Positions 1-38,907 of a stretch of DNA of 38,907 nucleotides are shown here, piece after piece. A program made the translations under genes and the position numbers. Below the pieces are notes generated by a model. That model did no database searches. It was not told the DNA's origin and saw only the letters and a program-made list of their open reading frames with translations. This DNA comes from a virus: IMG/VR virus record IMGVR_UViG_3300049914_000055, positions 1 to 38,907 of that record. One strand, given 5' to 3'. The stretch's first letter is position 1; each line of letters opens with the position of its first letter.

Positions 1-266
<266 letters not shown>

Positions 267-267
<1 letters not shown>

Positions 268-419
268 TGGAATCAATAATAGTCGAAAGGAAATATTGTC
301 CAGACTGCAAGGCTTATGTTCAGGCAGAAGTAACTTATCTCAATCCTGACAAACCTGATGAAGGGATGATCTGGCAATGCCTACAATGTGGATGCGCTAT
401 TGAACCGTTGGATGAATAA
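267..419 (+). CDS. zinc-ribbon miniprotein, 50 aa
   Basis: A 50-residue protein whose start codon overlaps the stop of the Imm5-like gene (TAATG), so the two are probably translationally coupled. It carries two Cys pairs, CPDC at residues 11-14 and CLQCGC at 38-43, separated by about 24 residues, which is the spacing of a zinc ribbon. Its acidic C terminus ends EPLDE. It belongs with several other tiny Cys-pair proteins of this genome (27724, 27937, 28084, 34672, 38196). A specific function is not recognisable; zinc binding is inferred from the cysteine pattern. Confidence 0.7.
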
Positions 420-430
420 AATATAAAATC

Positions 431-697
431 ATGAAAATATTATCTTTTCTTGTTATTTTTTGTCTTGCTTTACTACTGTCTTGTGAAAAGCAAGAAGGAT
501 GCTGGACTTGCAGAACAATAGCGACCGGATATGATGGCTCAAGTTCTGAACAGGAATATTGTAATGACCTCGATGCAATGAAAGTCGATGGTTTAAAATG
601 GAGTGTCGTAGTTTCTGAGACTACATGGGTAGGGGAACATTCTTATAATGTTAAACAGTATATCACAAACTATGAAATTCGATGTTCGCGGAAATAA
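431..697 (+). CDS. small predicted lipoprotein, 88 aa
   Basis: The N terminus is a short hydrophobic signal followed by LLLSC, a lipobox with Cys18 as the likely lipidated residue; the next residues EKQ are typical of exported Bacteroidota lipoproteins. The mature part (about 70 residues) has further cysteines at about 24, 27, 44 and 85 that could form disulfides in the periplasm. It is the last gene of the block that starts at 38196. Phage lipoproteins in this position are often superinfection-exclusion or envelope-modifying proteins, but nothing in the sequence proves such a role. Confidence 0.7.
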   Translation: MKILSFLVIFCLALLLSCEKQEGCWTCRTIATGYDGSSSEQEYCNDLDAMKVDGLKWSVVVSETTWVGEHSYNVKQYITNYEIRCSRK

Positions 698-729
698 TTG
701 ATTTTTAAACAAAATAGTTCTTTGATTTC

Positions 730-760
730 TTGATTATTTGTTTTGGATTGTTTACATTTG
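730..760 (+). promoter_or_regulatory. Bacteroidota-type promoter of RNA copy A
   Basis: TTG at 730-732 lies 20 bases before TACATTTG at 753-760, which matches the Bacteroidota pattern (TTTG)-N20-TAnnTTTG. The predicted transcript starts near 765, just before structured RNA copy A. Confidence 0.65.
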
Positions 761-766
761 TATCGG

Positions 767-1100
767 ATTTACATGGAGGTAAATGGTACAAATAATTAAC
801 TTATCAAAAAATGCTCTATGCGCTGGCGCAAAATCGCCCGCAGTGATGCAGTCGTTTACACTCCATGTAACGCCAGCCATAGGGTTTTTGACACAGTTTT
901 TCCCGAACCTGATTATATCGAGGTTAATCCAAAACAGAGCAGGATAAGAAGTCTGGAGAGATAAACAAATCCGGGCTACTTCCGATAACTGAAGACCCGG
1001 TCAGTGATGAATAAGAATTCAATTCCAGCCTTTACTGATGAGGATGCTTCGGACCTGAGAGATCAAAGAATGATTTAAGCAGAATATCACTGAATAAAGG
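767..1100 (+). ncRNA. structured RNA family, copy A
   Basis: No convincing open frame exists between 698 and 1209. The segment aligns with 20254-20490 (B) and 37757-38092 (C). Visible helices: P1 CTATG 816-820 plus GCTGGCG 822-828 with CGCCAGC 871-877 plus CATAG 878-882, one bulged base; a small hairpin with a GNRA loop (GCA-GTGA-TGC, 840-849); TTACA/TGTAA 856-870; GGG/CCC 882-884/902-904; AACCT/AGGTT 906-925 around a conserved GATTATATCG loop; CCGGG/CCCGG 971-975/996-1000 enclosing CTTC/GAAG with an 8-base loop; CAGTGAT 1002-1008 with ATCACTG 1086-1092. Pairing positions change together among copies. No poly-U terminator follows, so it may be an untranslated leader or a processed RNA. Its function is unknown to me. 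Confidence 0.75.
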
Positions 1101-1134
1101 ATTTATAACTTAAAATTACAGTAAAATAAATAAA

Positions 1135-1166
1135 TTTGCTTTCTGTTTCAGAATAATATAACTTTG
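1135..1166 (+). promoter_or_regulatory. promoter of the terminase/structural operon
   Basis: TTTG at 1135-1138, 20 bases, then TAACTTTG at 1159-1166. It lies about 45 bases before the small terminase start and is well placed to drive the packaging and virion genes independently of RNA A. Confidence 0.65.
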
Positions 1167-1209
1167 TCGAATGAATTATTTACAATGAAAATATCTGGCA
1201 TAAATTGAA

Positions 1210-1554
1210 ATGGGAAGGCCAAAAGCAATAATAGATTGGAGGAAAGTTGATGAATACCTTAATGCTCAATGTGATGGCAGTAAAATAGCCGGTCTCTTAG
1301 GGATTCATCCTGATACTTTATACAAGGCAATTGAGAATAAATATAAAATGACTTTTTCTGCTTATTCCGCTATTAAAAAAGGTGAAGGCAAAGAATTGTT
1401 AAGAGCAAAGCAATTTTCAGTTGCAATGGAAGGCGACAAAACAATGCTTGTATGGCTGGGTAAACAATATTTGAATCAGAGTGATAAACAAGAATTAACA
1501 GGTAAAGACGGAACAGCATTGATACCTACTATTAAATTTAAGAATTTCAATTGA
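1210..1554 (+). CDS. terminase small subunit
   Basis: A 114-residue DNA-binding protein with the usual size and opening of a small terminase (MGRPK). A helix-turn-helix lies at about residues 20-45 (CDGSKIAGLLGIHPDTLYKAI), followed by a helical region containing KGEGKELLRAKQFSVAMEGD and MLVWLGKQYLNQ, which are recurring features of TerS proteins that recognise the packaging site and nucleate a ring on DNA. The stop overlaps the start of the large subunit, the normal TerS-TerL arrangement. It is the first gene after a strong promoter. Confidence rests on the motif pattern and context. Confidence 0.85.
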   Translation: MGRPKAIIDWRKVDEYLNAQCDGSKIAGLLGIHPDTLYKAIENKYKMTFSAYSAIKKGEGKELLRAKQFSVAMEGDKTMLVWLGKQYLNQSDKQELTGKDGTALIPTIKFKNFN

Positions 1555-2831
1555 AGGAAACTGAGTCTGAAATTGGTATTTCTTTAAAATTCAGACCATT
1601 GTTTAAATTACTCGATGATAAAATTTATCCCGATGTCGATACTGTCATCATCACAGGAGGCCGTTATTCGCTCAAATCATATACAGTCTCTATATTTGCA
1701 TTGATTGCCCTGGTTCATTATCAATGGAACATACTCTATACCCGTTTTACAAATATGTCATTGATAGATTCTGTTAAACCAGAAGTAAGCGACAAAATTG
1801 AGATGCTTGGCTTAACAGGGACGGTTCATGATACTACAACACATATAGAGTTCAATAATTGCCGTATATCATTCAAAGGCATAAAGACCGGTAGCGGAAT
1901 ACAAACAGCTAATTTAAAGTCTCTCTCAGGATTTAACCTTTTTATCAATGATGAAGCTGAAGAGTTACCAGATTATAAGACATTTAAGAAAGTATTTTAT
2001 TCGATGCGTTCTGCAAAAAAACGTAATCTTACTATCCTGATTCTTAACCCTACAACGAAAGAACATTGGATTTTTAAAGAGTTCTTTGAGAAAAAAGGAC
2101 TGAACGGCGGGGATAATTGTATCAAGGATAATGTCATGTATATTCATTCAAGTTATCTGGATGCCGACCAGGAACAGATACCAAATAACATACTTGCAGA
2201 TTATAACAGATTAAAGACTGATGATCCTAAAGAATATGAAAATATTGTCATGGGTGGATGGATCACAGAGTTAGAGGGACAGGTATTTCCAGAAAGTTCT
2301 TTAAAGAGATATAGGGAATTTCCTCCAGACGATGTTGAGTATTTCACTGTTGGCTATGTTGATCCAGCAGATGAGGGTACTGATTCATTTGCTTGTCCAA
2401 TAGGACGTGTTTATGGAAATATGAACCGAGTTTATATATTCGATGCAATATTTGATAGTACACTCGGATTGTCGGCATATCTTCCATTAACCCAGGATAA
2501 AGTTAAGATTCATAAAATAAGTCATTTAGCCGTTGAGACAAATAGTTTTGGGGCATGGTTTGCTCAACATTGTCGGGAATTAATGCCAACTCTTGAGGTG
2601 TTTGGTCTGAAGTCTAAAAAGAATAAAATGGCTCGTATTTTATCTAATAGTGGGCTTGTAAAACAATTCTTCTATTTTCCCGAACAGCCAAATCCTGACT
2701 TACAGAAATTTATGAAACAACTTTCTAAGATGCTAAAAACATCTAAGGATCACGACGATGCTGCCGACAGCCTTACAGGACTTGCTGCATATCTTGAACA
2801 TTATTTCCAATTATTTAAAAATAACGAATAA
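1551..2831 (+). CDS. terL: terminase large subunit (ATPase-nuclease)
   Basis: A 426-residue packaging motor of the Terminase_3 type. The ATPase half has a Walker A variant GGRYSLKS (residues 36-43), Walker B LFINDEAEE with Asp134/Glu135 (130-138) and an NPT coupling motif near 166. The nuclease half begins near 263 with VGYVDPADEGTDS (Asp271), and has a late HDDAADSL acidic motif near 400, giving the metal-binding acidic residues of the RNase H-like fold. Translation most likely starts at TTG 1551, which overlaps the TGA of the small subunit; the next ATGs would remove Walker A. Confidence 0.95.
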   Translation: MKETESEIGISLKFRPLFKLLDDKIYPDVDTVIITGGRYSLKSYTVSIFALIALVHYQWNILYTRFTNMSLIDSVKPEVSDKIEMLGLTGTVHDTTTHIEFNNCRISFKGIKTGSGIQTANLKSLSGFNLFINDEAEELPDYKTFKKVFYSMRSAKKRNLTILILNPTTKEHWIFKEFFEKKGLNGGDNCIKDNVMYIHSSYLDADQEQIPNNILADYNRLKTDDPKEYENIVMGGWITELEGQVFPESSLKRYREFPPDDVEYFTVGYVDPADEGTDSFACPIGRVYGNMNRVYIFDAIFDSTLGLSAYLPLTQDKVKIHKISHLAVETNSFGAWFAQHCRELMPTLEVFGLKSKKNKMARILSNSGLVKQFFYFPEQPNPDLQKFMKQLSKMLKTSKDHDDAADSLTGLAAYLEHYFQLFKNNE

Positions 2832-2861
2832 GTTAAAACAATTATTCCCAGGAATTATAAA

Positions 2862-3020
2862 ATGATCTATACAACCCTCGAATATAGTAAGATCAAGAAA
2901 GTGTCACATGATACGATCAGGAGAATGATACTTAAAAATATACTCCCATCTAATTGCAAGGTGAAGAAATTATTAGGTAAACGGGGTTATCTGATTGAGG
3001 TTACTGAGAAGTCAAAATAA
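2862..3020 (+). CDS. small HTH-like protein, 52 aa
   Basis: A 52-residue basic protein between terminase and portal. YSKIKKVSHDTIRRMILKN (about residues 8-26) looks like a MerR/excisionase-type helix-turn-helix, and the C-terminal KLLGKRGYLIEV would be the wing. A DNA-binding role, perhaps as a regulator, is inferred from the pattern alone. Its start is preceded by an A-rich stretch, usual for genes in this genome. Confidence 0.55.
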   Translation: MIYTTLEYSKIKKVSHDTIRRMILKNILPSNCKVKKLLGKRGYLIEVTEKSK

Positions 3021-3045
3021 ATAATACGTTACTATAACGCATCAT

Positions 3046-3090
3046 TAACTATTCAAATAGTTATTAACCTAAAACAATAGTTTACTTTTG
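3046..3090 (+). promoter_or_regulatory. promoter with palindromic operator before the portal gene
   Basis: TACTTTTG (3083-3090) matches the -7 box. There is no TTTG 20 bases upstream; that position is covered by an 18-bp palindrome, TAACTATTCAAATAGTTA (3046-3063). The palindrome ends about 20 bases before the -7 box, close to the geometry of four other operator-type promoters in this genome, but its sequence differs. Confidence 0.45.
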
Positions 3091-3107
3091 TGAGCAAAGT
3101 TTTATAA

Positions 3108-4496
3108 ATGGATTGGAAGTCTTTCTTTCCTTTGTCTCTATTCACCGGAAACCGTTCCGGCATCGCTCGCAACCCTGTAAATTCATATAACTATCAGTTT
3201 CTTGTTGACCGTCCCGCATGGCTCTCATTAACTAATAATCATCAGTACAGAGAAGCTGTTGCAGGAAACCCGGTATTATTCGGGTGCATTGATATTCTGG
3301 CTTCGGCAGCAGCTAATGGTAAGAAATACATTGTCGATCTTAAAGGCAAAGAGATACCCTGGGACTCAGGAAAGACAGGTGTTAAGAACGCTCAACGTCT
3401 TTTCGTTTACCGGCCTAATCCATTGCAATCAATCAAAGAATTTAATTATGAGCGGGCTTATATGTTCTTTACATTTGGTAATAATTATGTCTATCTGAAC
3501 AATCCTTTAAAATCTTTTGATACCGACATAGTGAATGTGCAGACGATGTATAATTTACCGAGTGAATATGTCGAAGTAAAACAGACGGGGAAGATTTATG
3601 ACCAAGTTGACCTGAAAGGGATTATTGAGAAATATTGTCTTACAAATTACAGTCCTGTCAGGGATTTTGAAGTCGATAAGATCATTCATTTCAACGATGT
3701 CAATACATCAAATATCGGCAATTCAATCATAGGTTCATCCCGTCTTGAAGTTCTGAAATATCCGATTACGAATACACAACTGGCATTCGAGGCAATGAAC
3801 GTGATACTCAAGTCACGAGGTATGCAGGGGATCATCAAGGCAAATAATAAAGATGCTACCGGGACACAGATACCCATGAGCAAAGAAGCTAAAGATGAAA
3901 TTGACAAAACCTTTAAAACTGAGTATGGCATTCTTGAAGATCAAAAACAATTCTGGATCAGTCATTTCGATATTGATTATATCAAAACAATAATGAACTC
4001 TTCAGAACTCGGTATCTATGATGAGTTCAGCAATAATGCAATGATAATCTCTAATTGTTTCGGTGTTCCCTCTGAACTTTATAAGACATATATGAAGGGA
4101 GCTACATTTGAGAATCAACTTCAGGCTGTTCGCAGACTTTATCAGGACACTATAATTCCAAGAGTAGAGAATGAAGATCAATATTACACTGAACGGCTTC
4201 ACATGAGGGATTATGGTTTTGAACTTCGCACCGATTTCTCACATATACAGGCATTACAGGAAGCCCGAAAAGAGAAGGCAACAGCACTTAGTATGAACTC
4301 AAGGACAGCTGAGACAGCTTATAATAATAATGCAATTACATTGAACCAGTACCTTGAACTCCTTGACATGGAACCTATACCTGATGGTGATATTTATAAA
4401 TTCGAGAGGGATAAGTTAACAAAACCCGAACCGATAGCACCGGTTCCTGATCCAGCATTAGATCCGGCATTAATAGATCAAAACATACAGCAATGA
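3108..4496 (+). CDS. portal protein
   Basis: A 462-residue HK97-type portal, the dodecameric ring through which DNA enters the capsid. Typical segments are visible: GNPVLFGCIDILASAAANGK (about 52-72) where portals have a conserved helix following a short strand, the NPLQSIKEF motif and FGNNYVYL in the clip region, and a C-terminal helical part (RRLYQDTIIPRVENEDQYYTE, near 345-365) followed by a proline-rich tail. Position directly after terminase and before the protease fits. The stop overlaps the next small ORF (ATGA). Confidence 0.92.
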   Translation: MDWKSFFPLSLFTGNRSGIARNPVNSYNYQFLVDRPAWLSLTNNHQYREAVAGNPVLFGCIDILASAAANGKKYIVDLKGKEIPWDSGKTGVKNAQRLFVYRPNPLQSIKEFNYERAYMFFTFGNNYVYLNNPLKSFDTDIVNVQTMYNLPSEYVEVKQTGKIYDQVDLKGIIEKYCLTNYSPVRDFEVDKIIHFNDVNTSNIGNSIIGSSRLEVLKYPITNTQLAFEAMNVILKSRGMQGIIKANNKDATGTQIPMSKEAKDEIDKTFKTEYGILEDQKQFWISHFDIDYIKTIMNSSELGIYDEFSNNAMIISNCFGVPSELYKTYMKGATFENQLQAVRRLYQDTIIPRVENEDQYYTERLHMRDYGFELRTDFSHIQALQEARKEKATALSMNSRTAETAYNNNAITLNQYLELLDMEPIPDGDIYKFERDKLTKPEPIAPVPDPALDPALIDQNIQQ

Positions 4497-4582
4497 AAAA
4501 GAAACTGACAAAAGAGGATATTGAGAGACTGCGGAAACAGAAGCAGAAAAGAATCGATAATAAAGAACTGATTAAAAAATAA
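4493..4582 (+). CDS. 29-aa Lys-rich miniprotein
   Basis: A very short frame that overlaps the portal stop (ATGA) and ends just before the protease gene. The product is almost entirely charged (MKKKLTKEDIERLRKQKQKR...) and predicted helical. The tight coupling argues for translation, but such short frames can arise by chance. No function can be assigned. Confidence 0.4.
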   Translation: MKKKLTKEDIERLRKQKQKRIDNKELIKK

Positions 4583-4586
4583 GGCA

Positions 4587-5435
4587 ATGGAACATTATGG
4601 TAATATGGAATTTGCGACAAAGAAAGAACTGTTTAAGTTTCTCGCAGAGAATAAGGATAAATTAATTGCTCAGAGGAAAGCAGTCATTAAGAAAGAGGAT
4701 TGTGGTGTCCTTCTCGTTCCTACTATTGTCATTGACCATAAAAAAACAAACAAAGCAGAAGCCGGAATAATTGATCCTGTCAATCTTAAATCTTTAAAAG
4801 TGGTTTGTATTATCAATACTACTAATTTTCTCGACTCTCACATGGACGTTCACCTGCCAGGATTGTGGAACAAAAGCCTTCAGGACAATAAAAATATCAT
4901 GCACGTTCAGGAACATGACATGGAGTTTGATAAGATCATTGCCGATGGTGTTGATCTTAAAGCATATACAAAGCCTTTTAAATGGTCTGAACTTGGTTAT
5001 TCTTATTCCGGGGAGACAGAAGCACTCGTTTTTGAATCCAATATACTTCGTAAGCGTAACGAGTTTATGATGAATCAATATGCTAACGGCTGGGTTAAAA
5101 ATCATTCTGTCGGTATGTATTATGTAAAGACGGACATGGCTATCAATGATGAAGAGATGCCTAATTATTTTGAGGCATGGAAGAAATACTATCCTCAAAT
5201 TGTCAACCCTGAATTAGCAGACGAAAGAGGGTATTTCTGGTACGTCCTTGAAGCTAAATGTGCCGAAGGATCAGCCGTACCAATAGGAAGCAATACAGCA
5301 ACACCTACCCTTACAGTGGGTAAAAATATAAAGGATGGGAAGCCGCCTGAAGGCACTTCTGATCCTTCAGAGCCGGAGAAATCCACTCAGAAAATTGATT
5401 ACAGTTATTTACGAAACAATTTAAAAACAATTTAA
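4587..5435 (+). CDS. prohead maturation protease (HK97/S78-like)
   Basis: A 282-residue protein between portal and capsid, the usual place of the capsid maturation protease. The core shows HVQEHD (His110 region), NHSVGMYYV (Ser174) and AEGSAVPIGSNTATP (about 226-240), which match the His, Ser and ExSxVxxxAN-type signatures of the HK97 prohead protease fold. The last 40 residues are a disordered Pro/Glu/Ser tail, perhaps removed during maturation. The first in-frame ATG gives MEHYGNM; an internal ATG seven codons later is an alternative start. Family assignment is from motifs and order only. Confidence 0.8.
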   Translation: MEHYGNMEFATKKELFKFLAENKDKLIAQRKAVIKKEDCGVLLVPTIVIDHKKTNKAEAGIIDPVNLKSLKVVCIINTTNFLDSHMDVHLPGLWNKSLQDNKNIMHVQEHDMEFDKIIADGVDLKAYTKPFKWSELGYSYSGETEALVFESNILRKRNEFMMNQYANGWVKNHSVGMYYVKTDMAINDEEMPNYFEAWKKYYPQIVNPELADERGYFWYVLEAKCAEGSAVPIGSNTATPTLTVGKNIKDGKPPEGTSDPSEPEKSTQKIDYSYLRNNLKTI

Positions 5436-5446
5436 AAATTAATAAC

Positions 5447-6793
5447 ATGGCAAAAGAAAATGAAAAAACTGACAAGGAACTCTTGTTAGAAGAAATACAG
5501 GGACTTATCACCGATTCACAAAAAGATGGTGTGAAAAAAGCCGACCTGGATAAAAAGATCGAAGCAATTAATAAAACGATTGCTGACAAACTCGATAACG
5601 CCGAGATGAAGGCGCTCAAAGAAAACGTTGACAAACTTGTTGCTGCCGCCGCTGAGAACGCTGCTGCTATCAAAGCAATGGGCGAAGTCGCAAGCAAGAA
5701 AGAAGCTGACAAACCGAAGACACTTGCAGAAGCACTTGTTGATGCTTTCAAAGAAAGTGCTAAAGATGTGCCAAACCTGGTCACTGAAAAAACAGATAGT
5801 GAAGGCAATAAGAAATTGTCTATAAGGGATTATTTCCAGAAACTCGGCAATAAACAGACGCCTGAACTGGTTATTAAGGTCGGCGTTGATATGCTTGAAA
5901 CTACTATTGTTCAGGCCAATGTTGCAACCACCAGACTTACAGACCTTGACCCTAACAGGGTCGGAACTCCGCTTGCTGTCTATCAGCACGTGACAGACTG
6001 GATGCCTATAAAGGGTATCACTAAGAAATACATGAGCATCCTGGTTGTTTATGATTATCAGGATTACGCAGGAACCAAGACTCAGGGCTCAGCATACGCT
6101 AAATCCAGTTTCTTATTCAAGACTGTTGAATTTGTAAGTGCAGTCATTGGAACTCTTTTCAGAGTATCTGATGAATCTCTGGATGATCTTCCCGAAGCAA
6201 TGCAAGAAATTGCACTTGTGGCTCCTGATAAGATTAAGAATAACATCGACTATCAGATACTCGGTTCTGCCGGTAACGATACGACAACCATAAAGGGGTT
6301 GTATGCTTCAAGTAAGAAAACAGATTTTGCAAGTGGATCAACATATTCCGGTAAGGTTGCAAATGCCAACAAGGTTGATGTCATTTCATTTATGAAAGAT
6401 CAGGCTGAGACGAGCAAGTATATCGCAGATACGATCATACTCAACCCGACTGATGTCAGACTGCTTGCAGCCGAAAAAGATCAGCTGGACAATAGCAAAG
6501 TTGACCGCAGAGTTGTTTTCGATGCTCTTGGCGAACCGGTTGCTGTTTGTGGAATGTTGATCAAAAGAAACGTTAATCAGACTGTCGATACAGTTACCGT
6601 TCTGGCACGTAATATGGTTCAGATAGGTGACCGTAAACAGATGACTCTTGAAGTTGGTTTCGATGGTTCTGATTTTTCAGAAGGCTATAAGACTATCCGC
6701 ATAGGTGTCCGTCTGGCTTTCGCAGTTCGTGATCCTCTTGCAGTAATTTACTGTTCTGGTCTTGATGCTGCTGTCACAGCTATAAGTGTGTAA
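5447..6793 (+). CDS. major capsid protein with N-terminal scaffold-like domain
   Basis: A 448-residue HK97-fold capsid protein. Residues 1 to about 110 are highly charged and helical (KKADLDKKIEAINKTIADKL, then Ala-rich heptads), as in the delta domain that acts as a scaffold and is cut off by the protease encoded just upstream. The rest has the pattern of the Phage_capsid family: a DYQDYAGTKTQGSAYAKS strand region, FRVSDESLDDLPEAM, the NIDYQILGSAGNDTTTIKGL loop and the C-terminal RIGVRLAFAVRDPLAVIY strand. GC content is higher than in the tail genes, consistent with high expression. Confidence 0.92.
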   Translation: MAKENEKTDKELLLEEIQGLITDSQKDGVKKADLDKKIEAINKTIADKLDNAEMKALKENVDKLVAAAAENAAAIKAMGEVASKKEADKPKTLAEALVDAFKESAKDVPNLVTEKTDSEGNKKLSIRDYFQKLGNKQTPELVIKVGVDMLETTIVQANVATTRLTDLDPNRVGTPLAVYQHVTDWMPIKGITKKYMSILVVYDYQDYAGTKTQGSAYAKSSFLFKTVEFVSAVIGTLFRVSDESLDDLPEAMQEIALVAPDKIKNNIDYQILGSAGNDTTTIKGLYASSKKTDFASGSTYSGKVANANKVDVISFMKDQAETSKYIADTIILNPTDVRLLAAEKDQLDNSKVDRRVVFDALGEPVAVCGMLIKRNVNQTVDTVTVLARNMVQIGDRKQMTLEVGFDGSDFSEGYKTIRIGVRLAFAVRDPLAVIYCSGLDAAVTAISV

Positions 6794-6822
6794 TTTCATA
6801 ATTCATTAAAATAACGATGATT

Positions 6823-8250
6823 ATGAAAAGATTCATAGGAATTCTCATGCTGGCTGCACTTAGTGTGGCTGGCATGGCAACCGGCCCGACAAAATACGGA
6901 GTGATCCGTGAAGGGTATACAGCACTTTCTAAGCCGATGGCATTTACTGCAGCTGATTCATTGGTAGGTAATGGAGGATTTCACATTTTAACTTCTGACT
7001 CATTAGTGATTCTTATTACCAATAAGCAGAAATATCTTCAGTATCAGACTTTCACGACTACTCTCGGTTATGTATCAGTCGCACATGCTGTTACAATTAC
7101 CGCTTATGGCAGGGTAACTTCTACTGACTCATGGCATCCGATAGGTTCGGCAGTGTCATGGACAAGCACTGCTAGCAATCCTGGAACTATTTCTGGTACA
7201 ACGCCAACTAATTATAATTTCTTTCGTATCTCTTATGTTGCAAGTGGATCAACTCAATGCGTGAAAGTTTTAACGTTTGAGGTAAGGACATCCAATGCTT
7301 TTGAAGTACCTACCTCCGGAGGGACTGTGACACTTTCACGGCCTACTTCCGGGACTGTTACTTTAACGGCAAAAGATGATAATTCAAATGCAGCACTTAC
7401 CGTCACACCTGGCGGAACAGGAGCATTAACTATTGGTAACGGTACAGGAACAGCAGCAATGAACTCCTCGGACTGGGATATATCCGCAACGGGAGCAATG
7501 ACTGGCATCGGAGCTATCACTATGGATGGCAAATTAACTGCCGGTGCTGCTATTGATGCAGTGGGACCGATTAATCAGGCTATCACAGGGGGAACTGTCG
7601 TAACAAGTGCAGGGCTTCTTGGAGGGGGCGGAACAGCAACAAATGCAACACAAACTCTCGGATCAGCCGGGGGTAAAGCCTTCTCATATTACCTGAGCTC
7701 AACTTCTGCAACTGCCTCCCATGTATTGACTGGTTATTATATGAATGTCAATTATGGTGCAACCGGTGGTGCAACCGCTGCTCCAAGTGGAGACGTTATC
7801 CGGGGACGTGCCTATCTTATGGGTGATGCCTCTGGTACTTCAGCTCTGACCGGTGGTGCATTTTCAGTTGAACTTGAAGCCTATACAGCATCAAATACTG
7901 GACTAACTGCCGGGATGCGTGGTAATCTTGTTCTGCCAGCCGGTGTACTTACCAATGCCGGGACGTATTATGGTACTATGGCCGAGGTCTTTTTAGGTGG
8001 TGCGACAACAGATACAAGGGCTTATACAGAGATTGCTCCGCTTGGCATTGTTGTAGGTGGAACTGCGGCAACAGATGCAGCACAATTATCTAATATGGTT
8101 GCAATGGCAATCAGGGTTCCGGCTAATATGGTAACTTCTGATGGGACAATGGTAGTCACCGGAGCGACTGGTGCTGTTGCTGCTGGTCTTAAAATAAGTA
8201 TTAACGGTACAAATTATTGGATCATGCTTGCAACACAGGATGAACCGTAA
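6823..8250 (+). CDS. Gly/Thr-rich structural protein with signal peptide
   Basis: About 475 residues. An N-terminal Sec-type signal (KRFIGILMLAALSVAGMATG) is followed by a beta-rich, Thr/Gly/Ala-rich body with repeated short strands such as GGTVTL and GTVTLTAKDD, which looks like a virion decoration or head-fibre protein. The gene follows the capsid gene. The N-terminal signal is unexpected for a virion protein assembled in the cytoplasm. The first ATG at 6817 adds only two residues; 6823 (MKRFIG) gives the natural signal start. Function is inferred from place and composition. Confidence 0.7.
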   Translation: MKRFIGILMLAALSVAGMATGPTKYGVIREGYTALSKPMAFTAADSLVGNGGFHILTSDSLVILITNKQKYLQYQTFTTTLGYVSVAHAVTITAYGRVTSTDSWHPIGSAVSWTSTASNPGTISGTTPTNYNFFRISYVASGSTQCVKVLTFEVRTSNAFEVPTSGGTVTLSRPTSGTVTLTAKDDNSNAALTVTPGGTGALTIGNGTGTAAMNSSDWDISATGAMTGIGAITMDGKLTAGAAIDAVGPINQAITGGTVVTSAGLLGGGGTATNATQTLGSAGGKAFSYYLSSTSATASHVLTGYYMNVNYGATGGATAAPSGDVIRGRAYLMGDASGTSALTGGAFSVELEAYTASNTGLTAGMRGNLVLPAGVLTNAGTYYGTMAEVFLGGATTDTRAYTEIAPLGIVVGGTAATDAAQLSNMVAMAIRVPANMVTSDGTMVVTGATGAVAAGLKISINGTNYWIMLATQDEP

Positions 8251-8262
8251 AGAATAAACTAC

Positions 8263-8559
8263 ATGAAAAGAATCCAACTGTTATTTGTTTTTTTAGTGTT
8301 TCTGCCTTTAATGGCCATATCACAGCAAAATAATGTGCAGAAGGCTAATGATGTGCAGAAAGAGGACTTGCAGAAAGTAAAAGATGCACTTGTAAATTCC
8401 GTTATCTATTGTCAGGAATTGGAGAAGCAAAATGCTAACCTTCAATCCATAATCAAAAGGGTAGCTGAAGATTTGAAGAAGGTGAACACTATTGAACAGT
8501 TGGATTCCTTGAAAGTAGCTTACGGAATTGAAGAAAAAAAGAAACCAGTTAAAAAATGA
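8263..8559 (+). CDS. exported coiled-coil protein, 98 aa
   Basis: An N-terminal signal peptide (KRIQLLFVFLVFLPLMAISQ) with a probable cut at Ala-Ile-Ser/Gln is followed by a helical, coiled-coil body (LVNSVIYCQELEKQNANLQS) and a Lys-rich tail. It directly follows the larger exported protein at 6823 and may work with it. I know of no named family. A trimeric fibre stem or a periplasmic partner are both possible. Confidence 0.65.
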   Translation: MKRIQLLFVFLVFLPLMAISQQNNVQKANDVQKEDLQKVKDALVNSVIYCQELEKQNANLQSIIKRVAEDLKKVNTIEQLDSLKVAYGIEEKKKPVKK

Positions 8560-8563
8560 TTTA

Positions 8564-8782
8564 ATGGGAAGCATATCCAAAAGAACAGGAAAGCACTTTA
8601 CCGGTAAGTTTGCAGAGACGGCTTTAAAAATCGGACTTGCAACTGAAGGTGAAAATCTTGAAGGAAATGAGCAGGAGGAAACTCCTGCCCTTCCTCCAAA
8701 GGTCGCTAAAGCCCCTAAAGGGAAAATTAAAAAACAAGCCCCTAAAAAGGTTGTTAAGAAAGTAAAAAAAGCTAAAAAGTAA
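8564..8782 (+). CDS. Lys/Pro/Ala-tailed small protein, 72 aa
   Basis: Starting at ATG 8564 gives MGSISKRTGKHFTGKFAETALKIGLA followed by an acidic patch and a very basic tail of KAPKGK/KKQAPKK type. Tails like this bind nucleic acid or acidic surfaces non-specifically. A TTG at 8528 would extend it into the previous gene and is not needed. The stop overlaps the next start (TAATG). Proteins with this look often sit next to head-tail connector genes in Bacteroidota phages; function unknown. Confidence 0.6.
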   Translation: MGSISKRTGKHFTGKFAETALKIGLATEGENLEGNEQEETPALPPKVAKAPKGKIKKQAPKKVVKKVKKAKK

Positions 8783-9390
8783 TGGCATTTATTGACAGTA
8801 CATATTTCGTTGGTGAAATTGCGATCCCCCAGGCAGCAAATGATACGGCACTGGCTCAGGCTATCACTCAGTATGAGAAGGAAATCCTGATCAGCCTCCT
8901 CGGTTATAAACTCTATTCACTGCTTATCGCTGCTTGTCCGTCAGGTGTCCCTTCAGGTGTCTATGTCGACCTTGTTAATGGTGCTGAGTTCACTCATACT
9001 TTTAACGGTGAAGATGTTACCCTGAAATGGGAAGGACTGAAAAACTCTGTTTTACAATCCCTGATCGCTTATTATGTTTTTTATAAGTATGTCGAGCGTG
9101 ATGTCACTCGTCTTTATGGTACGGGTATCAGCATGGCGACGGTGAAAGAGGGATGGGAACGGGTATCGCCGGCGGATAAACTTTGTGCTGTATGGGAACG
9201 TATGAGGACGCTTTACGGTAAAATACCTCCTGAATACAAACCGGTTTATACAAGGCCGGTAACGGGTAGTAACTTACCAAGTGTTTTTAATTCTGATCCT
9301 TCGGCTTATAACTTTCTTTTTGCTAACAAAACAGATTACCCGGACTGGATATTTACTCCTCTCTGGAACATTAACGTATTTGGAATTTAA
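8782..9390 (+). CDS. head-tail connector / head completion-like protein
   Basis: A 202-residue protein opening MAFIDSTYFVGEIAIPQAAND, then a helical region with QYEKEILISLLGYKLYSLL and SLIAYYVFYKYVERDVTRLYGTGI. This opening and the two long amphipathic helices recall the DUF6712-type proteins that follow the capsid gene in Bacteroidota phages and are thought to be adaptor (head completion) proteins. Position after the capsid genes supports a neck role. The assignment is by resemblance and synteny, not by a diagnostic motif. Confidence 0.6.
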   Translation: MAFIDSTYFVGEIAIPQAANDTALAQAITQYEKEILISLLGYKLYSLLIAACPSGVPSGVYVDLVNGAEFTHTFNGEDVTLKWEGLKNSVLQSLIAYYVFYKYVERDVTRLYGTGISMATVKEGWERVSPADKLCAVWERMRTLYGKIPPEYKPVYTRPVTGSNLPSVFNSDPSAYNFLFANKTDYPDWIFTPLWNINVFGI

Positions 9391-9407
9391 AACTTAAAAA
9401 TAAGAAA

Positions 9408-9749
9408 ATGAATAATTACGATTCACAAGTTGATGAAGCTCTCGCACGGGGAGGATCATTTGATATTACAGGAACCAGTGCTGTTATAAATAAACAATTT
9501 ATGGGCTTTCAGGCTTCTGACGGTGCTGTACTTGCTGTTATAAAAGGGATTCCTTTAAATAGCACTGCTTCAACGCTGGCATTAATAAGAACTGCTGAAG
9601 TTGATCTTGCAAGTTACTTTCTGACAACACTGACAGACCCATTATTTGCTAATGCACTTTACCGTGTTGATGGGTATATCATAACAAAAATACAACTGAC
9701 ATCAGGAAGCCTTCATTGTTATAAGACAAAGACCCAGATAAGCGCATGA
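9408..9749 (+). CDS. small virion-block protein, 113 aa
   Basis: A 113-residue protein with alternating short beta strands (GSFDITGTSAVIN, DGAVLAVIKGIPL, LYRVDGYIITKIQL, SLHCYKTKT). Such a compact all-beta pattern would fit a head stopper or a decoration protein. The gene sits between the adaptor-like gene and the chaperone-like gene and overlaps the latter by ATGA. No family recognised. Confidence 0.6.
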   Translation: MNNYDSQVDEALARGGSFDITGTSAVINKQFMGFQASDGAVLAVIKGIPLNSTASTLALIRTAEVDLASYFLTTLTDPLFANALYRVDGYIITKIQLTSGSLHCYKTKTQISA

Positions 9750-10662
9750 TAAGGATCACTATAAATAAAAAAAAATTTAAGGGCGTATATAGCTGGGATG
9801 ACATCACTTTACAGAGATTTTGTGACCTTGCAGCAATCCCTATCCCGGAAGGTTATGAGGCATATATCCTTGCTGATGGCAATTTCAGTATTGAGCATAT
9901 AGATCGATATATCGAGGATGTTTCAAAAATCACTGAGAAACAAATCAATGAAGATTTCCCGGTTTATTACCGGAAAGTCATCGGGTGTCTGACAGATATC
10001 CCGCTTCAGGTTATTGAATCAATGACTGCTGACCAGGTAAATGATACCTACGAGTATTATTTTAAGCCTTTTGTTATGTCGCTATTTTATTTCACTCCTG
10101 TTGTTCGTTTCATGGGGCAGATTACGACGTATGAACCTCCGAAGGTAAAGAGTATCAGGATAGGATCGCATCGCTTTAAACTGCCTGAGACTATCAATAT
10201 TCAGGGTCAGGAAATAGCTCTCGCAAATGAGCCCGTTATTGTTCATGCTGACGCCATAGATATTTTCGGGGGAGCGGTAATGTCAAAAAATAATATTAAT
10301 CAAATGGCATTATTTATGGCTATTTATTGCAGGAAAAAAGGAGAGAAGTATAATGACAGGGTTGCTAATGAGCGAAAAGATTTATTTATGAAATGCCCGA
10401 TGTCAGTCGTTTGGAGTGTTTTTTTTTACACTCTCAGGCGAATAACAAACTCTATAACGATCATTCAATTATTTGGAAGTCTCCCAAAGCCGATCCGAGA
10501 GGTAAAGGATCAGGTCATACGTTACAAAAATTTGGTCGTTACGGTTTGATACTCGAATTATCTGACGGCGATATGCTTAAAGCGAAGGAATTAGAAAAGG
10601 TGAATTTATATGAGTTTTATAATTTTTTGGATTTCAAAAGAACGTGCGATCAAAGAGAGTAA
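9746..10662 (+). CDS. tail assembly chaperone-like protein, -1 frameshift fusion
   Basis: The zero frame runs 9746-10549 (267 aa). At 10419-10427 there are nine T; with codons GTT TTT TTT TAC the segment 10420-10426 is a T_TTT_TTT slippery heptamer. A -1 slip leads into the frame ending at 10662, giving about 305 residues. The shifted end (KFGRYGLILELSDGDMLKAK, then a Leu/Tyr-rich helix) looks like a better natural C terminus than the unshifted end, which runs 42 more residues. Frameshifted gene pairs between connector and tape-measure genes are a hallmark of tail assembly chaperones. A homopolymer miscount in the assembly would produce the same picture. Similar helical N-terminal text (YSWDDITLQRFCDL) occurs in Bacteroidota phage proteins. 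Confidence 0.6.
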
Positions 10663-10819
10663 GATAAAGTTGATAGATCATATTTTAAATTCACTTTGCA
10701 AATGTGAACTGACAGATAAAGGACGGGAATATTTAATAAGATTGAAAGATGACATTAGCGGCGTTAAAAGCAAAACTTCAAGTACTAACCGGAACAACAA
10801 TCGGTCAGGTATTCTTTGA
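10610..10819 (+). CDS. possible small ORF overlapping the chaperone end
   Basis: A 69-residue frame that begins inside the shifted end of the previous gene and runs 71 bases into the next gene. The middle (KIKLIDHILNSLCKCELTDKGREYLIRLK) has a natural helical look and covers the 86-base gap that would otherwise be non-coding, whereas the last 20 residues read through the next gene and look random. It may be real, or a remnant. Confidence 0.35.
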   Translation: MSFIIFWISKERAIKESKIKLIDHILNSLCKCELTDKGREYLIRLKDDISGVKSKTSSTNRNNNRSGIL

Positions 10820-11255
10820 CTGGCAGGCTTATCTTAATGATACCCGTGACAAAACCTATCCATGTGTTCTATGGATGCTTGACGGTGCTAAATTCACCGA
10901 TGATTACCGGACTTCAACGATTCAGAAAGTAAAGATTTTCACCATTACAGTTTTTGCCATTGCTTATTATGAGTTGACAATGGATAAGATAACTGTATGG
11001 GACACGCTTGAAAGTCAGTTTAAAACCTATCTCAATGCTATGGATGCCACTGCCGGGATTCAGATAGTAAACATTGATAAGGTCAATGGTCAATATGCCG
11101 GCGAGGGACTTATAAGTGCCGATAAAGAGATAGGAATGATTTACCGTGACATACAGTTAAAATTATTTTGTGATACAGATCCAATTATAACTCCGACAAG
11201 TATTACAGTTGATAGTGATATAACGGTTGATAGTGAAATAACAGTTGATAATTAA
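10749..11255 (+). CDS. tail completion/terminator-like protein
   Basis: A 168-residue protein; the pattern (LQVLTGTTIGQVFFDWQAYL, YPCVLWMLDGAKF, KIFTITVFAIAYYEL, then a final strand IYRDIQLKLFC) resembles alpha-beta tail terminator or completion proteins in which an N-terminal helix is followed by a four-strand sheet. The C terminus has a short repeat ITVDS, encoded by 18-base direct repeats at 11205-11252, that looks like a slippage-generated tail. It starts inside the uncertain small ORF and precedes the tailspike. Assigned by pattern and position only. Confidence 0.55.
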   Translation: MTLAALKAKLQVLTGTTIGQVFFDWQAYLNDTRDKTYPCVLWMLDGAKFTDDYRTSTIQKVKIFTITVFAIAYYELTMDKITVWDTLESQFKTYLNAMDATAGIQIVNIDKVNGQYAGEGLISADKEIGMIYRDIQLKLFCDTDPIITPTSITVDSDITVDSEITVDN

Positions 11256-11267
11256 AAAAATGACAAT

Positions 11268-13433
11268 ATGAAAAAGATTTTTATTTTAATTTTTCTTACA
11301 GTTTGCCTTTCAGGTTATGGGCAACTCAGTAAAGTGCCGATGGGTGTCGGAACAAAACTTAATGTGGCGTTTCCGATTATTAACCTTGCTATTGATCAGG
11401 TGAATGCCAATACAGCAGCAATCAGCCTGAAAACTCCAATAACTAATGCATCAATGCTCGGACTTACAAAACTAACATCATTGAAAGTAGGAAATACAAA
11501 GACAGGTTCGACAGTCGTGCAAATTGATTCAATAACTGTTAATGGTGGAAATATATATTTCTATAACGGTGCAACAATTCTTACAGCAGTTCCGGGAACA
11601 GGAAGTGCAAATTGGGGGTCAATATCAGGATCTATTGCAAATCAAATTGATCTTACAAATGCTTTAAATGCAAAGGCAAATACAAGTCATACGCAGGCGC
11701 AGTCAACCATAACTGCACTTTCAGATAGTCTACTGGCGAGATATACCAAGACACAGGCAAATACATTATTTAATTTAAAGGCAAACACTTCAGCATTATC
11801 AGGTTATGTTCCAACTTCCCGAACTGTCAATGGTCATGCACTTACTGGAAATGTTTCTGTTACGGCAGCAGATTTAAGTTTAGGGAATGTTACTAATGAG
11901 TCGAAGGCCACAATGTTTACAAATAGTGTTTTTACTGGAACACATACTATTCCTTCACCTTTCACTCTTGGAGCAACATCAGTGACAACTACCGGCGCAC
12001 AATTTAACTATTCCAATACTCTTACAAGTAATATACAGACACAATTTAAAAGAATAACAACGGGATTTTATAATGTTCTTACTTATGGAGCAGATTCAAC
12101 AGGAGGAGTGAGCAGTAGTTCTGCGATACAAAGTGCAATTAATACCGCTAAAAATATTAGTGCAAATTATGGTACGGGGGCAACTGTTTATATTCCTGCG
12201 GGAACTTATTTACTTTCTGTTCCTATGAAAATATATTCAAATGTAACAATAGAGGCAGCTCCTAATGCAAGATTTAATATTACGGGTGCACCTGGTTATG
12301 TTTGGACTGCTGATGATATAACAATGTATGCAAATATAAGAGGAGGATTTTGGTTTTTAGATGAAAATACAGATTTTTTTAAGGTTGTAATTCCGACAGG
12401 AAATTATATACAGTTTTGCGATTTTGAGAATATGGTGATTAAACAATGTAAAAATGTATTTGAAATAACATTAAGTGGAACGGGATGGTTTACGGGAGTT
12501 CATTTTACAAATATAAAAGCAGATGAATATGTTAAAATTTTAAAAGTAAGACCTATTACGGTTGGAGATAATTTTGGGGGTAATGTTTTTACTAATATTT
12601 CGTGTCAGTCATTTGATGGTACAAGAAGAACAGTGTCCGTTATTGATTCTTTAGGAGGATCATATAATATGTTTGTCAATTTAATGAACTGGGATTTTAA
12701 TGCAGCAGTTTTAAAAAATTCCTATACAGTTAATTTAACTGCATCTTCACATGATAATTATATATGGGGTGGGGCATTGACTGTTGATACATTGGTGAAT
12801 GATGGTGAGGATAATATGATATACTCAGACGGACAGGCAGTAAGTCATTTTAGCGATAGCTTATTATTGTATGGTAAGTATGGAGACAGGGCAATAATTA
12901 ATAAGTTGACTATTGGTGCTCCTAATGCAGCCGGATCAACAGCAACACCAGCAGGAGATATAGGAATTAAACTGCGAAGTTATATGACAAATGTTAATAC
13001 AAAAGGTTCTAATTATTCTGTTAGGATTGTAGGAAAGAACTCTGCGTCTGAAAATAGGGGTTCATTTATGTATTTACAAACTCATGGAATTGCAAATAAT
13101 GAGAATGAAAGTGCTTATGTAGATGCCTTAAAACTTGATCCTTTAGGTAATGCAGATACTTATGGAGCGGTTAATTATGTTTTAGATAATAGTGCCGGAA
13201 GTAATGATACTTATACAGCAACCATTACAGGATTTGGATTTGTGACGGGAAAGGTAATCACATTTCATCCATTGACAGCGAATACTGACGGCTGTACTCT
13301 AAATATAAATGGAGGCGGTGCAAAGGCTATTGTCAATCAGGTAGGGTCAGGACTAACTACTAATGATATGGTGGCAATTGGCTTTTATCCTCTTTGCTGG
13401 AATGGAACAAACTGGACATTGATGACAAAATAA
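11268..13433 (+). CDS. tailspike / pectate-lyase-type beta-helix protein with signal peptide
   Basis: 721 residues. Residues 1-20 form a Sec signal (KKIFILIFLTVCLSGYG, likely cut before Gln). Residues about 20-260 are a fibre-like stalk containing the common tail-fibre phrase ADLSLGNVTNESKATMF. From about 262 the text FYNVLTYGADSTGGVSSSSA..IQSAINTA..ATVYIPAGTYLLS is the classic start of a Pectate_lyase_3 right-handed beta-helix, the fold of many depolymerase tailspikes that cut surface polysaccharide. The end has a small beta domain (GCTLNINGGGAKAI). Bases 12100-13200 are clearly more AT-rich than the flanking genes, suggesting module exchange. Catalytic residues cannot be identified by eye. 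Confidence 0.8.
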   Translation: MKKIFILIFLTVCLSGYGQLSKVPMGVGTKLNVAFPIINLAIDQVNANTAAISLKTPITNASMLGLTKLTSLKVGNTKTGSTVVQIDSITVNGGNIYFYNGATILTAVPGTGSANWGSISGSIANQIDLTNALNAKANTSHTQAQSTITALSDSLLARYTKTQANTLFNLKANTSALSGYVPTSRTVNGHALTGNVSVTAADLSLGNVTNESKATMFTNSVFTGTHTIPSPFTLGATSVTTTGAQFNYSNTLTSNIQTQFKRITTGFYNVLTYGADSTGGVSSSSAIQSAINTAKNISANYGTGATVYIPAGTYLLSVPMKIYSNVTIEAAPNARFNITGAPGYVWTADDITMYANIRGGFWFLDENTDFFKVVIPTGNYIQFCDFENMVIKQCKNVFEITLSGTGWFTGVHFTNIKADEYVKILKVRPITVGDNFGGNVFTNISCQSFDGTRRTVSVIDSLGGSYNMFVNLMNWDFNAAVLKNSYTVNLTASSHDNYIWGGALTVDTLVNDGEDNMIYSDGQAVSHFSDSLLLYGKYGDRAIINKLTIGAPNAAGSTATPAGDIGIKLRSYMTNVNTKGSNYSVRIVGKNSASENRGSFMYLQTHGIANNENESAYVDALKLDPLGNADTYGAVNYVLDNSAGSNDTYTATITGFGFVTGKVITFHPLTANTDGCTLNINGGGAKAIVNQVGSGLTTNDMVAIGFYPLCWNGTNWTLMTK

Positions 13434-13469
13434 AATAATAGATGGAACAGGTAAAAAAGTAGTAAGATA

Positions 13470-14006
13470 ATGATAGCAACTGATATAGAACGACTTGAAC
13501 AAATACTTACTGAAATACTCCTAAACGAATGGGAAGTGCAGGGTCATTCTATGGGTGGCAAAGTTGTGAAGGATATGGAGTTTAAAAGTAAACAGGAAAC
13601 GAATAAGATCATTCTTTCAGGGTTTACTTATCCCTATGGCAATATAATTGCAGCTGGTGTCAGACCTGAGAAGATTCCATATTCAGGACGATCGGGACGG
13701 GGCGGGACAAGTCTTTACATCCAGGCACTTCAGAATTATGCAAAGCAAAGAATGAATATCAGTGATGAAAAGAAAAGCCTGTCAATAGCTTTTGCAATAG
13801 CTGCAACACAAAAGGAGGAAGGTATGCCGACAATGAATAGTTATAGATTCAGCACATCAGGTAAACGTCTTGACTGGGTACAGGAGGCTTTTAAAAATAA
13901 TGAAGATAAAATCACAGAAGCAATATCTGTCTTTGCATTTAATCAATTAAATGTAGAGTTTGATGTACTTCTGAATAAATGGCAGCAGGAAATTTTAAAA
14001 GATTAA
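13470..14006 (+). CDS. minor tail/neck protein, 178 aa
   Basis: A mixed helical protein with a GRSGRGGTSLYIQALQNYAKQR segment and an N-terminal helix (DIERLEQILTEILLNEW). It lies between the tailspike and two large baseplate-type genes. The long N-terminal helix with central glycine-rich loop is compatible with an HK97 gp10-like tail completion protein, but no diagnostic motif is visible. Confidence 0.55.
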   Translation: MIATDIERLEQILTEILLNEWEVQGHSMGGKVVKDMEFKSKQETNKIILSGFTYPYGNIIAAGVRPEKIPYSGRSGRGGTSLYIQALQNYAKQRMNISDEKKSLSIAFAIAATQKEEGMPTMNSYRFSTSGKRLDWVQEAFKNNEDKITEAISVFAFNQLNVEFDVLLNKWQQEILKD

Positions 14007-14010
14007 TGTT

Positions 14011-15441
14011 ATGTCACTCACTTTAAACACAGTACCCGCAAGGATTGATTCATCAGGAACGTTTAACGTAACTACTTCTCTTGTTGAAGATTCAACTCAT
14101 GTTAACCTTCGTGTCCGGGCAGATGTTTATTTTGAAGGAGTGATAAAAGCAACGGTTGAGCTTCCTAAAGGGTTATCCGATTTCGATTTATCTGGAATAT
14201 TGAAGTCTTTGGTTGTCGGGATCAAATTAGCGAAAGACAGCGGAAGCCAGGTTATCTATGGTACAAAAGGATCAGAACTTATAACTTCATGGTCTGTAAA
14301 TGATGGTACTTACACAACATTTACACATAGCGGGAATCAGATTACTTCGGCAATATGTACTGTAAATTCAAGTCTCATTTCAAATGCTATAAGCATGGTT
14401 CCGGGAGAGTTATATGTCTTATCGAGTTATGATTTCGTTAATACCGGAACACGTCCTTTAGCCTGGCTCAATGCAGGAGGTGCAAAAGAAGAACTTCTGT
14501 ATGAGAATATCGCTATAATTATCATGCCGACGACAACTGCCAGCATAGCAATAAGACTTGGCGGTGTTACGAGTCAGAATTTCTCAGGGACATTTCATTT
14601 GTATAAGATCACTACAAATAGAATTACGACAGGAAACCCTTTAACTCCTTATTTTGTGAACTTTACCGAGGTTTATGAATCTGCAACAGGAGTAACCACG
14701 ACAGGAGCAACGGCAAAATCATGTCTTTACAGGTTTGTCCCGGCCACAATAGTCCCTTTCTCTGATTATGTGTTGAGTGGAGCAACAAGTAAATTCTCAA
14801 ATCTAACTCTCAGAAGCAGTTATACAAAGTTCTTTACCTATGTTCCAAAGGAATATTTTGTCTTATTTTTTACCGAGTATGCACACTTACAGGCATATTA
14901 TAGCATTGACGGAGCAGGATTTCTTTCCGGGATAACAGATGATTGCCTCGAAGGCTGGGGGATGTTCATTATAAACATAGGTGAGCTGATGTCAACGGTA
15001 GTCAGCCTCTTGGAGATAACCGTTAATAGTCAGGGTGTTACTCCTGCAAGCATCGCTGAACATTTTTCAATTTATAAAGACAATTCACAGAATGATGATC
15101 GTGTCATCCTTGAATTTACAGGAACAACCGGAGGAAAAGAATATCTTGCTCTTGAAGGAAAGACAGATGTGAATTATGAGACTATGCGGGAATATTATAA
15201 AACCGTATCAGGAGTAAAAAAGCCTCTTGTATTCACTGGTTTTGCGACACATAAAATGGAGACTCTCTTTAAGGATATGGCAAACGCTGCTTATCTTAAA
15301 ACTCTTTTACTCGCTACTGATGTTAAGAAACTCAATGCTTCTTATGTCGATATTGAGGCAACGGTAGTAACTACTGAAGTTAAGACGAATGAAGGACGGG
15401 CTTTATTTACTAATGCTATTGAAATTCAGTATGACGAATGA
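14011..15441 (+). CDS. baseplate/tail structural protein, 476 aa
   Basis: The first 75 residues (SLTLNTVPARIDSSGTFNVTTSLVED.., a beta sandwich-like start) and the last 120 are separated by an insert of about 120 residues with a carbohydrate-binding look (YTTFTHSGNQITSAICTVNS; GTFHLYKITTN). The C-terminal part (GTTGGKEYLALEGKTDVNYE) is rich in strands. It overlaps the next gene by ATGA, so the two are coupled. The pair is probably the distal tail or hub of the tail tip. No enzymatic motif seen. Confidence 0.6.
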   Translation: MSLTLNTVPARIDSSGTFNVTTSLVEDSTHVNLRVRADVYFEGVIKATVELPKGLSDFDLSGILKSLVVGIKLAKDSGSQVIYGTKGSELITSWSVNDGTYTTFTHSGNQITSAICTVNSSLISNAISMVPGELYVLSSYDFVNTGTRPLAWLNAGGAKEELLYENIAIIIMPTTTASIAIRLGGVTSQNFSGTFHLYKITTNRITTGNPLTPYFVNFTEVYESATGVTTTGATAKSCLYRFVPATIVPFSDYVLSGATSKFSNLTLRSSYTKFFTYVPKEYFVLFFTEYAHLQAYYSIDGAGFLSGITDDCLEGWGMFIINIGELMSTVVSLLEITVNSQGVTPASIAEHFSIYKDNSQNDDRVILEFTGTTGGKEYLALEGKTDVNYETMREYYKTVSGVKKPLVFTGFATHKMETLFKDMANAAYLKTLLLATDVKKLNASYVDIEATVVTTEVKTNEGRALFTNAIEIQYDE

Positions 15442-17456
15442 GCCTGAAAGTTTACATAGGAACCGATCTCTGTGATATTAATACTGAAAATATATCTTCG
15501 ACTTTCAGTGTCGGTGATTTTAAGGATTTGGCATTAGGTAATCTCAATAAGAGTTTTACTATCAAATTGCCGATGACAAAAAAGAATAAAGCAATAGTAA
15601 AGAAATTCTTATTGACATCAGAGACAGACGAAATCACAGACCAGGGAAGGATATTTGTAAATGACTTATTACTTTTAGGAGGCAAGGTTCTCGTTCTGAA
15701 TTACGATAGTTTTGAATTGGATATTTCCATTAGTGCCGATGATTGGGCTGATAGATTCACAAATTCCAAGTTACAGGATCTGGATTTATCGGCTTATGAA
15801 TTCAATACAGCAAATGTTGAAGCAAGCTGGACGGCAGCAAATGCTTTTTATAGATACCCGATGATTTATTATGGTGAGCAATTTGTTCCTTTGAGTGGTC
15901 TTGTTGCTGAGGATTTCCTTCCGATGTTCAGACTATATGATATTCTGACAACAATGTTTGCTCCTTATACAATTTCGAGTACGTTTTTAAATAGTGCCTA
16001 TTTCAAATCATTATATATACTTGGAAAAGAGCTACAAGCACCTTCGGCATTTTTACAAAAAAAAGGTTTGTCACTTATTCAGAGTGTCCCGGAAACGAAA
16101 GATGTTATAGTTCCCGCAGAAGATTCAAATGGCGATTATATAGAACATGCTGCATGGGTCTGGCAGGAGTCTCTTGATGAGGCTTCTGCATGGGCGAGTA
16201 ATGCCTATACCGTACCAGAGACTGGTTCTTACAGGTTTTCGATAGCGTTATATACATCACTTGTTAAGTTAACAGGAGGGACGAGTATTGTCTGGGATCA
16301 GACACAGGTAAGAATTCAGGTTGTGTCCTCTATCAATGGAGTGATGGCAGAATATTTTGATGATTGTTCAACGGGGGAACATCTTGCTTCGATAACTCAT
16401 TCACTTGATAGCTGGCATTTATGGTTAGTCAAAGATGAAGTAATTACTATTTATCTATGGATCGAAGCAATAGCACACAATACAGACACGTCAGATCACT
16501 CGTTTCGTTTTGGTTATGCTGATGCCGGAACTACTTTAGACCTCATGTGGTCAAATAAGAATTTAGTTTTTGGTGAAGGTGGGATGGTATTTCCAAGTTT
16601 ATGGATGCCCGATATAAAACAGATTGATTTTATAAAGGCAATAAAAGAGATATTTAATTTAAGATTTTTTGTTGACAGAAATAAACACGTTATTTATACA
16701 GAACCCGTTGATACGTTTTTCACCGATAATGTTGTTGACCTCACTTCTTATCAAATTTTTGATCCGGAACCTGAGATTGCAGAACTTAGTCCTGAATATA
16801 CCAAGTACATAAATTTGAAGTGGATCGAAGATACTGATGATCTGGCTATTAAAGATTATAGACTTCAGAATACAAATATTTACGATAAAAATATAACTCT
16901 CTTGAGTGAATATGCGAAAGCTGGATTTACAGACATGATAAGTTCTCTATTTGCCTATACTCCACTTATGATTCCGTACTTTTTTATCGGTAACGCTATC
17001 GGATGGACACTCCCTACAATTTGGGGTGCAAAAGTTAGTATTATACCTTCAAGTTTACCTGAGTATAGCTGTCCGAGAGTCAGAAATCCAAGTAACTGGA
17101 AATCTCGAATATTCAAATGGGAAGGTATGACGGCGAATCCAGGTGTTAACTGGCAGTACGGAGCAGTTACTAAAACGACATACCCGAAAGTATCTCAGTT
17201 AGACTGGGACGATATTTATAACTCGTATTGGCAGAAGACTATTCATTGGATCGATAAGGGCAAACTTGCTACGATCTATATAAGATTGCCTCAGTCACTT
17301 TTGAACCAGTTAATGACAGTTGTTAATGACAGTGCAACAGAAGGATTCAGAGCAAAATATAAGTTTACTATAAAAGGTGAGACGGCTTATGGCATTTTAA
17401 ATAATATTGAGACAGACGGTATAAAAGCTAAATGTGAATTTTTGATTAGGAAATAA
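15438..17456 (+). CDS. tail tip hub / baseplate protein, 672 aa
   Basis: The opening SLKVYIGTDLCDINTENI then FSVGDFKDLALGNLNKSFTI describes a tail hub-like beta domain that is common in Bacteroidota phages. The middle (about 200-400) is a strand-rich region containing ETGSYRFSIALYTS that looks like a carbohydrate-binding insertion, and the C-terminal part (IKFIKAIKEIFNLRFFVDRN-like text near 400) returns to a hub-type alpha-beta fold. Together with the preceding gene it probably forms the tail tip. Function inferred from size, order and pattern. Confidence 0.6.
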   Translation: MSLKVYIGTDLCDINTENISSTFSVGDFKDLALGNLNKSFTIKLPMTKKNKAIVKKFLLTSETDEITDQGRIFVNDLLLLGGKVLVLNYDSFELDISISADDWADRFTNSKLQDLDLSAYEFNTANVEASWTAANAFYRYPMIYYGEQFVPLSGLVAEDFLPMFRLYDILTTMFAPYTISSTFLNSAYFKSLYILGKELQAPSAFLQKKGLSLIQSVPETKDVIVPAEDSNGDYIEHAAWVWQESLDEASAWASNAYTVPETGSYRFSIALYTSLVKLTGGTSIVWDQTQVRIQVVSSINGVMAEYFDDCSTGEHLASITHSLDSWHLWLVKDEVITIYLWIEAIAHNTDTSDHSFRFGYADAGTTLDLMWSNKNLVFGEGGMVFPSLWMPDIKQIDFIKAIKEIFNLRFFVDRNKHVIYTEPVDTFFTDNVVDLTSYQIFDPEPEIAELSPEYTKYINLKWIEDTDDLAIKDYRLQNTNIYDKNITLLSEYAKAGFTDMISSLFAYTPLMIPYFFIGNAIGWTLPTIWGAKVSIIPSSLPEYSCPRVRNPSNWKSRIFKWEGMTANPGVNWQYGAVTKTTYPKVSQLDWDDIYNSYWQKTIHWIDKGKLATIYIRLPQSLLNQLMTVVNDSATEGFRAKYKFTIKGETAYGILNNIETDGIKAKCEFLIRK

Positions 17457-17471
17457 CTTAAATTTTATAAC

Positions 17472-17621
17472 ATGAAAACAATCGACATTTTAGTAGTAAT
17501 TGCATTCGGGCTTCTTGCAGTAGTAGTAATCGTTTGGAACGGTGTGAAGCATTATAGGTCACGCAAAGCAAAGAATGTTTCCGGTGAAGATTACATCAGG
17601 GATCATAATAACGCAAAATAA
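17472..17621 (+). CDS. 49-aa single-span membrane protein
   Basis: A short protein with one transmembrane helix (ILVVIAFGLLAVVVIVW, residues 6-22), a basic patch (HYRSRKAK) and an acidic tail. It lies between the hub and the tape-measure genes with close spacing on both sides. Small membrane proteins at this place are unusual; it could assist DNA entry, or be an unrelated insertion. No family recognised. Confidence 0.6.
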   Translation: MKTIDILVVIAFGLLAVVVIVWNGVKHYRSRKAKNVSGEDYIRDHNNAK

Positions 17622-17627
17622 TTTATA

Positions 17628-19913
17628 ATGGCTGACGAAAAAACATTATCGTTTAATATTGTCATTGATGGTGTTTCCAATGAGAACGTGGAACTTCAGA
17701 AATTAAATATTCAATTCCAGAATCTCAACAAAGAATTTAAGGATTTACAGAAGACCATTAAACAGCAGGGCGGTATCGGTTCTAATGAGCAGTTGCATCA
17801 ACTCGCTGCGCTTAGGACTGAGATGGATAAGAATAAAGATTCAACGGCTTATCTTGTGAAGGTTGTAAATTCTGCACCGGATTCACTCAACAGGATGAGA
17901 GCTGAACTGATTAAGTTGAAAGATAGTTATGCTAATGCTTCGGCTGCTGCGAGAGAAAAAATGGCTCCTGCAATCTTAGAATTAAATAAGAAGATAAGTA
18001 ATTCAGAACAGGCAATAGGAGTTCATCAGAGGAATGTTGGTAATTATCCACAATTATTCAGCATGATCCCTGGCCCTGTAGGTCAAGCTGCGAATGCAAT
18101 AGGAGGTTTTTCAACTAAACTTGCTATGATTGGCCCGGTTGGTGCTGTTATTGCTGCTGGAATTGCTGCAATATCTGCTCCGGTAATAGGATTTTTGAAA
18201 TGGACTCAGGAAGGAATGGATTTACTTGCTGTTAAAACTTCTGAGTTTACTGCTTCAATCCGTGTTCTTAAAGGTGAATTGGCAAATTTAGGGAAGAATG
18301 AAATTGCAGAAGCAAATAAACCCGGAGGTATTTTATCTTTTTTTGGATCAGTATGGGATATCTATAAAAAAGTTGAACTGGGAGGAACGAAAATCTTTGC
18401 TCCTGAAATTGGGAAGAAGATTGAAGATACTGCAAATAAAATGAAAGATGCTGCTGCTGCTGCTAAAGTTTATACTGAAAAAATACATGAAATTGAACAA
18501 GCAGAAATTAAAGAAATTGTACCACGTGCAAAAGCTACTGAAGGAATACGTGCGGCCAGACTTGCTTATCAGGAAGGAAATGGAACGATTACAGAACGTT
18601 TAGAATTGTTTGATAAAGCTTTGATTGCAGAGAATAAAATAACTGATCAAGAAATAAAAAATGCAACTGATAGAGCTAATGCAATATATAATTATAATAT
18701 TGAAAAAGCTAAAACCATACCACTTACAAGGGCAGAACAAAGAGTTGAAGAAGAAGCATTTGCAAAAGTGTTTGAATTACAATCTGCAAGCGAAGCACGT
18801 TTGATTCGTTTTTCCGGACTTCGTAAAAAACTTCAAAAAGAGGATGAAAAAGCAAATGAAGCTTTGTTAAAGAAAGATGTATATCTTAAAGAAGGTACGG
18901 CAGAATGGGACAAAGCTGTTGATGCAATAGTAAAGAATATTGTCGAGACCCAGGCATGGATCGATCTTCCTATTGAAGAAAAACTTAAGACTATTGCACA
19001 GGCAAGGGATATTATGACGGAAGTCACAAGAACACCGGAAGGATATGGTAAGGTAAGCACTGCGGAGGCACAATCTGGGCAAGCAGAACAGGAAGCACAA
19101 GAGGCGGCGACGCAAAAAAGAGAAGATGACTGGGCAGCAGAGATGGATCTGGCTACTGAGAATTTTAGAAAAAATAAAGAAGCACAAACAGCAATAGCGA
19201 AAAAAGAAACAGATAAGCAGGATGCCATTGATAAGAAGCATAAACAAGATGTAATAGCTGGGCAGAATGAAGTATTGCAGTCATTTCAGAATCTCTGTAA
19301 TGGTATTCTTGCAGCAAAATCAGCTAATCTTAATGCCCAGATGGAGAAGGAATTATCAAAAGAAGGGCTCACACAGGCACAGCAACTTGCTATAAGAAAG
19401 AAATATGCAAAGGAACAGCAAAGATTAGCAATAATTGATGCAATTATTAATACTGCACAGGGAGTAGTGAGAGCCTTTAAAGATTATGCGTTCCCTTATT
19501 CTTTGATAATAGCCGCTTTAGTAGCTGCTCTTGGTGGTGTAGAAATAGCAAGTATTGCATCTCAGAAGTTAGCGAAAAGTGGTAAGATAGCCGGAGGTAC
19601 GCAAGTTGCGCCTGATCGGAATGGAGATAATACACTTGTCCTTGCTAAACAGGGAGAAGTGATTCTTAATGAAAGACATCAGGCAATGCTTGGAGGGTCA
19701 AGGACTTTTAAGAGAATCGGGGTTCCGGGATTTGCAGAAAGTGGTATCGTCGGCGGTGACGTAAATCCTGAGATCAATGCTTCAATGAATTATGAAGATA
19801 TGATTAATGCTATGGCAGCGAGTATGAGTGAGATAAGGGTTAATATGTATCTTTCTGATTTGCATAAAGCAGAAAATGAATTAACAGTCACACAACAGAG
19901 ATCGGCTATATGA
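17628..19913 (+). CDS. tape measure protein
   Basis: 761 residues, the length ruler of the tail and probably part of the DNA-entry channel. Coiled coil at about 20-45 and again at 85-125; the phrase GVHQRNVGNYP near 137-147 is typical of Bacteroidota tape measures. Hydrophobic segments follow at about 165-195 (LAMIGPVGAVIAAGIAAISAP) and 620-650 (YSLIIAALVAALGGVEIASI), then the usual C-terminal GDNTLVLAKQGEVILNERHQ motif. Bases 18200-18900 are noticeably more AT-rich, suggesting an exchanged middle module. Its modest length implies a short tail. Confidence 0.88.
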   Translation: MADEKTLSFNIVIDGVSNENVELQKLNIQFQNLNKEFKDLQKTIKQQGGIGSNEQLHQLAALRTEMDKNKDSTAYLVKVVNSAPDSLNRMRAELIKLKDSYANASAAAREKMAPAILELNKKISNSEQAIGVHQRNVGNYPQLFSMIPGPVGQAANAIGGFSTKLAMIGPVGAVIAAGIAAISAPVIGFLKWTQEGMDLLAVKTSEFTASIRVLKGELANLGKNEIAEANKPGGILSFFGSVWDIYKKVELGGTKIFAPEIGKKIEDTANKMKDAAAAAKVYTEKIHEIEQAEIKEIVPRAKATEGIRAARLAYQEGNGTITERLELFDKALIAENKITDQEIKNATDRANAIYNYNIEKAKTIPLTRAEQRVEEEAFAKVFELQSASEARLIRFSGLRKKLQKEDEKANEALLKKDVYLKEGTAEWDKAVDAIVKNIVETQAWIDLPIEEKLKTIAQARDIMTEVTRTPEGYGKVSTAEAQSGQAEQEAQEAATQKREDDWAAEMDLATENFRKNKEAQTAIAKKETDKQDAIDKKHKQDVIAGQNEVLQSFQNLCNGILAAKSANLNAQMEKELSKEGLTQAQQLAIRKKYAKEQQRLAIIDAIINTAQGVVRAFKDYAFPYSLIIAALVAALGGVEIASIASQKLAKSGKIAGGTQVAPDRNGDNTLVLAKQGEVILNERHQAMLGGSRTFKRIGVPGFAESGIVGGDVNPEINASMNYEDMINAMAASMSEIRVNMYLSDLHKAENELTVTQQRSAI

Positions 19914-19923
19914 TTGATAAAAT

Positions 19924-20160
19924 ATGGATATAAAAGATAAGATAGCAAAATTATTGAATGATGAATATCATATTCCAGAAGAGGTCACTATTGAATTATT
20001 TAAACGAAGGATATTATTTGAGCCATACATACGAAATTTTCTTGTACGGGAAGAATATTTTAAAGGTATTAAACCAAAAATGAGAAATCATTTAAAATCT
20101 AAACTCGCTGACGAATTTTGTTTATCGTTTAAATGTATCGAAAAGATTGTTTTACAATAA
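19924..20160 (+). CDS. small basic helical protein, 78 aa
   Basis: A 78-residue protein, strongly helical, with LKSKLADEFCLSFKCIEKIVL at the C terminus that could form a helix-turn-helix, and several Arg/Lys patches. It closes the structural block just before RNA copy B and two unusual promoters, so a regulatory role is possible. No named family recognised. Confidence 0.6.
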   Translation: MDIKDKIAKLLNDEYHIPEEVTIELFKRRILFEPYIRNFLVREEYFKGIKPKMRNHLKSKLADEFCLSFKCIEKIVLQ

Positions 20161-20200
20161 GGCATTAATATATCAAATATCGTACCAATAACCTTAAAAA

Positions 20201-20248
20201 ATACCTAAAAGATTTACCAATTTTGTCTTTTTGTTTAGTATATTTTTG
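20201..20248 (+). promoter_or_regulatory. special-type promoter before RNA copy B
   Basis: ATACCTAAAAG starts at 20201, TTTTG lies at 20221-20225 and the -7 box TATTTTTG at 20241-20248. The three blocks have exactly the same relative positions as in the promoter at 20499-20546, while the usual TTTG-N20 arrangement is missing. Confidence 0.55.
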
Positions 20249-20253
20249 TAGGG

Positions 20254-20490
20254 ATAGGGGTTTTAACCGTATCCTCCCCAGTGTCTGATTAAATCGAGAC
20301 AAAAACAAAGGACAAACAGGATTGAAGGTTCGTTTAAGATAACAAAATCCGAGCAATGATTATAACTTATCAACTCGGTCGGTGATAATAAAATGACTTC
20401 AAAAACGACCTTTACCGATAAGGATGCCTTCTACCTGAGTGTTTTAAAAAGCAAAAGGTGATTATTAAGAAATATCACCGATAAAAGTTA
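20254..20490 (+). ncRNA. structured RNA family, copy B
   Basis: A shorter copy lacking the 5' P1 domain of copies A and C; it begins at the conserved ATAGGGG segment right at the predicted transcript start. Helices shared with A and C: GGGG 20257-20260 with CCCC 20276-20279; TGTCT/AGACA 20282-20301 around GATTAAATCG; CCGAG 20349-20353 with CTCGG 20374-20378 enclosing TGAT/ATCA (20357-20360/20369-20372) and an 8-base TATAACTT loop; CGGTGAT 20380-20386 with ATCACCG 20474-20480. The conserved unpaired segment TTTACCGATAAGGATGCC is at 20411-20428. No open frame of note is present in 20161-20570. Confidence 0.72.
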
Positions 20491-20498
20491 CTATGAAA

Positions 20499-20546
20499 AT
20501 ACCTAAAAAGTGTAGGCATTTTGCAATATTATAAGGTTTAAATTTG
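20499..20546 (+). promoter_or_regulatory. special-type promoter of the tail/lysis block
   Basis: ATACCTAAAAAG from 20499, TTTTG at 20519-20523, -7 box TAAATTTG at 20539-20546. Offsets from the first block (0, 20 and 40 bases) equal those of the promoter at 20201. It lies just before the gene at 20571. Confidence 0.55.
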
Positions 20547-20570
20547 TATCAAATAATAAATTAAAAAACG

Positions 20571-21230
20571 ATGAAACAAATAATTAAATACGGCAGTTGG
20601 GTTGTGGGAATACTATTGCTCGTAGCTTTTATATTCCCTCATTTATTCTTTCCTGCCGGAGTTATCGTTGGAACGCTCGGAATTTTCACTCAGGTTTGCG
20701 CAAAAAACGTATCGGGGGCTTCAGTGATTTATATCTCTGATAAAACATTAGCAACGGGATTCACAATTTCTACTACTCCGTTCGAAATCACAGCAATCGC
20801 AGGTACAACTCCATTCCATCGAGTTGATACAATTCAGGATTCGGTTGAATGGAACGAGGAAGGATCACGGGTAGGTCTTAATAACTGGATGATCAAAAAT
20901 ACGGTCAATTTTGATATTATGGCTCCGAATAAGACTACAAATGTATTTCTTCAGGCTCTTCTGGATGACTCTCCATGTGGACTTTATGCCATTATTCTTG
21001 ATGGTAATGGTGTGGCTTGGGTTATTGGAGTCAATTCTATTGATGGAGGTAACCGTCCGTTAAGACTTGGAAAACAATCTCACAAGACAGGAAAAGGACT
21101 CTCGGTTGCTGAAGGTAATATTATCCAGATTTCAATGGAAAATGATTGTAGTGGATTAGCAATTCCACTCGATGCTACATTAACAGCAATGGTGGTCGCA
21201 GGAGCAGGATCAATACTTAAAGTAACGTAA
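20571..21230 (+). CDS. tail-type structural protein with hydrophobic N terminus
   Basis: 219 residues. Residues 8-42 are strongly hydrophobic (WVVGILLLVAFIFPHLFFPAG and on), after which a compact alpha-beta domain follows (SVEWNEEGSRVGLNNWMIKN, FDIMAPNKTTNVFLQALLDD, GLYAIILDGNGVAWVIGV). The latter part has the rhythm of a tail tube or minor tail protein, and no other major tail protein candidate is visible, but the membrane-like start is odd for that role. It is the first gene behind RNA B and its promoter, as expected for a highly expressed virion protein. Treat the tail-tube reading as tentative. Confidence 0.55.
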   Translation: MKQIIKYGSWVVGILLLVAFIFPHLFFPAGVIVGTLGIFTQVCAKNVSGASVIYISDKTLATGFTISTTPFEITAIAGTTPFHRVDTIQDSVEWNEEGSRVGLNNWMIKNTVNFDIMAPNKTTNVFLQALLDDSPCGLYAIILDGNGVAWVIGVNSIDGGNRPLRLGKQSHKTGKGLSVAEGNIIQISMENDCSGLAIPLDATLTAMVVAGAGSILKVT

Positions 21231-21232
21231 TT

Positions 21233-21397
21233 ATGGCAGCACTAAAAGTAAGAAAAGAATGTCTGGAATCGACTGTATTTTACAATTATCTTAATTCCAG
21301 TAAAAGTGTGAAACTGTCAGAAGCCACACATGAGCAGCTTGTTATTCTCAAAGATTTGGGAGTAGATGTTTTTGAGAAGACTGAGAAAGAGAAATAA
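21233..21397 (+). CDS. 54-aa conserved-looking miniprotein
   Basis: A 54-residue protein (MAALKVRKECLESTVFYNYL and on) immediately after the tail-type gene. The middle reads KLSEATHEQLVILKDLGVDVFEK, similar to the short head-tail or tail-associated proteins that carry a beta-alpha-alpha motif in many Bacteroidota phages. It ends before an intrinsic terminator at 21423. Function not recognised. Confidence 0.6.
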   Translation: MAALKVRKECLESTVFYNYLNSSKSVKLSEATHEQLVILKDLGVDVFEKTEKEK

Positions 21398-21422
21398 TAT
21401 TCTTTGAATTATGATACTAAGA

Positions 21423-21457
21423 GGGGACGGGAAAAGAACAAAGCCCTTCCCCTTTTT
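21423..21457 (+). terminator. intrinsic terminator inside the tail/lysis block
   Basis: GGGGA-C-GGG (21423-21431) pairs with CCC-T-TCCCC (21444-21452), 12-base loop, followed by TTTTT. It probably reduces transcription from the promoter at 20539 into the next genes. It also argues that the downstream gene starts after it, at ATG 21470. Confidence 0.75.
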
Positions 21458-21469
21458 AATTATAAAGAT

Positions 21470-21736
21470 ATGGGGTACAATTTTTTACAAGGAGCAGACG
21501 GAAATAAAAGTAATAGTCGGATGATTGCTGATTTAATGATAATCTGTGCGATTGTCATGGTATTTTTATTTATAGCAATAGGAGTTTTTAAACCAGATAT
21601 TGATTTAATGAAGATTGCAACAGCCATAGGTGTTCTCTTTGGTTCTGTGGCTGGTACTGCAATGACATTCCTGTTTTTTCAGAAAAAAGAAGAGGGTAAA
21701 CAAGTCAAAGATGAACTTGAAGTAAAAAAACAATAA
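21470..21736 (+). CDS. holin-like two-span membrane protein
   Basis: 88 residues with two membrane spans: IADLMIICAIVMVFLFIAIGVF (about 20-41) and IATAIGVLFGSVAGTAMTFLFF (about 50-71), then a charged Lys/Glu-rich tail. Two spans with a charged C terminus are the layout of class II holins, which permeabilise the inner membrane at the end of infection. A TTG extension to 21404 would run through the terminator hairpin and is unlikely. A second candidate with the same layout lies at 26423. Confidence 0.6.
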   Translation: MGYNFLQGADGNKSNSRMIADLMIICAIVMVFLFIAIGVFKPDIDLMKIATAIGVLFGSVAGTAMTFLFFQKKEEGKQVKDELEVKKQ

Positions 21737-21747
21737 AAGTTAAGATT

Positions 21748-24525
21748 ATGCCGCATATAGGATTAAATATAGGAATTGATTCTTCTGGTGGTATCAACTG
21801 GGCTTCGTACTGGACTCCATCAAATCCATTGCCAGATGAAATAGCAGCATGGATATCAGATCAGACTATTTCAAACGGTGGAAAAGTCTCTGAATTACTT
21901 GGTGATTCCGTTAATAAAGTAAGGGCAAGGAACTCTGATGCAGCAACTCAGCCGGAATTAATTACTTCTTATGCCAATGGTCAACCTGCGTTGAAATTCA
22001 ATATAACATCAGAACATCACTTGGACTTTGGAAATATTACACTTACTAACTTTTCGATTCATATAGTCTTTAAGCAGATTGATGATCTTAATACCTATCA
22101 GGAGTTACTTTCAGGACAAGCAGATGGAACATTAAAAGGTGAGGTTTATACTAATGGATCAACAGCAGTTGGTGTTGGTGTGAAGGATAATGTTGGCAAT
22201 AAAGTACGTCTCTCCAAGATCAAGTCAAGGAAACTTCATGTTGCTACACTTCAAAACGATAAGATTTATATTGACGGTTTAGAAATTGAAGATTATCAAA
22301 CTGCTGATACATTAACAGGATTGATTCTCTCAAGAATTGGTACAAGGACTGATGGAAGTGTCGATACGCTATTCTGGAATGGATTTTTGCTTGAGTGTCG
22401 GATATGTTCATCAAAGAATGATTATGCAACCATTATGGGATGGCATGAATACGCTATCAACCGTTATGGGATTAAAACTCCTACGTTTACAGGTGTTGTT
22501 AATGCCAAGCATATTGGTTATGAATGTGGTGTATATAGATTTGGATGGAGTGCCACTCAGGTATTTTTCAGTTCCGATTCTGGAGCAAACTGGACAACAG
22601 TGGCTGATGCGACAGCAGATCAGATAGAGAGTTCATATATTTTCGATAATGGCAATTTGTTTTTTACAAAGAGGAATCATTTATATGGCAGTACAGATGG
22701 ATTAATTAATATAAATGAAATAGTTCCGACATTAAATGGAAGTCCTTATTTACATCATACCCCGACTGATCCTGCGTATCCGGGTAGTTATTATTTCTCA
22801 TGGGATTTTATTCATAAAGAATATATCGGTGGTTCAGAATTAGCCGTATGGGGAAATTATGCCCACGCCTTATGGGCTTGGGGTGCAGCACCTATCAATA
22901 TATATTCATGCGATAATTTATTAAATGCAAAAGTGATTTATCAATTTGGTCAGAGTTTAAATCATAGAGATGATGGGACAGCATTAGGGGGAGTTACAGG
23001 AACAATACTTGGTGATGCTACTAATCCCTTGCTTTGCGATCATATACACGATGTAGCTTATGATAAGGTTAATGATTATATCTATGTAGGATGTGGTGAT
23101 AGTGATAATAAATGCCCTACAATAAGAGGCAAATTATCTGGGGGTACGTGGACTTGGACGACTGTTTGGAATGGTTTACATACTACGAGATGGTGGGGTG
23201 CAGGATTAAAAATAATTGATGGTATTGTTTACTGGGGATCGGAATATGGTTTACTTGCAGATAAAGGAATTTATAGATGTAAAATTGAAGATTATACAGA
23301 TATAGAAAAACATGAAGCATTAATTGATAAAACAAATTGGGGTACTGACGGGGAGACTTATGATGTTTATTTACACTCTTTGGATGGTGTGGGTTTGGTT
23401 TCTTTCTCTGATAAGATTCATATAACACAAAATGGTTTTAAAGATTATGTTCAAATAGTAATTCCCGCAGGGCCAGCAACTCCTTCATGGTACGCAAGAC
23501 TAAGAGAAGTAACTGCAAATGTCTTTGCAGTAGAGGCTATTCCGCTTGGATTATTTACACAACAGACTATTTACCTGACAGTCATTCCTGAAGGAACGGT
23601 AGTATTACCAAATGGTAAACCATCAGCATTGACAGTAACAAATTTAACTTGTAACTCACAAAGGATTGATTTTACAATCGGAGCAACTAATCAAACAGGA
23701 CATATCATTGAAAATTCCCTCGACGGAGTTACATTTACAGAACATGGTAGGGTATCAGGTGCAACGGCAACATATACGGCAACAGGATTACTTCCAAATA
23801 CTCTTTATTACTGGCGTTGTTGTGCTTATAATGGATTGAGAAATTCTAATTATTCAAATGTTGATAGTGACACAACGGCAAATCTTCCTGCATCAATATT
23901 GGATGGTCATACGAAAGCATTATACGACTATGCTTTACTATCAACAATAACAACTGTTTCAGGTAAGGTTACAAGTTGGAGAGATCTTCTTGCATCAGGT
24001 AATGATTTAATTCACAGATTTGGATTTCAAGATCTTCTTTGGACTTCCGATGGGATATTATCAAATGGGATAGATGAATCAATACAAGGAATTTTTGCAT
24101 GGAATCAACCTGCTTTTATTATTGCTGTTATGAAACAGGTTACATGGACAGCTGACGGAAGGGGTTTATTTGATGGTGCAGCAGCATATTGTGGCATTCA
24201 ACAGTTAACGGCAACTCCAACAATTTGCCCTTATAGTGGAGGTACATACCCTGCTTGTAATGATTTAGCAGTCAACACTTGGGCTATCATTAGGATTTTA
24301 TTTAATGGGGCATCGAGTAAATTGATTATAAATAATAATGCTCCCATTACATTTAATGGAGCGGGTAATCCCGGAGGGTTAATTATTGGTTCTGGTCGTG
24401 CTTTAAATTCTTGGTCAAATAGTAAATATAAAGAGATAATACTAAAAGATATTGCACCATCAGGAGCACAAGAAATTGAGATATATAATTATTTGGCAGT
24501 GAAATATGGATTTGCAACAATTTAA
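21748..24525 (+). CDS. large receptor-binding/adhesin protein with beta-propeller
   Basis: 925 residues, the longest protein here. Domain order by eye: a LamG/ConA-like jelly roll (about 30-240, with LITSYANGQPALKFN and the IGTRTDGS strand); a sialidase-type propeller (about 255-620) with an Asp-box SSDSGANWTTV near 275 and another propeller-like repeat YDKVNDYIYVGCGDSD; a fibronectin type III domain (about 628-712, NLTCNSQRIDFTI through TGLLPNTLYYWRC); and a second ConA-like domain to the end, which echoes the first. This is a sugar-binding architecture for host attachment. Whether the propeller is an active glycosidase cannot be told. The middle part is more AT-rich than its flanks. Confidence 0.75.
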   Translation: MPHIGLNIGIDSSGGINWASYWTPSNPLPDEIAAWISDQTISNGGKVSELLGDSVNKVRARNSDAATQPELITSYANGQPALKFNITSEHHLDFGNITLTNFSIHIVFKQIDDLNTYQELLSGQADGTLKGEVYTNGSTAVGVGVKDNVGNKVRLSKIKSRKLHVATLQNDKIYIDGLEIEDYQTADTLTGLILSRIGTRTDGSVDTLFWNGFLLECRICSSKNDYATIMGWHEYAINRYGIKTPTFTGVVNAKHIGYECGVYRFGWSATQVFFSSDSGANWTTVADATADQIESSYIFDNGNLFFTKRNHLYGSTDGLININEIVPTLNGSPYLHHTPTDPAYPGSYYFSWDFIHKEYIGGSELAVWGNYAHALWAWGAAPINIYSCDNLLNAKVIYQFGQSLNHRDDGTALGGVTGTILGDATNPLLCDHIHDVAYDKVNDYIYVGCGDSDNKCPTIRGKLSGGTWTWTTVWNGLHTTRWWGAGLKIIDGIVYWGSEYGLLADKGIYRCKIEDYTDIEKHEALIDKTNWGTDGETYDVYLHSLDGVGLVSFSDKIHITQNGFKDYVQIVIPAGPATPSWYARLREVTANVFAVEAIPLGLFTQQTIYLTVIPEGTVVLPNGKPSALTVTNLTCNSQRIDFTIGATNQTGHIIENSLDGVTFTEHGRVSGATATYTATGLLPNTLYYWRCCAYNGLRNSNYSNVDSDTTANLPASILDGHTKALYDYALLSTITTVSGKVTSWRDLLASGNDLIHRFGFQDLLWTSDGILSNGIDESIQGIFAWNQPAFIIAVMKQVTWTADGRGLFDGAAAYCGIQQLTATPTICPYSGGTYPACNDLAVNTWAIIRILFNGASSKLIINNNAPITFNGAGNPGGLIIGSGRALNSWSNSKYKEIILKDIAPSGAQEIEIYNYLAVKYGFATI

Positions 24526-24530
24526 GAAAA

Positions 24531-24599
24531 ATGATTAAAACGCCACAGAAACGAATAGAATACAGTTTAAGTATGATACAGAACAGGTACTATAAATAA
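24531..24599 (+). CDS. possible 22-aa peptide
   Basis: A very short basic frame (MIKTPQKRIEYSLSMIQNRYYK) that fills the space between the adhesin gene and the next gene. Basic-aromatic composition is like other small phage peptides, but at this length chance cannot be excluded. Confidence 0.25.
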   Translation: MIKTPQKRIEYSLSMIQNRYYK

Positions 24600-24604
24600 A
24601 AAGT

Positions 24605-25033
24605 ATGACAGAGAAAAAAGGGATAACAAAGATTCTTGAAGTCATTAAGGCTTACAGTGGTTATTTCTTTGCCGTGGTCTCTGTCATTACTTTTGTTTAT
24701 GCCATAGGCGTTAAGTCGGAACGTAAAGATAATAGCAACATGACCATAGTATCCGATATTCGTGTCATAAAAGATTCTATTGTCAGCATATCTGGTCAGA
24801 TAAAACCTATTAAAGATGAATTACTCGTTCTCAGTGACAGACAATTAGAGGCAAAGAACGCTTATAACTCGTTGCGGTTAGTTGTATTGGATATGGCAAG
24901 TAAAGCACCCGGCATGACAATAGAACAATTCAAACAATATATGGAGAATACACCTATTTTAAAAAAAAATTCAATGTTAAATCAATTAGTACCATACAAA
25001 GAGGAGATACCTTACAGTTTAAAATCCGAGTAA
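24605..25033 (+). CDS. membrane-anchored coiled-coil protein, 142 aa
   Basis: One N-terminal membrane span (YFFAVVSVITFVYAIGV, about 20-36) is followed by a helical coiled-coil region rich in Ile/Leu and a C-terminal polar tail. This topology resembles inner-membrane lysis accessory proteins or i-spanins. It starts the run of membrane proteins that ends at 27248. Function is inferred from topology and place. Confidence 0.6.
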   Translation: MTEKKGITKILEVIKAYSGYFFAVVSVITFVYAIGVKSERKDNSNMTIVSDIRVIKDSIVSISGQIKPIKDELLVLSDRQLEAKNAYNSLRLVVLDMASKAPGMTIEQFKQYMENTPILKKNSMLNQLVPYKEEIPYSLKSE

Positions 25034-25046
25034 CACCTATAAGAAA

Positions 25047-25721
25047 ATGATACTACTTACATTTAATTTAATAGAAGTTTTTACAATAATTATTCTTGCA
25101 ATAATTTGTTTAGGTTTAGTTGCATTAGCATTGATTTTATATAGATTATTTATTTCTCTTCTTTTAAATACAGAGGCACATAAAAAAGAAGGTTTAAATG
25201 GTTTTAATATACGAATAACGGCTCCTTATCATGCGGCTATTGACAGGATTCTTCTTGAATTAAAATATGAACTTAACGTAGCAGATGTATTCATTGGGCG
25301 TTTTCATAACGGAGGAAATTTTGCAAATGGTACGAAGATGGAGAAGTTTTCTATCACATACGGCAAGGCTTCTCCAAACATAAAGGTACTTCAGCCAAGG
25401 TTTTACGATATATTTTGTTCTCATTGGCCGGTTGTAATGGATTATCTTATTACTTTTGATAATTATGTCTGTAATGATTTTAAGGATTGTGCCGATGCCA
25501 ACTTTGTGAAGGATATGCAAGAAGCAGGTTTTCAATCTATTTATTTTTATCTTATTTGTCAGAATGATGCTGCAAGAACACCGGAGGGATTTCTTGGAGT
25601 GTGCTTTTCAGATTCGAGATTTCTTGAGGAAGAGGTAAAAGATAGAATAAAGGGAGATATTCCAAGATTATTATCATTAATGAATCTTATACCTTTTAAG
25701 AAGAAAGAAAAATTGATATGA
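25047..25721 (+). CDS. membrane protein with GAF-like domain
   Basis: 224 residues. A hydrophobic N terminus with one long span or hairpin (VFTIIILAIICLGLVALALILYRLF) is followed from about 60 by an alpha-beta domain containing LNVADVFIGRFHNGGNFANGT and GFQSIYFYLICQNDAA..GFLGVCF, a pattern that recalls GAF/PAS-like small-molecule sensor domains. The phrase FHNGG is shared by related phage and prophage proteins as I remember them. It lies in the lysis block and overlaps the next gene by ATGA. A sensor that tunes lysis or excludes other phages are both possible; ligand unknown. Confidence 0.55.
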   Translation: MILLTFNLIEVFTIIILAIICLGLVALALILYRLFISLLLNTEAHKKEGLNGFNIRITAPYHAAIDRILLELKYELNVADVFIGRFHNGGNFANGTKMEKFSITYGKASPNIKVLQPRFYDIFCSHWPVVMDYLITFDNYVCNDFKDCADANFVKDMQEAGFQSIYFYLICQNDAARTPEGFLGVCFSDSRFLEEEVKDRIKGDIPRLLSLMNLIPFKKKEKLI

Positions 25722-26116
25722 AATCAGTTATTTCGAGGCGATACAGACCAAATTCCACAACCGGGAAGTGGATTACTTTCGATCAGGATAATAAGATATT
25801 GGAACTTGTCACTATTGAATTACCAGACAGGAATAATCAAAAGAATTTCTCCTGCATACCTGCCGGAACTTACACAATTAAGAAAATTATCTCTCCGACA
25901 AAAGGCAAATGCTTCCTTGTTGAGAATGTTCCGGAACGGGATGCTATCGAAATTCATATAGGAAATTACACAAAGGATACTCATGGATGTATTCTTCCAG
26001 GAATGTATCTATTTGACTTAAATAATGACGGTGAAATGGATGTTGCCGAAAGCGGACGTGCTTTGACTAAATTACTTGATACTTTACCCGATGTTTCTAC
26101 ACTAATTATAATATGA
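25718..26116 (+). CDS. DUF5675 family protein
   Basis: 132 residues with the DUF5675 layout: an opening Arg-rich strand, LVTIELPDRNNQKNFSCIPAG, then YTIKKIISPTKGKCFLVENV, IEIHIGNY, and HGCILPGMYL. The paired SCIPAGTY and GN..DTHGCI segments recall the His-Gly-Cys environment of L,D-transpeptidase-like folds, and such proteins are regularly found in phage lysis cassettes; an action on peptidoglycan is thus likely but unproven. It overlaps genes on both sides by four bases. Confidence 0.75.
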   Translation: MKSVISRRYRPNSTTGKWITFDQDNKILELVTIELPDRNNQKNFSCIPAGTYTIKKIISPTKGKCFLVENVPERDAIEIHIGNYTKDTHGCILPGMYLFDLNNDGEMDVAESGRALTKLLDTLPDVSTLIII

Positions 26117-26244
26117 AATTATCAGAAATTTATAAACTATATTCAGCATTAAAAAATATCTGGCAATTTATTTGTGAATATTGGATTTATGGAGCATTGA
26201 TTATTGTTATTTTTGTTTCACTATACTTAGCATTTACACTATGA
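26113..26244 (+). CDS. 43-aa single-span membrane protein
   Basis: The start overlaps the preceding stop (ATGA) and the stop overlaps the next start. The C-terminal half is one membrane helix (IYGALIIVIFVSLYLAFTL). The strict coupling on both sides makes it likely to be translated. A small lysis regulator (antiholin-like) is possible; nothing specific can be seen. Confidence 0.55.
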   Translation: MKLSEIYKLYSALKNIWQFICEYWIYGALIIVIFVSLYLAFTL

Positions 26245-26426
26245 GAAAATTTTTTAATGAAAAATTGAGCGTGACATGGTTCACGTTTGCACTTTTGAAT
26301 CTGTTTTTTTGGTCAGGGATATTAGTTACAATAAGTCCATTTAAAGTCTTTGGCTGGTTCGCTTTACTTTATGTTATTTGGGCTGGTCTTTGGATTTGGT
26401 TCGCTGATAAACCTAAGAAAATATGA
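26241..26426 (+). CDS. two-span small membrane protein, 61 aa
   Basis: The likely start is ATG 26241, overlapping the preceding TGA, rather than an earlier in-frame ATG at 26181. Two spans (WFTFALLNLFFWSGILVTI and FGWFALLYVIWAGLWIWF) and a basic end (KPKKI). It overlaps the next gene by ATGA. The aromatic-rich spans fit an integral inner-membrane protein such as a holin partner. Confidence 0.6.
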   Translation: MRKFFNEKLSVTWFTFALLNLFFWSGILVTISPFKVFGWFALLYVIWAGLWIWFADKPKKI

Positions 26427-26683
26427 AACCGAAAGACATTTTTCAATTTATTCTTGGCGGAATAATAGTTATTGGATTTTTTCTTTTACTATATTTCTTA
26501 ATTTTTTTAGAAATACCAGAAAAAAACAGTGCTTTACTTAACTTAATTATTGGCGCATTAATTGGTTCATTTGTAACCATTGTTGGTTATTTTTACGGAA
26601 GTAGTTCTGGCAGTGCTAAAAAAGACGAGACAATAGCAGCTCAATCCAAAGAATTAAATAAACCTAATGGACAAGGCGGTTAA
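26423..26683 (+). CDS. holin-like protein, 86 aa
   Basis: Two membrane spans (ILGGIIVIGFFLLLYFLIFL and LIIGALIGSFVTIVGYFYG) separated by a short polar turn, followed by a Ser/Gly-rich and charged tail (SSSGSAKKDETIAAQSKE). The second span and tail (GALIGSFVTIVGYFYGSSSGS) are a typical phrase of Bacteroidota phage holins as I recall them. It overlaps the spanin-like gene by 17 bases, as lysis genes often do. Confidence 0.6.
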   Translation: MKPKDIFQFILGGIIVIGFFLLLYFLIFLEIPEKNSALLNLIIGALIGSFVTIVGYFYGSSSGSAKKDETIAAQSKELNKPNGQGG

Positions 26684-27248
26684 ATATATCGTCCTCGCTG
26701 CCATTGTTCTATTACTCGCCGGTGCTTTTATCGGAGGCTGCTCGTGGCATAAAAAATATCGGCCATGTCCTGAAGTGTTTACTCATACGGTAATTTTGCA
26801 CGACACGGTAATTCATCACATCAAAGATACGGTTCCTTATTATATTGTCAGGCGGGATTCAATAGTTTACCGGGATACTGTCTTTCAGGATATTGATACG
26901 GCTGCGATATTAAGAAATTTCTATGCGCTGCATTATTATACCCGCACATGGGAGGATTCTTTATTGTTTGCAAAGAGTGAAGATGCTATCTCGCAGAATG
27001 AATTTGTTGATAATAAGTTCAGTTACAAAATATTACGGCCTCAAAGTATCACTTACACGACAGTTGATAATAGTATTTCTTACTCAAAATATCTCTATGC
27101 CGGTGTAAGTATTCCTATTAAAGACATCAAATATGCTGATTTAAGCCTTTCCTATGCGTTCAGACGAGGTTTCGTCGGTGTAGGGTATTCCCCTATGCAA
27201 AACGGCTTTTCGTTGAAGACGGGGCTTACAATCATTAAAATAAGGTAG
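26667..27248 (+). CDS. spanin-like / DUF6808-like membrane-anchored protein
   Basis: 193 residues with an N-terminal membrane span (YIVLAAIVLLLAGAFIGG; Cys25 could be lipidated) and then a Thr/Val/Asp-rich strand region (TVILHDTVIHHIKDTVPYYI, SIVYRDTVFQD) and a C-terminal set of amphipathic strands (YLYAGVSIPIKD, LSLSYAFRRGFVGVGYS). Such proteins (DUF6808-like) are common at the end of Bacteroidota phage lysis cassettes and may bridge inner and outer membranes as a spanin. Evidence is topology and context. It is the last gene before the strong terminator. Confidence 0.55.
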   Translation: MDKAVKYIVLAAIVLLLAGAFIGGCSWHKKYRPCPEVFTHTVILHDTVIHHIKDTVPYYIVRRDSIVYRDTVFQDIDTAAILRNFYALHYYTRTWEDSLLFAKSEDAISQNEFVDNKFSYKILRPQSITYTTVDNSISYSKYLYAGVSIPIKDIKYADLSLSYAFRRGFVGVGYSPMQNGFSLKTGLTIIKIR

Positions 27249-27272
27249 TTTTTCATAGTAGTTAGAGGTTTG

Positions 27273-27299
27273 CCCCGGCTCAAAAGGTCGGGGTTTTTT
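27273..27299 (+). terminator. strong intrinsic terminator ending the late block
   Basis: CCCCGGC (27273-27279) pairs with GTCGGGG (27287-27293; one G-U), 7-base loop, then TTTTTT. It separates the late genes from the early region. Confidence 0.9.
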
Positions 27300-27316
27300 A
27301 TTAAAAAATCTTCAAA

Positions 27317-27362
27317 AACTGACATTTATCATGTTTTTTGTTTAAATTGTAGTCTATATTTG
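27317..27362 (+). promoter_or_regulatory. operator-type promoter 1
   Basis: -7 box TATATTTG at 27355-27362; no TTTG at the -33 position. Instead an 18-bp element, AACTGACATTTATCATGT (27317-27334), with core TGAC-N4-ATCA. Its centre is 36.5 bases before the last base of the -7 box, as in three other promoters. The upstream half is degenerate. Confidence 0.65.
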
Positions 27363-27402
27363 CTGCATGGTTTTACTTCAATACAGGCAAAAAACGATTG
27401 AA

Positions 27403-27543
27403 ATGAATGACAATAATGAATCAGAAGTCAGGAATCTGCTTGTTTCAACATTACCGCCGGACGAAGTTATCACTATACTGGATGAGGATTTGGAGATTAT
27501 TGAAATATTAAGATTAAATGAGTTATTTAACTATAAACATTAA
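27403..27543 (+). CDS. 46-aa acidic protein
   Basis: A short acidic helical protein (NNESEVRNLLVSTLPPDEVIT..LDEDLEIIEILRL). First gene after operator-type promoter 1, so probably expressed early. Its end overlaps the next gene by 26 bases. No family recognised. Confidence 0.5.
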   Translation: MNDNNESEVRNLLVSTLPPDEVITILDEDLEIIEILRLNELFNYKH

Positions 27544-27727
27544 AACTCAAGCCTATGCCAATCAGGAGAAGGAATTGAGAGGAGAATTGATAAAAGCATT
27601 TAATTGGATTACAAGAAAAGATAGTCCTTATGCAATTATTTGTGGCGATGAAATGCCATTTGCCACAATAGACGAAGATTTTACAGTTGAAGAAATGGTT
27701 GATGAATACTTAAATCCCGCTAAGTGA
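27518..27727 (+). CDS. hypothetical protein, 69 aa
   Basis: A mixed alpha-beta protein (YLTINIKTQAYANQEKELRG, then IICGDEMPFATIDEDFTVEE). It lies in the early operon, overlapping the genes on both sides. The acidic, compact composition is like host-takeover proteins, but no specific match is seen. Confidence 0.55.
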   Translation: MSYLTINIKTQAYANQEKELRGELIKAFNWITRKDSPYAIICGDEMPFATIDEDFTVEEMVDEYLNPAK

Positions 27728-27861
27728 AACCTGAGTCAAAATTCCATTGTCCGATTTGCAATAAGAAATATTTCACAAGAGAACAAACTATGACCTGCGC
27801 CGATGCAGACATAAAAGAGTCATTGGCTAAAAACAGGAAATTAGTACCGATTCAAAAATAA
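27724..27861 (+). CDS. 45-aa Cys-pair protein (GTG start)
   Basis: GTG 27724 overlaps the preceding TGA (GTGA). CPIC at residues 9-12 and a later TC at 24-25 suggest a small zinc-binding knuckle; the rest is basic. Without the GTG start there is no good alternative. It belongs with the other Cys-rich miniproteins of the early region. Confidence 0.45.
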   Translation: MKPESKFHCPICNKKYFTREQTMTCADADIKESLAKNRKLVPIQK

Positions 27862-27867
27862 TGCAAA

Positions 27868-27913
27868 ACATGACAAAAGTCATATAATCTTAACTTTTAG
27901 TTACATATCTTCG
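27868..27913 (+). promoter_or_regulatory. operator-type promoter 2
   Basis: 18-bp palindrome ACATGACAAAAGTCATAT (27868-27885) and -7 box TATCTTCG (27906-27913); centre-to-box distance 36.5 bases, -33 TTTG absent. It drives the recombination gene block from 27937 on. Confidence 0.7.
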
Positions 27914-27936
27914 CCTTAATTTAAACCCTGATAATT

Positions 27937-28083
27937 ATGGAAAATATACTTGATGAACAACAGGCACTCATTGTTGAATCAACGATGATGCCGATAAAGA
28001 AAGCAATGAACCCTGGTGAAGGAACGGAGCCGAATGAACAATGTAAGAATTGTTGCGATAAATGTGACGGTTGTGAGTTTTGA
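27937..28083 (+). CDS. 48-aa Cys-cluster protein
   Basis: The C terminus is CKNCCDKCDGC (residues 36-46), a dense cysteine cluster capable of binding zinc or copper; the first 30 residues are helical and acidic. First gene after operator-type promoter 2. The stop abuts the next start. Function unknown. Confidence 0.6.
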   Translation: MENILDEQQALIVESTMMPIKKAMNPGEGTEPNEQCKNCCDKCDGCEF

Positions 28084-28287
28084 ATGCTTATAATTGGAGG
28101 TTGTATGAACTGGTATAAGGACGAAATAGAACATCACAGGAAAGTCGTTGAGGCTTTTAAGGCTATCACAGACCCTGACACTATCAAAGCAGTCCGGGAG
28201 GCAAATGAACAGATCAGGAATAGACGCTGCGACAAATGCGGACTGCAGTTCAACAATAATGGTTATGACGAATGTAATTGTAAATAA
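28084..28287 (+). CDS. small protein with C-terminal zinc ribbon, 67 aa
   Basis: A helical N-terminal part (YKDEIEHHRKVVEAFKAI) followed by CDKCGLQFNNNGYDECNC, four cysteines in the CxxC-N11-CxC pattern of a half zinc ribbon. ATG 28084 abuts the previous stop; ATG 28105 (MNWYKDE) is an equally good start. It precedes the recombination genes. Confidence 0.6.
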   Translation: MLIIGGCMNWYKDEIEHHRKVVEAFKAITDPDTIKAVREANEQIRNRRCDKCGLQFNNNGYDECNCK

Positions 28288-28295
28288 ATAAAACT

Positions 28296-28709
28296 ATGAA
28301 AGCGATCATTAATGAAGTTGTGTTCAAAAAAGAGTTTGACAGTAAATTTGGTAAGATGTATTCCTTCCAGGTCAAGTATGATGATCAGGTTGCAATCTAT
28401 ACATCAAAATACAAAGATCAAAAGAAATTTATTCCCGGCGAAGAAGCAGAGTTTACAGAGGAAACGAAAACCTATCAGGATAAGCAAGGCAATCCAAAAG
28501 AATATATTATCATTAAGCCGTTGATTCAAAACCGGCAATCAAATTTCGGCAAGTTCTTGAATAAAGAGAAAGCCCGTTATTCTGCTATGGCTGTCAGTTA
28601 TGCAAAAGATTTGGTCTGTAACGGCAGGATCCCGAAAGAGGAACTTAACGATCAAGCCTGGATTCTATTCGAGTTGATGAATGAAATGGACAAAACTCTC
28701 GAATCATGA
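28296..28709 (+). CDS. OB-fold-like recombination accessory protein, 137 aa
   Basis: Residues 1-75 alternate strands in the OB-fold manner (IINEVVFKKEFDSKFGKMYSF, QVAIYTSKYKD.., KEYIIIKPL), then a basic helical half (ARYSAMAVSYAKDLVCNGRI) that resembles the C-terminal helices of phage ssDNA-binding proteins. It overlaps the YqaJ-type exonuclease by ATGA and is two genes before SSB. A single-strand-binding or annealing helper role is inferred from pattern and context. Confidence 0.55.
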   Translation: MKAIINEVVFKKEFDSKFGKMYSFQVKYDDQVAIYTSKYKDQKKFIPGEEAEFTEETKTYQDKQGNPKEYIIIKPLIQNRQSNFGKFLNKEKARYSAMAVSYAKDLVCNGRIPKEELNDQAWILFELMNEMDKTLES

Positions 28710-29329
28710 TTACAATAAATTGTGAACAGCAATCAGAGGCTTGGTTTGCTTCACGTTGCGGAAGAGTTACCGGAACCAGGTTTAAATCTTTAGTCACAAA
28801 GGAAACGACTGATGCCTATAAAGACCTGGTTACTAATATCACCTGTGAGATGATTACCGGCAAAATGGAAGAAACTTATTCCAATGCTATTATGGAATAT
28901 GGTCTGGAAACAGAACCATTGGCAAGGAAAGAATATGAGAATCTTTTTGAACTCGAAGTTAAAACAGTTGGTTTTATTATTCCTGATGAAGATAATAAAT
29001 TTCATGAGTGGATTGGTATTTCACCTGATGGACTATTACCAGAAGAAGGAATCCTTGAAATCAAATGTCCTCTGATGCGAACACATCTTGAATATATCGA
29101 AGCAAACAAACTTCCGGCAGAATATCGCTATCAGGTACAAGGTCAATTATTCGTTACCGGATTCAAATATTGCGACTTTATGTCATTCGTTCCGGGTATG
29201 AAAGCGTTTATCATCAGAGTTTATCCTGACCTTGAACTATTTGCAGAATTTGAAAAAAGAATTGATTTATTAATTCAACAGGTAAACGAGAAACTTGAAA
29301 TCTATAATCAATACAATCATAATGAATAA
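28706..29329 (+). CDS. YqaJ-type (lambda exonuclease-like) nuclease
   Basis: 207 residues of the PD-(D/E)XK exonuclease fold used in phage recombination. Motifs: SRCGRVTGT (17-24), GLETEP with Glu70, GISPDGL with Asp108, LEIKCP with Glu118 and Lys120, and YRYQVQGQLFVTG (about 142-153), the family's QVQ helix. It would resect dsDNA ends. It overlaps SSB by eight bases, giving an OB-like protein, nuclease and SSB module. Confidence 0.9.
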   Translation: MITINCEQQSEAWFASRCGRVTGTRFKSLVTKETTDAYKDLVTNITCEMITGKMEETYSNAIMEYGLETEPLARKEYENLFELEVKTVGFIIPDEDNKFHEWIGISPDGLLPEEGILEIKCPLMRTHLEYIEANKLPAEYRYQVQGQLFVTGFKYCDFMSFVPGMKAFIIRVYPDLELFAEFEKRIDLLIQQVNEKLEIYNQYNHNE

Positions 29330-29744
29330 AGCAATTTTGTATGGTAACTGTGGGAATGATCCTAAAGTTACAAACCTGAAATCAGGAAAGAAAGTAGCAA
29401 AATTCTCTTTAGCTACTAATAAGAGTTATACTAAAGACGGAGAGAAAATCACTGAGACAGCATGGCATAATATTGTATTTTGGGGCAAACTTGCCGAACT
29501 TGCAGAGAAATATGTAAAGAAAGGTAATTCTCTAATTGTCGAAGGCGAGATCATTTACCGGAGTTATGAAAATAAAAACGGCGAGACAGTTTACATTACT
29601 GAGATCATTGGTAATAATCTTCACTTTGTAGGTAGCAAGAAAGAAGATGAAAAACCAAAGAAAACGGGAGATGTCGAAGCAGATATTCGTTCTGGGGCTT
29701 ATGGAGAAATAGCAGAAAACGATCCTTCATATATTCCTGAATGA
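29322..29744 (+). CDS. ssb: single-stranded DNA-binding protein
   Basis: 140 residues from ATG 29322 (NKAILYGNCGNDP), an OB-fold SSB: KKVAKFSLATNKSY, TAWHNIVFWGKLAELAEKYVKKG, SLIVEGEIIYRSYENKNGE. The acidic end (AENDPSYIPE) resembles the SSB tip that recruits partner proteins. An upstream in-frame ATG at 29295 would add a sequence that is only the shadow of the nuclease end. It protects ssDNA in replication and recombination. Confidence 0.95.
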   Translation: MNKAILYGNCGNDPKVTNLKSGKKVAKFSLATNKSYTKDGEKITETAWHNIVFWGKLAELAEKYVKKGNSLIVEGEIIYRSYENKNGETVYITEIIGNNLHFVGSKKEDEKPKKTGDVEADIRSGAYGEIAENDPSYIPE

Positions 29745-29751
29745 AAATAAA

Positions 29752-29783
29752 TTTGTTTAAATGATAATTGTTTTATATCTTTG
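29752..29783 (+). promoter_or_regulatory. Bacteroidota-type promoter before leader RNA 1
   Basis: TTTG 29752-29755, 20 bases, TATCTTTG 29776-29783. The transcript would begin near 29787 with a structured leader of about 70 bases. Confidence 0.7.
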
Positions 29784-29786
29784 GAA

Positions 29787-29856
29787 TCGGATAGCCAGGT
29801 TTGATCACCTGACGAAAGGGAAACCAGAACTCCTTTCCGATTCTTTTTGTTCTGGA
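29787..29856 (+). ncRNA. leader RNA 1 with alternative helices
   Basis: From the predicted start: TCGGA 29787-29791 pairs with TCCGA 29836-29840; CAGGT/ACCTG hairpin 29796-29811; GAAAGG 29814-29819 with CCTTTC 29832-29837; and, exclusive with these, CCAGAAC 29824-29830 with GTTCTGG 29849-29855. A run of five T follows the first fold at 29844-29848. The layout is that of an attenuator or a short ncRNA. The downstream gene is the HNH/AP2-like gene at 29877. Confidence 0.5.
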
Positions 29857-29876
29857 TTATAAAATAAACTGGTAAT

Positions 29877-30347
29877 ATGAAAGATATATTTAAAGGTGTT
29901 AATCATCACTGTTTTAAACATGGACATGAATTGAATGGTAAAAAATCCAAAGTTTATAATGTTTGGGATGCTATGATTCAGCGAACAACTAATCCAAATA
30001 ATACTGCTTATAAAAATTATGGAGGTAGGGGGATATTGGTTTGTAATGAATGGTTGGAATCATCGGTTTTTATTGAATGGGCTTTGAATAATGGTTATAA
30101 AGAGGGATTAGAAATTAATCGCATTGATAATAATGGAAATTATAATCCAGATAATTGTAATTTTGTGGATCATTTTATAAATAACCAAAATAAACGAAAT
30201 AAAGAGGATTTTGGAATTGATCTATGGCACGGTTATTATAGAATTAGAATAACCAGATATAAGGCAACTATTTGCAAATACGCAAAAGATTTAAAAACAG
30301 CAAGGAAAATTAAACAAGATATTTTAAATATATATGAAGATATGTGA
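29877..30347 (+). CDS. HNH endonuclease-like protein with AP2-type end
   Basis: 156 residues matching the widespread free-standing phage HNH family: KVYNVWDAMIQRTTNPNN, YKNYGGRGILVCNEWLES, LEINRIDNNGNYNPDNCNFV and the NQNKRN helix. The C-terminal 45 residues (YYRIRITRYKATICKYAKDL) resemble the AP2-type DNA-binding module often fused to such nucleases. Composition is clearly more AT-rich than its neighbours, consistent with a mobile homing-type gene inserted between SSB and the DUF1367-like gene. It overlaps the next gene by 14 bases. Confidence 0.85.
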   Translation: MKDIFKGVNHHCFKHGHELNGKKSKVYNVWDAMIQRTTNPNNTAYKNYGGRGILVCNEWLESSVFIEWALNNGYKEGLEINRIDNNGNYNPDNCNFVDHFINNQNKRNKEDFGIDLWHGYYRIRITRYKATICKYAKDLKTARKIKQDILNIYEDM

Positions 30348-30651
30348 AATAACTAATCCCAGGAATGTAGGATTTCATCGAAAGTTCTTTGCACTTCTTA
30401 ATGTAGGTCATGAGAACACAAAACTAAAGATGCCTTTTGAAACTTACCGGCACTATGTTATTATGAAAGCAGGATATTTCAAAACATATCAAACACCGAA
30501 AGGTATATTTTATGAAGCAGAAAGCATCAGTTTTGCAAGTAAAAGCCAGGATCAATTTGAGGAAATTTACAGCCGATGCCTTGATATTGTGATTGAAGAT
30601 ATTGGGATTACTTCTGCTGAGGTAGAAAAGCAACTAATCAATTTTATGTAA
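30334..30651 (+). CDS. DUF1367-like protein
   Basis: 105 residues: EITNPRNVGFHRKFFALLNVG then ISFASKSQDQFEEIYSRCLDIV, the two characteristic phrases of DUF1367-type phage proteins found with recombination genes. The function of the family is not settled; co-occurrence with HNH and recombination genes suggests a DNA-repair or Holliday-junction role. The stop overlaps the next start (TAATG). Confidence 0.65.
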   Translation: MKICEITNPRNVGFHRKFFALLNVGHENTKLKMPFETYRHYVIMKAGYFKTYQTPKGIFYEAESISFASKSQDQFEEIYSRCLDIVIEDIGITSAEVEKQLINFM

Positions 30652-30920
30652 TGCAACCACACGTTAAAGTCTATATGAAGTATTTCGATTATAAATCGGA
30701 TGAATTTATCCCTTGTGAATGTTGCGGTAGGAAAGCCAACGACATACATCATATAGACGGTAGGGGGAAAGGTAAGGATGTTATTGAAAACCTGATGTGT
30801 TTATGTATTAAAAAATGTCATCCGAGGGCGCACGGGGCTAAAAACTATGTCAGCAAAGATGAATTTCAGCTAATTCATAATAATTTTTTAATGGGTAATA
30901 GAAAACAATTCTTAAAATGA
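30651..30920 (+). CDS. HNH nuclease-like protein, 89 aa
   Basis: CECCGRKANDIHHIDGRGKG (about 22-41) followed by LMCLCIKKCHPRAHG gives paired cysteines and the Asp-His-His motif of a small zinc-stabilised HNH domain. The family includes recombination endonucleases of the NinG/Rap neighbourhood, which fits the DUF1367-like gene next to it. It is short for a full nuclease and probably acts on branched DNA; that role is inferred. Confidence 0.7.
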   Translation: MQPHVKVYMKYFDYKSDEFIPCECCGRKANDIHHIDGRGKGKDVIENLMCLCIKKCHPRAHGAKNYVSKDEFQLIHNNFLMGNRKQFLK

Positions 30921-31735
30921 GTGAAAATAAATCTTTCGGCTTTTATTGTGATCATTTTCAGAATTATAAAGTTTATCAGATCCCAAAGGCTCAATTAATA
31001 ATTGCTGATATTCCTTTTAATATTGGGAAAGATGCTTATGGTTCTAATCCTGCATGGTATATCGGAGGTGATAATAAAAATGGTGAAAGTGAATTAGCCA
31101 AGACAGAATTCTTTAGTACCGATATAGATTTCAGACCTGCTGAATTTCTTCATTTCTGTTCTCAAATGTTAAGGAAAGAAGGAAAAGAAAGAAATGATGC
31201 ACCTTGTATGATTATATTTTGCGAATTTGAACAGCAATTTTATTTGATAAATAAGGCTAAGGAATATGGATTAAACAATTATATTAATCTTGTATTCAGA
31301 AAAAACTTTTCTGCTCAGGTACTTAAAGCGAATATGCGAGTAGTAGGAAATTGTGAATATGGTTTAATACTTTTTAGAGACAAATTACCTAAATTTAACA
31401 ATAAAGGCAAAATGGTATTTAATTGCTTTGATGTCGAAAGAGATACCGTTACAACTAAAATTCATCCTACTCAAAAATCAGTACCATTATTAAAACAATT
31501 AATAGAGATTTTCTCTGATAAAGGTGACGTTATAATTGACCCTGTTGCCGGTAGTGGTTCAACATTGGTTGCCGCCATTGAATTGGACAGGAAGGCTTAT
31601 GGTTTTGAATTTAAGAAAAACTTTTATAAAGACGCACTTAAATTAATAGAGGAAACTGAATTAAAGAAAAATGAAATGGAAAAATTTGGTTACGCTAAAA
31701 GTTTAATAAGTAAACAAAATCCTATTTTATTTTAA
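30917..31735 (+). CDS. DNA methyltransferase (N6-A or N4-C)
   Basis: 272 residues, beta-class order: motif IV DIPF (31-34) near the N terminus and motif I DPVAGSGST (208-216) near the C terminus, with HPTQKSVPLL (183-192) before it. The catalytic motif reads DIPF instead of the usual DPPF/Y. No restriction partner is adjacent, so it is an orphan enzyme, likely used against host restriction or as a regulator. It overlaps the HNH gene by ATGA. Confidence 0.88.
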   Translation: MSENKSFGFYCDHFQNYKVYQIPKAQLIIADIPFNIGKDAYGSNPAWYIGGDNKNGESELAKTEFFSTDIDFRPAEFLHFCSQMLRKEGKERNDAPCMIIFCEFEQQFYLINKAKEYGLNNYINLVFRKNFSAQVLKANMRVVGNCEYGLILFRDKLPKFNNKGKMVFNCFDVERDTVTTKIHPTQKSVPLLKQLIEIFSDKGDVIIDPVAGSGSTLVAAIELDRKAYGFEFKKNFYKDALKLIEETELKKNEMEKFGYAKSLISKQNPILF

Positions 31736-31761
31736 CTGTTGATAAATATTTCATCAAAGAC

Positions 31762-31791
31762 TTGACAAATGATAATTAATTACTATATTGC
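31762..31791 (+). promoter_or_regulatory. possible promoter before leader RNA 2
   Basis: TTGACA (31762-31767) lies 16 bases before TATATT (31784-31789), close to the classical sigma70 pattern; read as a Bacteroidota promoter it is TTG-N19-TATATTGC, an imperfect -7 box. Confidence 0.4.
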
Positions 31792-31794
31792 ACC

Positions 31795-31930
31795 CCTGTA
31801 TTAAAATGATGCTACGATGAGATCAGAATTTATTTATTGTAGAATAGCCAGCTTCTGGCAACGAATCCCGAAAAGGTTACGGAGTAGCATCTGCCTTGAC
31901 GGGTTTTTTGTTGGGGCTGGCTTTTTTTCT
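31795..31930 (+). ncRNA. leader RNA 2 with terminators
   Basis: GATGCTAC 31808-31815 pairs with GTAGCATC 31884-31891. Inside, GCCAG/CTGGC forms a hairpin (31847-31859), but AGCCAGC 31846-31852 can also pair with GCTGGCT 31916-31922, which is followed by a T run (terminator). A second terminator-like helix uses CCCG 31867-31870 and CGGG 31900-31903 followed by six T. Shared features with leader RNA 1 are the ATAGCCAG hairpin followed by ACGAA, and a 3' TTTTTGTT..GG segment. An attenuator for the gene at 31950, or a small RNA. Confidence 0.55.
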
Positions 31931-31949
31931 AAACTTAAAACTTTAAATT

Positions 31950-32177
31950 ATGACACTGAAAGACAAAAAAATTATTGAAGATGGAGAAACCAAAGGTATC
32001 CCTATTTTCGTCCTGACTGCGAAAGATCAAATTTCGCTTAGTATTCTTGATTATTACCGGGCATTATGCAGATCAGAAGAATGTCCTCAGACTCATATTT
32101 CGGAAATTGGTGAGAGGATTGATGAGTTCAAAAAATGGCAGAAGAACAATCCTGATAAAGTAAAACTTCCTGATTGA
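31950..32177 (+). CDS. hypothetical protein, 75 aa
   Basis: A small acidic protein (GIPIFVLTAKDQISLSILDYYRALCRSEECPQTHISEIGERI) with one long predicted helix pair. It is alone between two structured leaders. Similar small proteins are seen in Bacteroidota phages and mobile elements, but I cannot name a function. Confidence 0.6.
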   Translation: MTLKDKKIIEDGETKGIPIFVLTAKDQISLSILDYYRALCRSEECPQTHISEIGERIDEFKKWQKNNPDKVKLPD

Positions 32178-32216
32178 TAATAAGAGATAATTTTCCGATA
32201 ATTATTTTAACTTAAA

Positions 32217-32248
32217 TTTGCTTATCTGGAATAATAGTTATATATTTG
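32217..32248 (+). promoter_or_regulatory. promoter of the replication block
   Basis: TTTG 32217-32220, 20 bases, TATATTTG 32241-32248. Transcription would start near 32253, at the first base of the leader helix. Confidence 0.75.
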
Positions 32249-32252
32249 CACT

Positions 32253-32384
32253 GTGATTAATTTATGTAGCATGAAAATCAAGAATTATAAATAACAATAT
32301 AGGCTCCTTCTCCGGGAACTTCATTCATGCGAATTAAGTTAATCACACACCGGAGTTAGGGGCTTTAAATTTTGTGTGATTATG
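32253..32384 (+). ncRNA. leader RNA 3, possible translational switch
   Basis: GTGATTAA 32253-32260 pairs with TTAATCAC 32339-32346, closing a domain that holds GCATGAA/TTCATGC (32269-32275/32324-32330). CTCCGG 32310-32315 can reach outside to CCGGAG 32350-32355, as in a pseudoknot. Competing with the closing helix, AATCACAC 32341-32348 can pair with GTGTGATT 32374-32381, which touches the start codon at 32382. The two states would expose or hide the start of the replication initiator gene. Confidence 0.55.
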
Positions 32385-33101
32385 AGTAAAAGATTTATTG
32401 ACACGGGTTTTTTGGATCAAAAATGGATAAGAAAATTATCTCCGGAAAGGAAGATATTTCTTATTTATTTGATGTTAAAATGTGATAATGGCGGAATCAT
32501 TGATCTGGATTTGGAAGATGCAAATTTTTGGATTGGTAAGAAAATAGAGAACCTTGATTTTTTACCTAAAGATTACCTAATTTCTTTGAATAGTTCAGGT
32601 AAATATTTTATGCCGAAATTTATTGAATGGCAATATAAGGATTTATCTTCTCAAAAATATATCGTTGTTCAGGCAAAGCAAATACTTGAAAGACACGGAC
32701 TTATAAATAATGATTTCACTTTAAATTTATCTAATAATTACGTAAATATTACGAAAGAGTTACCTGAAAGTCAGGTAATAGGTATAGGTAATGGTAAAGG
32801 TATAGGTAATGGTAAAGAAGGGCAAAAATTCAATTTTGATTTTGTCGAATTGCCTTACAAGGAAACTTTTGATAACTGGATTGAATTTAAAAAAGCACGT
32901 AAAGAAACATATAAAACTCAAAAATCATTAGAGGCTTGTTATAATCAATTATTAAGGTTTTCAAATAACGATCCTTTAAAGGCTTCACAGATAGTTACAC
33001 AATCTATGGCGAATAACTGGGCTGGTTTATTTCCCCTGAAAAGTATTAACACTAAAAAACAATTTACAGATGCAGACTTTGAAAACACAGATAGCAAATA
33101 A
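32382..33101 (+). CDS. replication initiation protein (DnaD-like organisation)
   Basis: About 239 residues. The N-terminal half is a winged-helix-like domain (FLDQKWIRKLSPERKIFLIYL..DNGGIIDLDLED), then a Gly/Asn linker (GIGNGKGIGNGK), then a helical C-terminal domain (YKETFDNWIEFKKARKETYK, AGLFPL) as in DnaD/replisome-organiser proteins. It precedes a helicase gene, as in phage replication modules. GTG 32376 is an alternative start; ATG 32382 gives MSKRFID. The linker DNA contains two 18-bp direct repeats that may be origin iterons. Confidence 0.75.
   Translation: MSKRFIDTGFLDQKWIRKLSPERKIFLIYLMLKCDNGGIIDLDLEDANFWIGKKIENLDFLPKDYLISLNSSGKYFMPKFIEWQYKDLSSQKYIVVQAKQILERHGLINNDFTLNLSNNYVNITKELPESQVIGIGNGKGIGNGKEGQKFNFDFVELPYKETFDNWIEFKKARKETYKTQKSLEACYNQLLRFSNNDPLKASQIVTQSMANNWAGLFPLKSINTKKQFTDADFENTDSK
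32761..32816 (+). repeat. candidate replication origin: palindrome plus two iterons
   Basis: TACCTGA-aag-TCAGGTA (32761-32777) is followed by two perfect tandem copies of GGTATAGGTAATGGTAAA (32781-32798 and 32799-32816), in the linker-coding part of the initiator gene. Lambda O likewise contains its origin iterons. The repeats also encode a plausible Gly/Asn linker, so the origin role is a suggestion. Confidence 0.45.
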
Positions 33102-33360
33102 ACTGGCAGGATTCTATGCCTTTGCCGGCTTTCAGATTGATGAATCACAGATTAAGGAATTATCAAATCTCATCTTAAACTCAAAAAAAGATGTTACGAT
33201 AGAATGGGTTAGTCGGTTTATTGATGAAGCAAAGTCAGGAGAATTTGGAATGATTTATAGTTCTCCAGTAAGCCTAATGGTTGCCCTCAAACAATATAAA
33301 GATAAATATATCATTCCTGAGTTTGGAACTCCAGGAACTAAGGTATCAGAAATAAGATGA
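33070..33360 (+). CDS. possible helicase loader-like protein, 96 aa
   Basis: A helical protein (QIANKLAGFYAFAGFQIDES, VTIEWVSRFIDEAKSGEFG) between the initiator and the DnaB-type helicase, overlapping the first by 32 bases and the second by ATGA. Position suggests a helicase loader or helicase partner; there is no ATPase motif. Function inferred from place only. Confidence 0.5.
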   Translation: MQTLKTQIANKLAGFYAFAGFQIDESQIKELSNLILNSKKDVTIEWVSRFIDEAKSGEFGMIYSSPVSLMVALKQYKDKYIIPEFGTPGTKVSEIR

Positions 33361-34715
33361 TAGATAAACCATTTCCATCTGCCATTGATGCCGAGCAGGC
33401 AATACTCGGAACCTGTCTGATGAATCCTAATTCAATACTTGAGATAGCGTCCATACTAACACCGGAGATGTTTTACATTGAGTCGAACCGTCAGCTTTAT
33501 ATAGCAATACTTGAGACGGCAAAGAAAACCGGAACATCGGATATATTTTCTGTTTGTGACTATCTGAGAAAGAAAGAGCAACTGGAAAACTTTGGAGGAG
33601 TTGTCGGGCTGACAAAAAGAACAGAGAATATAATATCAGATGCTTACCTGCAAAATTATGTTTACCTGGTGCGTGAGAAGTTTGTGCTTCGTGAATATAT
33701 CCGACTCGGTAATGAAGTCTCAAATCTGGCTTTCTCCGAGGATTTAAAAGATGTCATTGAACTGGCAGAATCGAAACTCTTTAATATCTCAAATTTCATT
33801 CAGACAAAAGAGGCTAAAAAGATAGACCGGTGTATTGATGAACTATTATCTGAAATAACAAAAATTTACAATAAAGAAAAATCACTTGTCGGTGTGCCTT
33901 CTGGATTTACAGATATTGATAGGATAACAGGGGGATGGCAACCAGGAAATCTTATTATCATTGCCGGTCGTCCTTCAATGGGTAAGACAGCACTTGCACT
34001 TACTCTTATTAAGAACCCTGCCGAACTTAAATATCCTGTTGTTTTATTCTCTTTAGAGATGTCGGAGAGCGAAATAACCACTCGCCTACTTTCCGGAGAA
34101 TCGGGATATACAAATATAGAGATTCGTAATGCAAGGATCGACCTCGACAAATTATCGAATGACAGTAATAACATTGCTGTTTATCCTATTTACCTTGACG
34201 ATACTCCGGCACTTAGTCTTTTTGATCTTCGTTCAAAAGTAAAAAAGCTAATTGTAAAAACTGGCATTAAATTGGTCGTTGTTGATTACCTGCAACTGAT
34301 GAAAGCCGATGCGAAAAGTCGTGAACAGGAAGTTAGTCAGATTTCAAGGGGACTGAAGGCAATATCAAAGGAATTTAATATACCGGTCATTGCAATTTCA
34401 CAATTAAATAGAGCCGTTGAAGATCGTGCAGATAGGAAACCGAGGCTTGCAGACCTGAGAGAATCCGGAGCTATCGAACAGGATGCGGATATTGTATGTT
34501 TTATTTACCGGCCTGCTTATTATAATATTTCAGAGTGTACAATTAACGGCGAAAAGATTGACAGTAAAGGACTTATCTCTTTTGATTGTTCTAAAAACCG
34601 CAACGGAGCTTTATTTAATATTCCACTTTGGCACAATCAATCAGTAACAAGAATAACAGATATTAGAAATGATGAAGATAAACAAACATCGGTGGATTCC
34701 GCAAACAGGTTTTAA
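33357..34715 (+). CDS. dnaB: replicative DnaB-type helicase
   Basis: 452 residues, the usual DnaB length. N-terminal domain opening PFPSAIDAEQAILGTCLMNP; a RecA-type core with Walker A GRPSMGKT (204-211), FSLEMSESEI (231-240), Walker B LVVVDYLQLM (306-315), the SQLNRAVEDR sensor region (348-357) and DLRESGAIEQDAD (366-378). It unwinds the fork as a hexamer. It overlaps the preceding gene by ATGA. The genome has no visible polymerase or primase, so host enzymes probably complete the replisome. Confidence 0.97.
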   Translation: MIDKPFPSAIDAEQAILGTCLMNPNSILEIASILTPEMFYIESNRQLYIAILETAKKTGTSDIFSVCDYLRKKEQLENFGGVVGLTKRTENIISDAYLQNYVYLVREKFVLREYIRLGNEVSNLAFSEDLKDVIELAESKLFNISNFIQTKEAKKIDRCIDELLSEITKIYNKEKSLVGVPSGFTDIDRITGGWQPGNLIIIAGRPSMGKTALALTLIKNPAELKYPVVLFSLEMSESEITTRLLSGESGYTNIEIRNARIDLDKLSNDSNNIAVYPIYLDDTPALSLFDLRSKVKKLIVKTGIKLVVVDYLQLMKADAKSREQEVSQISRGLKAISKEFNIPVIAISQLNRAVEDRADRKPRLADLRESGAIEQDADIVCFIYRPAYYNISECTINGEKIDSKGLISFDCSKNRNGALFNIPLWHNQSVTRITDIRNDEDKQTSVDSANRF

Positions 34716-34830
34716 AACTTGGAAATGTGCAAAATGTGGATGTGTGAGATACTGGGATTTAATCTTACAGAGAATTGTATTTGTTAAATACTCGAAACAA
34801 TATTACATGACGCCTGATTGTGATTTATAA
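34672..34830 (+). CDS. 52-aa zinc-ribbon-like protein
   Basis: Starts inside the helicase gene (44-base overlap) at ATG 34672. Contains CAKCGC at residues 19-24 and an isolated late Cys50, so at most half a zinc ribbon; the rest is aromatic and basic. Similar in style to the other small Cys-pair proteins. The overlap and the lack of a clear partner pair lower confidence. Confidence 0.45.
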   Translation: MKINKHRWIPQTGFKTWKCAKCGCVRYWDLILQRIVFVKYSKQYYMTPDCDL

Positions 34831-34874
34831 CACCAGGAGATAAACGATCACTATGGAAACGGAAAATTAATAAA

Positions 34875-34920
34875 CCATGATAAAAGTCATGTTTTGTTGA
34901 AAACTTGTTAATTACCTTTG
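34875..34920 (+). promoter_or_regulatory. operator-type promoter 3
   Basis: Palindrome CCATGATAAAAGTCATGT (34875-34892) and -7 box TACCTTTG (34913-34920); centre-to-box distance 36.5 bases, no -33 TTTG. It would drive the genes from 34958 on. Confidence 0.7.
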
Positions 34921-34957
34921 AGAATAATTCATGTTTAACTAAATAAAAATTACAATT

Positions 34958-35185
34958 ATGGAACACAGGACGGTGCAATCAGAAAATTTCAATTATCTTA
35001 CAATTGAACACACAAAAGACGGTATAATTCTTACCGGAGAAACTAAAGAAGGATTAGATAAAGATGACACAATTCAAAATCCTTACAAAGCAAATGAATT
35101 TCTTCCAATTAAAAAGATATTAGAGAGGAGAGATTCAAGAGATTACCCAAAAGTAAATAATTATTTTTATAAAATTCTTTTATAA
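34958..35185 (+). CDS. hypothetical protein, 75 aa
   Basis: A small beta-rich, charged protein (FNYLTIEHTKDGIILTGETKEG) followed by a helical end. First gene after operator-type promoter 3, so probably early-expressed. No family recognised. Confidence 0.55.
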   Translation: MEHRTVQSENFNYLTIEHTKDGIILTGETKEGLDKDDTIQNPYKANEFLPIKKILERRDSRDYPKVNNYFYKILL

Positions 35186-35192
35186 GTTTATT

Positions 35193-35429
35193 ATGAAACC
35201 AAAAGGAAAAATCGCAGTACGTGCAGCCGTCGAGAAGGTATATCCTTCTCTGCCTCGTCAATTCAGTTTGATGCGACTCCATGCAGAAGTAATTAAAGAA
35301 GTTCGCAGACCGTATCTATTTTTAGACACAAGTAGAAGAAAACTGGATGAACTCAGGGAGGAAGGCTTAATCAGTTTTAAGAATACTGACAAAGCGAAAT
35401 CACTTTACGAAAAAACAGATAGGATGTAA
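35193..35429 (+). CDS. small winged-helix-like protein, 78 aa
   Basis: A basic protein (RAAVEKVYPSLPRQFSLMRL, RRKLDELREEGLISFKNTD) whose helix arrangement with a terminal beta turn (LREEGLISFKN) fits a winged-helix DNA-binding fold. No recognised family. Follows the gene at 34958 by seven bases. Confidence 0.5.
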   Translation: MKPKGKIAVRAAVEKVYPSLPRQFSLMRLHAEVIKEVRRPYLFLDTSRRKLDELREEGLISFKNTDKAKSLYEKTDRM

Positions 35430-35431
35430 CT

Positions 35432-35524
35432 ATGGACATAATCGCAATAATAGCAATAAGCCTCATTATCGGAGGCATCGTTGGGTGGAATCTTTATAAA
35501 TGGTTATTAAACAAACTAAGATGA
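35432..35524 (+). CDS. 30-aa membrane peptide
   Basis: Almost entirely one membrane helix (IIAIIAISLIIGGIVGWNLY) with a basic end. Its stop overlaps the start of the next gene (ATGA), which supports translation. Single-span peptides of this size can act on membrane proteins; no specific role seen. Confidence 0.5.
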   Translation: MDIIAIIAISLIIGGIVGWNLYKWLLNKLR

Positions 35525-35769
35525 GACATTATGCAGATTATTTAGAACTTGCAGTTGCAAGGAATCTTACCAGGCTAAATATTGATTTTGTCCATGAAAG
35601 CGAAAATAAAGAACAGGGATTGGATTTTTATTTGCCGAAACAAGATGTTTATATTGAATTGAAACAATTCCATTCCGATAGAATTAATGAACAATTAAAA
35701 TCGAGAGATAATGTCATTGTTCTACAAGGTAGAAAGGCTATTCACTTTTTTAATTCTATAACAAGATGA
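35521..35769 (+). CDS. mini PD-(D/E)XK nuclease-like protein, 82 aa
   Basis: Starts at ATG 35521 (MRHYADYLELAVARNL), overlapping the previous stop. GLDFYLPKQDVYIELKQF places an Asp about twelve residues before Glu-x-Lys, the PD-(D/E)XK nuclease pattern, followed by NVIVLQGRKAI, which fits the next strand and helix. An earlier in-frame ATG at 35500 lies in the membrane-peptide gene and is less likely. It overlaps the next gene by ATGA. Endonuclease function is inferred from the motif. Confidence 0.55.
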   Translation: MRHYADYLELAVARNLTRLNIDFVHESENKEQGLDFYLPKQDVYIELKQFHSDRINEQLKSRDNVIVLQGRKAIHFFNSITR

Positions 35770-35984
35770 AAACAATAAAATACATAATCTGTTATTTCTG
35801 TGAGAAGCATCACCGGAAAGTTTTTGATACATGGTATTTGCAGGATTCTATTATTACGGGCAGGGGCAAGATTGATATTTGGTTGCTGAATATAATACAG
35901 TTATTCATTCCTGATTACAGGAGATTTTTAAAGAAATGGCATGAAGATAATTCTTATATCAGATATACTTCATATTGGAAATGA
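35766..35984 (+). CDS. hypothetical protein with Cys pair, 72 aa
   Basis: Reads IKYIICYFCEKHHRKVFDTW at the N terminus, with CYFC and a nearby HH that could bind one zinc, then aromatic helices (IDIWLLNIIQLFIPDYRRFL). Coupled by ATGA to both neighbours. No family recognised. Confidence 0.5.
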   Translation: MKTIKYIICYFCEKHHRKVFDTWYLQDSIITGRGKIDIWLLNIIQLFIPDYRRFLKKWHEDNSYIRYTSYWK

Positions 35985-36352
35985 AATTAAAATGGATTAA
36001 TATGAACGGCAATAAAGTTTATTTACAGCCCCCTGTTATTAAGAGTTTAGTAGCAAGTTATTTCTGGATGACACCGGATGAGATGTTACTTGACAGAAGC
36101 CGGAAGCATATAAAAGCAAAGCATATTGCTATTTTTTGCTCACGAAAATTCACTGACTTGTCATTGTCGAAAATAGGTTGTGAGTTTAATGTCGGTCACT
36201 GTGACGTTCTCCATGCTATTAAAAGCGTGAATAATCAGGCAGACGTTTATCCTATTTACCGTAATGAGTTAAACATGATAATCAGCAAACTTAACAATAA
36301 AGCGGATGCAGACTTTGATAGAATGAGAAACTACGATACAGAAAAAGTATAA
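35981..36352 (+). CDS. stand-alone DnaA domain IV-like protein
   Basis: 123 residues from ATG 35981, overlapping the previous TGA. Residues about 18-85 match the C-terminal DNA-binding domain of DnaA: VIKSLVASYFWMTPDEMLLD, SRKHIKAKHIAIFCSRKFTDLSL, then IGCEFNVGHCDVLHAIKSV in place of the bacterial DHSTVLHA signature. The AAA+ domain is absent. It may bind DnaA-box-like sites in the phage or host genome, acting as a repressor or competitor of host replication, or it may help start phage replication. Confidence 0.8.
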   Translation: MKLKWINMNGNKVYLQPPVIKSLVASYFWMTPDEMLLDRSRKHIKAKHIAIFCSRKFTDLSLSKIGCEFNVGHCDVLHAIKSVNNQADVYPIYRNELNMIISKLNNKADADFDRMRNYDTEKV

Positions 36353-36364
36353 AACTATAAAATT

Positions 36365-36673
36365 ATGAAAACACTAACATTCGTACTATTGTTTTTTCTC
36401 GTCCTTTCCGGGATATTCATTTATTTAATCTGGAGAGGAAAGCGAAATACAAGAAACGCTCAAATAGAAAAGTCTTATGAAGCGAAATATAAGAAGATCG
36501 ATAAAGTCATTGAGAACTATTCGGTTTGTGACCAGAATTACGATTATATCAATGTCCTTCTTGATCATCTCTCCGAACTGAAATACAGGAATAAGGAGAA
36601 AACCATAGTGCTCAGGGATAAATTCAATGTCAAATATGAGGGCATTAAACAGGAACGGGATAAATTAAAGTAA
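36365..36673 (+). CDS. membrane-anchored coiled-coil protein, 102 aa
   Basis: A single N-terminal span (LTFVLLFFLVLSGIFIYLIW) followed by a long charged coiled coil to the C terminus. The topology (N-in, coiled coil outside or inside) is like small phage exclusion or replication-anchoring proteins. No family recognised. Confidence 0.55.
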   Translation: MKTLTFVLLFFLVLSGIFIYLIWRGKRNTRNAQIEKSYEAKYKKIDKVIENYSVCDQNYDYINVLLDHLSELKYRNKEKTIVLRDKFNVKYEGIKQERDKLK

Positions 36674-36691
36674 TAATTTAAAAATAGTATT

Positions 36692-37120
36692 ATGAACGAA
36701 ATTGCTAAAACAAACGTCAAGGAAAGACTTGAAAAAGCTATGGAAACAGAAGGTTTAAAACCTTCGGAAACTGCAAATATAATCGGTATTCATCCGAATT
36801 ATGTTTCAATGATTAAGAATCCTAATACATGGGACAAATGTCCGGGCTCAGTCTGGGATTTTGTTCTTTTATGGGTAAACTCGGGACAATCTTTAAAGGA
36901 ATATTTTGAGAAACATGGTAAGTTTATGCCTGTAAAACGTGAAGTTAAACCAGAAATAGAAATACCAAAAGTAAAGAAAGAGAAACCCATTAAGGAAATA
37001 AAACGGGAGACGAAAGGAATAACAAAAGGAAATCTTATTGATTTACTTCTTGAGGAAAAAAACTTCTTACAGGGGAAAATAGATGCTATTAATTTATTAT
37101 TAAAGCATTATATTTCATAA
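36692..37120 (+). CDS. HTH regulator-like protein, 142 aa
   Basis: Residues 8-45 form a Xre-like helix-turn-helix (ERLEKAMETEGLKPSETANI and GIHPNYVSMIKNP), followed by a Lys/Glu/Pro-rich linker (KVKKEKPIKEIKRETKG) and a C-terminal helix that could form a coiled-coil dimer. It is the main phage-coded candidate for binding the 18-bp palindromes found at four promoters. Repressor or activator role is not decided by the sequence. Confidence 0.65.
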   Translation: MNEIAKTNVKERLEKAMETEGLKPSETANIIGIHPNYVSMIKNPNTWDKCPGSVWDFVLLWVNSGQSLKEYFEKHGKFMPVKREVKPEIEIPKVKKEKPIKEIKRETKGITKGNLIDLLLEEKNFLQGKIDAINLLLKHYIS

Positions 37121-37197
37121 GGGTTATGAGGGCATTGCGAAACAGCGAGTTAATTAAAATGCTTACCTTTACAGATGTTAAACTTAATTTTGAGACA

Positions 37198-37620
37198 ATG
37201 AAAAAATTGGTATTGACATTAGTTCTTTTGATTCTTTGTTTTTCATTCAGGTTATTTGCGCCTGTCTCGCCGCCGGTTATTTTTATAAGCGAACCAATCC
37301 ATCCTTATGAAGCATTATGGGCAGCTGTATGTCAGATTGAAAGTGGTGGTAATGTTATGGCAATAGGCGACAAGCATCTCAAGAAACACAGTTACGGAAT
37401 AGTTCAGATCCGGCAATCAAGACTCGATGACTATGCAAAGCGGACAGGGATTCATTATACAGTTAAAGACTGTTTTGATAAGAAAATCAGTAAATCTATA
37501 TTTATGTATTATGCTGTCAGTGATTACGAGACTTGTGCAAGAATGTGGAATGGCGGAACCGAGGGGATGAATAAAAAGTCAACAATAAAATATTGGAAAT
37601 TAGTAAAATCAAATCTATGA
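37198..37620 (+). CDS. lytic transglycosylase (SLT-like)
   Basis: 140 residues from ATG 37198, with a signal or anchor sequence (KKLVLTLVLLILCFSFRLF). WAAVCQIESGGNVMAIGDKH (about 41-60) is the SLT catalytic motif with Glu48; then HSYGIVQIRQSRLDDYAKRTG and CARMWNGGTEG complete the fold. It cleaves the peptidoglycan glycan strand and is the main lysozyme candidate, though it is encoded away from the holins. An in-frame ATG at 37126 would add 24 residues before the signal and is less likely. Confidence 0.85.
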   Translation: MKKLVLTLVLLILCFSFRLFAPVSPPVIFISEPIHPYEALWAAVCQIESGGNVMAIGDKHLKKHSYGIVQIRQSRLDDYAKRTGIHYTVKDCFDKKISKSIFMYYAVSDYETCARMWNGGTEGMNKKSTIKYWKLVKSNL

Positions 37621-37687
37621 AGCGGGGCAGCGTTCTTTACAGTCAGGTTATACTCTTTCTTAATAATTACCAATTCGCCCCGCTTTT
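37621..37687 (+). terminator. terminator with long-loop stem
   Basis: AGCGGGGC (37621-37628) and GCCCCGCT (37677-37684) form a perfect 8-bp stem followed by TTTT; the loop is 48 bases. It ends the block before the promoter of RNA copy C. Confidence 0.65.
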
Positions 37688-37718
37688 AATAACTATGTTA
37701 ATAAGTTCTTTGAATAAT

Positions 37719-37750
37719 TTTGCATTTTGGATTTGATTATTGTATATTTG
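37719..37750 (+). promoter_or_regulatory. promoter of RNA copy C
   Basis: TTTG 37719-37722, 20 bases, TATATTTG 37743-37750, a perfect match to the Bacteroidota pattern. Confidence 0.75.
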
Positions 37751-37756
37751 TCTCGA

Positions 37757-38092
37757 TTAGTTTTGGGACAATGACACAAATACAAAATTTGAGGCTCTAT
37801 GATCCGGCAATAATTTCTGCCGAGAGGCCGTCATTTGTTTCCCAAAACAAGCCGGACATAGGGTTTCATAACTTACTTTTCCCATTGGCTGATTATATCG
37901 AGCCTAAATCCAAAGCGTACAGAATAGGAAGTCTGGAATAGATAAACAAATCCAGGCTCCGAGTGAAACTTCTCGACCTGGTGGGTAACATTCGAAAGAA
38001 TAACTTTTCAGCCCTTACCCGATAGGGACACTTCCAATCTGAGTGCTAAATTGAGTTTTAAGCAAAGAGGTAAAAGTTACCCGATAAAAGTT
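37757..38092 (+). ncRNA. structured RNA family, copy C
   Basis: Most complete partner of copy A. P1: CTATG 37797-37801 and TCCGGC 37803-37808 with GCCGGA 37851-37856 and CATAG 37857-37861, one bulged base as in A; inner GNRA hairpin GCC-GAGA-GGC (37819-37828); TTGTTT/AAACAA (37835-37850); GGG/CCC 37861-37863/37881-37883; GGCT/AGCC (37887-37904) around GATTATATCG; CCAGG/CCTGG (37952-37956/37977-37981) enclosing CGAG/CTCG and an 8-base TGAAACTT loop; GGGTAAC 37983-37989 with GTTACCC 38076-38082 or with TTACCC 38015-38020. The open frame crossing it (37720-37941) is not conserved in copy A and is rejected. Confidence 0.78.
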
Positions 38093-38127
38093 TTATGAAT
38101 TGAATTATGAAACAAAGTAACAAACCG

Positions 38128-38173
38128 ACATGATATAAATCATGTTTTTTACCGAATAAGTGTTTTATCTTCA
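38128..38173 (+). promoter_or_regulatory. operator-type promoter 4 (palindrome may also terminate RNA C)
   Basis: Palindrome ACATGATATAAATCATGT (38128-38145) followed by T residues, and -7 box TATCTTCA (38166-38173); centre-to-box distance 36.5 bases, no -33 TTTG. The hairpin with its T run could also stop transcripts coming from copy C. Confidence 0.65.
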
Positions 38174-38195
38174 CATCAAATTAAAGCCCAAAAAG

Positions 38196-38405
38196 ATGAA
38201 AACAGACAAATTATTCGACATTATTACCAGTGCTTTTCAATTCGGACATGATCTTCCCGAACAGATCAATCCGCCTTATTGTTCTATTTGTGGAAAACCT
38301 GAACATCACAAAGGATCGGGACTTATCAAAGTCTGTCCTTCTTGTCAGGTAGAACTGGAATATAAAATGGAATGTGAACTTGCAAGGAAATTTTGTAAAA
38401 ACTGA
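38196..38405 (+). CDS. zinc-ribbon protein, 69 aa
   Basis: From ATG 38196. CSICGKP (29-35) and CPSCQ (47-51) give a CxxC-N14-CxxC zinc ribbon in the middle, preceded by a helix (DKLFDIITSAFQFGHD) and followed by a helix with two more cysteines. An upstream TTG extension to 38160 begins in the promoter region and is rejected. First gene after operator-type promoter 4. Confidence 0.75.
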   Translation: MKTDKLFDIITSAFQFGHDLPEQINPPYCSICGKPEHHKGSGLIKVCPSCQVELEYKMECELARKFCKN

Positions 38406-38408
38406 GTC

Positions 38409-38907
38409 ATGAAAACTGAAAAACTTGAAAAATTAAATGCTTGCAGAGAAGCAATTCTCTATGTAAAAAATCAAAAATCAATTATTATTGCATGGCAAAA
38501 CTGTGAAAGAGGTGACTGGATGCTATGGCTTGCTAAAAGGCTAAATGTTGATGATAAAAAGTTAACAATGGCTAAGGTAATGTGTGCAAAACAGGTCGAA
38601 CATTTGATGAAAGATCAAAGATCAAAAGATGCTTTACAGGCTTGTTTTGATTATGTAAATGGGAAAATAACCAGAGAACAATTAAATGCTTATGCTGCTG
38701 CTTATGCTGCTGCTTATGCTGCTGATGCTGCTTATGTTGCTGCTTATGCTGCTGCTTATGCTTCTGATGCTGCTTATGTTGCTGCTTATGCTGCTGCTTA
38801 TGCTGCTGATGCTGCTTATGTTGCTGCTTATGCTGCTGCTTATGCTGCTGATGCTGCTTATGTTGCTGCTTATGCTGCTGCTTATGCTGCTGATGCTGCT
38901 TATGTTG
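38409..38907 (+). CDS. Imm5-like repeat protein, N-terminal part (continues at left edge)
   Basis: The N-terminal domain (residues 1-93) contains the phrase AWQNCERGDWMLWLAKRL near 28-45, the signature of Imm5-like putative immunity proteins (compare W..CxRGDWMLWL), followed by a helix with MCAKQVEHLMKDQRSKDAL. From residue 94 the protein becomes a tandem Ala/Tyr/Asp repeat (unit AAYAAAYAADAAYV), which runs off the window and finishes at position 267 on the left. Imm5 proteins neutralise toxins of polymorphic toxin systems; why phages carry them is unclear. Confidence 0.85.
   Translation, partial: MKTEKLEKLNACREAILYVKNQKSIIIAWQNCERGDWMLWLAKRLNVDDKKLTMAKVMCAKQVEHLMKDQRSKDALQACFDYVNGKITREQLNAYAAAYAAAYAADAAYVAAYAAAYASDAAYVAAYAAAYAADAAYVAAYAAAYAADAAYVAAYAAAYAADAAYV
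38688..38907 (+). repeat. 42-bp tandem coding repeat, right end
   Basis: About five copies of the 42-bp unit; one copy has a TCT codon in place of GCT (near 38761-38766). The last 124 bases repeat the first 124 of the window. Because the unit is a multiple of three, copy number changes would keep the frame. Confidence 0.95.

Follow-up and report, generated by a model that had tools for sequence, protein, structure and literature searches.

Three intergenic segments of the window, by which we mean the whole 38,907-nt stretch analysed here (IMG/VR virus record IMGVR_UViG_3300049914_000055, positions 1 to 38,907), raise the question of whether they encode one structured RNA and, if so, whether this RNA acts in cis on the transcripts that it heads or in trans. 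The original prediction had described them as three copies, A, B and C, of one RNA family, and every helix quoted in its support is found in place. Copy A consists of a 5′ domain (769..881) followed by helices H1 to H4 and a conserved tail ending at 1110; copy B of a core without the 5′ domain (20252..20496); copy C of a 5′ domain (37760..37861) and a core (37861..38098). All RNA elements, promoters and terminators given below for the window lie on its plus strand. The three segments are diverged copies of a single RNA, with A and C sharing 76% identity over 106 nt (blastn, E=1.5e-13).

A covariance model (R1) was built from A, the near-identical L001 copy, B and C, and members were sought with R1, with DNA patterns taken from the conserved H1-H2 stretch and with a further model, R2, that covers this stretch. 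The search produced 24 distinct members, the L001 copy being counted once, as its own record: A, B, C, L001, L021, L008, L093, L033, L031, L100, L237, L101, L096, L036, L039, L029, L030, L032, L035, L041, L092, L113, L044 and L057. Construction of such a model had been proposed as a check, and it returned independent, full-length homologues in contigs outside the window, with R1 scores of 191 bits for L093, 178 for L031, 175 for L021, 171 for L033, 89 for L100 and 66 for L101. Copy B scores 238 bits with R1, in which it is itself included, and 64 bits with R2. Two of the members, L100 and L237, occupy a single 82.6-kb contig, and one relative, G003, carries both L021, the orthologue of B, and L008. 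Nearly all members are located on uncultivated viral contigs, the two exceptions being bacterial MAG contigs, L044 from a Bacteroidetes MAG and L057 from a MAG named Atribacteria. The latter is an 11-kb contig (JAFGSC010000298.1) and need not indicate a host outside Bacteroidota, as it may derive from a phage and have been mis-binned.

In the genome collection, the 5′-module pattern produced 40 matches, two of them clear (L044 and L057); L069, matched at E=0.002, lacked sequence context and was rejected, and the others were judged to be chance. R2, run on evenly drawn genomes from the phylum and order of G025 (two samples, each of about 395), found only the known G025 copy, and blastn of the A, L036, L041 and L100 copies against 50,697 cultured-phage records detected no homologue. 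The view that this is not a known RNA family also held against Rfam 15, which gave no matches in the window at gathering cut-offs and none on A, B or C even at E values up to 10, with ROOL, GOLLD, group I and II introns, riboswitches, 6S RNA and tmRNA among the families searched. On ten loci with other members, the sole sub-threshold Rfam match near the RNA was a 16.9-bit tmRNA match, which falls on the tRNA that precedes the L028 copy. Weak isrG matches were discarded, as they fall outside the RNA, in the GCTGCTTAT repeat gene found at both ends of the record.

The core of the RNA spans 230-245 nt, or about 330 nt together with the 5′ domain. Thermodynamic folds exceed shuffles only mildly (z of -1.98 for A, -2.69 for B and -2.53 for C), so the structural case rests on comparison among members. 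The covariation proposed from the three copies is confirmed there, with H2, H3 and H4 standing far above column shuffles and slid controls. No row lacks H2, which has the form N5-GATTATATCG-N5 and whose individual pairs occur as up to five different pair types; three of its pairs are intact in 22 of 22 rows, with 3-5 pair types each. Its covariation score over these rows is 0.466, against 0.12 after shuffling (none of 500 shuffles reached the observed score) and no more than 0.087 after sliding. For H3 and H4 together (12 rows) the corresponding values are 0.547, 0.18 and at most 0.069. RNAalifold recovers both helices unprompted and adds a hairpin, H5 (CCN..NGG), inside H4. A further hairpin, H6, was recognized by inspection 3′ of the CTGAG block (GTATTT-CAA-AAATAC in L031, AATTGTT-AAATAG-AACAATT in L008). 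H3, H5 and H6 are assigned with less certainty in the type 2 members (alignment A4), which are shorter and have diverged further.

In copy A, H1 is formed by 882-884/902-904 and H2 by 906-910/921-925, with GATTATATCG as its loop (882..925; covariation in 22 members). The H3 hairpin, supported by covariation and by the unprompted fold, has an outer helix of 5 bp, an inner helix of 4 bp and a loop of 8 nt (971..1000). H4 (1002-1008/1086-1092) encloses H5 (1029-1031/1041-1043) and H6 (1062-1065/1071-1074), the domain with its conserved tail covering 1002..1110. In copy C, supported by R1 and covariation, H1 lies at 37861, H2 at 37887-37904, H3 at 37952-37981 and H4 at 37983-37989/38076-38082, while copy B is supported by R1, R2 and its orthologue L021.

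Upstream of H1, the 12-pair P1 noted earlier in A and C is upheld, since no partner swap matches its true pairing (0/2000). The comparison also adds a helix to those first described: P0, at the 5′ end of the transcript, crosses P1, which makes the 5′ domain a pseudoknot. P0 pairs 769-785 with 854-870 in A, across P1 at 816-828/871-881, and a GNRA hairpin occupies 840-849; in C the corresponding helices are 37760-37775/37830-37848 and 37797-37808/37851-37861. Present in most members at 7-19 bp, P0 differs almost wholly in sequence between subtypes. Its score exceeds that of shuffles by 4.4-8.5 standard deviations in nine members (6.2 in A), and it is likewise unmatched by partner swaps (0/2000). 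Five members (B, L008, L092, L096 and L029) contain no supported P0, and we therefore define the core as H1 to H4. In L008 a tRNA-Met (cat; 3552-3621) takes the place of the P0/P1 domain between the TAnnTTTG promoter and the core. That several subtypes hold the same helices by compensatory change argues that the RNA itself is selected.

Part of this region also lies in open reading frames. An ORF of 54-100 codons extends from an ATG just 3′ of the P0 5′ strand through H2 in many members, and an ATG-opened ORF passes through H1/H2 in eleven (A, C, L031, L033, L035, L036, L041, L093, L100, L113 and L237). Substitutions in the overlapping ORFs are spread evenly across codon positions, most gaps have lengths not divisible by 3, and the reading frame across the conserved block varies between members. 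A leader peptide or other coding function ('DYIE'/'LIIS' frames) was rejected on these grounds, the missing codon bias and the frame-breaking gaps indicating that the RNA is conserved and not a peptide. Three other readings were dropped as well. An E. coli-type promoter within H1-H2 (TTGACA-N17-GATTAT) occurs in some members only, B, C, L031 and L035 having lost it while retaining the hairpin; the hammerhead-like CTGATGA of A is unconserved in B and C; and a pseudoknot between the H1 loop and a downstream strand (GTTTT/AAAAC) is not claimed, because swapped partners score equally well (mean 250, against 247.5 for the true pairs).

The alternative pairing suspected at the last helix proved to be a genuine covarying feature. 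In the 12 type-1 members, the H5 loop contains a strand that matches the first bases of the H4 5′ strand as a pairing partner, and these are the very bases that pair with the H4 3′ strand. With loop and strand sequences read by hand from alignment A5, 0 of 20,000 partner swaps were as good as the true combination. The alternative strand is TTACTG at 1032-1037 in A and TTACCC at 38015-38020 in C. As the H5 loop and the H4 3′ strand compete for one partner, the RNA would have two alternative states.

Such an exchange could serve a cis-regulatory switch, controlled by a ligand, a protein or translation, that would act on the downstream genes. The covariation of the mutually exclusive strands fits this proposal, as does the location of the RNA immediately before genes in L093, L033 and L008. 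We nevertheless regard a switch as unlikely: the downstream genes share no function, a terminator is not consistently present among members, and in six members a second promoter, described below, bypasses the leader. The RNA precedes terminase small or large subunit genes of three families (A and L008; L092; L096), a virion structural gene in L246, probable scaffold/capsid genes in L032, an epimerase gene in L033 and genes without known function in other members. In L039, the first gene 3′ of the RNA is pentapeptide-repeat-like (12249-12896), and a similar gene is located at positions 1-1000 of L014, among phages of this group; repeats seen in these genes are ..GADLQGADL.. / ..ADLRGADL...

The promoters belong to the sigma-ABfr type, the consensus of which combines TAnnTTTG at -7 with TTTG at -33 (PMC7366714). 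The original prediction placed each copy at the head of a transcription block, and this is largely borne out: a TAnnTTTG promoter lies 107-147 nt, usually about 120 nt, upstream of H1 in most, though not all, members with a 5′ domain. All copies are sense with respect to the gene they precede and occupy intergenic gaps of about 250-600 nt between co-directional genes. Copy A has the -7 box TACATTTG at 753..760 with CTTG at 729-732 as the -33 element, copy C the -7 box TATATTTG at 37743..37750 with TTTG 20 nt upstream, and copy B a -7-like TATATTTTTG at 20239..20248, immediately 5′ of the core. This arrangement favours a cis-acting leader RNA of mostly late phage operons, as does the placement of copies before terminase, scaffold/capsid and virion structural genes, and so does the covarying alternative strand. 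In L096 and L029 the core, here without a 5′ domain, directly follows the upstream ORF, as expected for an element acting within a transcript. A terminator is missing between RNA and gene in most members, so transcripts should continue into the genes.

Some of the same surroundings would also suit an RNA acting in trans, made from its own promoter or cut from the leader and binding polymerase, a defence or decay protein, another RNA or a like factor. A second TAnnTTTG promoter separates RNA and gene in A, B, L100, L036, L030 and L237, which counts against a cis leader, as transcripts begun there would bypass it; the second promoter of A (TTTG N20 TAACTTTG, 1135..1166) precedes the terminase small subunit gene. 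Copy C is laid out as promoter, RNA, terminator hairpin and next promoter, its hairpin with U-run at 38127..38150 reaching -7.3 kcal/mol (0/200 shuffles). Processing at the tRNA-Met of L008 could release the core, and the style of the elaborate fold is reminiscent of two other phage RNAs, ROOL and GOLLD (PMC12286853). Against a trans role, terminator-like hairpins follow the RNA no more often than they do in shuffled sequences (5 of 22 members versus 0-6) and are clear in C only. Genes in L033 and L093 start at +246 and +252 from H1, soon after the RNA end near +225 to +240, and a trans-acting RNA would not need to head operons in three diverged copies within the same genome. A trans-acting ncRNA is thus possible but somewhat doubtful, and is a close rival of the cis leader because of the several second promoters and the one terminator in C.

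The layout of the genome bears on the cis leader further. Both record ends fall within one GCTGCTTAT repeat gene, so that the record is probably a circular genome opened inside this repeat; positions 1-266 and 38412-38907 lie in one gene with GCTGCTTATGCTGCTGAT-type repeats, an alanine/tyrosine-rich protein repeat. Terminase, portal, tail and DnaB genes were recognizable with PHROGs. The early block (approximately 27360-37620) has a plain promoter only and no RNA copy, and is flanked by terminator hairpins at 27264-27304 and 37618-37692. Its last gene (37126-37620), with a weak match to SLT transglycosylase (lysozyme-like), adjoins the second of these, a terminator-like 10-bp hairpin just 5′ of the C promoter. 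Copies C, A and B head the co-directional late region that follows, which ends at the strong intrinsic terminator 27264..27304 closing the B-headed block. That late blocks are headed by copies and the early block is not speaks for a late cis leader; the small number of predicted internal terminators in the RNA-headed blocks speaks against it.

Relatives differ in whether they carry the element. G003 has copies at both the A and the B junctions, the one before terminase (L008) belonging to another subtype, and this position kept while the subtype changes also favours a cis leader. The B junction, filled in the window and G003, is empty in G006 (L254 2922-2995), where the same two flanking genes are separated by a 72-nt gap, and no RNA precedes terminase in G001 and G006. 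Presence and absence at the same junctions make the element a unit of gain and loss, and close relatives without it weaken the cis reading. This pattern, like the multiple diverged copies within one genome, would agree with a cassette of promoter and RNA that persists chiefly because it spreads itself or because it stabilizes late mRNA from the 5′ end. We consider such a cassette improbable, given the compensatory changes that point to selection on the RNA itself and the cores located well inside transcripts in L096 and L029, where a 5′ stabilizer would give no benefit.

The cis leader resembles in its proposed mode of action the put RNA of phage HK022, which works in cis via the zinc-binding domain of beta′ to suppress pausing and intrinsic or Rho-dependent termination. 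To our knowledge, no put-like RNA has been described in the host phylum Bacteroidota. HK022 put comprises about 70 nt in two stem-loops, lies in the early operons of a lambdoid phage and acts on transcribing polymerase (PMC9378689). As with putL and putR, the RNA lies close behind phage promoters, in more than one copy per genome and with no dedicated protein partner evident. Unlike put, it is several-stemmed and far longer, with a pseudoknot and a long-range closing helix, and is located mostly before late genes, in phages whose promoters are of the Bacteroidota type; no homology between the two was found in either sequence or structure, and these differences in size and fold count against the cis reading. 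Judged by sequence and structure, the RNA is new as a family, having no Rfam member and not the size and fold of put, and an unnamed homologue may sit in candidate lists such as PMC8040213.

Weighing these points, we tentatively prefer, at well short of even confidence, a cis-acting leader that would modify elongating polymerase in a put-like mode without being a member of put. RNA polymerase would start at the TAnnTTTG promoter and transcribe the RNA, which would fold while emerging, from the optional P0/P1 pseudoknot through H1, H2 and H3 to the H4 domain. We infer the timing of its refolding, in which the first H4 strand would initially engage the H5 loop and then exchange it for the 3′ strand of H4. 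The folded RNA would then act on the elongating polymerase, allowing it to pass pauses and terminators in long late operons. A more specific form of this idea, which we find rather doubtful, is a protein-independent processive antitermination RNA that would render Bacteroidota polymerase resistant to terminators and pauses on late operons, with the two-state helix as a timer, making it an RNA counterpart of lambda Q unrelated to put.

EAR, LoaP- and UpxY-type leader systems, which are likewise leader elements at long operons, help transcription through them and depend on a NusG paralogue or another short RNA element. The likeness to ROOL and GOLLD is that of large pseudoknotted phage RNAs without known function, sometimes near tRNAs; those two are Rfam families, unlike the leader RNA, and have different structures of about 660 nt and often more than 800 nt, respectively (PMC12286853). 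The leader RNA represents a large, strongly conserved RNA class of environmental phages that was missed by Rfam and absent from the cultured-phage searches made here, and the covariance model and empty-site comparison render it directly testable, in cis or in trans. If it acts in trans, it would be a new phage ncRNA; if antitermination is true, it would be a new form of RNA-only antitermination. Should it act on RNA polymerase, it would show how Bacteroidota phages run their long late operons and would supply an expression tool for Bacteroidota.
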